Assembly: GCA_019448385.1 (NCBI GenBank)
Contig: JAGTXO010000023.1
Location: forward strand, 124,001 to 188,000
DNA length: 64,000 nt
Direction: 5' to 3'
DNA from: Diacronema lutheri
Taxonomy: Eukaryota > Haptophyta > Pavlovophyceae > Pavlovales > Pavlovaceae
Numbering within the stretch: position 1 is the first letter of the stretch; each line of letters opens with the position of its first letter. Of the stretch, positions 1 to 64,000 are shown piece after piece. The position numbers were made by a program, and so were the translations under genes. The notes under the pieces were generated by a model. It ran no database searches, had not been told where the DNA came from, and saw only the letters and a list, made by a program, of their open reading frames with translations.

Positions 1-14
1 TGCGCGGCTCTGCC

Positions 15-47
<33 letters not shown>

Positions 48-880
48 CTTCGGACTCGCTGCCCGGCTCTGCCTGTGCGGGCGCGATGCACTCGGACTCG
101 ATGCCCGGCTCTGCCTTCGTGGGCGCGGTCGCGGGCACGGGCGCGCCCTCGACCCCGTCGCGGTTGAAGACATCGAACTCGACGCACACGCCGTGGTCCT
201 TGAAGTCGGTGGCCTCGCTGTCGTTCGCGTAAGCCTCGGGCGAACTCGCAACGAGCGACGACATCTCGGCGTGGAGCCAGCACATCTCATGCTGCACCGC
301 GTGTTCAGGTTCTCGAGCGCTCCGTTGAAAGAGTCACTCTCACCGAGGCGCTCGCTGCACCACACCAGATAGCCATCGAGCTTGTGAGCGTGCTCGTGCG
401 CCCGTGCGAGGTCCTTGGAGAGCGCGTCGGCGCGCGCGCACATGCCGTCGCATGACTTGGCCGGTGTCATGCTGTGCTTCCAAGGCCTGGTGCTCGGCGT
501 TGAGCGTGTCGTGATCCTCGCGAACGAGCTGCAACCAGCTGCAGCAGCCGCGCGACGCCGCTGTCGCCGACGATGCGCTGGAGCATGTGGCCCATGAGGT
601 GTGCGCGGCACATGGCGAGCGCCACATTTTTGCGCAGCAGCGCGAGGATCCGGGCGCCGCGGACGAGCCGGCCCATGCACTTGAGCGCGTAGATTCGGCC
701 GCACATGCACGCGCCGACGACCGAGTCGGCGGGCCCGCCGTCGAGCCAAAAGTTGGCCTCGGCCGCATCGCGGCGGCGGGCGACGCGCTGAAGGATGCGC
801 ACGCGGTAGTGCCGGTCGACGAGCAGCTCGTCGCCGAAGATCTCGTCGGGCAGCAGCTCGGAGACGTTCTGGGGGTACAT
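1..880 (-). pseudogene. Coiled-coil protein fragment, frame-broken, runs off left edge
   Basis: I do not recognise this gene. The clearest start is ATG at 880 (MYPQNVSELLPDE), giving a helical segment to about 550. The reading then continues in another frame with a heptad-like stretch (DTLNAEHQALEAQHD), in a third frame with KDLARAHEHAHKLDG, and in a fourth frame (about 300 to 1) with acidic AEPG-x-ESE repeats that stay open to the edge. Each piece has coding-like composition, but at least three frame changes within 600 bp argue for decay, or for unseen introns or sequence errors. No catalytic motif is visible. Confidence 0.4.
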
Positions 881-966
881 GCTGTGCGAGCGTGCACGCG
901 ACGAGATCTCGTCGGGCGTGCCGTCCGTTCGTTCAGAGCAGAGCGCGTCGGACCGGCAGACAGACG

Positions 967-1170
967 ATGCAGCGCGCGAAGGCACCTGCGGCGCGCGGCG
1001 TGGCCTCGCGTGCCGTCACGAAGCCGCCTGCGCGCACTGCGGAGGCGGCGAGCGCGACGAGGGCGGGCGCGGACGAGGTGCTGAGCGGCGTCACGTACGC
1101 GCCCTCGCTCGCCGAGCTCGACGCCGCGGCGCTGACGATGCGCGCGGCGTACCACACCGACCGCCCCTGA
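967..1170 (+). CDS. Small ORF of unknown function
   Basis: A 67-codon ORF starts at ATG 967 and ends in TGA at 1170. Its second half (ADEVLSGVTYAPSLAELDAA) looks like ordinary protein, unlike the arginine-rich shadows around it. It lies about 90 bp upstream of the minus-strand fragment and 130 bp before the palindromic repeats. It could be the last exon of something larger or a chance ORF. Confidence 0.2.
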   Translation: MQRAKAPAARGVASRAVTKPPARTAEAASATRAGADEVLSGVTYAPSLAELDAAALTMRAAYHTDRP

Positions 1171-1297
1171 GACGATGCGCGGCGCCCGCGGAGGACTGGT
1201 CCGTTGGCGCGCAAACCGTGGGCGAAAGGGCGCGAAGCCAACGGCCGTCCGCGCACGTTCAAACGCGCGCATACGGGTGGCATCCTCCCACCTTCGG

Positions 1298-1612
1298 CGC
1301 CGCTTTCTAAAAGGGTGTAGGGTGTAGGGTGTAGGATGCAAAACAAGCCCTCCCCACATTTGGGCCCGACGTCATTCCTTCTTCGAAGCCGTGACGTTAC
1401 TCACATACAAGTACCTTTACTTAGTGTAGGATGTATCTATTCTCTAGGTATTTGCATAGTGTAGGGTGTAGGATAAGTACGGTTATGAAAGTCCCATAGG
1501 GGGGAGAAGGAATGACGCTGTGACGAAAGAAGGAATGACGTCGGGCCCAAATGTGGGGAGGGCTTGTTTTGCATCCTACACCCTACACCCTACACCCTTT
1601 TAGAAAGCGGCG
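1298..1612 (+). mobile_element. MITE copy A with about 86-bp terminal inverted repeats
   Basis: Bases 1298-1383 are repeated as the reverse complement at 1527-1612. The inverted repeats open with CGCCGCTTTCTAAAAGGG, carry three GGGTGTA heptamers, then a conserved segment ending GGGCCCGACGTCATTCCTT. The centre is A+T-richer and non-coding. The short size, long inverted termini and absence of a gene fit a non-autonomous DNA transposon. No clear target-site duplication could be assigned. Confidence 0.7.
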
Positions 1613-1849
1613 GCGCCTCGGAGCATGGCGGCTCGACAGCATGGCGCCTATACAGCATGGCGTCGTCCAGCGTGGCGTCCAGGATGGCGACTGCGCCCGG
1701 GCCGTGACGCCGCGACGTCGTTCGGCTGCGTCACGGAGGAGCGCCATCCGTGCGCCACGGAGGAGCGGCAGGACCACGACGCGGCGTGACGCTGGACGAC
1801 GCCATGCTGTATAGGCGCCATGCTGTCGAGCCGCCATGCTCTGAGGCGC
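1613..1849. repeat. Inner palindrome between the two MITE copies
   Basis: About 56 bp beginning GCGCCTCGGAGCATGGCGG at 1614 reappears as the reverse complement ending at 1848, around a core of about 120 bp. The first 18 bp of the arm occur again just right of MITE copy B (2165-2182), so the MITEs may have inserted into copies of this second element. No gene is visible. Confidence 0.6.
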
Positions 1850-2163
1850 CGCCGCTTTTCAAAAGGGTGTAGGGTGTAGGGTGTAGGATGCAAAACAAGC
1901 CCTCCCCACATCTGGGCCCGACGTCATTCCTTCTTTCGTCACAGCGTCATTCCTTCACTCCCTGTAGGACTTTCGTAACCGTACTTATCCTACACCCTAC
2001 ACTATGCAAATACTTAGAGAATAGATACATCCTACACTAAGTAAAAGTACTCGTATGTGAGTAACGTCACGGCTTCGAAGAAGGAATGACGTCGGGCCCA
2101 AATGTGGGGAGGGCTTGTTTTGCATCCTACACCCTACACCCTACACCCTTTTAGAAAGCGGCG
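1850..2163 (-). mobile_element. MITE copy B, inverted relative to copy A
   Basis: This is the reverse complement of copy A along its whole length, with a few differences (CTTTTCAAAAGGG instead of CTTTCTAAAAGGG at one end, ACATCTGGG instead of ACATTTGGG, and small internal changes). Both copies keep the GGGTGTA heptamers and the GGGCCCGACGTCATTCC segment. The divergence suggests two independent insertions or an old inverted duplication. Confidence 0.7.
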
Positions 2164-2262
2164 GCGCCTCAGAGCATGGCGCCCGCCCGCTCGAGCCGGA
2201 CCTCCGCGCAGCCGGACTCGCCCCGCCCCGGGCTGCTCTGGCTGGGCGACGTCGTGCGCGCC

Positions 2263-2660
2263 TCAGAACGCCGCGCTCGCCACGCGCACGTAGCCCTCGT
2301 CCGGGTCCGGCTCGGGCGCCGCGTCGCGCACCGAGCGCGACGCGGCCTCGACGCCCGGCGTTTCGGCACGCGAGGCGACGGATGCCTCGTCCGGCCGGCC
2401 CCACGGCAGCTGCAGCTCGAGCTGGCGCTGGATGATGCGCGGCGTCGCAACGCGCCCGTGCTGCACCTCGCGACGTCGCGCGCGCACGTAGAGCACGATC
2501 GCCACCGAGCCGCTGAGGCCCATCATCGCGCCGAGCAGCACCGAGATTGTGGTCTCATTGTCTGCTTGGGCGCGAACGGAAAACGCGCGAAGGGTGGCGA
2601 CGAAGATCGTTGGGTTGGGTTGGGCCACCGGCTCCCGAGGATTGCTTGTGGCGCTCGACT
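2263..2660 (-). CDS. Last exon of a single-pass membrane protein
   Basis: The minus frame ending at the stop at 2263 reads a polar segment, one transmembrane helix (SVLLGAMMGLSGSVAIVLYV) followed by basic RARRR, and an acidic tail ending DPDEGYVRVASAAF. This is the layout of a type I protein terminus. A plausible acceptor (GGTCAG on the minus strand) lies near 2660. No 5' exon is evident, because the plus-strand helicase region begins 80 bp further right. The helicase either sits in an intron of this gene or has truncated it. Confidence 0.4.
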
Positions 2661-2737
2661 GACCGTTGGCCCAGCTTTTTTTTTTCTCGAACCTACTGTG
2701 GAGCCGCCTGCAGCGTGATCTCCCGCGCACAACGACC

Positions 2738-5118
2738 ATGGCCGCCATCGACCTGCGCGCCTTCGACGCGGCGCTCGTCAACTGCGAGATCGTGAGCACG
2801 CGGCCGGTCAAGCCGAGCGAGCAGGCGCGCACGGTCGACAAGCTGAGCTACGGGCCGTCGCGCCGCGCGCTCGCCTTCGTCTCGCCGCCCTGCGTCGTCG
2901 ACTGGCCCGAGCTCACGGGCGACGGCAACTTTGGCACCATGTACGGGCCGACGGACGTCGACAAGGCGGCGTACACGGCCGGCGTGACCGACAAGGAGCT
3001 GCCGATTGAAGGCGCGCCGCTCGCGCAGATGGACGCCTACTTTGGCGCCCTGCGCGCCATCGACGATCAGCGCGTCGAGACGGTGCACGCGCGCCAGAAG
3101 GAGCTGCTCAACACGCGCGGCCTCTCGAAGGAGGAGGTGCGCGGCAAGCTCTCGCCCGCCGTCAAGCCCAAGTACGAGGACGACACGCTCGCGCACACGC
3201 GGCTGAACATGTCGACGCGCACGTTCACGTGGGCGGGCTCCGAGCGCGTCGTGCCGCTCGTCGACGCGCGGCGCGAACCGGTCGACGAGTTCCGGCACGA
3301 GGACGTCTGCGCCATCGCCACGCAGCTCGACCGCGTCTACACGGGGCTCACGGGCTCGATGTTTGGCACCAAGTGGAACGTGTGCGGGGTCATGCTCCTG
3401 AAGCGCGCCGAGCAGCGGCCGCAGCCCGGCTCGGACGCCTTCGCCTCGTACGGCGTGCCCGCCTGGGCCGACACGTTCGACTCCACGGGGCTGTACGTGC
3501 CCGACGAGCGCGAGCGCGCGGCGGCGCTCGCGGCGGTGGCCGGTCTGCGCACGGCGCGCGCGCCGGCTGGGCCGGGCGGGCGCGAGCTCGCGCGCGCGCA
3601 GGGCTACCATCGCGCCGAGCGGGCTGCGAGCGCGGCGGCGGCGCGCGCGGCGATGGCCGAGGGCGGCCAGCAGTGCGCGCTCCACGGCGCGGTCGTCAAA
3701 TCGGCGCTGCGCGGCGTGGGCAACCGGCTGCATCTTTGCGACGCGCCGGGCGGAACGGGCAAGACGTTCGTCGAGCGCGCCATTATCGCCGCCGTGCGCG
3801 CGGATGGGCACGCGGTCGTCGTGGGCGCGTCCTCGGGCGTCGCCGCCACGCTGCTGCCCGACGGCCGCACCTTCCACTTGACCTTCAAGGTGCCCGGCGG
3901 TGCCGACTCCGACGGGCAAGCCGTTCAATGGCGTGCCGCGCTCCGAGCGCGGGCGCTCCCTGGCCGCCGCGGCGGCTGGTCGTGTGGGACGAGGCGCCGA
4001 TGCAGACGCGGTGCCACCTCGACTCGCCTGATCGGTGTTTGCGCGACGTGACGGGCGTCGACGAGCGCTTCGGCGGCGAGACGCTGCTGCTCGCCGGCGA
4101 CTTTCGCCAGTGCTTGCCGGTGGTGCGGCGCGGCTCGCGCGCGCAGATCGTGCGCTCCTGCCTCAAGTACTCGGCGCCGTGGCAGCACGATCGGCAGCAC
4201 GCCTTGGTCGAGAACGTTCGCGCCTCGAGCGCGGCGCGCGACACGGGCGACGCGCTCGGCGCGGGCGAGTGGGCGGAGCTGCTGCGCAGCCCCGGCGACG
4301 GCGCCGTTCCCGCGGCGGTGCCGGCGGCCGGGGCCATGCCCGGCGCATTCCCGCTCGATCCCGTGCAGCTGCCCGAGGCCGTCGGCGGCGTCCCCATCCG
4401 CGTGGGCTCGGCCTACCCGACGGAGCTCGTGACGACTTTGTCCACGGCGCGACGTGTTGGACCGACGACGGCTCGCTGTGCGACCGCGCGGTGCTCTGCG
4501 CCAAGCAGACGGACGTGGCGCGGATCAACTGGCTGGCGATCGGCCGCTTCCCGGGCGCGGCGGCGAGGTGCGCGTCGGCGGACGAGCTGGCGCGACGACG
4601 GGGCGGGCAAGCAGATTGCGCTGGCGTCGGTCGAATTCCTCGACTCGCTCGAGCACGCGCAGATGCCGCACCGCGTCCTCGACCTGAAGCCCGGGATGGT
4701 GGTGATGCTGCCGCGCAACCTCTCGCCCGGCGAGGGGCTGTGCGGCGGCACGCGGCTGATCGTGCGCGGCATGCGCGCCGGCGGCCGGCTGCTCGAGTGC
4801 GCACGCCCCGGCGCGGCCGCCGGGCGCGACAGCACCGTGCTCGTCGCGCGTGTCGACCACCACTCGCCCGACGACGGCACGTTCGCGCTTGTGCGGATGC
4901 GCCGCCAGTTCCCCGGTGCGGCCGGCGTAACGAGGCGCAGGGGCAAGCGCTCGGGTGCGCGGGCGTGTGGCTCGCCGAGCCGTGCTTCACGCACGGCCAG
5001 CTCCACGTGGCCGCTTCGCGCGTCGGGCACACGTCGCGCGTCCGCTTTGCGCTCGGCCCGGACCTCGTGACGCGCAGCGTCGTCTTCAAAGAGGTGCTCC
5101 GCGCGGTCAGCGGTGGCG
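2738..5118 (+). pseudogene. PIF1-family helicase with N-terminal ssDNA-binding-like module, frame-broken
   Basis: From ATG 2738 about 270 residues resemble the ssDNA-binding-like (DUF5871-type) proteins of large algal viruses; this is a tentative call from the spacing of SPPCVVDWPEL, LSKEEVRGKLSP and YEDDTLAHTRL. A PIF1 helicase follows: Walker A GGTGKT near 3750, SSGVAATLL, then in another frame VVWDEAPM (about 3980) and GDFRQCLPVV (about 4100), then VARINWLAIGRFPG (about 4520), LKPGMVVMLPRNL (about 4690), and finally FTHGQLHVAASRV (about 4990). All helicase motifs are present in order but in alternating frames, with changes near 3970, 4440, 4590 and 4925 and residues lost before AQGQ. I read it as a decayed gene. 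PIF1 helicases unwind DNA 5' to 3' and occur in Helitrons, Polinton-like elements and large viruses. No HUH replication initiator was found nearby. Confidence 0.75.
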
Positions 5119-6640
5119 AGGCGGCGGCGGCGGCGCTCGCCGCGGCCGCCGTCGCCGCCGCGCGCGAATGCGCGGCGGCGGCGCGCGGTGGCGGCGGGCG
5201 CGGACGGCGCGCGCGGCGCCGGCGGCGGGCGGCGCGCTGGCGGCGGGCGCGCCGCCGGCGCGCGGTGCTGGCCAGCACCCGCCGGCGCGACGCCCGCCGC
5301 GCCGCTCGCGCCGACGCGCAGCCGTCGGGTGCTCGCCAGCACCGCGCGCCGCGCGACCGGCCCGCGTACCTGCGCGCCCTTCGCGGGCGCGCAGGGCGGC
5401 GCCAATGCGGCCGGCGCGCAGGGGCCTCACGCTGGCGCGCTGCCCGCCGCCGCGTGGGTCGCCGCTGCGCGCGTGCCGTCGGCGCTGCCGCCGCCCGGCG
5501 TCGCGCTCGCGCCGCAGCCGCAGCCGCCGCCGCCGCCGTCGCCGCCGCCTGCCGCCTGCCGGCAAGCTGGGCAAGTGCGCAGCGGCGGCGACGGCGGTGC
5601 GCGACCCGGCGAGCAGGCGGCGCGCCGCCGAGCCGGGGGCGGGCTCCGTGGGCGACGAGGCTCGCCCGCCACTCGCACTACTCGCGCGCCAAGTGCGCAC
5701 AACGCGCCCCCCCCCCCCCCCCCCACCCCACCCCCCGATGAATTTAATGCTCATACCATGGCGTCGCGCCACGGCAGTACGCCCGTGGCCCCGGCGGCCA
5801 GCCTCGCGCCGCTACGCCGTGTCGTCGCGGCCGGCGCACACAGCGAACTGTGTTTCCGCGGCACATGCCCGGCTGCTCGCGCGCTGCAAGCTTGCCGAAC
5901 TGCTCGCGCTGGAATGGCGCGTTGCGGGCGTGCCCGCGCACCGCGCGTGTGCCATGCGCGTTCCGGGAGCGCCGCGCCGCGCGCCAAAGCGGCGCGCGGC
6001 GGACGTGCGGCCTCGGGCCGAAGAGGGGCCGGCGCGACCGGCCGCGAGGCGGGCGCAGACGCTCGGCGTGCCGGTCGATGCGTCGTCCAAATCCGCGTCG
6101 GGCGGATGCGCGCCTGGGCCGGCGCTGCGTGCAGTCGGCGGGGCCCGGCCACGCGCTCGGGCGTAACGTTCGCGCCTGTTCGGCCGAGGCGCACTCGCCG
6201 TCCCCTCGCGCCGGCAACGTGCGTGCGGGCCAGCACGCAGGCAGCGTACGATGCCACGGCAGCGGCGAGCGCGTCCCCGCCGGTGTGCCGCTCGGCGCCC
6301 CGTCACGCGCAACGTGCGCGCCGCCCGCTGCATGCGCACGCATACGCGCGCTGGCAGCGTGCGCAAAATTGCCCGGGCAAGATCGTCCCGCGCTCGCGCC
6401 GCCGACGCATCATTCCATGTGTCCGTTTCGGCATCTGCCACCATCCACCAGCCCTCGAAAGCCGGCTTGCGCGTGGGCGCCCGTCCGGTGCGAGAAGCGG
6501 CTCGCGTCCTCGCGCGGGGCGCCTCCGCGCCAGGCGCCCGGCGCGCGCTCGTCTTGCCGCGCCACCACGCTGATCTGCGCCCAACCCTCGCTCGCCAATT
6601 CCCCCGTCGTCCCTGCTGCGCAGCCCGCAACAGCGCGCGC
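5119..6640. other. No gene seen; low-complexity GC-rich spacer
   Basis: All six frames give only arginine-, alanine- and proline-rich shadows. The left part continues the helicase frame into (GCC)n-like sequence. A C-run at about 5707-5725 followed by an A+T-richer patch (to 5760) resembles the poly-C tract seen upstream of acceptors here, so a hidden plus-strand exon cannot be excluded. Confidence 0.5.
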
Positions 6641-8064
6641 ATGGCGCGTGCACGGCGCGGCGCCTTGAGCAAGTTTTACGTCGTCGGTCGGCAGCCTGTG
6701 GAAGACGCGTTTGACGGCCCGATGTGGCCGGTGAGAGTGCCCGGCGTGCCGCGTGGTGAGCGCCTGCACGGCTTGCCGGGCTCGGCGCGCGCCCAGCCAG
6801 CCTCCCTCCATCCCGCCGCAAACCGTGCGTGCGCACCCCGCACACCCGGCGCTGCGCGGCGCGGCGCAGGCGCGAAAAACGAGGGCAGCGCGTGCTACAC
6901 GACCGTCCTTATGCAATCGCTCTTCGCCCTGAACATGCTCCGTGCGATGCTTCGCTCCGCTTCGCGCCGTGCCAACAGCGTCGAGAGGGCGCGTTTTCGG
7001 GACTTTGGCACGCTGATCGAGGACACCAGGGCGCCGACACGGCTGTGTCTTGTGTCCGTCATCGACGTCATCTCGGGCCGTGGCGCGCGAAGGACGCCGC
7101 AGGATGCCGCTGAGTTCTTCCGGTTGCTGCTCGGCCGAGTGCCCGGGCTCGCTGCGGCCTTTGAAGCCGACACACGCGTCGGGCCAGTGCTCGAGCAGAT
7201 CGCCGTGCCTTCAGAGGCCGGCGAGGGCATCGCCGTACTCGTCAGCGTCGGCGGCGATGCGGCGCGCGCGCTTGCACACGCTCTGGGGGGCGCCGCTGGG
7301 CCGCCGCGGGATCGCCACACGAACGCGGGCCACTCGGGCGTGCTCACGCCAGCCAGCATTGCTGTCGAGGCGCCGCGCACGACGCGCGGCAATGGCTCGC
7401 AGTGCAAGAACAACCGCGCGCTCGTGTGCGCGCCGCGGCTGCTGCTCGGCGGGCGCGACCACCTCCCCGTCGCCGGCGTGGTGCACGTGGGCGAGGGGCC
7501 GATGAGCGGGCACCTTGTCGCCATCGTGCTCCGCAACGAGGCTTGGTTTCCGTGCGACGACTACAACGTGCGGCGGCGCGCACGGTCGCTCGGTGCCGCG
7601 ACCGGCGGTCGAGCGCAGCCGCGACCGCCCCGTCCTCCCGCGCGGCACGCGCGCGTGGCCTGAAAGCTCGCGCGCGCGCCTGCCGCACGCACGCGCGTTG
7701 CCCGCGCAGATCTACAACGTGCCTGAGTCCGACGCGCTGGCGTGGGCAAGTGGTGCGAGCATGCTCGTTCACAGCCGGCTGGACGTGGAGCCGTTGGACC
7801 CGGCGCTGGGCTCAGCGTCACCGCCGTCGGCCGCATCGCCTGCGTGGCCGAGCTCGGAGCCCGACGCGCCGACCTTGCCGGCAGCCTGGCCGCGGGTGCG
7901 GCAGATGGCAGCGGTGCCAACAGATGCGACGATCGGCATCGCGGAGACGGCTGCAGACATCTCTACGGCGGCGATCGGCCCAGCTGCGTGCGAGGCCCGC
8001 CAAGTTGTCTCCGTGACGCGCGCATTGCCAACAGCGGTGAGTGCGTCCTCGTCTCCGGCGGCCG

Positions 8065-8095
<31 letters not shown>

Positions 8096-8312
8096 ACACA
8101 CACACACAACTCTCCCTACCTTCTTCCTCCTTTCGCACCTCGCACGCGCACGCCGTCCGCTGTCCGCTGTCCGCGGCCCAAATTGCCTTGCGGAAGCCGA
8201 GCAGGCAGAGCCCTGCTTGGATGGCTCCAGCGCGCATCTTGTGGATGGCGACGCTGTGGGCGAGCACGGACGCTCAAATGTGACCAGTGGCGCGCACGTG
8301 CACGTGCGCTAA
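6641..8312 (+). CDS. USP-family (C19) deubiquitinase-like cysteine protease
   Basis: The Cys box reads NEGSACYTTVLMQSLF (about 6880), matching the family pattern around the nucleophile. QDAAEFFRLLL follows (about 7100). The His box GHLVAIVLRNEAWFPCDDYN (about 7510-7567) supplies the catalytic His and Asp. An intron with GT at 7568 and AG at 7708-7709 joins in phase to IYNVPESDALAW...GASMLVHSRL, which matches the usual C-terminal strand of the fold. A perfect GTGAGT donor at 8037 with a poly-C tract at 8070-8096 marks a second intron; the last exon is uncertain and the given end is the first in-frame stop. The start is ATG 6641, but the first 70 residues are weak and an acceptor at 6868-6869 is possible. 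The enzyme should hydrolyse ubiquitin or a ubiquitin-like tag. The catalytic domain is small (about 300 residues). It lies between mobile-element genes and may be cargo. Confidence 0.65.
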
Positions 8313-9090
8313 CTGGACGTCGAGCGTGTGCGCCTTGTCCGCACGTGTGCACTCACGTGCGTCTGCGGCGATCTGCCCGGCGTAGTAGTCCGCGCGCGCG
8401 GGAGCCGCGTCGGCAGTAGGAGCAGGATAACGTACTTGCGCCTGACGAGGACGGCGAGAAGTGCGGCTTTTCGCTCGGGGTCTACCATGCCGCCGAGGTT
8501 GGCGCTGGCGCGCGTGAGGCAGTCGGAGCGCGCTGGGCCCGGGTTGAAGGCCTCACCCCGGGGGACGGGAGGATTCAAGGCGCCGAGCCGCTGCGGGTGC
8601 GGCGGGAGGCCCCGGGCGGGTGTGCTAATGCGGCTCGATGGCCGCCTGCCGGGGGGGGGGGGGGGGGGGAGGGGGGGGGGGGGGGGGGCGTTGGGCCGCC
8701 CGCGGAAACGGAGGTGAGCGTGTGGGAGCGGCGCGCGTCGGCGCGCGCGGCTGGCGTGCAGCACGGATAAGTCTTGTGTGGACTTCGCGGGGCGGATCCC
8801 GGTGCAGGGATTGCCGACGTAGGCCGCGAGCGCGAGCAGGGCGGGGATGAAGACGGATGATGGGGTTGGGGCCAAGGCCGCCGCACCCGCAGCTATCACG
8901 GTGGCAGCGACCGCCACGGTCAGTGCGAGGCTCGCGTGGCCGCTGCGCGGGCAGCTCGCCCGCCAGGTCCAGGAGGGCCGGCCTGCGGCCTCAGTGCCCA
9001 GCGTTGGGCATGTCAGCGTCTGCGTCTGCGGGCCCGCCACTGCGATGGCGCATTGAGCCTGGCGCACCAAAACGCAATCGGTCCGCCGAT

Positions 9091-9128
<38 letters not shown>

Positions 9129-10960
9129 CGAGGCGTGCGCGGGGGCTTGGGGTGGGCTCCGGGTGCCGGCGCTGTGCCAGCGGCGGGCTTGGTTGACGCC
9201 GTCTCGCCGGGGCCCTTGCGCCTTGCGGCGCGAGCGTCGCGGAGGGGCGTCGGCTGCGCTGGCTCCGCGTCGGCGGTGGCGTGGGGCAGGCTCTTGTGGA
9301 GGGCGGAGCGCTCGCGCACGAGTCGGTTGCCAAGGCGGGCTGTCTGCGTGCCGTTGGGCTGCGCTTGGGCAGGTAGGACCTGCGGCCTCGGGGGCGGGCG
9401 GGTTTTCGTGTTGGGCCAGGCGGCAACGCGCACCGGCCGTGTTCGCGGCCGGCAGGCGGACGTCCGCAGCGGGGCGGAGAATGCGGGTGAAGCGCTTGCA
9501 CGGGCGCGGTTCGCACCTGGCGGCCAGGCGATCACGAACCGTTGGGTCGCCCGGCTGTTTGGTGGAGCCGAGGGCAGCAAGGATAGCGAGCTTGGCCGCC
9601 TCATCGGTGACGAGCGGCACTGTTGCCCAGCTCTGTACCTCGAAGCCCTGGATGTGCAGGCGTCGGGGAAGTTCCCGGCAGCGTCGCCTGCGTCCGTCGA
9701 GAGGCGGACCGAAGTCGCGCCCGTGCCCCCGTTGGCGACACCGAGCTCTCGCTCGTTCACACCGGCCCGCCGACGCGGGCGCGTGGTGCGCGCGCGTTGG
9801 GTGCGTGTCTGCCTCGAGCAGCGTGCCCAGTCGCAGTGTGGGCGCGTGTCCGTCTGCCTCAAAACGCCACGTGGAGGGGAAGGCGCGGGGCGGGCTCGCC
9901 GAGGAGGTGCCGCCGCTCGCTGCCACCCGGCGCGGGCTCGGGGCAGCCGTCTTCGGGTGCCGCGCTCTTCGCGCCATGCACGAACGTTCCGCCGCGCTCG
10001 CAGCGCGCGAGCGCACACACAGAGCGCGCGGCGACCCCGGCGGGGGCAGTGCGTCCCGGTGGCACTCGCGGGCGCGCGCCTGGCCTGGGCGCAGCTGGGC
10101 GCGTTGCCGCCCGCGCAGCGAGCCGCCCGCGCGCCTCGCCGCGCGCGCGCTTCGTCGCACGCGTGCGCCCTGCATGCACGCGCACAGCGCGCGGCGGCTC
10201 GGCGCAGTGCAAGGCAGAGCGTGCTGCAACGGTTGCGAGGGCGCGCACGCGCGGCGCGGCGCGCCCCTGTGTGGTCGCCTGCGCGCGGCGCGTGGTCCGG
10301 ACGCAGCTCGGTGGCGTGATGCCGTTCGTGCAACACAGTGCGCGTGAGAGCCGCACGTGCACACCTGCAGTGCAACGCGGCATTGCGCGCGTTGCGTGGG
10401 CGGAGCGCGGCTGGATGTGCTTGAGGTCGCGCAGCATGCCGCGCGCCGCGCGCTGTGCGGCGCAGCGAGTCGGCCATGCCCCTGGTCCTCGTCTCCGGGG
10501 GGGGGGGGGGGGGGGGGGTGGTGGTGGCAACCAGGATCCGCCAGCGCGTGGTGGGCGCCGTCCAACTCCCAGCCAGGATGCGCCCCGTTCTTCCCCGACA
10601 CTCTCCGTCCAAACCCGCCGCCCAGCCTGCCGCCGCACCCGCCGCCAACGCCGCCACGCACCCATCCGCCGAGCTCACCTCGCGCGCGCTCGCGCTCACG
10701 CTGCGCGACGAGGCTGCGCAGGCCGGCGCGCGGCCGTGCAGAGCAGCGCAGGCCGGCGCGCGGCCGCGCGCGCGCGCTCACGTTGCGGCCGCGCAGCGAG
10801 CTTTCGCCGCGTCGCAGCCCCTCCGAGCAGCCACGATGCACGCCCCCGGAGGACGTTGGCCGCGCTCGGAGGCCGCGCTCGGGCGCGCAAAGAGAGGCGG
10901 CGCGGGCAAACGAGTAGGCTCGGCGCGCTGGCGGGTCCTGGTTGTGGGAGAGCGGGGCAT
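8309..10960 (-). CDS. Unrecognised minus-strand gene with several poly-C introns (limits uncertain)
   Basis: Three G-runs (about 8650-8690, 9091-9128, 10498-10518) are poly-C on the minus strand, the local mark of introns. Between them the minus frames give protein-like pieces: GFEVQSWATVPLVTDEAAKL near 9600, two likely membrane helices (LTVAVAATVIAAGAAALAP and SVFIPALLALAAYVG) near 8850-8920, and a C-terminal piece DPERKAALLAVLVRRKYVI near 8480. I could not assemble a reliable exon chain, and the middle (9,950-10,450) is arginine-rich low complexity in every frame. No domain is recognised. Confidence 0.3.
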
Positions 10961-11037
10961 TCTCCAGGGCATCATGTAAATTCTCCCAAGTATCATCCGG
11001 GCCGCCATCCGGACACTGACGTGCCCACAGTCTGCAG

Positions 11038-14000
11038 ATGGAGGACTCCGTGAAGGACGCTTTGCCCGGCGGGCGGGGCGGCTCGGACAGTTTCTCGCTG
11101 GCCCTCAGCACCATTCTGTCGCCGGGAGATACCCACCCCCACGTGGTCCCATCCACTTGCCTCATCGCCCTGCTGCGTTACGCGGATTTCGGCACGAGCA
11201 GGGTTAGGGTGGGCGACACGGGGTGCTCGCAGCATGCGCTCAAGGTGGCGCTGCGCAACCTGCGCAAAGCATGCGCGGATGCGGACCGGTTTGGGCAGGT
11301 GCTCGTGGTCGTGCTACCGCTCTGCCTCCGCGCGTCCAGCGGCCTCGTGCACTGGACGGCGGCGTACCTGCTCCTCGCGCCGCCCGCGCAGCGCGGCGCG
11401 CCGCCCGGCGCCGCGCTCGCCCTGCTCGCCGATTCGCGCACCTTGGGCAACGGCGAATCGGCGTACGCCACGGCGGCCGGCGTGCTCATCAAGAAGCTTG
11501 CGCAGCGCATCGGCAGAACAGCGCCGCCCATCGATGCCTTCAAGGCGCCCCCGCAGAGTGGGGCCGCGTGTTGCTTCGCCGCGGCAACAGTCGCGGCCGA
11601 GGTCGTGGCGAGCGCATCGACGCTCTACGGCCGCCGCGCGAGTGTCCTTGTCGACATCAAGAAGGCTTTGGACGCGCGCCTCGCGCGCCTCACGACGGCC
11701 GCGTACGAGGAGACCCGCGCGCGCACGCTCCGCGCCGCCATCGGCGCTCTGCTCGGCGACCGCGCCAGGCGCTTCGGCCCGTTCACCCGCGAGGCCGCGC
11801 GGCTCGCCGAGGCCGCGCGGCTCGCCGAGGCGTGCGATGCCAGTGTCGGCGGATCCGCGCCCGACGGGCTGCTGCAGGCCGTCGAGGCGGCGCTGCGCGC
11901 GCCCGACGACCGCATCGCACGCACGGCCGCGCTCGACGCGCTCACGGGCGCTGCAGGCCGCGCGCTGTCGACGGCGGCCAGGCCGCGCGGCGCGGCGGCG
12001 CCAAGGCCGCCGTCGCGAGCGCCACCGCCGCGTGCGCCGCAGCGGCGCGCCGCCTCGGCGTGGGGGCCCCGACCATTCAGCAGCCTCGGCGGGGGCGAGG
12101 GCGACGGGGACGATGGCGACGCCACCACCGCTGACGACGGGGAGGGCGCGGAGGACGGGGACGACGACCCCGCGGGCGCGGCGGCTGCGGCGGTGGCGAC
12201 GGGCACGGCGGCGACGAGCGCGGTGGCGGCGGGCGCGGCGCCAACCTCGCCGGCGGCGGCGGACGGCGGTGGCTCGGCGCCGCTCGAACGCCGCTGCGTC
12301 TACACTGCGCCTGATGAGGGCGACGCGGACGCGCGCGTGTACGACGCCAAGGACCCCGAGCAGCTAAAAGCGGGCAGGGCGCGGCTACGGGCGAACAGCG
12401 GGCGCGCGCCCGCCGTGGTCGACACGCTTTTCGCGCACGCGACGGGCACGATCGTCACGCGGCAGCGCACGGAGGGCGTGACCGGCGCGGGCATGCACCA
12501 CCTCGCCGCCCCGACGCAGGGCGCGGGGTACGGTACCGTCGTGCGGGCCGAGCTGGGCGAGCCCGGCTTCGCGGGGACGACATGGCACATGACGTCGGGC
12601 GTGGAGAACCAGCCGCGCGCGGTACGAGCGGCCGCGCGCGCGTACGCGCACGACGGCTGGGGCGGCGTGTACAATGCGCACGAGGACTTTGCCGCCTTCG
12701 AGGGCTTGCCGCGGCTCGCCGCGCCCGAATCGCTCGCGGCCATCGCCGGCGGGTCGGCGGACGCGGTGTTCTGCTGGCGGTCCGGCCGGTCCGTCATCGG
12801 CGAGGTGACGACGGTTCACTTCAATGGCGACCGCGCCGCCGCCATCGACCACGCGCGGGCGCTGCGCGTCAGGCCCGATTGGCGCTCGCAGCCCAGGATC
12901 TACGAGGCGGCGTGCGGCGCGGAGGGCACGGTGCTGCTCGTGTGGGTCGTGCCCGACCGTCACAAGAACCCGCGGCTGGACTGGGCGCCGATTCTCGTCG
13001 TGATCCACCTGCCCGCCGACCCCGACTGGCTCGCGCGCGCCACGCCGGCGATCGCGAAGGCGCGGCGCGAGGTCGAGGACGGACGCGCGCGCGCGGAGGC
13101 GCGCGGCGTGCCGCAGCACCTCGCCTACACGCTGAGCCCACGCTTCCGAGGCACCGCGCCGCGCGGAGCCGCGCGCGTGCCGCCGCGCCTCGGCGCGAGC
13201 GACGCGCGCGAGGCGCGCGCGCTCGCGGCGCTCGAGCCGGCGCTCATGTTCGCGCCGGCCTGGCGGCGCGCGGTGCGCGCGGCGAGCCGCGCCCCCGGCA
13301 GTGGCGCCGCGGCCGTCGAGCGCGCGCTCGCGCGCCTGCACAACGCGCTCGAGCCCGATGACGAGAGCGCGCCCGAGTCGACGCGCGTCGCGCCGCTCGC
13401 CGCCGCGCTCGAGCAGTCGGCGGGCTGGCCGGCGGGCACGGCGCGCATGGCGGCAAGCGTGACCAAGGGCCCCGGCGTCGGAGATGGCGCAGGTGGCGAC
13501 GAAGTGACCAAAGTGGAGGAAACGGCGAAGACGAGCGGCGACGGCTGCACCGGCACGCCTCCTCTGCGCCCGGCCGCGCGCGCGGCCGGCGCGGCGGACG
13601 ACGGAGGGGCGGCGGTCGTGGCGGGCGTCGAGGGCGAGCGCGACGCACTCGCCAAGACGGGTGCCGGCGGCTGCGACGACGACGCTCGCGAGCCGCTGTC
13701 GGCCGGCAAGCCCGGCGCACTCGCCGCCGCGGCGACCGTCGGGGGTCTCGGCGAGCTCGTCGGCAGCCTATGCGCGTGGCTGGCGCGCGGCGCGGCTGGC
13801 GGCGCCATCGCGGCCATCTCCCCCGGGACGGCCGCGCGCGGAGCAAACGGCACGCCGCAGCGCGCCGAGCCGCCGGCCGCCGGCGATCCCGTCGCTCCGC
13901 ACGCGCGCGTCGCCGCTGCGGCGCCCTTGGCGGGCAGCGCGGCGGCGCCGTCGTCGGCCGCGCGCGACGCGCAGCGCGGCGTCGCGGGATTCGACGCGGC

Positions 14001-14712
14001 CGCGCACGCGCACGCGCGCGACGGCAGGCGGGCGGCACGGCGGATGCGCGAGCAGGAGGGGGCGGTGCACAGGGCCTTCCGCATGTCCCTCTGGCGCGAC
14101 GCGACGTTTGTCGAGTTCGTTGAGAAGCTGCGCCCCGACGGCGGCGCGCAGCTGCTCGCGCGCGAGCCCACGCGGCGCGCGGCGGCGGTGCTGTGCGAGC
14201 TCGCGCGCGGCCGCGACGGCGCGAGCGGCGCGGCCGGGCTGCTGCACGAGATGAGAGCCGCCGATGCGCGCGCGCGCGAGGCCGCCAAAGCGGCGGAGGC
14301 AGCGCAGCTTGCGCACGGGACGCTGCGCATCGTGGCAACCGTGGCGCTGGGCGGTGCGGTCTTCGCCGGCATGTCAGCGCTGGTCGTTGCTTGCGCGGCG
14401 CGCACGGCGACCGGTGCGCTTTTTGGGGCCCGCCGCCCGCGGGCGGCCGCGCGCGGAGCCGACGACGCGCTCGGCACGCTGCAGCGCGCCAAGCCGCCGC
14501 CCGCCGACAAGGGCAAGCGCAGGCGCGCCAGAGCCAACGACGACCCCGTCGACGCGGCGCGCAAGGCCGTGGGCAAGGCGGAGGGCAACTGCCGCAAGGC
14601 AGCCCGCCGGCTGCACCTCGCTGCACTGGGCGAGGAGGAGGCGCAGCAGCGCGTGCTCGACGCCGAGGCGGCGGAGCAGCTGGCGCGCTCGCGCGAGCCG
14701 GCCGGCGGCTGG
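11038..14712 (+). CDS. Giant element polyprotein, part 1: C48-type protease, unknown domain, membrane/coiled-coil segment
   Basis: ATG 11038 opens 1,225 codons without a stop. Residues about 100-190 form a C48/Ulp1-like cysteine protease core: His in LVHW (11350), Asp in LADSR (11431), then Gln-x-Gly-x-x-Cys in PQSGAACC (Gln 11554, Cys 11569). Such enzymes cleave SUMO-like tags or polyproteins. An alanine-rich linker follows, then a compact unknown domain (about 12,300-13,120) containing GTTWHMTSGVENQP and AVFCWRSGRSVIGEVTTVHF. Near the end are a helix-rich domain, one hydrophobic helix (IVATVALGGAVFAGMSALVV, about 14,330) and a coiled coil. The exon ends at a GTAGGC donor (14713). An acceptor at 14874-14875 joins in phase to the next block, continuing the same coiled coil. 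Confidence 0.6.
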
Positions 14713-14875
14713 GTAGGCAGCGCGCGCGCGCGCGCGCGCGCGCGCCCCGCCGCGCGCGCGCCCGTCGATTGGCGTGCGCGCAGCGCAGAACGGCGCGCCA
14801 GCTCCGTCACCTGCGCGCCGCCGCGCCCGTGCCCCTCGCGCGCAGGGGCGCCCTGCGGACCTGCGGCTGCAACAG

Positions 14876-17800
14876 GCGCACTTTGGCATGCGCGAAGATG
14901 CCGACGCGGATGTGCGCCGCGCGCACGAGGCGCTGCGCCGGGCGAGACAGGGTGTGGCGTGCGCCAAGGCCAGCGTGCGGCAGATGGAGGCGGCGTTGCT
15001 CAACGCGACGCGCTGCGCCACCGCGGTGCTCGCGCCGCGTGGCGTGCCGGAGGGTGACGAGCAGGCCGCGGCGAGAGAGCAGGCGGCGCTGGACCGGGAG
15101 GCGCCGCCGGCCGCGCAACGCGCGGCGCCGACGGCGCGCTCGCCCTCGGAGCCGCCGTCCGAGTGGGGCCCGCCAGCGGTCGGCCGGCGCCCGACGCCGC
15201 GTGCACTGTCGCACGCCGCGGGTCGCGGGGACGACAACCCGTTTGCGCCGCTCGCAACCGTCAGCGGCGATTGGTCGCCCACGCCGAGCTCGCGCTCGCC
15301 GTCCTCGCCGCCGCGGCAGCCGCCGTCCGACCGCCGCAGCGCGCAGCGTCGCAGCGCGCGCGCGCGGCCGCCGAGGCCGACCGTTTCGCCCGAGGACGCG
15401 CTCGCAGCCGAGCGCCAGGCGCGCGCGCTGTCGGAGCAGGCGGAGCAGAGGCGCGCCAAAAAGGCCGCCGCCAAGGCCGCGCGCCGCGCCGCGCGCGCCG
15501 CCGACAAGCGGACGGCGCGCGTCGTCCACGCGTGCGTAAGCGCCGCCTTGCGGCGCGTCTGCACGAGCGTCGCCACGGGCACGCCGCTCGCCGTGCTCCG
15601 CGAGCGCGCCGAGGGGCCGCGCGCGCCGAAGCCCGCGCCCGCGCCGCCACGCCGCGCAGCGGACGGCGGCCGCGCGCTCCGCCACGCGCGCCGTGCGGCC
15701 GCCGCGGCGGCGGAGCGCGAGGCGGCGGTGGCGGCCGACGCCGACGAGCGGTTCGAGCGGCAGCCCTCCGCCGCCCGGTTCGACGGCGGCGATGGCGGCG
15801 GAGGCGGCCACGTCGAGGCGAGCGCGCGACCGCGCGCCGGCGAGGCCGGCGAGGCTGGCGCGCACGGCGCGCCTGGCGCAGCGGGGACCCCGGCGGCGTC
15901 GCTCGCGTCGCGCAGCCCGTGTGATGCGCGCCGCACGGCACGCCTCCCGCACGCACGCGCCGCAGCCACCTGCGCACGCAACGGCGGCTGGGGTGGCAAC
16001 GTCGGCGGCGACGTGTGCGGCGGTTGTTTCGGCGGCGGCGGCGTCCGTCGCGACGCCTGCGGCGGCGGCGACGCCACCTGCGGCTGCGGCGATGGCGGCG
16101 TCGGTGCTGGCGCTGGCGAGGCCCCTGCACACGGTGCGCCGGCGCGCGCGACGGCGTCGCGCTTGCTGCGCTTGCTCGGCGCGCCACGCGCCGTGCTCGG
16201 TGCGATGGCGCACGCCGCGGCCGTGTTGGCGCGCGGCGTGGCCGCAGCCGTCGCTGGCGTGCGCGCCGCCGCGCGCGCCGTGCGGCGCGCGCGCCGCCGA
16301 GCGCCTCGCGCGCGCCGCACGGCTGCGCGGCGGGCTCGCGGCCCGCCGATGCGCGACGTCGACGGCGCCCTGCGGCCCTCGCCGTCCTGGTTGCGCACAC
16401 GCCTCGTCTGCGGCCGGCGCCTCGCGCCTCTGCGCCGCGCGGGCGCGCGCCCGCCGCCCGCACACGCCGCGCCGAGTTCCCGCGCGCGCGCTGCGCAACC
16501 CGACAGCGACGCGCCGGCGTGCGCGCCGCGGCGCTCGGCGCCTGTCGGTGCGCCGCCGCGCGCGCGTGGCCTGCGCGCGGCGCGCGCACGGCGCTTCCTC
16601 GACGTCGCCGGCCGCGCGGCGCGGAGCGCGCGCCTCGGCGCGCGCATCACGCGCCAGCGCACGCCGGGTTCGCCATCGGAGCCCTGCACGGCCGAGAGCG
16701 GCGACGGCGCGGGCGCCGGCGGCGTCGGCGCGGCGGCGCCTGGCGCGGCGACGATGCGCGCCACCGGCGCGCGCGCAGCGCGCGCTGCGGCGGCGGCGGT
16801 CGGTGGCGCCTCGCGTCTCGCGCGCCGCGCGATGGCAAGCGCCGCCGCCGCTGCCACCTCCATCGCCGGCGCTGCCGCCTCCACCGTCGCCGCCGCCGCC
16901 GTTGCCATCGGCGCGGCCGTCACGTCACCGGCGTTCGCCGCGGCGCGCGGCATGGCGGCCGCATGCGTCGCTGCCTGCGCCCGCCCCACCGCCGCGCAGG
17001 CGGCCGCGTCGCGCGCGCTCGGCGCGCTCTTCGTGCTCGTCGACGCGGCCGACGCGGCGGGCGACAGCGACGCCGCGCTCGGCGCGCTCGCGTCCGCGGT
17101 CGACGCGACGGAGCTGCGCCCGCCGCCGGCCTTTTGGCGCGCGGGCCGCGCCGCGGCGTACGCACCGCGTCCGCCGCCCCTCGACTCGGCGCGGCCGCGC
17201 TACAACCGGCGCGCGCGCGCACCTAGCCCTCCCGTCGCGGCCGCGCGGCGCAATCTCGCGCGCGCGGTGCGCGAGCTCACGCGCGCCGCGCGCGCTGAGC
17301 GCGAGCGCGCGCCGGCGCCGCGCGGCGCGCGCGGCGGCGTGCTCCACGCGCTGCGCGCGTCGCTCCCCGTGCACGCGCGTGCCGCGCTCGGCACGGACGC
17401 GGAGCTGCGCGCGGACATCGCCGCGTTCGCGCGCGCGCGCCGCGAGCTGCACAGCCTCACCGACGCCGAGGTGGCGGCGCTCGCGCGCCCGGACGGGCCG
17501 CCGCTGCCCGTGCGGCTCGCGTGCACGGCGGTCGCGCGCGCGCGCGGCGTGACCGTGCTGCTCGACATCGTGCCGCGCGGCGGCGGCGCGCCCGAGCGGC
17601 TCGTGTGCCGCGCCCGTCGCCGCGGCGCCGCCACGCGCACGCCACGGCCGACAGCCGCCGTTATCGCGCGCGCGCCTTGCATAGCGGCGCGCGTTGGCCA
17701 CACTGAGCCGGCGCGCGCGTGCGCGGGCGGATCGATCGGGGTCGCGCGCCTCCGTTCAGCGCGCCGCCGCTCTTGGCGTGGGGCGCGGCTCGACGTGCAC

Positions 17801-19282
17801 ACCCGCGAGCGGCTGGCCACACCGGTGCCAGGCCACGTCGTGGCCTGCGCCGCCGCCTCGGCCATCGGCGCGTGCGTCGCTCGCGCGCGGCTTGGGCTTG
17901 CACGGCTGGCGCGCGCGTGGCCCTGCGCCTCCGCTCCACTGGCCGCTGCTGCTGTCGCCTTCGCGCCTGCCGCCGACGGTGTTTTCTGCGCCCCGCTGGG
18001 CGCTCCTGCATCCGCCTTCGCGCCTGCCGCCGACGGTGTTTTCCCCGCCGCACTAGCCGCTGCTGCATCCGCCTTCGCGCCTGCCGCCGATTTTCCCGCC
18101 CCACTAGTTGCTCCTGCATTCGCCTCCGCGCCTGCCACCGACGGCGTTTTCCCCGCCCCACTAGCCGCTGCCGCTGCCGCGTCCGCGCCTGCCGCCGCGG
18201 GCGCGTCTTCCGCCCCACCAGCCATCGCCGCCGCGCCCGCCGCCAACGCGCGCACCGCCAACGTGCCCGTTGCCAACGAGGCTACCGCCACCGAACCAGC
18301 CGCCCTTGAGCTTCCCCTCCAACCCGCCAACTCGGCGCTGCTTGCGTGGGCGGGCGACGCGGCTGCGCGCCGGCTGGCCGCCGCCGCCGCGAGCGCCGGC
18401 CTCCCGCAGGCAGAGGTGGAGCGCATCGCCAGCGGCGACATGCTCGCCTCAACCGTCGACGCGTGCTGCGAGGTCGTGCTGCGCGTGCACGGGCAGGCCG
18501 GCGGCGGGCATGTCTGCCACGTGCCGCTCGCCGCGCAACCCGCGGTGTTTCAGGACGACGCCGAGCGCGCCGCGCTGCTGCACCGCCTGCGCAGCGAGGC
18601 GACAACGCAGGCTGTCATCGGCGTGTGGAGCCCGTCGGACGAGCGCGGCGGCGCGGGCGGTGACGACGGCGCGCAGCTCGCCTCCGGCCATTTCACCGCG
18701 TTGCGCCTTGTGCGCGTCGCGCGCGCGGGCGAGCATCGCTACGACGCGGTGCTCGTCGACACGCTCGCGTCGCCCTGCAGGCAGGCGCTCATGCTCGCCA
18801 AGGCGATAACTGCCACGCTGCACGCGGCGGGTCTCGACATTTCGCGCGTGCGCCGCGCGCTGCTGCTCAACGAGGCGGCGCAGCGTGGCGCGACGTGCGG
18901 CCTCGCGATAGTGGGCGCGCTCAACGACGCGCTCGCCGCGGCGGGCTGCTCGTCCGCGCCGCGCACGTTCAGCGTGGCGGACATGTACGCTGTCGGCGAG
19001 CGCCTCCGCGTCGCGCTGACCGGCGCGGCCAGCGATCGTGCGCCGGGCGGCGTCTGCGCGGTCACGAGCGCGGTGCGTGGCGGGGGCAGCCCCGATCGCG
19101 CCGAAACGCCGCCGCAGACGCGCGGCGCCAAGGCCGCCGCTGGCGTCACCGCCGCCGCCACCGCCGCCGCCACGCCGCCGCCGCCCGCGCTGGGCGCCGC
19201 CGCCGCCGCCACCGCCGCCGCCGCCGCTGCTGCCGCCGCCGTGGCCGCGCCGCCACCGCCGCCACCGCCGCCGCCGGCCGGC

Positions 19283-19356
<74 letters not shown>

Positions 19357-19660
19357 GCGCACGTTCTTGAAGCTCGCGCCCAGGGCGCGCGCGGCCGCCT
19401 CGGCGCGTGAGGCGTTGCGCGCCGCGTGTGCGCGCGCGGACGCGGCGGCGTCGTCACACGCGTCGGCGCCGCACGCGCCCGCCGGTGCGCGCCGCCGGCG
19501 GCGCGCGGGCGCAGGCGAGCTGGCGCTCGCGGCTGCGCGCGCGCTCGCCTCGACGGAGCACGGCGATTTGACGGACGACGCGCTCGAGGCCGCCGTCGAG
19601 CAGGAGCTGGGCGACGAGCGCGGCCAACTGCTGCTGTGCACGCGGGGCGCAGGGCGCAGC
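14876..19660 (+). CDS. Giant element polyprotein, part 2: second C48-type protease
   Basis: The block starts AHFGMREDADADV after a 163-nt intron and continues a coiled coil to about 15,600. A long low-complexity alanine/arginine region follows, with some hydrophobic helices (about 16,800-17,000). Residues encoded at about 18,320-19,020 form a second C48-type protease: His in ASGHF (18689), Asp in LVDTL (18758), Gln in EAAQRGATCG (18881) and Cys (18896), with the same Gln-x-Gly-x-x-Cys spacing as the first. Both proteases keep complete catalytic sets, so self-processing of the polyprotein or removal of a host SUMO-like tag is possible; this is inference. A poly-alanine (GCC)n run follows. The frame changes between 19,630 and 19,680 with no convincing intron. 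Confidence 0.55.
17940..18215 (+). repeat. Imperfect tandem repeat of about 60 bp, five copies, inside the ORF
   Basis: Units encode variants of FAPAADGVFPAPLAAAAS. Copies differ by small in-frame changes, and one lacks the GVF codons. The repeat lies just before the second C48-type protease and probably encodes a flexible linker. Confidence 0.6.
19281..19357 (+). repeat. GCC trinucleotide repeat encoding poly-alanine
   Basis: An almost pure run of GCC codons encodes more than 20 consecutive alanines between the second protease and a basic segment. Length variation between individuals is likely for such a tract. Confidence 0.7.
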
Positions 19661-21330
19661 GGCGCAAAGGCCCGCGCTTTGCCGGCTCCTGAAGCACGCG
19701 TGCGCGTCGGCGCGCGCGGCGAAGCGCGCGCAATTCACGGTATTCGTCGTGCGCGCGGCCACGCGCGGCGAGCGGGGGGGCGCCGCCGCGAGGCGCGTGG
19801 ACTCGGTGGTCGAGCTGTCGTGCGCGCTGCACGAGAAGGCGGGCGCGCTCGGCGGCCTCCAGAGCGTCTGTGTGCGTGGCTTTGCCCTCGAGCGCCGCCG
19901 GACACTCGACGCTGGCGCCGAGGCCGGCGCGTCCGCCATCGGCCAGGACGAGCAGGTCGAGGCAGAGGCGGGCGAGGCGTGCGTCGCCGGCGTGACGATG
20001 GCCAAGCAGCTGCGTCAGTTTGCCGAGCAAGCTGCCCGCGACGACGTGCTCTTCCACGTCGCCGTGTCCGAGGCCGACGCCCACGCCCGGCTGGCGCGCG
20101 TTGCGGGTGACGATGTCGGCGCGTACAGCGTCGTGCTCGCAGTCGCCGGGCTCGTCTGGCTGGCCAAGGCCGACGAGGTTGCGCCGGCGGCCGCCCAGTC
20201 CGCCGCCGTGCCGCCCGCCGCCCCGCCTGCTGCCGCCACGTCCGCCGACGCCGAGCGCGACGCCTCGCCTTCCGACCGCCTGCGCGCGCTGACGCTCGCC
20301 GTGCGAGTCGCGCTCGCGCGCGGCGTGCTGCGCCACCTCCTCGCCGACGCGTCGCCGGGCGCGTCCGCGACCGCTGGCGGTAGTTGCGCGACGCCCGTCG
20401 AGGCGGCCGCGTCCGACGCCGCGCCGCCCGCCACGGGCGTCGTGACGAGTGGCGTTGCGGCGGGCGCTGTGGCGGCCGCACCGGCTGCTGCGGGCGGTGC
20501 GATGGCGGGTGCATCGCCCATCGCGCGGCCGGCGAAGCGCGCGCGGCGCACGCTCACCGCCGCTCCAGCCGCCTCGGCCGTTGCGGCCGCTGGAGGCGCA
20601 CGCGCGGGCGCACGCGGCGCGGCCGGCGCGCCTCGCGCGCGCGCCGCGCGCGCGCCGGCCGAGTACGTCTGGCTTGCCATCGCGCGCCGGATGCTGGCGG
20701 CGCGACACGCGGCGGCCGCGGGCGGCGACTTTGTCGCGTCGTGCGTCGCCGCGATGCAGGCCGAGTACGGCGACGGCTGTGCCGTCGTCGTCGGCGACGC
20801 GCCTGGTGACGCCTTGGTCGAGGCTGCGGCGGCGGCGCTGCTCGAGGGCAAGCACGCGGCGGTGAGCCTCGGCTGCGTCGACCGGCCGGCGGTGCTCGTC
20901 GTGCAGCGCGCCGTGGACGCGCCCACGTCGCGCGTGCACGGGTGGTGCGCGCACGCGGCGGGCGCCGCCGAGTTTGACGAGGGCGCCGCGCGCGACGTGT
21001 TCAACGCGATCGTCGAGCGCGCGTGGGCGCTGCGTCCGGACCCGGCCGACGGCAGCCCGCCGCCCACGCGCACGTGGGAGGTCGAGCAAATCGCTGACGA
21101 CGCGCCCGACCAGGCGGGCGTGGCCGCGCTGCGCGTGCTCTACGCGCTCGTCGCGGCGCACGGCCGCTACCGCTCGGCCGCCGCGCTCTTTGGCGCGATC
21201 GCGCAGCTGCACGCGCCCGACGCCGCCGGCGCGCGCGCGGAGGTCGTCGCGGCGGCGTGCGCGGTGCCGCCCGGCGCGCGGCCGGGCGCCGCGCCGGCGG
21301 CCGCGCGGGACGACGCGAGGGAGCGCGCAT
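19650..21330 (+). CDS. Giant element polyprotein, part 3: possible XPG-I-like segment and unknown domain
   Basis: After a one-base frame change the reading continues QFTVFVVRAATRGER and a helix-rich stretch. VTMAKQLRQFAEQAARDD plus VAVSEADAHARLARVAG (about 19,995-20,105) resembles the helical approach and the E-A-D motif of FEN1/XPG-type I-domains. The next acidic cluster expected in that family (EDSD) is not visible, so the resemblance is weak and the site may be dead. A second unknown domain (about 20,660-21,180) includes AEYVWLAIARRMLAARH and VVVGDAPGDALVEAAA. The frame changes again near 21,330. Confidence 0.4.
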
Positions 21331-23263
21331 GGGAAGCGCTCAGATCGCCGCGCTCGCCGTCGGCGCGGACGCTGCGCGCAGGCGTGTCGCGCCCGTGCGC
21401 GCGCTCGTCGACGCGCTCGGCACGCCGCCGACCTCGGCGATCACGGGCGGGCCGGCGGTGCGGCTCGCGGGCGCGGGCGACGGCGGCCACGGTGCACGGT
21501 GGGTGGGCGGGCAGGCGGCGACGCCCGCCGAGCAGCTGCCGAGGGAGCTGCTGCGCGCCTACCACGAGGCGGTGCTGTGCGTCACGCCCGGCAGCCTCCA
21601 GCTCGGCCCGGCGGCGCTCGACGCGGTCACGCGGCCGCGCGAAAACGACACGCTGGAAGGCCTCCTCGCGCGCGTCAGCTGGCAGTGCGGCGCGAGGGCG
21701 AGCACGTGCGCCATGCTCGCCACGTTTTCCGAGCAGGCGGGCACCGGCTCGCGCGTCGCGCTCAAGGCCCTCCGCACGAGCTCCGACCTGGCCGGGCTGA
21801 CGGCGGCTGCGGTCGGGCAGCAGGCGCCGCAGACGCCGCCGCCGCCGCTGCTCGTGATGCTCGGCCGCTGCCCCAGCCCGCTCGTCGGCGGTGGCCTCTT
21901 CCCGCCCGACCGCGCGACGGGCGAGCCGGCGGTGCACGCGGCGACGTCCGAGCTCGCCGTCGAGCTGCTGCGCGACGCGCGCGCGCTGGCCGGCACGGAC
22001 GGGCGGCTCGTCGTGCTGTGCCTCGAGGCGTCCAACCCGCTCTGGTTCTGCCCCAAGGTGCGCGAGCTCGAGCTGCCGCGGACGCGGTCGGACGGCGTGC
22101 GCGCGTCCGGCTGCACCTGCCCTGCGACGTGCAGCGATGCGCGCGGCGCGGCGGGTGGCGCTGCCCGCGGCGCATCGACGCGGCCGGCGGCGCGCGCGAT
22201 CAACAAGGCGGTGCTCGACCACTTCGTCGCGCTTTTCGGCCGCGAGGGCTTCGCGACCTTTGAGTTTGCGGGCGGCGGCGAGGCGAGCTGGCTGTGCGAC
22301 AGCGCGGCCGGCACGACGACCGTCGCGGCGTGCGCGTCGCTGCCGCCGCGCATGGGCGATGGGCAGCTGGCCATCCGGCGGCACACGCTCGGCACGGGCG
22401 CCGACGCGCCGGCGCACGCCGTCGTCTCGCTCCGCGTCGCGCACGTGAGCCACGCCATCCGCCGCGCGGCGGACGACGGCGGCGCGCGCGCCGAGCGGAT
22501 GGCGCGCGCCGCGCGCGCGTTTTGCGATGTGGCGGCCGCGCTGCGCGTCGACGCGATCCTGGCGGAGGTGCCCGAGGACCGCCCGACGGGCACGCCCTTC
22601 CTTGGCGGGCTGCTCAAATGTTGGGACAAAGACCACGGGAGCTCGACGGCGCCAGCCACGCTCGCGCTCGGAGACGTGCGCGAGGTGGCCAAGCGGACGG
22701 CCGACGCAGCGGCCGGCCGAGCGGACGAGGTCCCTGCGGCTGGCCGTCCGCAGGTCGCGGCGCGCGCGTGCGCTGGCGCGATTGGCGGCGGCGCGGGCGC
22801 GGCGGGCGCCTCGGACGCTGCGCCGCGTGCACTGGCGGGCGCGTCGGGTGCGCGCACGGACGGCGGCCCTGCCGACGCACCGCGCCAGCTGGAGAGCCGC
22901 TACGGCGAGGCGAGCAAGCTCGACCTACCCCAAGATTCCACTACGGGCCGCGTCCTCGACGCTCGCGAGGCCCAGGACCGCGCGCGCGTGCCTGCTGCGC
23001 CCGACGGCACAGCGCTGCGCCGCGTGCTCGACGCCGTCGGCGCGGGCGCGCCCGCGCAGCGCAGCCCGCGCTGGCACGACGAGCGATGGGAGGAGGTCAC
23101 GGGCAGCAAGGTTGGCGACGTCGTGAACGACAACGCCGGCGTCGCGCACGAGACGCTCACCGACGAGTACGTGCACCGGCGGCGGCGCGAGGTGCGGACC
23201 AAGGCGACGACCGCGGGCATCCTCGGCGAGGCCGTCGCGCTGCGCAAGCTGGCGGCCGCGTAA
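21329..23263 (+). CDS. Giant element polyprotein, part 4: unknown domain and first half of a YqaJ-type nuclease
   Basis: ATG 21329 (MGSAQIAALAVGADAARRR) could be a real start or simply the point where the frame shifts by one. Several hundred residues of unknown domain follow, with LLVMLGRCPSPLVGGGLF and FEFAGGGEASWLCDS. From about 23,060 the sequence becomes the N-terminal half of a YqaJ/lambda-exonuclease-like fold: SPRWHDERWEEVTGSKVGD, then GILGEAVALRKLA with the conserved helix Glu at 23228. A TAA at 23261-23263 stops it in mid-domain; the same frame continues on the other side. Confidence 0.5.
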   Translation: MGSAQIAALAVGADAARRRVAPVRALVDALGTPPTSAITGGPAVRLAGAGDGGHGARWVGGQAATPAEQLPRELLRAYHEAVLCVTPGSLQLGPAALDAVTRPRENDTLEGLLARVSWQCGARASTCAMLATFSEQAGTGSRVALKALRTSSDLAGLTAAAVGQQAPQTPPPPLLVMLGRCPSPLVGGGLFPPDRATGEPAVHAATSELAVELLRDARALAGTDGRLVVLCLEASNPLWFCPKVRELELPRTRSDGVRASGCTCPATCSDARGAAGGAARGASTRPAARAINKAVLDHFVALFGREGFATFEFAGGGEASWLCDSAAGTTTVAACASLPPRMGDGQLAIRRHTLGTGADAPAHAVVSLRVAHVSHAIRRAADDGGARAERMARAARAFCDVAAALRVDAILAEVPEDRPTGTPFLGGLLKCWDKDHGSSTAPATLALGDVREVAKRTADAAAGRADEVPAAGRPQVAARACAGAIGGGAGAAGASDAAPRALAGASGARTDGGPADAPRQLESRYGEASKLDLPQDSTTGRVLDAREAQDRARVPAAPDGTALRRVLDAVGAGAPAQRSPRWHDERWEEVTGSKVGDVVNDNAGVAHETLTDEYVHRRRREVRTKATTAGILGEAVALRKLAAA

Positions 23264-23640
23264 GGCATCACCGTCGTGTGCAACCTGCCGATGGTGCGTG
23301 CGGACCCGCACGACAAGAGCGCGCCGTTCGCCTTCTCGCCGGACGGGCTCGCCATCCTCCCCGAAAACAACGAGCAGGTCCTCGTCGAGGTGAAGACGCT
23401 CACCAAGGCGGGCGCCACGGCGCACGAGGACGGGCCGCCGCAGCCGCACCGCGATCAGCTGCAGCTCGGCATGCACGTCCTCGGCGTGAGCAAAGCGCTC
23501 TACGTGCAGTACCTCAGGCACGAGGACCGGATCGTCGTGCACGTCGTGACGCGCGGCGCCGGCTGGCTTGCATTCGCGCAGCCGAGGGTGCAGGCCTTCT
23601 GGGCGCGCGTCGTCGAGCGGCGCGCGCGGCTCGAGCGCGC
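23060..23640 (+). other. Domain: YqaJ-like PD-(D/E)XK nuclease, split by TAA
   Basis: The helix Glu (GILGEAV, 23228), the Asp of FSPDGLA (23342), the Glu and Lys of VEVKTL (23387 and 23393) and the QLQLGMHVLGV helix match the catalytic layout of YqaJ/lambda-exonuclease nucleases, which resect DNA in viral and phage recombination. The TAA at 23261 separates the first Glu from the rest. The domain supplies a DNA-end-processing activity next to an RNA-guided nuclease. Confidence 0.65.
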
Positions 23641-26600
23641 GCGCGCCGACCACCCGGCTGCGAGCCGGCGGCACCGGCGGCAGCAGACGCCGGCCGGGCC
23701 GCCGCTCGTGCTCGCGCTGGACGGGCGCATCCCCGCCGCGCGCGCCGCCGCGCTGCACGCCGTCGCGCACGGCACCGCGAGCGCGGCGGCGGTGACGGCG
23801 GCGGCGGCGACGGGCGACGCGACGGCGTTGCAAGACGCGATCGCGGCGCTGCGCGCGCCCGTCGGCAATGCGGCGATCGACAGCGCAGCGCGTGCGGAGC
23901 GCGCGGCCGTCGAGCGGGCGATCGCGTACCTCGGGCAGCCGGCAGGCGACGCCGCCGCCCGCGGCACGGCCGAGGCGGCCGAGGAGGAGAGGACGGTCGA
24001 CGCCGACATCTGCGCGTTGCTGCACCAGCTCGGCGCGAGCGTGGCGCACGTGCACGTCGAGGACGCGGATTGCGTCACGCGTGAGCACTGGGGCGGGGCG
24101 GTGCTCGCTGCAGCGGGCGACCCGTCGAGCGCCCCCGCCATTTCGAGCGTCATCGTCGCGCACATCGTGCGCCTCGCCGGCTTTGGCGTCGAGCTCCCGC
24201 AGTCGATTCGCGTCGCCCCCAGCACGGCCGACTGGCACGAGGGCTGGCTCGACGTGCAGTGCGTGCTGCTGCGCACGCGCCGGCGCGGGCGGCGCGACGA
24301 CGACTTTGTGGCCGTCGTCAGGCGCGGTGGGCGCTGGTTTGCGTGCGAGCCCGGCCGCGCGCGGCGGCTGCAGTGGCGGTCGGTCCTGCGCCGCGCGCGC
24401 GGCGGCGTCGACGGGACCGGCGAGGAGGCGTTCGCGGTCGTCTACGTGCGGCGCGGCGACGCGGCCGGCGACGCGGCTGGCGACGCGCAGGCCGAACGGG
24501 CGCGCGGCGGGCGCGCGCGCAGGCGCACGCGCGGCGGCACGCGCAAGCGCAAGCGCGGCGCCTCCGCCGGGCTCGAGGCGGCCGCGCCCGCCGGCGCGCC
24601 GGCGGGCGCTGCTCACCGCCCGCCCGCCAGGCGTGCCACGGTCGCCGCGCGCACCACGCGCTCTGTGACCGACGCGCGGCACTCGGCGCCTGCCGCCACG
24701 GTTGCACCTGTCTTCGACTGGCGCGCCGGCCGCCCGCCCCCTGCCGCCGCCGCCGCCGCCAAGCGCGGCCAGGCGCTCGAGCCGGGGCAGTTCGCGCGGC
24801 CGCGTGGGCGCGCGCCATGGGGCAAGGTCTGGGACAGAGTCTCGGGTGCGTGGGCGGACAAGCCGACTGGTGCTGCCGTCGCCGCCGCGCCGCCGCCGCT
24901 GCCGCCCGCCGCCGCGCCGCCGCCCGCCGCCGCGCCGCCGCCCACCGCCGCGCCGCCGCCCGCCGCCGCGCCGCCGCCCGCCGTCGCGCCGCCGCCCGCC
25001 GCCGCGCCGCCGCCGCCGCCGCCACCGGCGGCGCTCGGCCGCCGGCAGCACGTCGGCGCGGGCGGCAGCGCGGCGGGCCGGCGGCTCGCGGCCATCGCAC
25101 GGCGGCAGCGCGGCGTGCGCGCGCCGCCGCCCGCCGCGCGCTTCCTCGCCACGCTGCCGCCACCGCCACGCGACGGCCTCGCGCGCACGAGCAAGCAGGC
25201 GCGCGCGAGGCGCAACGCGGACGGACGGCCGGCGCACGCGCGCGCGGCCAACGCGCGCGCCTTCTACCGCGGCGTGGAGCTCGGCGTGCACGCGACGCGC
25301 GCCATCGTCGACGCGCGCCACGCCGACCTGCCGCAGGCCGTCTTCGTGGCGGAGGCGCGGGCGATCGTCGCGCGCTCCGCCGGCGGCGGCGCGCTGCTCG
25401 CGCCGGACGACGTGCGCGACCTGTGCGACGCGCAGACGGACGCCGATCGCGCTGCGATCTGGGCGTCGGTGGGCGCGCACGAGGCGACGCGCATCTTCGC
25501 GCTCGTCACGCGCAACGCGAGCTTGGCGGGCGCGGCGCTGCTCGTGCTGCACACGCCGGCGGGCGCGCCGGCGCGCGCGCTCGGGCTCGTGGCGACGCGC
25601 TCGCGCGCGCCGTCGACGGGCGCGCCGCGCGACGCGCACAGGGCGCTGGTGCAGCGGTTGGACGTGCTGATGGACGCGATCGCCGCGGCGCGAGGCGCGT
25701 CGCCGCTCGAGCTCGAGCTCGCGCTCGCGCCCGAGCCGCAGAGCGCGTGCAACGCGCGTGCGGCCGCGCTGCTCTGCCTGCAGGCCGTCGCGGACGCGAG
25801 CGGCCGTCCCGCCGCTGAGGACGCGCTGGCCGCGCTCGACGACGCGCGCGGCATCGACCGGCACTGCCACGCCGTCCGGCAGCAGATCGAGGCGAAGCTC
25901 GCGTGGCGGCGCGCCGACGGCGCCGTCGGCGTTGACGGCGCCGACGGCGCGCCCGCGCTCGCGCCTGCCGCCGCACCGCCGGCGTGCGCGCCGGCGCACG
26001 CTGCCGGCGAGGCGGCGGTCGACCAGGCGATCGTCACGCGGGTGCGCGACGCGCTGCGCGCGTGGGCGACGACTGGCACCGCGCCCAGCGCGGCGGTGCT
26101 CGACGACGCCTGCGCCGCGTACACGGCCCGCGCACGCGCGCGCAAGGACGCGCGCACGGCGCTGGGCCCGACGCGCGCGGCCGAGCTGCTCGCCGCGGCC
26201 GCGCGCGGCGGAGCCGACGGGGCGGATGCCGCGCGCGCGCTGCTCGGCGGCACGCCGCGCCTGCTCGTCGTGCTCCTCTGCGTGCCCGTCGCCGCGCCGT
26301 CCGGCGAGCCGCCGCGCCCGGTCGGGCTGCTCGTCGCCGACCGGCCGACGGACGACTCGCGCCCGGCCGCGCTCGTGCGCTACGACTTTGCGCCGCTCGA
26401 CGCGGACGTGGCCGTCGCGGTCGGCGCGCATGCCGTCGCGCTGGCCAGTGCGATCTGGCCGCTGCTCGCGGCCGAGGGGGAGCCGCGGCCATCGCCCGTC
26501 GTGCGCTCGCAGCCGCGCGGCGGCGACGATGGCGCGCGTGCGCTCGCAACGTTCGCGTGCCTCGACGCGCTGATGACCGCCAGCGTCGGCGCGCACGGCC

Positions 26601-29600
26601 TCGCGGGCGGCGCGGGCATGCTGCCCGCGCTGGTCGCGCGAGGCGCCGCGGCCGCCCAGCGCGAGCGGCAGCTGCGCGCGGCCGCCGAGAGGCTGGGCGG
26701 CACGGTCGCTGGGTGGCCGGACACGGGCGCGAGCGCGGCGGGCGCGAGCGTCGACGAGGAGGCGCGCACGTACGAGGTCGAGGCGGTCGTCGACGAGCGC
26801 CGCAAGGCGGGCAAGAAGGTGACGTTCCAGTTCCGGATCAGGTGGCGGGGCTACGACGAGAGCGCCGACACGTGGGAGCCTGAGGCCAACGTGAGCAGCG
26901 ACCTCGTCGCCCAGTTCCGCAAGACGCGCGACGAGCAGAAGCGGCGCGCGGGCGTATCGGGCAGCGGCAGCGGCGGCGCGGGCGCGGCGTCGGCATTGGC
27001 GTCGGCGCCGCTTCGCGCGCACGGCGAGTCGGGCGCCGCGGGCAAGCGCGCCGCGGCGGGTGCCGCCGCGAGCGCGCGCGACGCCGCGGGCGCGCGCGCG
27101 CCGAGCGTTCCCCGCGCGCGCGGCGTCGAGCGCGCGCGCGTGGACGAGCCCGCTGCGCCGAGCGCGCGCGCCGCCGGCGGCGCGACGGCGCGCACGCGCG
27201 TCAGCGTGCTCCCGGGCTTCGTGGTCAAGCGCTCGACGCTCAACGCGGGGCCGCAAACGGTGACGGCGCAGCCCGGTGCGCGGAAGGAGCTGCGGCGCAT
27301 CGCGGCGGCCGTGCACAGGCTCACGACACAGGCGTACCGCGTCATCAACAAGGTGGTGCGCGACGAGGCTGCGGTGGCGAGCGCGCAGGCCGTCGGCGCG
27401 GCGTCGGGCGGCCCGTCGACCAGCGTGCACACGTCGACCACGATGGACAAGGGAACCGTCCGTGCGATCTTCTCGGCCATCGGCTGGCACAAGGACGAGA
27501 GCACGTACGGTGCAGCGCCCCGAGGCAAGCCCGCCGAGCAAGCCGCCGCGCAGACCAAGGCGGCGACGGCGCGCGCCGTCGGCGAGATGGCCGAGGGCGT
27601 CCAGCCCGTCTGCGCGGTGGGCCTCACGGAGATCCTCGAGGCGGAGGCGACGCAGGTGTCCACCGCGTGCCTGATGCATCCATCGCGCGTCGTGAACGGG
27701 CTGCTCCGCGACGTCGTCCGCGCGGCAGTCGAGCGCGACGAGGCGCTCGTCGCGCTGCCCGAGATGCAGCGAAACGCGCGCGTGCGCGAGCTGTGCGAGC
27801 GGCTGCTGCGCGGCGACGTGGAGGGCGCGCGCGTCGGCTGCCCCGCCGCGCTCGACCGCCACCTGCCCGACATGGTCCTCCACAAGATCGACTACAAGTG
27901 CACGCCCACGAAAAGGTGGAACTACGACCGGCACACGACGCGCTACTTCCTCGTGCAGATCCGCACCCTGCAGCACGTGGCCGAGGGGCAGGCGCTGCTC
28001 TGCCGGCTCGCGCACATCCACACGCAGCTGACCGGACGGCCGCCGCGGTACAATGTGGCGCCGCTGCGCACGCACAATGTGCGCGCGAGGCGCGGCTGCC
28101 GCTGCCGCCGCCGAGCGCCCAAGCGCGCGCGCCGCCGCCGTGCGCGCCGCCCCGCGGCCAGGTTGGTCACGCGCCCGCGCGCTCGCGCGCCGCGCGCTGC
28201 GCGCAGGTGCCGCGCAACGTGCGCCTCGCCGCGAGCGCCATCTGGGTGACGCTTTCGGATGACGAGCGCAAGGAGCTGCGCGCGCGGCTCAAGGCGCTGG
28301 ACCTGCGCGACCACGATGGCGAGCCGATCAAGTGGACAGGCACAAACGGCAACACCCCGCCGATGTCGGACGTGCGCGTCAGGTACGCGGTCTTTGCGAC
28401 GCGCTTCGACATCTCCAACCGCGTCTTCGACTACGCCGGGCGCGAGCGGCCGCCGGCCGATCTGCCGTGGCACGCGCGGCGCTCGTGGGTTGGCCTCGCG
28501 CCGCTGCCGCGCGTGCCGCTCCCGGGCCGGCAGCCCGTCAAGTCGGTGGTGACAGATGGCGTCGCCGTGCACGCCGTCGGGACCGTCCTCGTGCCGAAGG
28601 CGCAGGCGCCGGCCGGCGGCTCGGGCGTCCTGCACCGCTGGCGCCGGCCGGACGGGCGCATCGCCGTCGCGCTCGGCTCCGAGCTGCGGCGGGCGATCGA
28701 CGTCGAGGCGGCGGTCGTCGTCGCGGCCGACCCGAACATGGGCAACATCACCACCTACTCTGCGCACGTCGGGCGGGCGGCCGTCTGGCGGCAGTTCACG
28801 CAGCGCGCGCGCGCGCGCGCCGCGGGCTTTGCGCGCGAGACGGCCAAGACCAACGCGGCGCGGCGGCGCGTGCGCAAGGACGGGCGCGGCGAGGAGTTCA
28901 GCGTGGAGGCGGACGAGGCGCGGCTTGGCGAGGCGCACAGCGCCAAGGTGCTCGGCGAGGGCGAGTTCCACGCCTTCCACCGCGAGAGCGCGCGGGTGCG
29001 CGAGCGCGCCGCCGAGCACGTGTACGACGCGCCGGCGCGCCGGAAGGAGCGCTGGCGGCGCGACAGCGGCGGGCGGTCCAACGCGGCGCGCGTCGCCGAG
29101 GCGCTCATCGCGGCGCACTGTGTCGACGGCGTGACGCGCGACCGGCTGCTCGTGTGCGTGGGCAAGTGGCTGCGCGACCACAAGGGCGCGCAGCCCAAGG
29201 GCGCGCCGCCCGCCTTCCAGGTGGGGCTGCTGCGCGAGCTGCGGCGGCGCGGCGTCGCGGCCGTCTTCGTGCCCGAGCCGTACACGTCGATGCACTGCTC
29301 GATGCCGCGGCTCGCCAAGGGCGGCAGGCTGCAGCGCTGCGGCGCGGAGCTCGCGCAGAACCCGCGCCTGCCCGTGGCAAAGGGCGGCACGCGCACGGTG
29401 CACGCGCTCGTCATCTGCCCGGCGTGCAACGGCGGCAAGAAGCCCGTGCACCGCGACTACAACGCCGCGCGCAACATCTTCTACGACGTGCACGACATGG
29501 CGGCGCACGCGGCCGGGCGCGACACCACGTCGACGCCTGAGCGCTTTGCCCTCGTGCTCGCCTGGTGGGCGCGCGGCGAGGTGTGGGAGCGTGAGGAGCG

Positions 29601-29711
29601 CATGGTGCACGGCGAGGGCGACGACTGCGACGACGAGTGCGACGGCGACGACGAGGGCGACGACGAGGGCGACGACGACGACGACGACGATGGCAGCGGC
29701 GACGGCGGCGG

Positions 29712-29744
<33 letters not shown>

Positions 29745-29931
29745 AGGCGGCGGCGGCGACGACGACGATGACGGCGGGGGAGGCGGCGGCGGCGACGGCG
29801 GTGGCGACGACGGCGGCGGGCGCGGCGGCGGTGGCGGCGGCGGCTCTCGCGCCCGCACCCCCGCCCGCGGAGCTGCCAGCGCCAGTGCCGGCGGCGGCAG
29901 CGCGCGCGGGCCGAAGCGCGGCCGGCGTTGA
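23264..29931 (+). CDS. Giant element polyprotein, part 5: YqaJ nuclease, chromodomain and Fanzor
   Basis: The reading continues in the same frame after the TAA and is open to an intron at 28079-28206 (GTGCGC donor, GCGCAG acceptor, phase 0), then to TGA 29929. In order: the second half of the YqaJ-type PD-(D/E)XK nuclease (to about 23,640); a long region with a basic KRKR patch near 24,550 and a proline/alanine repeat; unknown helical domains; a chromodomain (26,768-26,930); and a Fanzor nuclease (about 27,200-29,600) with an Asp/Gly-rich tail ending in basic PKRGRR. No separate start for the Fanzor is obvious, so it is either the C-terminal unit of a polyprotein or is made from an internal start. 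The lack of stops across about 6.5 kb apart from the intron suggests selection was recent. Confidence 0.7.
24892..25035 (+). repeat. Pro/Ala 18-bp tandem repeat inside the ORF
   Basis: Units encode PPPAAA or close variants (PPPTAA, PPPAVA), about seven in a row, ending in a longer proline run. It probably forms a rigid linker between the YqaJ-containing region and the central domains. Confidence 0.65.
26768..26930 (+). other. Domain: chromodomain
   Basis: The segment reads TYEVEAVVDERR, then FRIRWRGYDESADTWEPEANV and a helix LVAQFRKTRDEQ. This is the canonical three-strand plus helix chromodomain. The aromatic-cage positions (Tyr of YEVE, Trp of RWRGY, Tyr of RGY) are all kept, so binding to a methyl-lysine histone tail is plausible. 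Chromodomains steer some retrotransposon integrases to silent chromatin. Here it precedes a Fanzor by about 270 residues. Confidence 0.85.
27200..29931 (+). other. Domain: Fanzor RNA-guided nuclease (TnpB/IS605 OrfB homologue), apparently intact
   Basis: The N-terminal part (SVLPGFVVKRSTLNAG onward, then PDMVLHKIDYKCTPTK) leads through the intron to SVVTDGVAVHAVGTVLVP, the wedge-type segment. RuvC-I is VVVAADPNMGNITTYS with Asp at 28729. RuvC-II is VFVPEPYTSMHCS with Glu at 29275. A Cys-rich zinc ribbon follows (MHC, QRCG, then CPAC). RuvC-III is VHRDYNAARNI with Asp at 29455. Fanzors are eukaryotic RNA-guided DNA endonucleases found in transposons and large DNA viruses. All three acidic residues and the TS-x-x-C signature are present, so activity is plausible. 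The guide (omega) RNA is expected to overlap or follow the 3' end, but I cannot delimit it by eye. Confidence 0.9.
29600..29880 (+). repeat. GAC/GGC repeat encoding the Asp/Gly tail of the Fanzor
   Basis: GAC and GGC codons alternate for about 80 residues (runs such as DGDGDGDGDGGGGGDDDDD). The tail follows the RuvC-III motif by about 40 codons and ends in a basic, possibly nuclear-localising end. It is unlikely to be catalytic. Confidence 0.6.
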
Positions 29932-30638
29932 CGCACGGCCGAGCCGCGCAGCGGTCGACGCTTTGCGGGCTCTGCCCAGGTCGCGCGCGGCTGGCGACGC
30001 GTGCCGCGCGCGGCACGACCGTGCACGCCGCCACCCGTGGCCGAGCGCGCCGCACCAGCCGGCCCGCTCCAACCGCCGTGCGGATCACGGACGCTCGCTA
30101 CGGCTCGTCGGCGCGCGTCACCTGCGCCGGCGGCCACGGCGCCGTCTGCTCCGGCCTCGTCGCGAGCAGCCCGACCGCTGCTCGCCGCCCGCACGCCGCC
30201 GCAGCAACGCTGCGCGTCGTGCTCCCCCGCTCGCCAAACGCGAAGAGCTCCCTCACAAGGACGTCCTTCCGAACGGCCCGCGCTGCACTCGGGGCGCGAT
30301 CGTGCCCCTGATCGGATTTGGCTTGACCATCTATACTGAGTGTATTTGCTAACGACACTTTCATTTCTGCGATGGGCGGGAACTTGGCCTTGGGGCAACG
30401 AACGTAGTGAGCGGCAGAGAGCGCGCAGCGCACGTCCGCAGGCAGAGCGCTAACCCTGTGCACGCCGGGACGACAGGAGCGGCAAGGACGCGGCATGACG
30501 CGGTAGGGGTGGACACCCCCACGCACCTACCCCTCACCGCGATCCGACCGCCGTCGCTGCGCCGGCGGCAAGCGCCGTCCACAACGCCGCAGGCTTCCAT
30601 GTCAAGCCGACGCGCCCGGCGCGCACGGTGCGTCGGCG
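29932..30638. other. No gene seen; region just downstream of the Fanzor
   Basis: No protein-like frame is evident. An A+T-richer patch at about 30,310-30,400 (TATACTGAGTGTATTTGC) breaks the GC-rich background and could mark the end of the transcript or of the element. If this Fanzor behaves like others, its guide RNA and the right element end would be in or near this stretch. I found no matching inverted terminus near 11,000 by eye. Confidence 0.4.
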
Positions 30639-31779
30639 ATGCGCGCCGAGCTCGCGCGCATCGCCGAGGTGTGCACGGCGTGTGCCGAGACGCTCGGCTT
30701 AGAGTCCGCGCGCCGCTCGGACGCGCTCGGCTGCGCGCGCGCCGCCGACGTCGCGCGCCGCGCCGCGCGCGCGCTCGACGCCGACGCCCCCGTTGGCACG
30801 TGCGCCGACGCGCGTGCCGCGCTCGCCGGAGCGCTCGACGCAGGCTTCCCCTCCGTGGCCAGCGCGCCGCCGCCGCGCGCCGCGCTGCGCGATCGCGAGG
30901 ATTATCGCGGGCGACCTCGACGGCGCGGCCGTGCGGTTCGCAGCCCTCGCCGAGCTCGCGGCGGACGGCGCGGACGGCGCAGGCGCGCCGGCCATCTCGA
31001 CAGCTGCCGAAGCCGCCGCCGCGCTGCCCGCCGCCGCCGCGCTGCGCGCAGCCGCGTGCGCGGCCAATGACGGCGACGCGTCTGCCACGCTGCGCGCGCT
31101 CGGCTCGGCCGGCGCGGATGGCGCATGCGGGCTCGGCGCCGCAGCGCACTCATCCGCGCAGCTCCTCCTCTCCCTCTTCGCCGCGGAGCGCACGCAACGC
31201 TTGCAGGCGCTCGCGGTACACGCGCGCCAGCTCGTAGGTGCTGGTGACGATGCCGGCATGGACGGCGCGCCGGTCGGCGCCGCGGTGAGCGCGAGCGTCG
31301 CCGCGTGCGCCGCGCGCGAGGCGCTGCGCCCGTGCGTGGCGGACGACGTGGCGCGCGCGGCCGCGACGCCCGACGCCGCCGCCGACGCTCCGTCCGCCGA
31401 CGAGCAGCACGAACGCCTGGCCGGCGGCGGCGGCGGCGGTGGCGGCGAAGCTGCGCTTGCACTCCGTCTCGTCGAGCGCGGCGAGCACGCCGAGGCGGCG
31501 GAGCGGCTGCGCGGCGCGATCACGCACGCGGTTGTCGCGCTCGCGCGCGGCCATGACGCGCGTGCGCTCGGGCCAGAAGGTGCATCCGACGAGTCGAATG
31601 CCGCTCGGCCCGCCGACGTGCCCACGAAGGCGGAGCTGGACGCGGACGCAAATGTTGCGCGCGGTTGGCGGCAGGTGGCGACCTTGCAGCGCACGCTCGT
31701 AGGGCACCCCGTCGAGCTGGGCGCACTCGCGCCGCCGTTTGCCGCCGACGGCCGCCGCCCGCCGCTCTCAGCGGCCTGA
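30639..31779 (+). CDS. Alpha-helical (TPR-like) protein of unknown function, one frame change
   Basis: ATG 30639 reads MRAELARIAEVCTACAETLG and continues protein-like to about 30,895. From there the +1 frame continues IIAGDLDGAAVRFAALAELA and reaches TGA at 31779. The pattern of short amphipathic helices (ALALRLVERGEHAEAAERL) resembles degenerate tetratricopeptide repeats. A single-base change near 30,895 or a sequence error explains the frame switch. No specific family is recognised. Confidence 0.4.
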
Positions 31780-32106
31780 CAGCGACGCGTGTCCGACTGG
31801 CCGTAGCGCGTGGGGCAGTACGAGATCGACTTAAGCTCGCACGGTGTCTGCGCGAGCTGGGGCGCCGAGCCCATGCCATTGAGCACGACGACAATATCGA
31901 CGGTGAGCACGCACCGAGACCGCAGAGCTGCGCGCCCGGCCGGCGGCACGCCGGCGAGCACGGAGCCAAAGATTTCCGCGTCCTGGCGCCGCGCGAACGT
32001 CCCAGCGCAATTGCGAGCGAGCGAGGCGAGCAGGTTGAGAGCGGCTTCATGGCGAAGCTTCGCGACGTGGTCGTGGGCGACGCCAGTAGCCGCCGCGAAT
32101 GGGGGG

Positions 32107-32150
32107 GCGTCGCCGTAGGCGTCTCCCCGGGAAGACGCCTACGGCGACGC
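32107..32150. repeat. Perfect 18-bp inverted repeat, 8-nt loop
   Basis: GCGTCGCCGTAGGCGTCT at 32107-32124 is followed by CCCCGGGA and its exact reverse complement at 32133-32150. The next 180 bp contain further imperfect inverted repeats of GTCACCGTC and CGTCGCGAC. There is no gene from 31,780 to 32,446, so this is either a small palindromic element or a structured 3' region of the preceding gene. Confidence 0.7.
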
Positions 32151-32446
32151 GCTCGCTGTTTACTGGCGACAAAGCTGTTGGAAGTGTGCCGGCGCTCATC
32201 GTCGCGACGATCTTCGCGACCGTCACTCGTCACCGTCACGCGCGCCGCGACGGTGACGATCGTCGCGTCACATCGTCACGCGCGGCCATCGTCGCGACGC
32301 GACGCGTCACTGACGCCAGCGCAGCGAAGGGAGAACGCTGAAAAAGTCACAAGAGTGAGAAATTTCGCGCCCTCCGAAGGAGGGAGCGATCCCTATCCGC
32401 CGCCGCGCCCTGTTTGTGCCCACTACCGACACTCCTCCTCGCGTTC

Positions 32447-32683
32447 ATGGGGATCACGCAGAGCGTGATGGGCGTGGGCGCGCTGGAGAAGTTTCGCCTC
32501 GACATGGGCAACACCGCCGCCACGTTTTACCCCGCTGACGCGCACCTCGCCGACCTCCACTCCTCGAGGCAGGACGACGCGGACGCGGCGTCGATCGGCT
32601 CGCTCCTCGCGCAGACGGACGCGCGCGCCTCCGAGATCGCGCAGCCGCAGCTGCAGCTTTTCGGAGTGGGCGTGTCAGGTTAA
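32447..32683 (+). CDS. Small ORF or terminal exon, unknown function
   Basis: ATG 32447 reads MGITQSVMGVGALEKFRLD and continues with polar, protein-like sequence (ADAHLADLHSSRQDDADAAS) to TAA 32681. Codon use resembles the neighbouring real genes. A CACGCAG at 32455-32461 could be a splice acceptor instead, making this the last exon of a gene whose other exons I cannot place. Confidence 0.35.
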   Translation: MGITQSVMGVGALEKFRLDMGNTAATFYPADAHLADLHSSRQDDADAASIGSLLAQTDARASEIAQPQLQLFGVGVSG

Positions 32684-33338
32684 AGCGTCGCGCCTCTGCC
32701 TCCGCGCCGGCCTCTCTCCACGCTCTTCGTCGCCTTTTTGTGCAATCGCTCGCGCGTGATGACGTCGGCCGCCTGGCACCTTCCAAACCCCAGCTCCGGG
32801 TCGGTGGAACGCGGCTGGCGGCTTCCTCACGAGTGTAGCACATGCAATCAGACACGAGCGTGATGATGCACCTCGGGCGCCAGCGCATCGCGCCCGTGAG
32901 ACACCATGGTCGTCAGCCGACGGTGAGAAATTCCATGCCCACACAGCTCACCCCCCGCGCAGGCTGTGCGGCTAGGAGCCCATGCCGACGCTTCGCCCGC
33001 GCCGAAAGCCACAAGCTCCGAGGGGCGCAGGCAGCAGGCTCGGCCTTTGCGGAGCGTGACCGTGGGGACATTGCGGCTGCCGTGGCGCGGCTGCCGTGGC
33101 GCGGCTGCCGTGGCGCGGCTGCCGTGGCGCGGCGTGGCCTCGGCACGGCAGTGGCAGACGAATGCGCTGAGGGGGGCAAGCAGGTGGGAGGCCTTGTGGC
33201 GCGGCCGCAGCCGGAGTCCGGGAGGCGCGGCCCACTGCGTGCAGTGTCACTGTGTCAGCGCCCCTGTGCGTGGGCGGGAAGTCGGAAGGGAAACTTGCAC
33301 GAAAGTTGCCTTTGAAAACCGCAAGCATCCAAAGAGAG
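32684..33338. other. No gene seen; contains a 14-bp tandem repeat
   Basis: Frames are short and shadow-like. At about 33,077-33,136 the unit CGTGGCGCGGCTGC is repeated four times. The last 100 bp are A+T-richer and probably carry the promoter of the membrane-protein gene that starts at 33,339. Confidence 0.5.
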
Positions 33339-34211
33339 ATGAACGTCAAGCGCGCCTGCCTCGCGAGCCTCGCAGTCGCCGGCGCCCTCCTGCTCCTCCT
33401 CCTCCTGCTCGTCGGCGGCACGGGTGCCGCATCGCGCATCGCCGAGTGCGTTGAGACCTGCCACGCGAACGGCTACGCGTGCGCTGGCCAGGCGTCGTGC
33501 GAGTGCGGCTGCGCGGCGCCGACGGCCGCCGATCCGACGATGCGCAAGCTCGACAAGGAGGAGTGCACCGTGCTCAAGGACGCGATGATCGAGGAGTACC
33601 AGGCGCGTATGAACGATGACGAGGAGGAAGAGAAGGACGACGACCGCCTCGACGACGTTGGCAGTCTCGGCTTGCCTCGCCAGCATGAGCACAACCACGA
33701 CTTCCACCGCAGCGACCTCGACGACCACCACGCGCGCTCGCGCGAGCATCTCAACACGGCCGTGGCCCGTGCGCAGGGCATCTGCGTGGCGGCACTCGGC
33801 ATGTCCGACGGCGTCGCCGCGCAGTGCCCGGCCTTCGCCCCCGGTACGAGCGCCGCCGCGCGGTAATACGGCGCGCGCGTGCGCGTGCCCGCGTTCGCCG
33901 AGTGCACGCACAAGCACCGCGCGTGCCTCAAGCGCATCGCGACCGAATGCGTCGACCACAGTGTGCTTATCGCGAGCGTCATCAGCGCTGCTGGGGCGGC
34001 GGCAGCGCTGCTGGCCGCCGCTTGCTTGCTCGCGGTGCACTGCTGGTCGCGCCGCTCGCGCGCTACGGCGTACGCGCGCACCGCGGCCGCTCGTCTGTGC
34101 GGCGGCAACGGGCCGCTCGCGGCGTGCGGATCGGCGGATGGCGCGAATGTGCCGGACGCTCATTGGCAGCAGGCAAGCGGCAGCATCCCCTTCGCCAAGG
34201 TCGTCCCGTGA
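33339..34211 (+). CDS. Small type I membrane protein, Cys-rich ectodomain, interrupted by in-frame TAA
   Basis: ATG 33339 gives a strong signal peptide (MNVKRACLASLAVAGALLLL), a Cys-rich segment (ECVETCHANGYACAGQASCE), an acidic linker and a His/Asp-rich stretch. TAA at 33864-33866 ends that reading, but the same frame continues at 33,879 with AECTHKHRACLKRIATECVD, a transmembrane helix (VLIASVISAAGAAAALLAAA) and a short basic tail to TGA 34211. Signal peptide, ectodomain, one helix and tail make sense only as one protein, so the TAA is a nonsense change, a readthrough site or lies in a missed intron. No named domain is recognised. Confidence 0.5.
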
Positions 34212-34476
34212 GGGCTGGGGTGCCCGGAGGTCGAATGTCAGAATTGGTCGCACGGCCGTGCGCACAAGCCGGCTCAGCGCCCGTCGTTCGCGGGGTCCAT
34301 CGTTCGCGGGGTCCACGCGTGCTGTTCGCAGCCACCGCGCCCCTCCAAAGGCGCGCCGTACTCTGGCTGGAACCGGAGGGAGCTTCGCAGCAGCACCCCC
34401 CCTCCCCGCCCCCCGCGGGCCCTCCGACGGTCTGGCCGGGACGGTGCCTACATGACACCAGAAACATGACCCCCCC

Positions 34477-34618
34477 CGCAGTCGCTCGCTGAGGAGGATG
34501 ACACCAGAGGATGACACCAGAAACCACGACGGCGACTGGTCGCGACCGCGGCGCGCACGGCCGCAGCGCACGCGGCTGCGTCAAAACTCGTCGTCATCCT
34601 CCTCAGCGAGCGACTGCG
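34477..34618. repeat. 26-bp perfect inverted repeat spanning the PSMD3 stop codon
   Basis: Bases 34477-34502 are the exact reverse complement of 34593-34618, which encode the last residues of PSMD3 (QSLAEEDD). The arms are 90 bp apart. A short direct repeat GATGACACCAGA lies at the left arm. The PSMD3 transcript would fold its final codons against its own 3' UTR. Confidence 0.75.
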
Positions 34619-37005
34619 CGAGCTCGGCCTCCTCGCGCAGCCGCTCCTTGCGCTTCGCCTCCTCCTGCTCCAGATCGCCCTTGTGCGCGTCGGGCGGGAA
34701 GCTCATCGCCTTGACAGCGTCGTTGTGCACGTTGAGGCAGAAGGACGTGCGCTTGTGGAAGGCGAGCTGCGGCTCGAGCGTGGCGTACAGGTCGTCCACC
34801 TCCTTCGAGATGAGCACGCCCGCCGCGTGGTCGATCTCCGCGTCAATCACGCCGTCGCGCACCGCCTTTGCGACGATGCACTCCACGTCCTCGAGGCGGT
34901 CGATCTTGAGCTTGTGCCAGATCGACTCGAGCGGGATGCGCGTGTACCTGCAAAAGGAAGGAGGGGGGGGGGGGGGGGGGGGGGGGGGACGCGCAGCGCG
35001 GCAGCGAGCCAGGCCGCGGATGAGGGACGCGCGCGCGGCACGCGCAGGCGGGCGGCACGGGCGGCTGGAGAGCGGACAGCGGGGGCGTGTGCGCTCCGGG
35101 CGCGCGCACGCGCGCTTACGCGAGGTTGATGTTGCGCAGGCCCGCGCGTATCACGTTCTGGCGCAGGCGGACGATGAGCGTGTGCGTCCTGTCCGCGTGG
35201 AAGAGGGCTGCGCTCGTCTCCATCACCTGCACACACGCAGGGGGGGGGGGGGGGGGGGGGTGGGTGCGTGGCCTCGCAACGGGGCGCTGCCAGTCGGCGG
35301 GCAGCCGAAAGCGGGCAGCGGGGCGGCTGCCAGCGCCTCTGCCGCCAAGCAGCCGCGCGGCGCGGCGTGCGCCGGCGTGTGACGCACGTGCTTGAAATGC
35401 GCAAGGTCGCCGATACGCACGGCCTGCGCGATCTGCAGGTAGGGGCGGAGCGGCTTCTCGAGCTCGCGCTGCTGCAGCGCGGAACGAGAGGGCACCTCGC
35501 CCATCAGCAGCTGCACGATCGTCGTCAGCTTTGCGACGCTCAGCCGGAAGCCCACGGCCGCCCGTTGCGGCGCCTTGCGCGCCGCCTGCAGCAGGCACGA
35601 GAAGGACTCCGAGTACCTGCGCGAGCACGCGAGCGAGCGAGCGCACACGCGGCGCGTGGCGGCGGGCGGCGCGGCGTGTGAGCGCCGGCGCGCGCGCGCG
35701 CGCGATCGGCGCGGCGCGTGGCGGCGCTGTGTGCATGGCGGTGCTCACTCGAGCTGCACGGCTTTGATGCGTCCGAGGTAGAAGAGGTAGCGCGCAAGCT
35801 GATTGTTGGGCGCGGACTCGGGGAATCCCGCCTTCGCCACGAGCTTGTCCGCCTGCGCGCGCACGGAGCGAGCGAGCGGCGATTCAGCCGCGCGCAGGCG
35901 GAGGGCACCGCGTTGCGCCCCTCGCCGGGCGGTGCGTGTGCGCCGGGCGGTGCGTGTGCGCTGGGCGGTGTGTGTGCGCCGGGCGGTGCGTGTGCGCCGG
36001 GCGGTGCGTGTGCGCTGGGCGGTGCGCGTGCGGGAGGAGCGCGCGGAGGAGCGCAGCGCCCCTCGGAGTGAATCCGACTAGAGATGAGAGAGACCGCATT
36101 GCGGCAACTGCCGCTCAGCCAATGGATGGTGTGTGCTCGTCAGAGGGGGCGCTGCCCCTGCCCGTCGATCCTCCGCACCGGGCGCGCGCGTGCAGGCAGG
36201 CGACGAGGGGGACGGTACGGGCGGGCGGGTGCGCGCACGCGCCGCGCACCTGGTCGTAGAGGCTGTGCTGGAGGTAGTTGCGCAGCAGCAAATTGAGCAG
36301 CACCACCTGCCCGAGACCATTGTGGTGCAGCACAGACGTGCGATGCGCGCGGAGAAGCGCCGAGCGGATCGACGCGAGCTTGCCGCCAAGCTCGTGCGCG
36401 CGCGCGTAGTAAAAGTACACCTTGGCGCCCATCGCGTCGAGCGTGCGCTGGTTGGTCGCCTGCACGCGCGCGAACGCGGCCGACGAGACGGCGGCCGCGT
36501 CGTCGAGGAGCTTGGCGTCGATGAGGAGCGTGGTGAGGAGCACGCAGATGTACGCCTCGACCTCCATGCACACCGCCGTCCGCTTCTCCGCCGCCTGCGC
36601 GTCAACGTCCATCTCCGCGCCCGCGGCGGCCGCGGCCGCGGGCGCGCCCGCGGCCGCGGGCGGCGGCGGCTTCTCCGGCACCTTGGCGGCGGCGGTGGCG
36701 AGGAGGGGCTTGAGCGGGTGGCCCTCGGGAATGAACGTCTCGATTGCGTTGCGTACTGCCTGGGCCGTCAGCTTGCGCCGGATCGCCGATGAGTGCCGCA
36801 GCACGCGGTTCTGCGCCTTTGGGTCCTTGGTCGCGGCTGACCGCTCGATCAGCGCGACCTGCGCGGGCACGTCGACGAGCAAGCGGTCGTCCTCTCGCTT
36901 GGTGGCGGCGGCGGCCGCCGCCGCGGCCTCCGCCTTCTTCTTCGCCTCGTCCTCCGCCTTCGGCTCGTCCGCCTTGCCCTCCCCCTTCTTCTCCGTCGCG
37001 CCCAT
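34581..37005 (-). CDS. PSMD3: 26S proteasome non-ATPase regulatory subunit 3 (Rpn3)
   Basis: Five exons on the minus strand assemble in phase: 37005-36250, 35852-35749, 35616-35388, 35226-35120 and 34947-34581, giving 520 residues (human PSMD3 is about 534). The protein is a PCI-domain subunit of the 19S lid, which helps assemble and stabilise the proteasome. Recognisable segments are [59 protein letters not shown], then [19 protein letters not shown] and [19 protein letters not shown] with an acidic tail. The N-terminus ([20 protein letters not shown]) is charged and alanine-rich. Introns 3 and 4 carry poly-C tracts just before CAG acceptors, and intron 1 holds an 18-bp tandem repeat. It is transcribed divergently from AP4B1. 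Confidence 0.95.
35927..36040. repeat. 18-bp tandem repeat in PSMD3 intron 1
   Basis: The unit GGGCGGTGCGTGTGCGCC is repeated about six times with single-base variants (GCTGGGCGG, TGTGTGTGCGCC). It lies wholly within the first PSMD3 intron and shows no coding pattern. Confidence 0.75.
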
Positions 37006-37138
37006 GCCGCACAGCACGCACCGCGCGCGCGAGTGCACTCTTTCAGTGCAGTGCAAGTTGACTGAGCGTCTGTGCCGTGGCATCCAGCAGGGCGGCCGAG
37101 GTGGCGGTGCGCCGCCGGCGCGCGCGTCCTCGGCGGCC
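37006..37138. promoter_or_regulatory. Shared bidirectional promoter, PSMD3 and AP4B1
   Basis: The PSMD3 start codon (37005, minus) and the AP4B1 start codon (37139, plus) are 133 bp apart with no other gene between. No TATA box is obvious; a GCGCGCGAGTGCACTC segment and TTTCAGTGCAGTGCAAGTTG lie in the middle. Promoters and both 5' UTRs must fit here. Confidence 0.6.
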
Positions 37139-40100
37139 ATGTCGAACCTATCGATCGAGGTGCGCGCGTCGCGCGGCGGTCGGTCGAGCGCCGCGCGCGT
37201 CGCCCGGCGCTCGCGCCGCGCCGCCGTCCGCGCTCCCGCCACCGCGCGCGCGCGCGCGCGCCGCGCCGTCGCGCGCTCACGCGTGCGCCGCGCGGCACGC
37301 GCTGCGTGCGCCGACGCGCTGCTCGGCCGCGCGAACTTGTCGCGCGGTGGCGCACGCCGCGCAGCACAAGAAGGGCGAGGTGAACGAGCTCAAGGCCTCG
37401 CTGCGCAACCCGGCCGTCGAGCGCGATCCCGAGAAGCGGCGCGAGGTCGTGAAGCGCGTGATCGCGTACATGACGCTCGGCATCGACGTCTCGCGCCTCT
37501 TCACCGAGATGATCATGGCGACGTCTTCCAAGGACCTGGTGGTGAAGAAGATGGTCTACCTGTACATCTGCAACTACGCCTCGACCAACCCCGAGCTCTC
37601 GCTCCTCGCAATCAACACGCTGCAGAAGGACTGCCGAGACGAGGACCCGATCACGCGCGGCCTCGCGCTCCGCTCGTTCTGCTCGCTTCGGCTGCCTAAC
37701 ATCGTCGAGTACCTGCAGAAGCCGGTGGAGGATGGGCTGGTCGACCCATCGGCCTACGTGCGCAAGACCGCCGCGATGGGCTGCCTCAAGCTGCACAACC
37801 TTGCGCCGCAGCTCGTGCTGGAGAGCGGGCTCGTCGGGAGGGTGCGCCAGGCGCTCTACGACCGCGACACGGCCGTGATCGCGAGCGCGATCTGTGCGCT
37901 CGAGGAGATCGAGGGGGGCACGTCCAAGGTGGAGAAGCAGCTCGTCCACCACCTGCTCAACCGCATCCGCGAGTTCAACGAGTGGGCGCAAGTCGTCGTG
38001 CTCGGGCTCGTCGCGCGGTACTCGCCCGCCGTGCCTGCCGAGACCTTCGACATCATGAACCTGCTCGAGGAGCGGCTCAAGCACTCGAACGCCGCGGTGG
38101 TGCTCGCGACGACCAAGGTGTTCCTCAACCTGACGCAGGACTTTCCCACCGTACACCAGCAGGTCTACGCGCGTCTGCGCACGCCGCTCGCTACGCTCGT
38201 GCACGGCGGCAGCGTCGAGCAGGGCTACGCGACGCTCAAACACATCGCGCTCCTCGCGCAGCGCGCGCCCGCCGTCTTCGCGGAGGAGCACAAGCTCTTC
38301 TTCGCGCGCTTCAACGAGCCGAGCTATGTGAAGCTCGTCAAGCTCGAGATCCTCACCGCCGTCGCCACGGCGCGCAACGTGGGCGAGATCGTCGGCGAGG
38401 TCGCCGAGTACGTCACCGACGTGGACGTGGCCGTCTCGCGCGCGGCCGTCGGCGTGATCGGCGTGCTCGGCGCGCGCGTCAGCTCGGCGGCGCGTACGGT
38501 CGCCGACCAGCTCGTCGCGCTGCTGAACATTGGCATCCCACACGTGAGCAGTGAGGCGGTGGTGGCGATCAAGACACTCCTTCGCCGCCACCCGCATCTC
38601 CTCGCCACGCAACACGCGCCGGCCGGCGGCGGCAGCGGCGGTGGCAGCGGCGGCGGCTCGTCGCTCGCCGCCGCGATCGGCAGCTTCACGCGCTTCGCGG
38701 TGGACGAGCCCGCCGCGCGCTGCTCGCTGCTGTGGATGCTTGGCGAGCACGGCGAGCAGATCGGCGAGGCGCCCTACGTGCTCGAGCAGATGATTGGCGA
38801 GTACGAGGACGAACCGTCGGCGGCGGTGCGCCTCGAGCTGCTCTCGGCAACGGTCAAGCTGCTGCTCAAACGGCCGGCGGAGATGCAGGCGATGGCCGGC
38901 CGGCTGCTCGAGGCAGCGACAGCCGACACGCGCTCCACGGAGGTGCACGACCGCGCCATCTTTTACTACCGGCTGCTGCAGCATGACGTCAGCGCGGCCA
39001 AGCGGGTCCTCACCGCGCCCGTGCAGCTGCCCGACGTCTTCGTCGAGGAGCGCGCCTCCGAGTGGCAGGCGAGGGCGCGCAGTCGCCGCGCCGCGCCGCG
39101 CCCTCGCCGCCCCGCCGTGCGCGTCGCGCGCCCGCGCTCATCGCCGCCGTGCACCACACCGCTGCGCAGGACAAGCTCTTCGAGGAGTTCAACAGCCTGA
39201 CGGTGATCTACGGTATGCCGTCCGACCGCTTCGTCAAGCCCGCGCTCTCTGCCAACGCGCCCGCGCGCAAGGTGGCGGACGAGATGGCGAGCGCAAGCGG
39301 CAGGGCGGCGCGTGCGCAGGCCGGCGCGGCGGCGCAGGGTAACGGCAGTTGCACGGGCAGAGCAGCAGATGGGATGGGGCACGCGGAGGAAGCGGCGGAG
39401 GAGGAGGAGGGGGAGGACGAGGACGAGGAGGAGGGGGAGGAGGAGAGCGACGACGACGACGACGAGGGCGACGGCGGCGACGGCGCGCAGCCGGCCACGC
39501 GAGCGGGTGGCGGCTGCAACGGAACGGCGGGCGCGAGCGCGAGCCTCGTCGACCTGCTCGGCGACCTCTCCATGCCTGCGGCCGCGCCGCCGCCGCCGTT
39601 GCCGCCCGCGCGGCTCGTGCTCACGCCCGCTGTCGTGCTTGACTCTGCCACCTTCCAGGCGCAGGTGCGCGGCGGCGGTTGCGCGCGGCCGCAGGCGGCA
39701 GCTCCGTACAGCTTCTATTCCGTAAGGGATCTTTCCTGGAAGCCGTACAGCTCCGCACGGCCGGACCGCTCACCGCGCCATCGTGCGACCCCCGCGCGCA
39801 TGCGCCGCTGCGCAGTGGGGCGCGACTGGCGGCTCGTGCAGCTGGTCGTTGCCGTTTGCGTCCGCCGTGGAGCCGCAGCCGGTCGTCGCGGCGCTCGGCG
39901 CGCACGACGTCAAGTGCATGGCGTTCGGCACGGTGGGCGCGGCGCACAAGTTTTACTTTTACGCGCAGGCGCAACCGCTTGGCGCGGAGCCCGGCGCGCT
40001 CTTCCTCGTCGAGCTCGTGCTCGACATGGGCGCGCGCGCGGCGCGCGCGACGCTGAAGAGCGCGGCCGTGAACGCGCTGCCCGCGTTTGCAGAGCACCTG

Positions 40101-40139
40101 AAGCGGCTTGTGCAGCAGACCATAGAGCCCCGACTTTGA
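37139..40139 (+). CDS. AP4B1: AP-4 adaptor complex subunit beta
   Basis: Four exons in phase: 37139-37159 (MSNLSIE), 37365-39068, 39170-39664 and 39816-40139, giving 847 residues, close to the plant AP-4 beta length. It is the large beta adaptin of the AP-4 coat, which sorts membrane cargo at the trans-Golgi network. The trunk is typical: YMTLGIDVSRLFTEMIM, NRIREFNEWAQVVVLGLVAR, HSNAAVVLATTKVFLNL, EPSYVKLVKLEILTAVA, EVHDRAIFYYRLLQHD. FEEFNSLTVIYGMPSDRF is followed by a strongly acidic hinge, the LLGD-type segment DLLGDLSM, and the C-terminal platform with FQAQ-W and HKFYFYAQAQPLG. Intron 2 (39069-39169) appears to be GC-AG. Closest match in architecture is to plant AP-4 beta rather than AP-1/2 beta. 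Confidence 0.93.
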
Positions 40140-40344
40140 ACTACGCCCGCGCTCTTGCGCTCGCTACGTTGTCGGCCTCGGCCTTCGGCCCTTGTGGAAG
40201 CCCCGCTGATGAGGATCCGAGTCGTAAAGTAAAAAGGGGCCCGAATAATGATCGCTACGTCGCCCATGTTTAAAAAGGTTCGCCCCTTTCGGCGCACTAT
40301 CATTCAGACGACGTGTGCCTTCGAGGCGCCCGTCCGTCCGCGCG

Positions 40345-40971
40345 ATGACGGAGCGGGAGCGCGCGCGCTTCGAGGCGTTCGAGGCCGAAAAGGGCTCGCC
40401 GCGCGTGCAGCAGTTTCACATCGCGATGGCCGCCTACTCGGGCGAGGGCATCCCGCGCGACGTCGAGCTCGCCGCCAAGCTCTTCCGCCTCGCCGCCGAC
40501 CAGGGCCTCGCCGAGGCGCAGTTCAACCTCGCCCAGTGCTACGCGTTCGGCGAGGGCGTGAACGAGGATGCTGCCGAGGCCGCACGTCTATACCGCCTCG
40601 CCGCCGACCAGGGCGTTGCCGTGGCCCAGTGGAACCTGGCCGTCTGCTACGAGAAGGGCCGTGGCGTGCCGCGCAACGAGCGAGTGCGGCGAGCGCGCGC
40701 AGTGCTCCGCGCCTCGCCCCCCGCGCGCGCACGAGGCAACCTGTTGATTGCTGGCCGACGCATCACGCCCACGCCGTATGTAGCGCCGGGCGGGGGGTTT
40801 GCGGGGTGGCGACCCGGCTTCAGCTGCCACCAGGCGCGGCGTCGGACCTCCCGTGCTCGTCGATTGTTCTTCCATGGTCAATCCGTGCCCTGCGACACCC
40901 TCCGAACGCCCACCCCCGCTCAACTCCCGCACCAGGAAGCCGCGCGCCTCAAGAGCCTGGCCGCCGAGTGA
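40345..40971 (+). CDS. Sel1-repeat protein
   Basis: ATG 40345 gives two clear Sel1-like repeats: AYSGEGIPRDVELAAKLFRL with AADQGLAEAQFNLAQCYAFG, then EGVNEDAAEAARLYRLAADQ with GVAVAQWNLAVCYEKGRGVP. Sel1 repeats are TPR-related helical hairpins that scaffold protein interactions, often in ERAD or signalling. The reading then degrades. A donor at 40684 and acceptor at 40934-40935 join in phase to EAARLKSLAAE and TGA, giving a short protein of about 125 residues. The intron has no stop in this frame, so a retained-intron form of 209 residues is also possible. Confidence 0.75.
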   Translation: MTERERARFEAFEAEKGSPRVQQFHIAMAAYSGEGIPRDVELAAKLFRLAADQGLAEAQFNLAQCYAFGEGVNEDAAEAARLYRLAADQGVAVAQWNLAVCYEKGRGVPRNERVRRARAVLRASPPARARGNLLIAGRRITPTPYVAPGGGFAGWRPGFSCHQARRRTSRARRLFFHGQSVPCDTLRTPTPAQLPHQEAARLKSLAAE

Positions 40972-41112
40972 CCGGCCGTGCGGCCGGTCGCCTGCAGCCC
41001 GAGCCGGCGCCTGCAGCTGGAGCCGTTGCCGCGCTGGAGGTCAAAACTGCAAGAAGTCACGGGCGCCAATCTACGCGTGGACGGCCGGCTTCTTTTGGCA
41101 CGAAGCATTCTT

Positions 41113-41170
41113 GTGACGCGCGGGCCCGCGCGTCGCGGGCTGGTCGCGGCCTCGCGGGCCCGCGCGTCAC
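41113..41170. repeat. 18-bp perfect inverted repeat downstream of the Sel1 gene
   Basis: GTGACGCGCGGGCCCGCG at 41113-41130 is matched by its exact reverse complement at 41153-41170, with a 22-nt loop that is itself GC-rich. It lies 140 bp after the Sel1 stop and about 190 bp before the H-NOX kinase start, so it may be a 3'-end structure or a small palindromic insertion. Confidence 0.6.
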
Positions 41171-41354
41171 CGCGCGTCACAAGCGTCACGAAGACATATT
41201 TTTGTGTGATGTGCTCAGAGGTTGTGTGACGAGGCTCATAAGCGGGTAAGATTGATAATGGTTTAGGCATCCCTGCGTTAGATACCTACGAGAGGGTCTG
41301 GAGGACGGCGCGTGGGGGCAGAGCCGAGTGTGGCAGCGCGCGCGCGAGGTCGCG

Positions 41355-44300
41355 ATGCACGGCTTCATTCACATGACGCTACGTTCGCTTGTCCTCTCAA
41401 AGCCGCAGGGCGAGGCAAAGTGGGCGCAGCTCCTCGTCAAGATCGGCGCGATCGAGATCACTTTCCTCGAGCTGCGGATGCATCCCGACGAGCTCACCGT
41501 CGCGTCGGTCGTCGCCGCCGCCGAGTTGCTCGGCACCGACGTGCCGGGCGCGCTGCTCGCTTTTGGGCATCACTTTGTCGTGTTTAGTGCGCGGCCGACC
41601 CGCGTCTCGCCGCGCGCGCGCCCCGCCCGCCGACCCGCGCCCCCCACCCCCCCCCCCCCCCCCCCTTCCCCCTGCGCAGTGGCCGAGACGAATTATCTGT
41701 CCATTGTCCTCTCGTTTGGCAAGGACCTGCTCGACTTCTTGCACAACGTTGACGAGATGCACAAGCACCTCCAAAAGTCGCCGCAGCACACCGACTGCCA
41801 TTTCCCCCACTTCCAGGCGCGCACCGACGCGGACGGGCGGCTTCTCGTCTCGTACGCGTCGCTCCGCGGCGCGCTGCTCGCGCCCGTCGTCGAGGGTATC
41901 CTCATCAGCCTCGCGGCCAATGCGTACATGCAGCGAGTGCGGTTGGAGCGGCAGGCGATCACGCAGGACGGGTACAGCGCCACGTGGGAGCTGCACATCA
42001 CGAGCGCCGAGGAGGCCGCTGCGCAGGAGGCCGAGAAGAAGCAGCCGGCGATGCCAAGCGGCGCGACCTCGCCGATCTTTCCTAAGTCCAGGCGCTCGGA
42101 CATGGAGATCCGCGCAGCGAGCAAGTGGCACGGTGCTTGCCGGCCGCGCGCGCGCGCGCGCGCGCGCACGCACGCAGCGATCGCGCGGGAGGTGCTGACG
42201 ACACGCGCGACCGGCGCGCGCGCGCGTCGTCGCGCCGCGCCGCGCAGAGGCCCTAGCGGCGTCGCTCGTATGGCCGGCGCAGCCCCAGTCGGCGCCCGTG
42301 CGGCTGGGTGCGCGCGTGCACACGCTCGTCCACCGCATGTATCGCAACTGCGCCGATCGCTGGGCGGCCTCGCCGACGTCGAAGGCGCGTGTGACGCCCG
42401 CGAGCTCGGAGCCGTCGATCGCGCGGCGCGCCGAGACGGTGGCGTCGTCGACCGCGGAGACGCCCGCAGAGGCGCTCGCGGCGGAGGTTGAGACAACGCC
42501 ACCCGTGCCGGCGCCGCCCGTGCCGCACGCGATCGACTCAGTTGGGTCGGTGATGAACTGGGTGATCGCGCACAACCGCGTTCCGCCGCCCAAGCTGAGC
42601 TGGTGGGGTCCCTTTGAGGAGCGCGCCGCCGAGGCGCAGTTCCGCCGCGACGTGCTCCGGCGCGCGCTCGCGCAAGCGAGCGCCGTGTTCGCGGCCGTGC
42701 TCGCGCTCGCTGGCGCGGCGGCGACGGCGCTGCTCTGGCACGGCGGCGGGCTGCGCGGCTCGGCGTTTGCTCTGCTCGTCCTCTGCGCGGGAGCCGCCGC
42801 CGCGCCCGCGCTGCTCGCGCTCAGCCGCATCGCGCGCCCGTCCGCCCTCGTGCTCGCCGAGGCCACGTCCACGCTGCTGTTGTGTGCGCTGTGCGTAGGC
42901 AGTTCGCTGCTTGTGCCCGCGGCGGTGAGCGCAAATGGCGGCATCGACCCTGCGGAGGCGCTCGCGACGGAGATGCTTGTGCTGGTTACGCCGTGCGCTC
43001 TGCTCCTCGCCGCTGCAATGCTCACTCCCGTGCAGCCACGCGCCTTCGTCATTGCGAGCATCGTCGCGGCCGTCGCGGTGGGCGTGTCGCGCGCGTCGCG
43101 GCGCGGCAGCGCCGAGATCGCGCACACCGAGCGGCTGAGCGCCGTGTTGCTCGGCGCGCTGCTGCTCGCGTGCTGCGCCCATCTGAGCGCGAGCGCGCGC
43201 ACGCAGCGGTTGCTTTACCACGCGTCGCGCATCATCATCGACGGCATGCCCGAGTGGCGCAACGTCAAGCAGCAGGAACTCGAGACGTACCTGCGCGCGT
43301 CGCAGGCGGAGGCGGGCGTCGCCGCGCGCGCCAAGCTGATCCGCGTCGTGATGCACGACCTGCGCTCGCCCCTCCTCACGATCCGCAACATTGGTGACTG
43401 CCTCGCGGATGACGGCACGTCAAGCCTCGCCTCCGACGGCGTGCGCTTCCAGATCGACGCTTTGCGCACGTGCGTCACGACGATGGAGAACATCAGTGCG
43501 CGCGCGCCGCGCCCCCCGGGGCACCCGCGCGCGCCAGGCCTCACGCGCGCGGCGTGGCGCCGCTCGGTCGGTTGGCGCGGCGCACGAGGGCGCGGCGCGC
43601 GAGGGAGGAGGAGGGCGCGAGGGCGGCGCGGCGCTCAGCCGATCGCCCGCCGCACCGCGCCGCACCGCGCCGCACCGCGCCGCACCGCGCCGCACCGCCC
43701 ACTGCGCTGCCGCGCAGTGAGCGACATGCTGGATTTCGAAAGGTGAGTTGGCGCCACCCCGCAGCCAAGCGCACACTCGCCCGCCAACCTCCTCATGCGC
43801 ACACTCATCCGCTCTGTCGAGTGCCGCCGGCTGCGCGCGCGCGCCGTGTCCAGTAGCGAGCGTGCGCTCGTCGTCACGCGGTCATGTTCGCCCGCCCGCA
43901 TGACCGCTCCCATCGACCACTCCCCGCCCTCCCACCGCCCGCCTGCCCCCCCCCCCTCCCCCGCCCTCCCACCGCACCCCCCGCTCCCGCGCACGTCAGG
44001 ATCGACTCGGGGCGACTCGTGCTCGTGCACCGCGCGTTCAAGCTGTCAACGCTCGTCTACGGCGTGCAGACGGTCTTCCGCTCGCAGGCCGAGGCGAAGA
44101 AGGTCGAGCTGCGCTTCGAGCCGATCCCACAGTCTCTCACCGCCGTCCGCTTCACCGGCGACGTGCGCCGCCTCCACCAGTGTCTCTCAAACGGCGTTTC
44201 AAATGCGGTGCGTGCTACGTACTGCCGCGCGGCGGCACGCGCGGGGCGCGCACGCGCGCTCGCCGCGGCGCGACGCCGACGCGCGCACACGTGCGGACGA

Positions 44301-46629
44301 GGCTGCCCGTGGCGCCTCTCCCTTCCCCTTCTTCACCCTCCCATTCCCCTGTACCCCTCCGAACCGTGGCGCCTCTCCCTTCCCCTTCTTCACCCTCCCA
44401 TTCCCCTGTTCCCCTCCGAACCGTGGCGCCTCTCCCTTCTCCTTCTTCACCCTCCCATTCCCCTGTACCCCTCCGAACCGTGGTGCCTCTCCCTTCCCCT
44501 TCTTCACCCTCCCATTCCCCTGTTCCCCTCCGAACCGTGGCGCCTCTCCCTTACCCTTCTTCACCCTCCCATTCCCCTGTTCCCCTCCGAACCGTGGTGC
44601 CTCTCCCTTCCCCTTCTTCACCCTCCCATTCCCCTGTACCCCTCCGAACCGTGGCGCCTCTCCCTTCCCCTTCTTCACCCTCCCATTCCCCTGTTCCCCT
44701 CCGAACCGTGGTGCCTCTCCCTTCCCCTTCTTCACCCTCCCATTCCCCTGTTCCCCTCCGAACCGTGGTGCCTCTCCCTTCCCCTTCTTCACCCTCCCAT
44801 TCCCCTGTACCCCTCCGAACCGTGGCGCCTCTCCCTTCCCCTTCTTCACCCTCCCATTCCCCTGTTCCCCTCCGAACCGTGGCGCCTCTCCCTTCCCCTT
44901 CTTCACCCTCCCATTCCCCTGTACCCCTCCGAACCGTGGCGCCTCTCCCTTACCCTTCTTCACCCTCCCATTCCCCTGTTCCCCTCCGAACCGTGGCGCC
45001 TCTCCCTTCTCCTTCTTCACCCTCCCATTCCCCTGTTCCCCTCCGAACCGTGGCGCCTCTCCCTTCCCCTTCTTCACCCTCCCATTCCCCTGTTCCCCTC
45101 CGAACCGTGGCGCCTCTCCCTTCCCCTTCTTCACCCTCCCATTCCCCTGTTCCCCTCCGAACCGTGGCGCCTCTCCCTTCCCCTTCTTCACCCTCCCATT
45201 CCCCTGTTCCCCTCCGAACCGTGGCGCAGCTCAAGTTCACCGACCCGAACGGCTCGGTCGTCGTGTCGGTCTTCGAGTCGGCGCACGCGCGCGAGGGGTG
45301 GGCGCGCGTGCACATCCGCGTGATCGACTCGGGCATCGGGCTTAACCAGGAGGAGTTGAGCACGCTGCGCGAGGGTGGCGTCTTCCAGCAGGTTGGGCGC
45401 GGCCAGCTGCAGGGGCGTGGCGGCACGGGCCTTGGGCTCAACATTGCGCGGCACATCTTGCGCCAGCACAACGACTCGGAGCTCGCCCTCGCGTCGAGTG
45501 GCCACCTCAAGGGCACCGTCTTCGAGATGCGCCTCAACATGCCCATCGCCAGCGCGAACGCGAGCTCTGCGACGCACTCGTCAGGGGTGGGCCTTTCCCG
45601 CCGCGCCTCGGCGCTGCAGCGGGGCAGCGACGCGGCAGCCGAAGCGCCGTCGCCGCCTGCGCAGCGCAAGCATGGCTGGCGCAAGAGCGCGCCGGACCCT
45701 CAGCTGCCGCCGTCCGGCTCGTCGTCGGTGCAGCGCGCAACGGCGCACCCGCCCGTTGAGGGCGAGCGGCTCGCGCGTGCCGCTGCCGCCGAGGAGCGCG
45801 TCTCCAACGCCGTGCTCGAGCTCGTCGCGACGGCGGACAGCGACGGCGAGGGCGGCGCGGACGAGGGCGACCCCAGCATGCGCAGCGCGCACTCGGCATT
45901 CGAGCCAGGCAGGCCGCGCGAGCCCGCTGACGTCCACTGCCTGCACGTGGAGGTGCGCGCGCCACGCCGTGCGCGCGCCGCGCCGTGCGCGCGCGCACAC
46001 ATCGCCGAGCCGTCCCCAGCGGACCCTCATCCCCCCCCCCCCCCCCCCCCCCTTCCAACCCTCAGGACGACGCATTGCTGCAATTCACTATCGGCACTCG
46101 CATCCGAATGCTCGGCGTGACGCTCGACGTTGCGGCGAACGGGCAGGAGGCGCTGGACATGCTCGCCGAGCGTGTGGCCGCCAACCGCCCGGCCTACGAC
46201 CTGGTCGTGATGGACAACCAGGTGCGGCCGTCTGCTGCGGGATGCGGCGCGTTGCGCCCCGAAGCATGTGCCCGCCCGTTGCCGCGCTCGCGCGTGCACC
46301 GATCTGACGCGCATGGCGCCCGCGGCGCGGCGCGCGCGATCCCGCGCCGCCCGTCGCAGATGCCGAGCATGTGCGGCGCGGACGCGACGCGCGAGCTGCG
46401 CGTGCGCGGCTTCGAAGGGCGCATCCTCGGCATGACGGGCGATCCGGCCGGCTCGCCCGACCGGCTTGACTTTGAGAACGCCGGCCTCGACGAGTGCGTA
46501 GACAAGACGACGGAGGGCATGCGCGCAATCGAGGCGATGCTCACAGCGCTCATCCGCGGCGAGTCGGCTTCGAACGCGTCGGGCGGTACGCGCGAGAGAG
46601 AGCGCCGCGCGGCGCGCGGTGCGGCTTAG
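41355..46629 (+). CDS. H-NOX sensor, six-TM hybrid histidine kinase with receiver domain
   Basis: Eight exons fit in phase: 41355-41586, 41680-42132, 42248-43495, 43718-43742, 44000-44207, 45230-45952, 46066-46221 and 46360-46629; 1,104 residues. Residues 1 to about 200 are a heme-nitric-oxide/oxygen-binding (HNOB) domain: [20 protein letters not shown], proximal-His region [10 protein letters not shown], and the YxSxR heme-propionate motif as YASLR. About six hydrophobic helices follow (residues about 320-520). HisKA has [15 protein letters not shown]. The ATPase has an N-box ([11 protein letters not shown] then LKFTD), G1 VIDSGIGL and G2 [12 protein letters not shown]. The receiver has EDDALLQ, phospho-Asp in VVMDNQ, and Lys in CVDKT. 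It should sense NO or O2 through heme and start a phosphorelay. One exon is only 25 nt, and intron 5 is about 1 kb of tandem repeats. Confidence 0.9.
44310..45225. repeat. 57-bp tandem repeat, about 16 copies, inside a kinase intron
   Basis: The unit (for example CTCTCCCTTCCCCTTCTTCA then CCCTCCCATTCCCCTG then a short CCGAACCGTGGCGC joint) is repeated about 16 times with few point variants (TAC/TTC, GGC/GGT). The + strand is strongly pyrimidine-rich. Because 57 is a multiple of three and the unit lacks stops, all plus frames are open, giving spurious long ORFs. The last copy runs directly into the acceptor GTGGCGCAG of the next exon. Confidence 0.9.
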
Positions 46630-46805
46630 AAAAGGAAGAGAGGGATGCAATTTGCCACGTGTGTCCGCGGTTCAGGGAACTGCAGGCCTCGCATCGAACG
46701 GTTTGCCACGTCTTGTCCAACAAAAGTAGTGCAGGGGGGGGGGGGGGGGGGGGGGGGGCACATCAGTGTTTTGCAACTCAAACACAGCGCGCGACAAGTC
46801 TGCAT

Positions 46806-48053
46806 TCACAAAGTCACATGGCCGCCGAGCAGCGCGCCCGCCGATCGCCGCGACGGCAGCCGCCCGTCGACCCGCCCAGCCCCAGCGGCGCGCAGGCGCG
46901 TCATGGCTTTCATGCGCGCGATGCGCGCGTTGCGCGCGCACATGGCGCGCAGCTGCGCGGCAACCTGCGCGCCACGCTCGACCGGGAGGCGTGCGAGCGC
47001 GGCGGGCGCGCACTGGCCCGGGCGCAGCGCGTGCACCATCGGCCGCGCCGGCGCGCGCGAGCCGCGCGCGGTCGCGGCCGAGCTGCCGCGGCCTGTCGGC
47101 GGGTAGAGCCGCTGGAGGAAGGACGAATCGTTGCCGTGCGGCAGCTGGCAGACCGGGGTCGCGTTCCAGCCGGCCACGTCGCCGAGCCGGTCGAAGAGCG
47201 CGTGCTCGAGGCGCTGGTTGTGGCGCGCCGGGGAAAAGGGCGTCGTGCCGCTCGGCTCCCAGTAGTGGTACGCGAAACGCGCGTTCACGTCTGAGAAACC
47301 AAAGAGCGAGACGGACCGGCAGAGGCTGAGTGCGAAACCGAGTGCGAGCAGGCCCTTGGTGGGCGCGGGCACCCGTGCGCCCGGGCGGAGCTGGGGGCGC
47401 AGTGCGCCGTCGAACCACTGGCGCAGCGCCCGCTCATCGTCCGTGGGAGGCACCCACAGCGACGACGTGTCCATGCGCGCCCACGCGGCGGGCAGCCGCT
47501 TGAGGCGGTTTGGCCAGTCCGCGCGGTACATGAGCACGGGCAGGCCGGCCGTCGCGAGCGTGCGTGGCGGCTTGCCGGGCACGACGCGCGAGCCATTCAT
47601 CATTTCGCGCACGATCATGTGGTTCACGACGATATGCGTCGTGCGGTTGCCCACGTCGCGCTCAAAGCCGCGGAGCGTGGGCAGGTTGATGCGGATCACG
47701 CCGTCGTGCGCGTCGATCGCGTCGCCGCAGCGCGCGCCGCGCAGCGAGTTGTCCGAGCTGACGAGCGCGCACCGCGCAAGTGGGGCCGACGGCGGGTCCA
47801 CGCAGCCGTTGCGGCAGCGCGGGTCGTGCAGCGTCTCGATCGCGAGCGCGCGCACGTAGAGCCGCGGGACCATCTCCCACCGCTCGCACGCGCCCGCGCC
47901 GCCGTGATCCCGCGTCGCGCAGCGGCGGACGGCATCGCCGACGGCCGGCACATCACATGACGGGTCGCCGACGATGGTGCGCGTGATCGACGCGCAGCTC
48001 GGCGCCTTGGGCACGTCGAGCCCCAAGGCGCCGATCAGCACGATCGCCGCCAT
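46806..48053 (-). CDS. Sialyltransferase-like glycosyltransferase (GT29)
   Basis: A single ORF from ATG 48053 to the stop at 46806 gives 415 residues. A short hydrophobic N-terminus (MAAIVLIGALGLDV) may anchor it in the Golgi. The L-motif is CALVSSDNSLRGARCGDAID with HDGVIRINLPTLRGFERDVG and RTTH. The S-motif is PTKGLLALGFALSLCRSVSL then FGFS. YHYWE fits the VS motif. GT29 enzymes move sialic acid or a related 2-keto sugar from a CMP donor to glycans; algal members may use Kdo or Kdn. The donor cannot be told from sequence. A G-run at 46,735-46,758, just past the stop, looks like a minus-strand poly-C intron tract, so a 3'-UTR intron or an alternative last exon is possible. It is convergent with the H-NOX kinase. 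Confidence 0.85.
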   Translation of the reverse strand: MAAIVLIGALGLDVPKAPSCASITRTIVGDPSCDVPAVGDAVRRCATRDHGGAGACERWEMVPRLYVRALAIETLHDPRCRNGCVDPPSAPLARCALVSSDNSLRGARCGDAIDAHDGVIRINLPTLRGFERDVGNRTTHIVVNHMIVREMMNGSRVVPGKPPRTLATAGLPVLMYRADWPNRLKRLPAAWARMDTSSLWVPPTDDERALRQWFDGALRPQLRPGARVPAPTKGLLALGFALSLCRSVSLFGFSDVNARFAYHYWEPSGTTPFSPARHNQRLEHALFDRLGDVAGWNATPVCQLPHGNDSSFLQRLYPPTGRGSSAATARGSRAPARPMVHALRPGQCAPAALARLPVERGAQVAAQLRAMCARNARIARMKAMTRLRAAGAGRVDGRLPSRRSAGALLGGHVTL

Positions 48054-48208
48054 CGAACTGGCGGGATGTAATGTGTGTAACACTTATTACCTCCGTTCAT
48101 GTTTATTCCAACAATCATTCTTTCTCATGATTATGTTCGTGATACGGACGAATGATGGGAAACAAGCTTCTTTTTTCCCTCTCTCGTCCGTTACCAACGA
48201 GTACATGC
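48054..48208. promoter_or_regulatory. A+T-rich divergent promoter, GT29 and TKL kinase
   Basis: About 155 bp separate the two start codons. The stretch from about 48,070 to 48,190 is the most A+T-rich in the right half (TTATTACCTCC, CATGTTTATTCC, TCTCATGATTATG), which sets it off as the shared promoter. An upstream in-frame ORF extension of the kinase (from 48,152) covers part of it but lacks a good start. Confidence 0.5.
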
Positions 48209-50729
48209 ATGGGGAGTGGCGCGAGTAGAGGCGGCAGGGGTGCGAGAAGGGCCAGCCCCGAAGCGAAGGGCGCTCCTTGTGAGCTAGCCTTGCCACTCGC
48301 CTCTCCGGCCGCCGAGGCGGCGCCGCTCAGCCCGGACGAAGCGTCCCTCACGAGCGCGCGACCGCCGCCAAGCTCGCCGTCGCGCGAAGCGCGAACGAGC
48401 TGCCCGACGCCGCCGGGCAGCCCTTCCAAGCACGGCTTCGACGCGCCGCTGCGCCAGCTGCTCGATGCGGTCAGCTCGGGCGTTTTGGCCGGCGCGGCTG
48501 CCGCCGCCGCCGCGAGCCGCGCGGTGGGTGGCGCCGCGAACAAGACGCTCTTTCGGCTGGTCGACGCGATGGCGGGCGGCATCGCGCGGCTCACGGTGCT
48601 GCAGCTCAAGCTGCAGCTGGGCAAGTCGCTCGCCAACGCGACGCCGCTCAACGCTCCGCTTACGCCGGACGAGGTGCATAACGTCATCGAGGAGCTCGGG
48701 CTGCGCGGCGAGGCGTGCGTGCTGCGCGAGGTGCTCGGTCGCCACCACGCGCAGCACGTCACGCGCCAGACACTGCTCGCCGGGCTCGTCGCGGTGGCAC
48801 TCGGCTCGTACGGCGACAAGGTGTGCACGCTCTTCCTACTTTTCGACGATTCGATGGACGGCCGCCTGCAGCACAAGGAGCTCCTCACCCTCTTCCACGC
48901 GTGCTGCGCGTTTAAGCCGTCGTGCGAATGGGACGGCTCAATGGGTGGAGTCAGCCCCGAGGGCTTGGCAGGTGAGCTCTGTGCGCAGCTCGGCACGACG
49001 GAGGACGAGCGCGCTGCCGGCGTGACGCTCGCCGCCTTCTTTGACTTTTGCAAGCTGCGCCAGGCGCAATTTGAGCCGCTCCTCACCCTCGCAGCCGCGC
49101 CGCGCCGAGTGCTCGCCGCCGGGTCCGTCGCTGGGCGGTGCGATTCGTCGTCCACGTCGCTCTCGCCGGAGCGCGACGTGCCGGCCATCTGGCCGGGCGC
49201 GCTCGTGGCGCCTGTGGACGCGGCGCTTTTGGGCGCCGCCACCGACGATGCGGCGGGCGCCGCGCCGAGCGCTGCGCGCTTGGCGAGCGCCGCGCCTCCG
49301 CACGCGCCCGGCTCGCGCGCGGGCGACGACGGCGCGGCGTCGGGCGGCGCAAGTGCCGAAGCTGAGCTCGAAGATGGAGGCGTGCTCACCGGCTTCGCCT
49401 CGACCGAGATCATCGACAGCTCGACACTCACGACGCGCGAGCTCTTGGGCAGCGGCTCTTTCTCTGACGTGTATGCCGGCAGCTGGCTCGGCACGCCCGT
49501 TGCTGTCAAGGTGATCAAGGGGGCCCAGCGGCACCAGCTCGCGCCACCCACCCTCGCCGCGCTCAAGCGCGAGGTGCGCGTGCTCGAGCGCGTGCGCCAT
49601 CCGAACTGCATCATGTTGCTCGGCTGGTCGCAGGCGCCGCTTGCCGTTGTCACCGAGCTGTGCCACGGCGCCGCCATCTCCGGCCAGCTGAGCGAGCTGC
49701 TCATGCGCTCGCAGGGGCTTGACGCGGCCGGCGAGCCGCTCGCGCCGCACCGCGACGCGCGCGCCGGCGCGGACGCGTCCTACTCCCTCCGCGGGGAGGG
49801 GCACGCGCGGTGGGTCCTCGCCGTCGCGCGCGACGTTGCGCGCGGCATGGCCTACCTGCACCACCTGCTCATCGTCCATCGCGACCTCAAAGGGGCCAAC
49901 CTACTCGCTGACGCGCCGCTCTTGTTTCGCGATGCGCGGCGCGCGGGCGCGGGCGCGAGCCGCGCCGACGGCTGGCCGGTGCTGCCGCGCGTGCGCATCG
50001 CCGACTTTGGGCTGGCGCGCGCGATCGAAGGGACGGTTGGCCTCGAGGCGGCTGCCGGCTCGATCGTTTGGATGGCGCCGGGTGAGCGAGACATGCGCGC
50101 GCGCCGGCGTCGCCGCGTTGCCTCTCTCTCTCTCGCGCGCGCGCGTGCACGCCGCCGTGTGTGCCCTGAGCTCGCCCATACCCCCAGCCCTCCCCCCCCT
50201 CCACCCCACCCCACCCCAACCCCCCCCCCCCCCCCCCCCCCCCCCCCGCGCCCGCCCCCTCGGCGCCGCGCGCGCACGTGCAGAGGTGATGACTGCGGCT
50301 GCGGCAGCGCCCGCGGTTGGCGCGCCCGCGGGCGGCGCGTCGGCGCGGCCATCGTACGGCGTCGAGGCGGATGTCTTCTCGTTTGGCATCGTGCTGCACG
50401 AGCTGATGCATGCACGAACGCCCTACTCGCAGCTCGGCCGGGAGGGGCGCGCGCCGCACCCGATCGCCGTGCTCTACCGCGTGTGCAACGAGGGGCTGAG
50501 GCCAGAACTGCCCGTCGACGGTTGGCTCGTGCGCGCGGGGCTCGCCGAGCTCATGGTGCAGTGCTGGGCCAGCTCGCCCGCCGAGCGGCCGCCGTTTGCG
50601 GCCGTCCTCGCGCGGCTCGACGCCGTCGAGGCAGCGCTCGACGCGCAGGCGGCGGCCGAGGGCGCGCAGATGGACGAGTTGATCGGCGGCATCGAGCCGT
50701 GTGGTGCCACGGCACCACGGTCGGCCTGA
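48209..50729 (+). CDS. EF-hand, TKL-type protein kinase with N-myristoylation signal
   Basis: Two exons, 48209-50081 and 50284-50729, join in phase to restore WMAPEVM; 772 residues. The start at 48209 gives MGSGASRGG, a textbook N-myristoylation signal, which argues for this start over the upstream one. Residues about 150-290 contain an EF-hand-like loop (DDSMDGRLQHKEL). The kinase domain begins near residue 420: GSGSFSDVYAGSWLGTPVAV with catalytic Lys in VAVKVIK, VHRDLKGANLL, IADFGLA, APE and SYGVEADVFSFGIVLHELM. This is a tyrosine-kinase-like (RAF/MAPKKK-type) serine/threonine kinase, probably membrane-attached and possibly calcium-sensitive. The intron has a 28-nt poly-C tract. The gene is convergent with the ABC transporter; stops are 54 bp apart. 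Confidence 0.9.
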
Positions 50730-50783
50730 GGCGCGTGCGGGTGGGGAGTTTTAGGCAAGTGCACTTGATTTCCCATGACACTG
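50730..50783. other. 54-bp convergent intergenic gap
   Basis: This is all that separates the stop codon of the TKL kinase from the stop codon of the ABC transporter, so their 3' UTRs must overlap. Confidence 0.6.
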
Positions 50784-52949
50784 TCAACCGCCCCCGCCCG
50801 GGAGTGCGGACGAGAGCGCGCGGCCACGCGCCGCCCACTGCTCGATCGGCTCGTCCGCGACAATTGCGCCGCCATGGCCAAGCTCTACAACTCGCTGCAC
50901 GCGCAGCCCGCGAAGCGCGCCGATGCGGTGCGCGACGGCGATGACGGTCCGGCCGGCGAGCAGCACGTCGAGGCGGCGCGTGACCGCGTCCTCGGTCTCG
51001 CGATCGAGCGCGGACGAGAACTCGTCGAGCAGCACGACTGACGGGTCGGACACGAGCATCCGCGCGATGGCGACGCGCTGCTTCTCGCCGCCGCTCAGCG
51101 CGAGCCCACCCTCGCCCACCTCCGTCTCGAGGCCGTCGGGCAGCGCGCGCACGAGCGGGCGCAGGCCGGCCGCGTCGACGGCCACGTCGACCGCTGCGCG
51201 CACGCGCGCCGCCTCCGCGTCCGCCTCGGCGCCCGCGCCCTCGCCCGCGGGCGCGCCGCGCGGACGGCCGGTCTCGCGGCTCGCGCCGAGCGCAATGTTT
51301 GCGCCAATCGTCCCGGCGAGGAGCGCGGGCTCCTGCGGCACGACGCCGACGAGCGTGCCGCGCAGCTGTGTCGGATCGAGCGCTCGAATGTCGACGCCGC
51401 CGAGCAGCAGCTCGCCGCTGTGCACGTCGTAGAGCCGCGAGAGGAGGCGGAGAAGGGTCGATTTGCCGCAGCCTGACGGCCCGACCAAGCCGATACGCTC
51501 GCCCGCGCGTATACGCAAATTGAGGTTGGCGATGGACGGCGCGGGCGCGGACTCGGCTGGGCGGTGTGCGCGCTCGATCGAACGGTGCGCGCCCTCACCC
51601 TCGCCCTCACCCTCGCCCTCGCCCTCGAGCGCGGCGTTCGCGCCGCGCTCAGCGCGCGGGTCGTCGTCCGTCGCGCGGCGCGCGTAGGCGAAGTCGACCG
51701 CGCGGAACTCGACGTCGAGCCCCCGCGCGCCGTCGTGCGCGCCATCGTCGTGTCGTGCGCCGTCGCGCGCGTGCGCGCCGACGCGCAGGCGAAGGCCGCC
51801 GGCATCGTTCATCGCCGGCTGCCTTCCCATCAGCTCGAGCAGCCGTTCGCTCGCGCCCGCCGCACGCATCGCTTCAGCGTACGTCTGTGCGAGCTGCGAC
51901 GATGCGAAGCCGAGCCAGAGCGAGTAGAGCACGACGGACGAGAGCTCGCCCGCGCTCAGCTCGTGCGCCGAGACCATCGCCGCGCCGCGAGAGACGACCG
52001 CGAGCATCGCAACGTTGACGGCAAAGTAGACGGCCGCGTCGAACACCGCCGACCGAACGCCGACGGCGACGGCCTGCGCGCGTGCGCCGTCGATGGCGCG
52101 CGTGTACTGCGGCAGCTGCGCGCGCTCGACGCCGAGCGCGCGCAACGTGCGCAATGACGTGAGCGAGCGCGCGGCGACGGCGGTCGCCGTGGCGAGCAGC
52201 CGCTGTGCCTCTTTCTGCTCCGAGCGCATCGCGCGTCCTTGCCATGCTCCGAGGACAAAGACCGCAGGGAAGACGGCGAGGATGAGCGCGGCGAGCGACG
52301 GCGAGATGGCGAGCAGCATCGCTGTTGAGCCCGACGCCATCGTGAGCGAGCGCAGCGCCTGCGCCGCCGTCGTCGCGATCAGCTTCTGCAGCTGCGCGCA
52401 GTCTGCGCTCAGCCTATTGAGCAGCTCGCCGGACTCGCGCCGATCAAAGAAGGCGATCTCCTGCCGGAGGAGCGAGGCAAAGGCGCGCGTGCGCATCGAC
52501 GCCGAGATATTCTCGCCCGCCGTCGTGAGCAGTCGCGCGCGCACCGTCAGCACCGCCGCCTGCGCGACGAAGATTGCGAGCAGCGCGCCCGCGGCCGCGT
52601 GCGGCCCGAGCGGCGCGGCCGCGGGCGCCGCGGCGATGGCCGGCAGGGCCGTGGCGTCGGTCGCGCGCGCAGCCACGAGCGTCAGATCGACCATCCAGCC
52701 GATCGCCGCGGGAAACGCGAGAGACAGGCCGGACGCAACGAAGCTGAGCGCGACGCCCTGCGCGAGCCGCCGCCGCTCCGGCCACACGAGCTCGAGCACG
52801 CGCGCCGCGGCGGGCGGTAGCCGCGCGAGCTGCGACGGCGGATGCGGCGGCGATTGCGGCGCCTGCGGCTCTGGTGGGCCGCGGCTCGCCGCCGCCGTCA
52901 CGGCATGGCGCACGAACCTCGCCGTCGCCGGTCGCGAGAGCCGCATCAT
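50784..52949 (-). CDS. ABCB-type half ABC transporter
   Basis: ATG 52949 to the stop at 50784 gives 721 residues in one exon, the usual length of a half transporter. After a basic/Ser-rich N-terminus (MMRLSRPATARFVRHAV), which could be a mitochondrial presequence, come about six helices (ALSFVASGLSLAFPAAIGWM and others) with the coupling segment FFDRRESGELLNRLSAD. The nucleotide-binding domain has Walker A GPSGCGKST, Q-loop VVPQEPALLAG, signature LSGGEKQRVAIARML, Walker B VVLLDEFSSALD and switch His in VAHRI. An acidic EGEGEGEGEG linker precedes it. It should act as a homodimeric exporter; substrate unknown. It could be ABCB8/ABCB10-like or TAP-like. Confidence 0.92.
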   Translation of the reverse strand: MMRLSRPATARFVRHAVTAAASRGPPEPQAPQSPPHPPSQLARLPPAAARVLELVWPERRRLAQGVALSFVASGLSLAFPAAIGWMVDLTLVAARATDATALPAIAAAPAAAPLGPHAAAGALLAIFVAQAAVLTVRARLLTTAGENISASMRTRAFASLLRQEIAFFDRRESGELLNRLSADCAQLQKLIATTAAQALRSLTMASGSTAMLLAISPSLAALILAVFPAVFVLGAWQGRAMRSEQKEAQRLLATATAVAARSLTSLRTLRALGVERAQLPQYTRAIDGARAQAVAVGVRSAVFDAAVYFAVNVAMLAVVSRGAAMVSAHELSAGELSSVVLYSLWLGFASSQLAQTYAEAMRAAGASERLLELMGRQPAMNDAGGLRLRVGAHARDGARHDDGAHDGARGLDVEFRAVDFAYARRATDDDPRAERGANAALEGEGEGEGEGEGAHRSIERAHRPAESAPAPSIANLNLRIRAGERIGLVGPSGCGKSTLLRLLSRLYDVHSGELLLGGVDIRALDPTQLRGTLVGVVPQEPALLAGTIGANIALGASRETGRPRGAPAGEGAGAEADAEAARVRAAVDVAVDAAGLRPLVRALPDGLETEVGEGGLALSGGEKQRVAIARMLVSDPSVVLLDEFSSALDRETEDAVTRRLDVLLAGRTVIAVAHRIGALRGLRVQRVVELGHGGAIVADEPIEQWAARGRALSSALPGGGG

Positions 52950-52976
52950 GAGGACGTCCCGCGCCTTCCATCCACG
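52950..52976. promoter_or_regulatory. 27-bp gap between divergent start codons
   Basis: The ABC transporter ATG (52949, minus) and the MAPR ATG (52977, plus) are only 27 bp apart. Promoters and 5' UTRs must overlap the opposite coding sequence, or one start lies further downstream. The ABC frame is open well upstream of 52949, which does not settle its start. Confidence 0.5.
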
Positions 52977-53611
52977 ATGGCGGCCTCGGGCGAGATGAGC
53001 ATCAAGGACCTCATCATCGGCTACGGAGCATTGGCAACGTCCATCAGCGTGGGCGGCTACATCATCGTGCAGGCCCTGTACCACCTGCACAAGGCTCGCA
53101 CGCTGCGCGCGCTGCGCGCGCAGGCCGAGGTCGAGATCAAGGCGCTGCGCGAGAAGCCGCGCCAATTCACGCCGGACGAGTGCGCGCACGCGCTCGCCAA
53201 GGCGCTGCGGATCCATCGTGCCCACAGCGCGACGCGACGGCTCAGCAGATGTGCGACCGTGGGCGCGCGCGGGCCCGCGCGCCGCCCGACGTCAGCCTGG
53301 CGAGGTACGACGGCAAGGACCCGCGCCACTGCCTGCTCATCGCGGTCAAGGGGCGCGTGCTCGATGTGCACGAGGCGGGCTACGAGTTCTATGGGCCGGA
53401 GGGGCCATACAAGCACCTGGCGGGCAAGGACGGCAGTCGCGCGCTCGCGCTCATGTCGCTTAAGGCAGAGGACGCGACCAACGACCTGTCCGAGCTCAGC
53501 GAGGACCAGTTAGGCGTGCTCGATGACTGGGCGACCAAACTCTACGACAAGTACCCGATGGTCGGCATGCTGCAGCAGCCGCATGCGCACGCGGCGCCCG
53601 CCAGCTCCTGA
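52977..53611 (+). CDS. Membrane-anchored MAPR (PGRMC/Dap1-type) heme-binding protein
   Basis: Two exons, 52977-53179 and 53296-53611, join in phase to give 172 residues. The N-terminus has one membrane helix (LIIGYGALATSISVGGYIIV). After RQFTPD the cytochrome-b5-like domain reads LARYDGKDPRHCLLIAVKGR, VLDV, YEFYGPEGPYKHLAGKDGSR, ALALMSLK, then LSELSEDQLGVLDDWATKLY and KYPMVGML. This is the MAPR family, which binds heme through Tyr and supports sterol synthesis and cytochrome P450 function at the ER. The family's heme Tyr positions (YEFYGPEGPY) are kept. Confidence 0.93.
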
Positions 53612-54345
53612 GCGCGGGCGGCGTGGTGCTGCGCTCGCTCGCCGGGCGCGCGCAGCCGCCCGCCGCGACGGCTCGACGCGAGCACTGGGCTAGGGGGAGG
53701 GGGGGGGGGGGGGGGGGCGCAGCCTCGCTCGGAGGGAGGGGAGGCGAGCGCGCGCCAACAGCGGCCTGCGCGTTGGCGCGACCAACGCAGCCTCCGCCTC
53801 CACCAGACATACGCGCGTCATGCCCGGCAACGCAGCAGCTGGGCTTAGACACCGCAGCTGGGCTTGGACACCGCAGCACATCCGCGCGTCGCCTTCCTCG
53901 GCACCGCGAGCGCCTCGCGCTCGCGTCGTCGATGTGCGCATCGACAACGACTGCCGGTGCACCGGCCGCAGCGCGTCCGGCCCGCCCCAACGTCAATCAT
54001 CGAGCGGCGTGGCCCCGTGTCTCCGCGTCCTCTGCGCGCACTCGCGCGCGCGTGAACCGTCGGATGCGGTGCGCGGCAAAGCGCCATCGCAAACGATGTC
54101 GCCCCACGCCGACGCGCGAGCGCACACGGCACCCGCACGTGCGCGCATCCAGGCTGCTGCTCCACTCGGTTGCGCACTGCCTGCCCGCTTGTCGCGCTTG
54201 TCTCGCCGCTCTCGGACGCAGGCGCGCAGAGGCAGCACGCCGGGCCCCACCGCATGTGGGCGGCAGATGCTGCGTCGCCCATCGACGTTGCATGGCGCCA
54301 CCACGTCAAGCGCCTCATATATCGTTGAGCATTTGGCCTGCTTGT
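53612..54345. other. No gene seen; contains a G-run and a small duplication
   Basis: All frames give Arg/Ala shadows. A G-run at about 53,696-53,717 is poly-C on the minus strand and may mark a 3'-UTR intron of the SUZ gene to its right. A 19-bp unit (GCAGCTGGGCTTAGACACC) is tandemly duplicated near 53,840. Confidence 0.45.
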
Positions 54346-54350
54346 CAGTT

Positions 54351-54431
54351 GCCAAGCGGCGGGAAGTCAGAGTCGGAGAAAATGGCAGCTACCCAAGCGG
54401 CGGGAAGTCAGAGTCGGAGAAGATGGCAGCT
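54351..54431. repeat. About 41-bp tandem duplication at the 3' end of the SUZ gene
   Basis: CCAAGCGGCGGGAAGTCAGA plus the following 20 bases occur twice in a row with one A/G difference. The right copy encodes the last residues (FSDSDFPPLG); the left copy lies just after the stop in the minus direction and would encode the same peptide in another frame. Confidence 0.8.
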
Positions 54432-56950
54432 GCAGGCGGCGTGCGCGCAGCCTTGCCCGCAGAGCCTATGCCACCTGCCGCGGCCGTGCATGCGCCGCCA
54501 AAGTGCCCGCCGCCCGCTCGGCGTTCCTGGGCCCCTGCACCTCGCTCGGCGCGCGCGCGCGCTCCACCGCCGTCCAGCCCGCCCGCCACCACGTGCACGC
54601 CTGGGCCCGAGCCGCTTGGTACGCCGGCCGGCCGCGCCTGCGCGGCCGCGAGCCGAGCAGCGCCCATCATCGGCGCCCTGGCCGGCATCGCCATGGCACC
54701 GGCGAAACGATTGGACGACAGTGCGACGCTGCTCGTACCGCTGTCAGCAATGGCGGCCGCGCCCGTCTCACGCTGCGGCGGCGATGGTAGCGGCGGCGGC
54801 AGCGCGCCAACGCCAGCGTCCATCTGCACGACACCATCGCCGCCTGATCCGCCGCCACTCACCGCCATCGCGTTGAGCCGCTGCCAGTCCGGTGCGCCAT
54901 CGCCGGACTGGCCAATGACCGCGTGCGCTGGCGTAGCGGGAGCGCACAGTGCGGGCTGAGGCATGTGAAGCGGGTTGCGCAGACCAAGGCCGAGGCTGGC
55001 GGTGGACACGCCGTGCGCGCAGCTGCACTGTTGCGGCGCCGACTGCGCCACCGCCTGCTGCGCCACCGCCTGCTGCTGCTGCTGCTGCTGCTGCTGCGGC
55101 CGCACCACACCGCCCGCGCCCGCGCCCATCCCCGCGCGACCCGCAGGCCGTGGCAGCTGCGCAAGGCTCGGGTCGAAGAAGCCGCCGCGTCCGCCGCTCC
55201 CCCAGTCGACGCCACCCGTCTGCGCCGGCTGCGCGCATGAGGGCGCCGCGCAGTGCGGGCCACCCACGCCCGGGCCGAAGCCGTTACCACTGCCGTTACC
55301 ACTGCCGTTACCACTGCCGGATGCGCCGCTGCCGGGCGCGTGCGCGCGGACCGGCGGCGCATGTGCTGCGTCCGGCGCGCCTGTGCCGGTGGCGTACCGG
55401 GCGGATGCGGCGAACGCGGCGCACGGACGCGGCACATGTGTCTGCTGCACCGCCGTCGTCGTCGTCGTCGCGCCGCACGCGGCGCCGCACGCAGGACGAC
55501 CGCCGGGCCCCGCATGGCGTGCGCCGCCACCCGCCCTGGGCGGTGAGACCATCTGCGCGTGCACGTGCCCCAGCTGCTGCTGCTGCCCCGGCTGCTGCTG
55601 CCCCGGCTGCTGCTGCCGCCGAGCCGTCGGCGCCTGCTGCGCGCCTTGCGCGTAGCCGAAGGCGCAACTGCCGCAACTGCCGCAACTGCCGCAATTGCCG
55701 CAATTGCCGCAATTGCCGTACCCTCCGTACCCGCTGGCGAAAGCGCCGGCCGCCGCGCAGCCGCAGGGCGAGCAGCAGCCAAACGATGGCGCATACGGCG
55801 AGAAGCCGCCGCCGGCTGGCGCGTACGCGCCGTACGCGGCAAAGTGGGCGGCGAGCGCCATCTGCTGCTCGGCGGAGAGGCCGCCCATCGCGTGCCCACC
55901 GCCCATCGGACCGCCCATCGGACCGCCCATCGGACCGCCCATCGGACCGCCCATCGCCGTGCCGCCTCCGTAGCCGCCGCCCATCGTGTACGCGCCGCCG
56001 TACGGTGCACCAGCCGCGAAGCCGCCGCCACCACCGCCTGCGTAACCACCGCCGCCGCCACCACCGCCTGCGTAACCACCACCACCGCCACCACCGTACG
56101 CGCCGGGAAGCATCATCGCGCCACCCATCGCGCCACCCATCGCGCCACCGCCGCCCACGCCCCAGCGCGGCAGCGAGCGGTCGTACTCGGGGTCAAAGCC
56201 GTTGCCGCCATGACCGCCGCCGGTGGCCGCGCCGCCGCGCCGCCCCTTGCGCACGCCGCCGCGGCTGCCGCTCCGCCCCTTCGCGGCCGCGGCCGTTGTA
56301 GCGGGCACGGCGCCGCTCGTCGCGGTACAGCCCTTGCCGCCGCGCGCCTGCGCGGCCGCCGATGCCAGCGAGGCAGCAGCGCCGCACGGCACGCCGACGC
56401 TTTCGTCCGTGGGCTCCGCATCGTCGCCGCCCGCGGCCGCGGGAGCGCCGTCCGCGATGACGAGCGCTGCGTCCTCCGCCGGCGCCGCGGTGGGAGCGGA
56501 GCCGCTCAAGCAGGTGGCGGGCGCAGGCTGCGCGTCGCTCGCAGCCGACGCCGCGCCGGCGGGCGCATCGCCAGCCGGCGCGTCGCCTGCCTCGGCCGCG
56601 CTGCCGTCCGCGGCTGCGCCCGGCGCCGCAGCCGCGCCCGCCTCTGCAGCAAAGATGCGCGCGCGTACGGCCTCGTACTCGTCCGCGCGCTGCTGCACGC
56701 TCCTCGCCGCGCTCGCGGCGCTCGCGCCGAGCGAGCCGTCGGCGCCATTTGCGCTCCCCGCCGAGGGCTCGCGCTTCATGATCTGTAGCTTGACCCCGCT
56801 GGCCGCAGTGGCAGCGCCGCCCGCCGCGGGTGTGCACGGTGCGCCCTCCGTACTGACGCTCGTGCCGATGGTCGTGGCGTTCGGCGCGTCGGCGGCCCGA
56901 GGCGCCGCGCCGGCCTGCGCCGTCGTGTCTCCGCGCTCATCCTCGGGCAT
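54389..56950 (-). CDS. SUZ-domain RNA-binding-type protein, Gly/Gln-rich
   Basis: ATG 56950 (MPEDERGDTTAQAG) to the stop at 54389 gives 853 residues in one exon. The SUZ domain is near residue 60: VKLQIMKREPS, then RSVQQRADEYEAVRARIF. SUZ domains bind RNA and often follow an R3H domain; none is visible here, so the R3H may be absent or in an unseen 5' exon. The middle is low complexity: GGPMGGPMGG repeats, Gly/Tyr runs, a GNCGNCGNCGSCGSC stretch and a poly-Gln tract from (CTG)n on the + strand near 55,072-55,098. The C-terminus SDSDFPPLG may be a short docking motif. Such composition suggests a ribonucleoprotein-granule protein. Confidence 0.7.
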   Translation of the reverse strand: MPEDERGDTTAQAGAAPRAADAPNATTIGTSVSTEGAPCTPAAGGAATAASGVKLQIMKREPSAGSANGADGSLGASAASAARSVQQRADEYEAVRARIFAAEAGAAAAPGAAADGSAAEAGDAPAGDAPAGAASAASDAQPAPATCLSGSAPTAAPAEDAALVIADGAPAAAGGDDAEPTDESVGVPCGAAASLASAAAQARGGKGCTATSGAVPATTAAAAKGRSGSRGGVRKGRRGGAATGGGHGGNGFDPEYDRSLPRWGVGGGGAMGGAMGGAMMLPGAYGGGGGGGYAGGGGGGGGYAGGGGGGFAAGAPYGGAYTMGGGYGGGTAMGGPMGGPMGGPMGGPMGGGHAMGGLSAEQQMALAAHFAAYGAYAPAGGGFSPYAPSFGCCSPCGCAAAGAFASGYGGYGNCGNCGNCGSCGSCGSCAFGYAQGAQQAPTARRQQQPGQQQPGQQQQLGHVHAQMVSPPRAGGGARHAGPGGRPACGAACGATTTTTAVQQTHVPRPCAAFAASARYATGTGAPDAAHAPPVRAHAPGSGASGSGNGSGNGSGNGFGPGVGGPHCAAPSCAQPAQTGGVDWGSGGRGGFFDPSLAQLPRPAGRAGMGAGAGGVVRPQQQQQQQQQAVAQQAVAQSAPQQCSCAHGVSTASLGLGLRNPLHMPQPALCAPATPAHAVIGQSGDGAPDWQRLNAMAVSGGGSGGDGVVQMDAGVGALPPPLPSPPQRETGAAAIADSGTSSVALSSNRFAGAMAMPARAPMMGAARLAAAQARPAGVPSGSGPGVHVVAGGLDGGGARARAERGAGAQERRAGGGHFGGACTAAAGGIGSAGKAARTPPAAAIFSDSDFPPLG

Positions 56951-57361
56951 TCTGCGACCGGAACCGAGAATCCTGTCCGGGCTCGTGCCGGACCTGCAGC
57001 TGATGCGGCTGACCGCTGACCCAGGCTGACCGTGTCGGCTGGGCTCGACCTCGCGCTCAACCGGCTGCCGGACGCACGCCTCGCGTGGTGTACATCCTTC
57101 ATGCGTCCGGCGTGCGCTCGCTCGTACTCCCTCCCGCGCTGCTGCGCGCGCACGGGCGGGACGCACTTCAAGCGGTGCGGCCGGTGCCGCGCGTCAATAC
57201 TTGCGTGGAGTGCGGCCTAGACGCCGCGCGTGGCTGAGAGAGCGTCACTGGATTTGTCAAGCCCACGCCGTTTGAGGTCCCGGCTCCCTCCCCCCGGCAC
57301 ACCAATCATCACGGGCACAGAGAGCCGGGTAGGCTGTAGTCAGTTCGAGGGGGCCGGCGTA
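56951..57361. other. Intergenic, no gene assigned
   Basis: The SUZ-gene frame is open upstream to 57,166, so some of this may be its 5' coding or UTR sequence. The rest is A+T-richer near 57,240-57,320 (GGATTTGTCAAG). A fragment TAGTCAGTTCGAG near 57,335 and 57,358 belongs to the repeat cluster next to it. Confidence 0.4.
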
Positions 57362-57441
57362 GTCAGTTCGAGAGCGCGCCGGCGGCGGTCACGGTGCTGT
57401 GGTCAGTTCGAGAGCGCGCCGGCGGCGGTCACGGTGCTGTG
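57362..57441. repeat. 40-bp tandem duplication spanning the stop of the anchored membrane protein gene
   Basis: GTCAGTTCGAGAGCGCGCCG plus the next 20 bases occur twice, head to tail. On the minus strand each copy encodes HSTVTAAGALSN followed by TGA. The right copy is the real end of the gene. A third, partial GTCAGTTCGAG lies near 57,338-57,350. Confidence 0.8.
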
Positions 57442-59820
57442 CTCATCCGTGCTCGCGGCCGATGCACGGTCGGCGCCGATGGGCGGAGGGGTCGGCGGAG
57501 CCCCACCCGCCGCGCGCGGCGGCCCAACAGCTGCGGCTGCCGTCGCGGCGACCGGCGCGGCCTGCGCCACTATCCCGCCCGCGCGCGCCTGCCGCTCGCT
57601 CAGCGAGGCGTTCTCGGCCCGCGACGCGCCCGTAGCTGCGCTTGACCCCCAGAGCCAGCTGAACCATCCGCGACGCTGCGGATCGGCCGGTGGTGCCGCA
57701 TGAGCGGTTGCCGTTTCGGCCACGCCCCGCTCGCTCGCGGGCGGCGTGCGGCGCGCAGTCGCGGCGTCGGTACCCGCCGCCGTTTCGTCCGCGCGGAGAC
57801 TGCCGGCCTCGCGAGCGTGCGCGCCGTCGATCGCGGCGGCAGCCCGCCCATCCGCAAGCGGCGGTGAGAGCGGCGCGCGCGCGCGCGCGCCGTGCGGCCC
57901 GGCGGGCGGCCCGGGCAGCAGCGCGGCAGCGGCCGCGGCCTGCTCGACGGCGGCGGCGGCGGCAAAGTCGTCGACGGACACGGCGGAGAGCGTGTACGCG
58001 GCAACGGGCGCCGCCGTACTCCTGCGCTGCAGCGGCGAGCGCAGCCCAACGAGAGGATCAACAATTCCACCGCCGCTGCCGACGGCGCCGGCCGGCGGCT
58101 CCACGCCGGGCTGCGGCTGCACAGCTTGGCCGGCGAGCACGCTGCCCGAGCGGCGGACGAGGAGCTGCTCCACCTCGGTCGAGGCGGCGGCGGAGGTGGC
58201 GCCGACCGTCTGCACGGCGGAGCGCAGCTCGGACGCGGCGGACGGGAGCAGCGCGCTGTCGGACGCGGACTGCGCGTCGAGCGACGCGGGCGGGGGCTGC
58301 GCGAGCACCGACGTGGCCTCCGCGGCGGCGGCCGCTGCGCTCATCGCGTCGCCCAGGCCCGAGCTCCCGGCGTCGACGGCGGAGCCGAGCGACGGGAGCG
58401 CGCCGCCCGTCGGCGACGTGGACGGGAGCGGGAGGGAGACGCGCGTCGCCGCCTCGATGGGGATGGTCGGCAGCTCGTCGCCGTGCGCCGGCAGCGGCCT
58501 CTCAGCGTTCTCGTCGGTCGGCGCGGCGTCTGCCGTTCGCGCCAGCTGCCGCGTCGCCTCGCCGCCCCGCCCGATGCCGTTGGCCGCGGCGCTCTTCGCC
58601 GCGGCCGCCTCCTCGGCGGACGGCGGCTGCAGCTGCTGCTGCTGCTTGGCGCGCGCCTCGCGCTGGCTCTGCTGCGAGGCGGCGAGCGCGGACGCGCTCT
58701 TGTCCGCCTCGCGCAGCGTGCCCGCGCTCGCCGCGGTCGGTTCAGAACGGAGCCACGCGACGGGATTGAAGAGACGGACTACGGCACCGCGCAGGTGGTC
58801 GCCCGTCTTGCGCTGCAGCGAGTCGGCGTCGAGGAGGGAGAGGACAAACTCGCGCGCGTGCTCGCGCACGAGTGCGTCCTCGAGCAGCGAGGTGGCCGCA
58901 GCCTGCAGCAGCTCAGTCGCGGCGTCGGTTACGTCCTCCGTACCAATTAGCCGCATCCCAAACGAAGCGGCCGTCTGCAGGAAGGCGTCGGAGCAGATCA
59001 CGTCCTGCAGGCCGGCAAGCACGGCGGCTCGCACGCCGGGCAGCGAAAAGACGAGCTGCATCAGGTCCGACACCTTGTCCACCACCTGCTCGTTTGTGAG
59101 GACCTGCGCGCGCGGCGCGCGGCGCGCGGCCGTGCGCGCGGCACGCGGCGCTGTCCGGTGGGCCAAGCCGCTGTCCGGTGGGCCAAGCCGCGCGTGCGCG
59201 CCGTGGCGGCCTCGGCGCGCGAGGTGCGCACCTGCTGCACGAGGTGCACGACCGCGCCGATCGTCTGCGGGTCCTCGAGCACGCCCTGCAGCCACTGCAG
59301 CGTGCGCTGTCGCGTGCGCTCATCCGCGAGGAGCGTGGCGAGCGTGTGCATCGACACCTCGGCGGTCTTGGTCTGTACGGACTTGTCGCCCAGCGAGCGG
59401 GAGGCGAGGTCGGCGAGCTCCTGCGTCATCTTCGCCTTCGCCTGCTCGCGGTAGAGCAGCCAACCGAGCAGCAGCGCGAGCACCGTGCCGCCGAGCCACT
59501 GGAGCGTTTGCGCACTGCGCGAGCGTTGCGCGCAGAGCGAGCGGCCAGTGCGTGCGTGCGCGCGCGGGCGGACGGGCAGGGACGCGCGGGACACGGCGGG
59601 ACATGCGTGAGATGCACAGCACGAGGCGCGACGCACTCTGCGCGTGCGGCGGGGCCCTCCGCGCGGCGTGATGCGCGCACCTCGAGCGGTTGAGCGCGCG
59701 GTCGAGAAGCGAGCGCACCTCGTCGCGCGAGTAGGCGCGGAGGACGCGCTTCCCGTGGCCAGGCGCGCTGTCGTCATCGAGCTGCACGGATGGCGCGAGC
59801 GTCGGGCGGAACGCGCCCAT
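57403..59820 (-). CDS. Unknown single-pass membrane protein with helical domain and disordered tail
   Basis: Three exons in phase: 59820-59681 (MGAFRPTLAPSVQLDDDS), 59514-59232 and 59103-57403; 707 residues. Exon 2 starts with a transmembrane helix (LGGTVLALLLGWLLY) followed by helices (VSMHTLATLLADERTRQRTL, DPQTIGAVVHLVQQ). Exon 3 continues VVDKVSDLMQLVFSLPGVRA, DAFLQTAASFGMRLIGTEDV and AREFVLSLLDADSLQRKTGD, which reads as repeated helical hairpins, then a long Ala/Ser/Pro-rich tail with RGWFSWLWGSS. I do not recognise the family. The repeated L-x-x-hairpins flanking bulky residues suggest an organelle membrane protein, but this is a guess. Confidence 0.65.
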
Positions 59821-60173
59821 GGTGCGCGGCGTGGCACGTGCTCCCGGCCCGAGCTGCGAGGGCGCTGAGCGCGCCGCGGGCGCGCGCGCGTGGCGAAGCG
59901 GCGGGATGAGCCGCGCGCGCCATCTCGGCGGCACGCCAGCAGAGCACGTCGACGGCCGGGGCTCCGACGGGCCGGCCATGTGCGCGGCATGCGCGGCCGC
60001 CTTATTCGCTTGCCGCCGCGCAAGTGACGCGAGCGCCTCCCGCGTCCGCACGACCGTCGACACGGCCTTGCGCATCTTGTGCGGGTGACGGGTGACGCTG
60101 GCGTACCCGCCGTCCTGTGCGGGTGACGCTGCGTTTGTGCGGCGGCGGCCGTCCTCAACGCGGCCGATTGCAA
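59821..60173. other. Intergenic, probably promoter of the two divergent ORFs
   Basis: The stretch separates the minus-strand membrane protein start (59820) from the plus-strand ORF at 60174. A shadow ORF crosses it in both directions, but composition is not gene-like. A 17-bp unit TGTGCGGGTGACGCTG is partly duplicated near 60,077-60,130. Confidence 0.35.
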
Positions 60174-60536
60174 ATGGGCGCGCCGCTCGTGCCGCAGCTG
60201 GCGCTGCAGCGGCTGCTCGCGGAGCGCGTCGGGCCGAGCTCGCCGCGCACGCCGCGCGTGTCTTTCACGCCGCGCGACGGGCCGCGCGGCTGCATGCTCG
60301 GCCCGAGGCAAGACGTGCTCAGTGCGGAGCACGAGAGCCTCCCGCGCGGGACGCTTAGCCCACGCGGGACGCGAATTAGCCCACGCGGGACGCCCAGCCC
60401 GCGCGGGATGCTCACACCACGCGCTGCAGCGCTGCACGGCCGTCGAGTGCTCTCCCGCGGCTTCAGCGAGGAGCTCCACCCGCGCGCATTGCATCGATCA
60501 GACGTGGGCGCGCACAGGCGGACGACGGAGGACTGA
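60174..60536 (+). CDS. Small Ser-Pro-Arg-Gly repeat protein
   Basis: ATG 60174 gives MGAPLVPQLALQRLLAERVG and then a series of SPRGT/SPRGM units (LPRGTLSPRGT, ISPRGTPSPRGM) to TGA 60536, 120 residues. The repeats come from a short DNA unit CACGCGGGACGC repeated about four times. Proline-directed phosphorylation sites are plausible. The antisense frame is also open, but less protein-like. No homologue is recognised. Confidence 0.35.
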   Translation: MGAPLVPQLALQRLLAERVGPSSPRTPRVSFTPRDGPRGCMLGPRQDVLSAEHESLPRGTLSPRGTRISPRGTPSPRGMLTPRAAALHGRRVLSRGFSEELHPRALHRSDVGAHRRTTED

Positions 60537-60631
60537 CGCACGCGGCTAGAAAGGTTGCTAGCTCTGGTGCCGTTCAGCCCCTCGTGACGTGCTCTCCGCC
60601 CTGAGCGCGGCGTTCACAGGCTGCTGGCCGC

Positions 60632-63600
60632 TCACGCGGCGCGTGCGCCCGGCCCGTTCTGCCGGTTGCGCCGGTGGAACCACTCGTTGTATGACGACTC
60701 GTCGCGCGCGCGGCTCGTGCCGGGCTGCAGCGCGGACAGGTCGAGACGGCCGTCGGACGCAAACGCGGCCGCGCCGGCGTGCTGTGCGGCGGGCAGCTCG
60801 GCGCCGCCGCCCGTCACGCCAGCGGACGCGGCGCGTGCCTGCGCCCACGGCGCGCGGCAGAGGGGGCAGCTCGCGCACGCAAGCCACGGCGCGCCGTCGA
60901 GCGCGCCAGCCGCGAGGACGGTCACGACGCCCGTGACGGTCGCCGCGCGCTCGGCCTGCGCGCGCTGCCAGCGCGCGATGCACTCCGCGTGCACGTTTGC
61001 GCCGCAGCTGAGCGCGCACCACTCGATTGCCTCGGCGCATCCCGCCCAACGCTCGTCTTCCTCGCAAGAGGAGGGCGCGTGCCCCTCAGCGTCGGCCGCT
61101 GGTTCGGCCGCACCGGTAGCCCAGCCATCGCGGGACTGAACTGGCGAAGGGTCGGCGGACGGTGCAGCCGCCGGCGCGCCGTCTGCCGCGCCGCGCACCG
61201 CGCCCGCCTCGCCCGCCTTGCGCTGCGCGAACGCAAGCTCGATGGCGAAGGGCTCGAAGCAGATCGGGCAGCAGCCGTCGGCGCTCATCCGCCTGCGGCG
61301 CGCGCGTGGCGCGCGCGCGTGCGGTGGCGGCGGCGGCGGCGGCGGCTCGGCGCCGATCGCCTCATTCGATCCGCGGTCGACCGCCGCTTCGAACGCGGCG
61401 AGCGCCTGCGGCGCTGGCGCGAGCTCTGGATGGAGAGCGCGCGCGCGCGCGTCGGCCACGCCGGCTGCGCCGGCCGCGTCATCGCCCGTGCCTGCGGCGG
61501 CAAAGGCGGCAATTGGCTGGCGTGGCGCGAGGATGGTGGCGAGCTCCGCTTGCAGGAGCGCGCGCTGCTGGAGGAGGCTGGAGCTGCGCGCCAGCCCGAG
61601 CACGCGAAGATAGACCCACAGCAGGTGCTTGCACGAGTGTCCGCTCTTGTCCGCACAGTCGCAGCGGGGCTGCGCGTCGACGTGGACAGTGTAGACGAGG
61701 CCCGTGCTGCCCAGCACGCTGAAGGTCGAGTGCCACGCGCTCGGCGCGGTGGGCGGCGCGGCGCCGACCGCGGGCGCAGCGGACGCGCCTACGCTAACGT
61801 CCACGCGCCGGAGCAAGTAGAGGCGCTGCGTGAGCGCACGGCCGATCCGCTCGTCGACCGCGCGGCTGCGCGAGCGCTCGCGCGCGGCGCGCACCTCCGC
61901 AGCGGCCGCGCGGGGCTGCGCCGCGGCGAGCGTCGCGCCGCGCGTGCGCTGCCGCTTGGCCGCGCGCGCCGCGGCCGCCGCCGCCATTTCCGCCTCGCGC
62001 TCGGCGCGCGCCGCCTGCAGCGCGGCCTCGGAGGGGGCGCGCGTGACGCCGGCCCTCTGCGCGCGCACATGCCGCAGGACCCACGCCTCCGTCACGGTGG
62101 TCGCGCCGCGCAGTCGCCAGTCTACCGCCTCGGCCGCGCGTTCCGGCGCGATCGCGCCCGACAGCACGCGCCGCATCGCGTCGCTGCGCGAGTCGACGAC
62201 GACGTGCGTGAGCGTGCGCACGCCCATGGCCGGCGCGTCCGGCGCAGCGGCCGAGTCCGGCGCAGCGGCCGACGCCGCGCCCGAGCCGTCGCCGTCCGCC
62301 GGGCTGCTACGCGCGCTCGCCACCGGCGCGCCGGCGGGCGGCGCCGGCGACATGGGCGCGCCTGCGCCGCCCCGCGTCTCCGAACCGCGCGCGCGCGCGG
62401 GCAGGCGGCGGAGGACACGTGCGCCAAGCGCCTCGAGCGCACCCTCGATCCGCGCCTTGTCCTTGAAGCAGACGCCGTCGAACGAGTGGACGAGCGCAAC
62501 GCAGCGCAGCGGGAACGCGCCGAGCTGCCCGCGCGCCTCGCAGCCCGCGCCCGCACCCGCGTCGCCCTGCCCCGCCCGAGCGGCTGCGCCGACGCCCGTG
62601 GCTGCACGCGCCGCCGTGCGCGCCGTCGCCTCGAGCGCCGCCTGCGCGCGCGCGGCGACGAGGCGCTCCGCGCGCAGCTGCTCGCGGCTGTCGACGGTGA
62701 CGAGCGTGCCATCCTCCGCTTCAAAGGTGAAGCGTTCGCACTCGCCGCTCGCCGATACTCGGCCGGCTGCCGGGCCGGCTGCCGGGCCGGCAGCCGGCCC
62801 GGCAGCCGGCCCGGCTGCCGGGCCAGCTGCGCCGGCCGAAGCCGCCGCGCCCTCGTCGCAGCCGCCTTGGGAGTCGGCCCGCGCCTGCTGCTGCTGTTGC
62901 TGCTCCTGCTGCTGCTGTGGCTGCGCGAGGTAAAAGCGAATGCGCGAGCGGTCAGTGCCGAGGTCAAGGAGCGGGGCGAGCAGGTCGACGAGCCGCCGCG
63001 CGCCCTCGCGCGTCTCCGCGTTCACAGTCGGCACGAGCGCGCGTGGCCGCACGACGCGCACAAAGCTGCAGATCTCGTCGTAACTCGAGTGCTCCGAGTA
63101 GGGCAGCGCGTACGCGCGCGTCGCGCCGCCATGCTCCTCCCAGGCGACGTAGCCACGCACCGCCTGCGATGGCGTGTAGCTCCAGCCTGTCGGACGCACG
63201 GCGACGACCGCACGCCACGCGACGCGCTCGCCCGGCGCGGGGCTGCCGTCGGCCCTTCCGAGAAGCGCCGACATTGCCTCGTGGTCCGCCAGCCCACCGC
63301 CCATCGGAACGACGCGCACGCGCGCCACCGAGCCAGCCGCGGGCGGCGCTAGTGGCGCCGCCGCATCCGCCGCAGCGGCCGGCGCGGCGGCCGGCGCCTC
63401 GGCCGGCGCGGCGGCGGTGGCGACAGCGGCGGCGGCGCGTACAGCGGCTGCCAGATCCGCGGCGGCCAGCGCGGCTGGTTCGGCCGCGCTCGCGCTGCCC
63501 GCCGCGCCGCCGCGCGCGCCCGCTCGCCCCTCTGCCGCCTCGCCGGTGACCACCCAACCGTCCCGCCACCAGCCACACAGCCGCAGCTTGCGCGCGCGCG

Positions 63601-64000
63601 CGTCGCTCACGTCGACAGGCGAACCAAGCGCCGAGGCGAGGGCAAAGACAGCGCGCTCCTTGCCAATCTCGTAGCTGCCGATTAGGAAGAGCGTGAGCGG
63701 CTCGCGCGCCAGCTCGGCACGCGCGAGATCGCGCAGCGACGCGAGCACGGCCGCCTGCGCGGGGAAGCGCCAGCGCGGCGCGCAGTACGTCGTGTCGAGG
63801 AAGAGCGTATCGACCGGCCCGGCCGCGAGCAGCCGCGCGAGCGTCGGCGACTCGCACACGCATCGCTCCGCCCGAAAGTCGCCCGTGTGCAGAGCGGTCG
63901 CGCCGGTGCGCGGGTTGCGGAAGTGGAGGCAGACCGCGCCCGGGCAGTGGTTCGCGTCGAACGGCGTCACCTCGACGCCGTCGACGAGGCTCGTCTCGTC
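60632..64000 (-). CDS. SNM1/PSO2-type DNA cross-link repair nuclease fused to BRCT-like, SWIM and RING modules (partial)
   Basis: The minus frame is open from the right edge to the stop at 60632, more than 1,100 residues, so the true start is outside. At the edge the metallo-beta-lactamase/beta-CASP core reads TPFDANHCPGAV, LHTGDFRAE and LFLDTTYCAPRW. The DRMBL domain has ALPYSEHSSYDEICSFVRVV and RALVPTVNAET. These are SNM1/PSO2 features; such 5' exonucleases trim interstrand cross-links. A BRCT-like segment follows (THVVVDSRSDAMRR ... EAWVLRHV), then a SWIM zinc finger (PRCDCADKSGHSCKHLLWVY), then a RING (CCPICFEPF, HAECIARWQ, CPLCRAPW). GPAAG and Gln repeats lie between. A RING suggests ubiquitin-ligase activity. 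The HxHxDH motif must lie beyond the edge. Confidence 0.85.
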   Translation of the reverse strand, partial: DETSLVDGVEVTPFDANHCPGAVCLHFRNPRTGATALHTGDFRAERCVCESPTLARLLAAGPVDTLFLDTTYCAPRWRFPAQAAVLASLRDLARAELAREPLTLFLIGSYEIGKERAVFALASALGSPVDVSDARARKLRLCGWWRDGWVVTGEAAEGRAGARGGAAGSASAAEPAALAAADLAAAVRAAAAVATAAAPAEAPAAAPAAAADAAAPLAPPAAGSVARVRVVPMGGGLADHEAMSALLGRADGSPAPGERVAWRAVVAVRPTGWSYTPSQAVRGYVAWEEHGGATRAYALPYSEHSSYDEICSFVRVVRPRALVPTVNAETREGARRLVDLLAPLLDLGTDRSRIRFYLAQPQQQQEQQQQQQARADSQGGCDEGAAASAGAAGPAAGPAAGPAAGPAAGPAAGRVSASGECERFTFEAEDGTLVTVDSREQLRAERLVAARAQAALEATARTAARAATGVGAAARAGQGDAGAGAGCEARGQLGAFPLRCVALVHSFDGVCFKDKARIEGALEALGARVLRRLPARARGSETRGGAGAPMSPAPPAGAPVASARSSPADGDGSGAASAAAPDSAAAPDAPAMGVRTLTHVVVDSRSDAMRRVLSGAIAPERAAEAVDWRLRGATTVTEAWVLRHVRAQRAGVTRAPSEAALQAARAEREAEMAAAAAARAAKRQRTRGATLAAAQPRAAAAEVRAARERSRSRAVDERIGRALTQRLYLLRRVDVSVGASAAPAVGAAPPTAPSAWHSTFSVLGSTGLVYTVHVDAQPRCDCADKSGHSCKHLLWVYLRVLGLARSSSLLQQRALLQAELATILAPRQPIAAFAAAGTGDDAAGAAGVADARARALHPELAPAPQALAAFEAAVDRGSNEAIGAEPPPPPPPPHARAPRARRRRMSADGCCPICFEPFAIELAFAQRKAGEAGAVRGAADGAPAAAPSADPSPVQSRDGWATGAAEPAADAEGHAPSSCEEDERWAGCAEAIEWCALSCGANVHAECIARWQRAQAERAATVTGVVTVLAAGALDGAPWLACASCPLCRAPWAQARAASAGVTGGGAELPAAQHAGAAAFASDGRLDLSALQPGTSRARDESSYNEWFHRRNRQNGPGARAA

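Follow-up and report, generated by a model that had tools for sequence, protein, structure and literature searches.

Fanzors are RNA-guided DNA endonucleases related to TnpB. Among the closest described systems, SpuFz1 (Fanzor1 of Spizellomyces punctatus) is reported to have an active site of D383, N385, E541 and D606 and uses the TAM CATA (PMC10432273); its element SPu-1 is ~2.1 kb long, ends in 33-bp TIRs and has putative TA TSDs (PMC3627910). The same source describes the Fanzor1-bearing Helitron2 elements CRe-1/2/3 of Chlamydomonas, which carry an intron-bearing Fanzor, lack the usual TIRs, have hairpins near their ends, insert after TTTT and are most likely non-autonomous, and the Mucor MCi-2 elements, which share their Fanzor side while the 5' side varies. 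It also gives the Fanzor motif as D-X(125,275)-[TS][TS]-X2-C4-X(5,50)-RD (PMC3627910).

The Fanzor gene described here comes from the haptophyte Diacronema lutheri, a marine alga, where it makes up the 3' end of a transposon of ~31.0 kb. It was analysed in a 64 kb stretch of one contig (the window), to which all positions refer. No literature on Fanzor in Diacronema was found. Like SpuFz1, the window Fanzor has the RuvC D/E/D set, a zinc ribbon and an Asn two residues past the first Asp, and its predicted target motif, CTATA, is likewise AT-rich; unlike SPu-1, the element is 31 kb long, has no TIRs and carries an in-frame chromodomain and nuclease. It resembles CRe-1/2/3 in lacking the usual TIRs, in its hairpins near the ends, its fixed tetranucleotide target and its intron-bearing algal Fanzor, and differs from them in its CTATA target and in having a helicase, with no Rep found. 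As in MCi-2, related elements share one side and differ in the other, but here it is the 5' terminus that is common to two different Fanzors. The features of the window copy are listed below.

1..30335, + strand: part of the element inside the window (~31.03 kb whole), placed by exact ends common to copies
2738..4767, + strand: PIF1-type helicase gene in at least two frames or exons (PF05970, 53.3 and 84.2 bits; Pif1_2B, 46.4 bits)
6869..7135, + strand: ubiquitin-hydrolase (UCH) like segment (PF00443, 33.5 bits, cut-off 23.9)
18227..18916, + strand: Ulp1-like cysteine protease, recognised by eye from the order H..D..Q..C
19645..19652, + strand: 7-bp insertion shifting the long frame of the window copy, absent from 10 of 10 other 31-kb copies examined and from the 21.5-kb copy
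21335..21336, + strand: 1-bp deletion shifting the long frame of the window copy, absent from the same 10 of 10 copies and the 21.5-kb copy
23054..23515, + strand: lambda-exonuclease / YqaJ-like nuclease domain (TIGR03033 and PF09588, on sister copy L013)
23261..23263, + strand: in-frame TAA within the nuclease domain of the window copy, TAC in 19 of 19 other loci having the exact flanking word (word not found in L011 and L017)
26771..26923, + strand: chromodomain (PF00385, 47.1 and 49.3 bits, cut-off 25.1), in the frame of the Fanzor N-terminal exon
27200..28078, + strand: Fanzor N-terminal exon, left boundary set by eye, no profile match
28079..28206, + strand: phase-0 intron, GT..AG, 128 nt, from the splice junction of protein P0006
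28207..29931, + strand: Fanzor C-terminal exon with RuvC, TNB zinc ribbon (PF07282) and acidic/Gly-rich tail
29932..30335, + strand: 3' non-coding tail, candidate omega-RNA scaffold by its position between gene and element end

The first-pass annotation had proposed a Fanzor with three acidic residues, a Cys-rich ribbon and a phase-0 intron, and all of these were present. It did not include the 31 kb transposon and its copy number, the in-frame chromodomain and nuclease, or the second Fanzor family. Asp 28729 (DPNMGN), Glu 29275 (EPYTSMHC) and Asp 29455 (RDYNAARN) lie in a single + frame, enclosed by the open frame 26884-29931, and the zinc ribbon is formed by the Cys codons at 29296, 29338, 29416 and 29425. 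The Pfam TNB profile (PF07282) scored 27.3 bits with the 1015-aa frame and 28.4 bits with exon 2 (cut-off 26.3), so that the identity also stood in a profile search. The gene fits the published motif with spacings of 184 and 8, and the pattern version of this motif, with ribbon spacings chosen by us, had a single match when all six reading frames of the window were searched, the Fanzor gene itself. By profile comparison it matched another Fanzor encoded in the same genome (E 5e-9, 114 columns), and the relatives P0002-P0005, of which P0004 and P0005 are fragments, were 39-47% identical to the window Fanzor. The NCBIfam guided_TnpB model, whose cut-off is 100 bits, gave 14.5, which does not place the protein with prokaryotic TnpB. 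The PDB sequence search with the window Fanzor protein retrieved no Fanzor structure and nothing better than a weak hit to Cas12f1 (E 0.074); structure prediction of exon 2 from five sequences gave a low-confidence model (mean pLDDT 50.2, pTM 0.31). The gene lies on a D. lutheri contig within a repeated element with fixed ends. A Fanzor with a complete catalytic set in an algal nuclear genome is supported at the level of sequence. Fanzor2 occurs in IS607-type elements; the window Fanzor leans to the Fanzor1 side because no serine recombinase family was found in Pfam scans of the + frames of window positions 1-29198 and the - frames of 1-9998. The DPN of the first motif had been called uncommon, which did not hold: it is not unusual for a Fanzor, because the SpuFz1 active site includes N385 at the same +2 position. 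The equivalent motif was DPG in three of four relatives and DTG in the fourth.

The annotated D. lutheri protein P0006 reads RTHN|VPRN exactly over the 28079-28206 junction, and the exon-2 start [MV]PR was kept in all four more distant relatives. The intron had no indel in 18 of 20 copies and a 2-base insertion in the other two, so the exon frames on either side remain different. Position 27200, where the first-pass annotation begins, does not mark the start of the gene, because the frame continues upstream through the chromodomain, and no in-frame ATG was found between the chromodomain and the Fanzor N-terminal exon, from 26618 to 27443. Nuclease, chromodomain and Fanzor N-terminus share one frame, the first two lying upstream of the Fanzor. 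In 18 of the 20 other copies the frame stayed open over the whole extracted segment as far as the splice donor, all three domain strings were unchanged in 17 of the 20, and the codon-position GC contrast followed one frame from ~21300 to 28080, bar a low-complexity stretch near 24600-25200. The enzyme thus appears, from its reading frame, to be fused to a chromodomain. Translation could begin at 26573 or 26618 and give a chromodomain-Fanzor protein that lacks the nuclease, or its start could come from an unseen upstream exon. No relatives sharing the chromodomain-Fanzor order were found, and the available part of PMC6338049 contains nothing on such a fusion. The opposite strand here holds a 1787-codon open frame; long open frames are common in this GC-rich DNA.

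The upstream nuclease of L013 aligned full-length to both profiles at scores below the curated cut-offs: TIGR03033 at E 1.6e-6 and 28.3 bits over positions 3-151 of 153 (cut-off 68), and PF09588 at E 0.002 and 18.8 bits (cut-off 22). PDB sequence searches with the nuclease and with P0011 gave no informative match. The window copy is incompletely intact: of the earlier claim of an intact copy, the open Fanzor exons stood, and the long frame upstream proved to be broken by three lesions missing from the other copies checked.

The 5' end of the element lies outside the window at G000:C40:123302 (window -699), and the 5' terminus was mapped on L029. The genome held 227 copies of the 3' end and 202 of the 5' end, with 0 matches in reversed-pattern controls. 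Pairing of the matches listed (100 3' ends, 92 of 100 5' ends) gave 67 pairs, of which 30 fell into the 31.0 kb bin. No TIRs were found at the ends, inverted repeats lie near both, and in most copies TATA directly adjoins each end, with no duplication beyond it. The insertion target was (C)TATA(C), with 5' flanks of TATATA[C/G] in 22 of 24 cases and 3' flanks of TATAC in 23 of 25; in the part of the window outside the element, 67,320 strand positions contained TATA 6 times. A 4-bp duplication would account for the shared TATA just as well. Identity to the window over 7-8 kb was 98.4-99.9% in 17 of 20 copies and 97.3-97.8% in the remaining three. The strings at the three acidic residues were kept in all 20 other copies and all five motif strings in 19; exon 2 was incomplete by the string test in two of the 20 and exon 1 was interrupted in two. 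No empty site was seen in a search by the repeated right flank, because all three places with this flank carry the element. Two copies of a very different second Fanzor family (family B) were examined, and one of them had the same 5' terminus; the PDB sequence search with family B reached a Fanzor structure at E 0.18 only.

In the 3' tail, a near-palindrome occupies 30291-30308 and the last four bases are TATA (30332-30335). Folding of the tail was no more stable than that of shuffled sequence (z -1.0 and -0.9), and an Rfam search gave no match. In exon 2, two of the three divergent copies had a higher synonymous share than expected (0.32 and 0.50 vs 0.18 and 0.21), which speaks for selection, and the third had 0 synonymous of 2; changes common to at least three of 20 copies were 4 synonymous and 12 not. 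Differences between copies looked neutral in exon 1 (26702-28079), the helicase segments and the UCH segment.

The closest solved structure to the helicase by sequence was the Helitron transposase Helraiser (7lcc, E 8.4e-7), which is the best PDB match of the helicase exon; unlike Helraiser, the element has no Rep/HUH in the frames scanned, and the N-terminal part of the helicase protein had no match. No Rep/HUH or transposase was found by Pfam in the + frames of window positions 1-29198 and the - frames of 1-9998, and the one Helitron_like_N match of the genome lies elsewhere (C63). The element has a Helitron-type helicase, an inverted repeat near the 3' end and no TIR; membership in the canonical Helitrons was rejected, there being no Rep in the frames scanned. 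The Ulp1-like segment had no Pfam match and no PDB match below E 0.15, and 33 of its 67 differences from the copy of the 21.5 kb class fell at third positions. Elsewhere in the element, resemblances to XPG, PD-(D/E)XK and further Ulp1 proteins were recognised only by eye, and for that reason a single Ulp1-like segment is listed. A virus or provirus was rejected, the frames scanned with Pfam having no capsid, polymerase or packaging family; IMG/VR gave no relatives (18 pattern matches in all, 0 confirmed by tblastn).

We consider it probable that a ~31 kb DNA transposon spread recently through D. lutheri with the Fanzor as one of its modules, made as the C-terminal portion of a longer polypeptide and used for guided cutting of empty sites. 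The element with its ends and their counts, its target, the domains and the open frame were observed in the sequence, whereas omega-RNA, TAM, cleavage, homing and chromatin targeting are inferred. The Fanzor would most likely be translated as the C-terminal part of a chromodomain protein, with the lambda-exonuclease-like nuclease further up the same open frame in most copies examined. The tail (~29932-30335) may be transcribed as an omega-RNA scaffold that reads out into host DNA, and because of this each insertion would make a guide for its own flank, from the base after TATA (30336 here). The RNP would then cut the matching unoccupied site beside a TAM of the CTATA type, and the element would be restored when the break is repaired from the occupied copy; the chromodomain may steer the protein to methylated-histone chromatin, and exonuclease and helicase may prepare ends for strand exchange. 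Judged from sequence, the Fanzor would most likely serve to cut empty CTATA sites under RNA guidance and so help the element to be retained. It is unlikely that the element goes as far as a self-contained RNA-guided homing machine, in which one very large protein joins Fanzor cut, lambda-type exonuclease resection and chromodomain address, with the Helitron-like helicase in the same element, so that CTATA sites still unoccupied are broken and receive a copy of the 31 kb element by recombination.

The Fanzor may instead be an ordinary passenger, a stand-alone gene that a large transposon has picked up and that plays no role in spread; chromodomain and nuclease would then belong to separate neighbouring proteins. 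Fanzor1 has been captured by several transposon types (PMC3627910), a 1787-codon frame on the opposite strand illustrates how common long open frames are in this GC-rich DNA, and exon 1 differences look neutral; however, the missing in-frame ATG between chromodomain and N-terminal exon, the one-frame GC contrast (~21300 to 28080, except near 24600-25200) and the frame kept open in 18 of 20 other copies speak for a continuous protein and make this somewhat unlikely. A decayed remnant, with the window copy or the whole family dead and the Fanzor a recently inactivated sequence, is very unlikely: the three upstream lesions and the few copies with incomplete exon 2 or interrupted exon 1 (2 of 20 each) fit decay, but none of the other copies examined has the lesions, identity to the window is 98.4-99.9% in 17 of 20 copies and 97.3-97.8% in three, and all 20 other copies keep the acidic-residue strings, 19 of them with the full set of five motif strings.

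A Helitron-like element is a real, if less than even, prospect and is compatible with the favoured transposon module. It would move by rolling-circle or single-strand transfer in the manner of Helitron2 or IS200/IS605; it would have a hairpin at each end and insert after TATA with no duplication made, and the Fanzor would help to retain the donor copy. The match of the helicase exon to Helraiser, the absence of TIRs, ends that abut TATA without longer duplication in most copies and inverted repeats near both ends are consistent with this; against it stand the lack of Rep/HUH by Pfam (+ frames 1-29198, - frames 1-9998), the placement of the only Helitron_like_N match elsewhere, and a shared TATA that could as well be a 4-bp duplication.

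About two hundred insertions of one family are available in a culturable alga, with a specific TAM and guide predicted for each copy, and two very different Fanzors are linked to a single type of terminus and target. Extrapolated, this one element family would make up perhaps a tenth of the genome; the genome has been called streamlined, and the available part of its description makes no mention of the family (PMC8379373). The chromodomain-Fanzor fusion, if true, would be a natural model for an RNA-guided nuclease with a chromatin address.

The Fanzor gene lies at the 3' end of a ~31 kb transposon (the big element), which was read as follows in window positions.

-699 to 30335, big element
1295-2163, long imperfect palindrome of ~870 bp within the element (88-91% identity to its reverse complement)
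27200-28078, + strand, Fanzor N-terminal exon (exon 1), its start near 27200 placed by eye
28079-28206, + strand, intron
28207-29931, + strand, Fanzor C-terminal exon (exon 2)

The first-pass annotation's three acidic residues, four cysteines, and intron are all real and in the right order. Exon 2 scored 28.4 bits against Pfam TNB (cut-off, 26.3) and satisfied the published Fanzor motif, which in pattern form occurred at a single place in the six frames of the window, the Fanzor gene. A collection of 5.8 billion proteins was searched, with 8000 candidates scored, and five proteins matched exon 2, one at 99% identity and four at 39-47%. The four have a [MV]PR start in common, and two of them (P0004 and P0005) are fragments ending ahead of the ribbon. 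At the position of the window DPN, three of the four have DPG and one has DTG. This DPN had been called uncommon, a view that found no support: the active site of SpuFz1 is described as D383, N385, E541, and D606 (PMC10432273), so Asn at +2 from the first Asp is not strange in a Fanzor. The intron coincides with the exact junction RTHN/VPRN in the gene model of P0006, a protein annotated in D. lutheri at another locus and a chimera that combines three SAM domains with part of a Fanzor. In this host protein (assembly G000, contig C69), the Fanzor piece spans both sides of the intron, and P0006 reflects either exonisation of a transposon fragment or an error in the gene model.

The gene had also been described as intact-looking. 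Both Fanzor exons are open in the window copy, but elsewhere the copy has gained 7 bp near 19645 and lost 1 bp near 21335, indels that change its frame and are absent from 10 of 10 other 31-kb copies and from a 21.5 kb copy, and it has a TAA at 23261, where 19/19 other loci have TAC (the flanking word was not found in loci L011 and L017). "Intact" is therefore true of the Fanzor part only.

The other coding segments were all found on the + strand of the element: a PIF1-type helicase, whose exon has the Helitron transposase Helraiser as its nearest PDB match (E 8.4e-7); a UCH-like segment; Ulp1-like segments, recognised by eye; a lambda-exonuclease/YqaJ-like nuclease, under the curated cut-offs of both TIGR03033 (28.3 bits, E 1.6e-6) and PF09588 (18.8 bits); and a chromodomain (47-49 bits; cut-off, 25.1). 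A scan at E ≤1 of the + frames of window 1-29198 and the - frames of 1-9998 gave no transposase, recombinase, or Rep family. A search of the whole genome gave one Helitron_like_N match, which lies outside the element (G000:C63:35738-36019) and is a candidate true Helitron.

The Fanzor is probably fused to the chromodomain. The frame shared by the nuclease, the chromodomain, and exon 1 has a coding-type codon-position GC contrast from ~21300 to 28080, apart from low-complexity sequence around 24600-25200. In the 21.5 kb class copy, its open length is at least 2464 codons (next longest + frame listed, 578), and in 18/20 other copies it stays open from the fetched edge (window 22309 to 23111) to the splice donor, the interrupted ones being L011 and L020. 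By string tests, all three domains were unaltered in 17 of these 20 copies, and exon 2 was complete in 18. Long open frames alone are weak proof in GC-rich DNA, since a frame of 1787 codons is open on the - strand as well. The shared frame lacks an ATG between 26618 and 27443, so the Fanzor N-terminal part and the chromodomain would belong to one protein, barring a hidden exon with a start. The nuclease may or may not belong to it, since translation from an ATG at 26573 or 26618 could give a shorter chromodomain-Fanzor protein without it. Two near-identical proteins from other records, P0001 from an ENA contig of 2435 bases and P0011, a EukProt Pavlova lutheri entry that spans window 21713-22987, might be transcripts.

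No terminal inverted repeats were seen in the big element. In the fetched loci that carry the exact end word, the 5' flank was TATATA[C/G] in 22/24 (the exceptions being one second-family copy and one nested partial) and the 3' flank was TATAC in 23/25 (the exceptions being one TAACG and one shifted by a base), with some flanks common to several loci and hence not all independent. One TATA adjoins both ends of the element. In the rest of the window, TATA is rare, with 6 occurrences in 67,320 strand positions, and the target is therefore specific. A 4-bp duplication is indistinguishable here from a duplication-free insertion after CTATA, and a search for an empty site found none. At L056/L066 (C9:2907808-2938837), an identical stretch of ~12 bp (gcgaggactata) stands on both sides of the copy, resembling the variable duplications reported for Helitron2 Fanzor elements (PMC3627910).

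A very different Fanzor family was read in the same genome at L074/L075 (C9:376600-396400) and L076/L077 (C85:58700-78500), which are 97-98% identical over ~7 kb; 13 TNB matches have this family's exact score (43.9 bits), of which just these two were compared. The family carries DPG, matches the window family at the profile level (E 5e-9), and has no chromodomain by Pfam. The upstream end of L076/L077 has 26 bases identical to the 5' terminus of the big element (longest shared word in 3000 random pairs of 60-base pieces, 17). This word is absent from L074/L075, but the sequence upstream there includes two blocks (224 and 1405 bp, 97% identical) from the 5' region of the big element. Both copies end beside TATA, ~0.65 kb past the Fanzor stop.

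In OMEGA systems, the guide RNA arises from the end of the element, with the 3' flanking sequence as guide and the TAM 5' of the target (PMC10432273). By analogy, the scaffold would be ~29932-30335, the guide would begin at 30336 and run onward, and the predicted TAM would be (C)TATA; that of SpuFz1 is CATA (PMC10432273). Folding of the 3' tail gave a stability not above shuffles, and an Rfam search for a guide RNA gave no match.

Sequence comparison of the copies gave modest signs of purifying selection. The synonymous share in exon 2 was 0.32 and 0.50 in two divergent copies (expected, 0.18 and 0.21), whereas neither of the 2 changes in a third was synonymous; the share in the Ulp1-like segment was 0.45 (expected, 0.24). 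Differences appear neutral in exon 1, in the UCH segment, and in the helicase, and exon 2 changes common to at least 3 of 20 copies comprised 4 synonymous and 12 not.

The assembly holding the window (contig 40) is 43.49 Mb in 103 contigs, as published (43.5 Mb, 103 contigs, 73.25% GC), with 22.9% repeats, the annotated ones mainly LTR and LINE; the word stem "transpos" is absent from the main text of the genome paper (PMC8379373). In the part of the printed literature covered by a search, no title or passage describes this element or a chromodomain-Fanzor fusion. Searching the genome with window pieces gave a repeated unit of ~31.03 kb, that is, all of -699 to 30335. The 3' and 5' end patterns occurred 227 and 202 times with at most one mismatch (reversed controls, 0). 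Pairing the first 100 of the 3' ends with 92 of the first 100 of the 5' ends gave 67 pairs, at 31.0 kb (30), 21.5 kb (12), 29-29.5 kb (9), 26-27 kb (7), and scattered sizes (9), summing to 1.88 Mb. One 21.5 kb class copy (L079/L080, C4:1055300-1069800) carries ~2.4 kb of different sequence in place of window 8068-18318. Twenty loci (L009-L028) were 97.3-99.9% identical to the window copy on the 3' side, indels being part of the difference (19 aligned over 7-8 kb, one over 5.3 kb). The 3' end of the element lies only a few bases from the start of contigs C1, C5, C6, C10, and C12 and from the end of contigs C3, C8, C13, C15, and C32, probably marking assembly breaks at repeats. The Fanzor is real, with a complete set of catalytic residues, and lies in a giant high-copy transposon whose whole family, by extrapolation to the 227 ends, would make up ~4 Mb, or about one tenth of the assembly.
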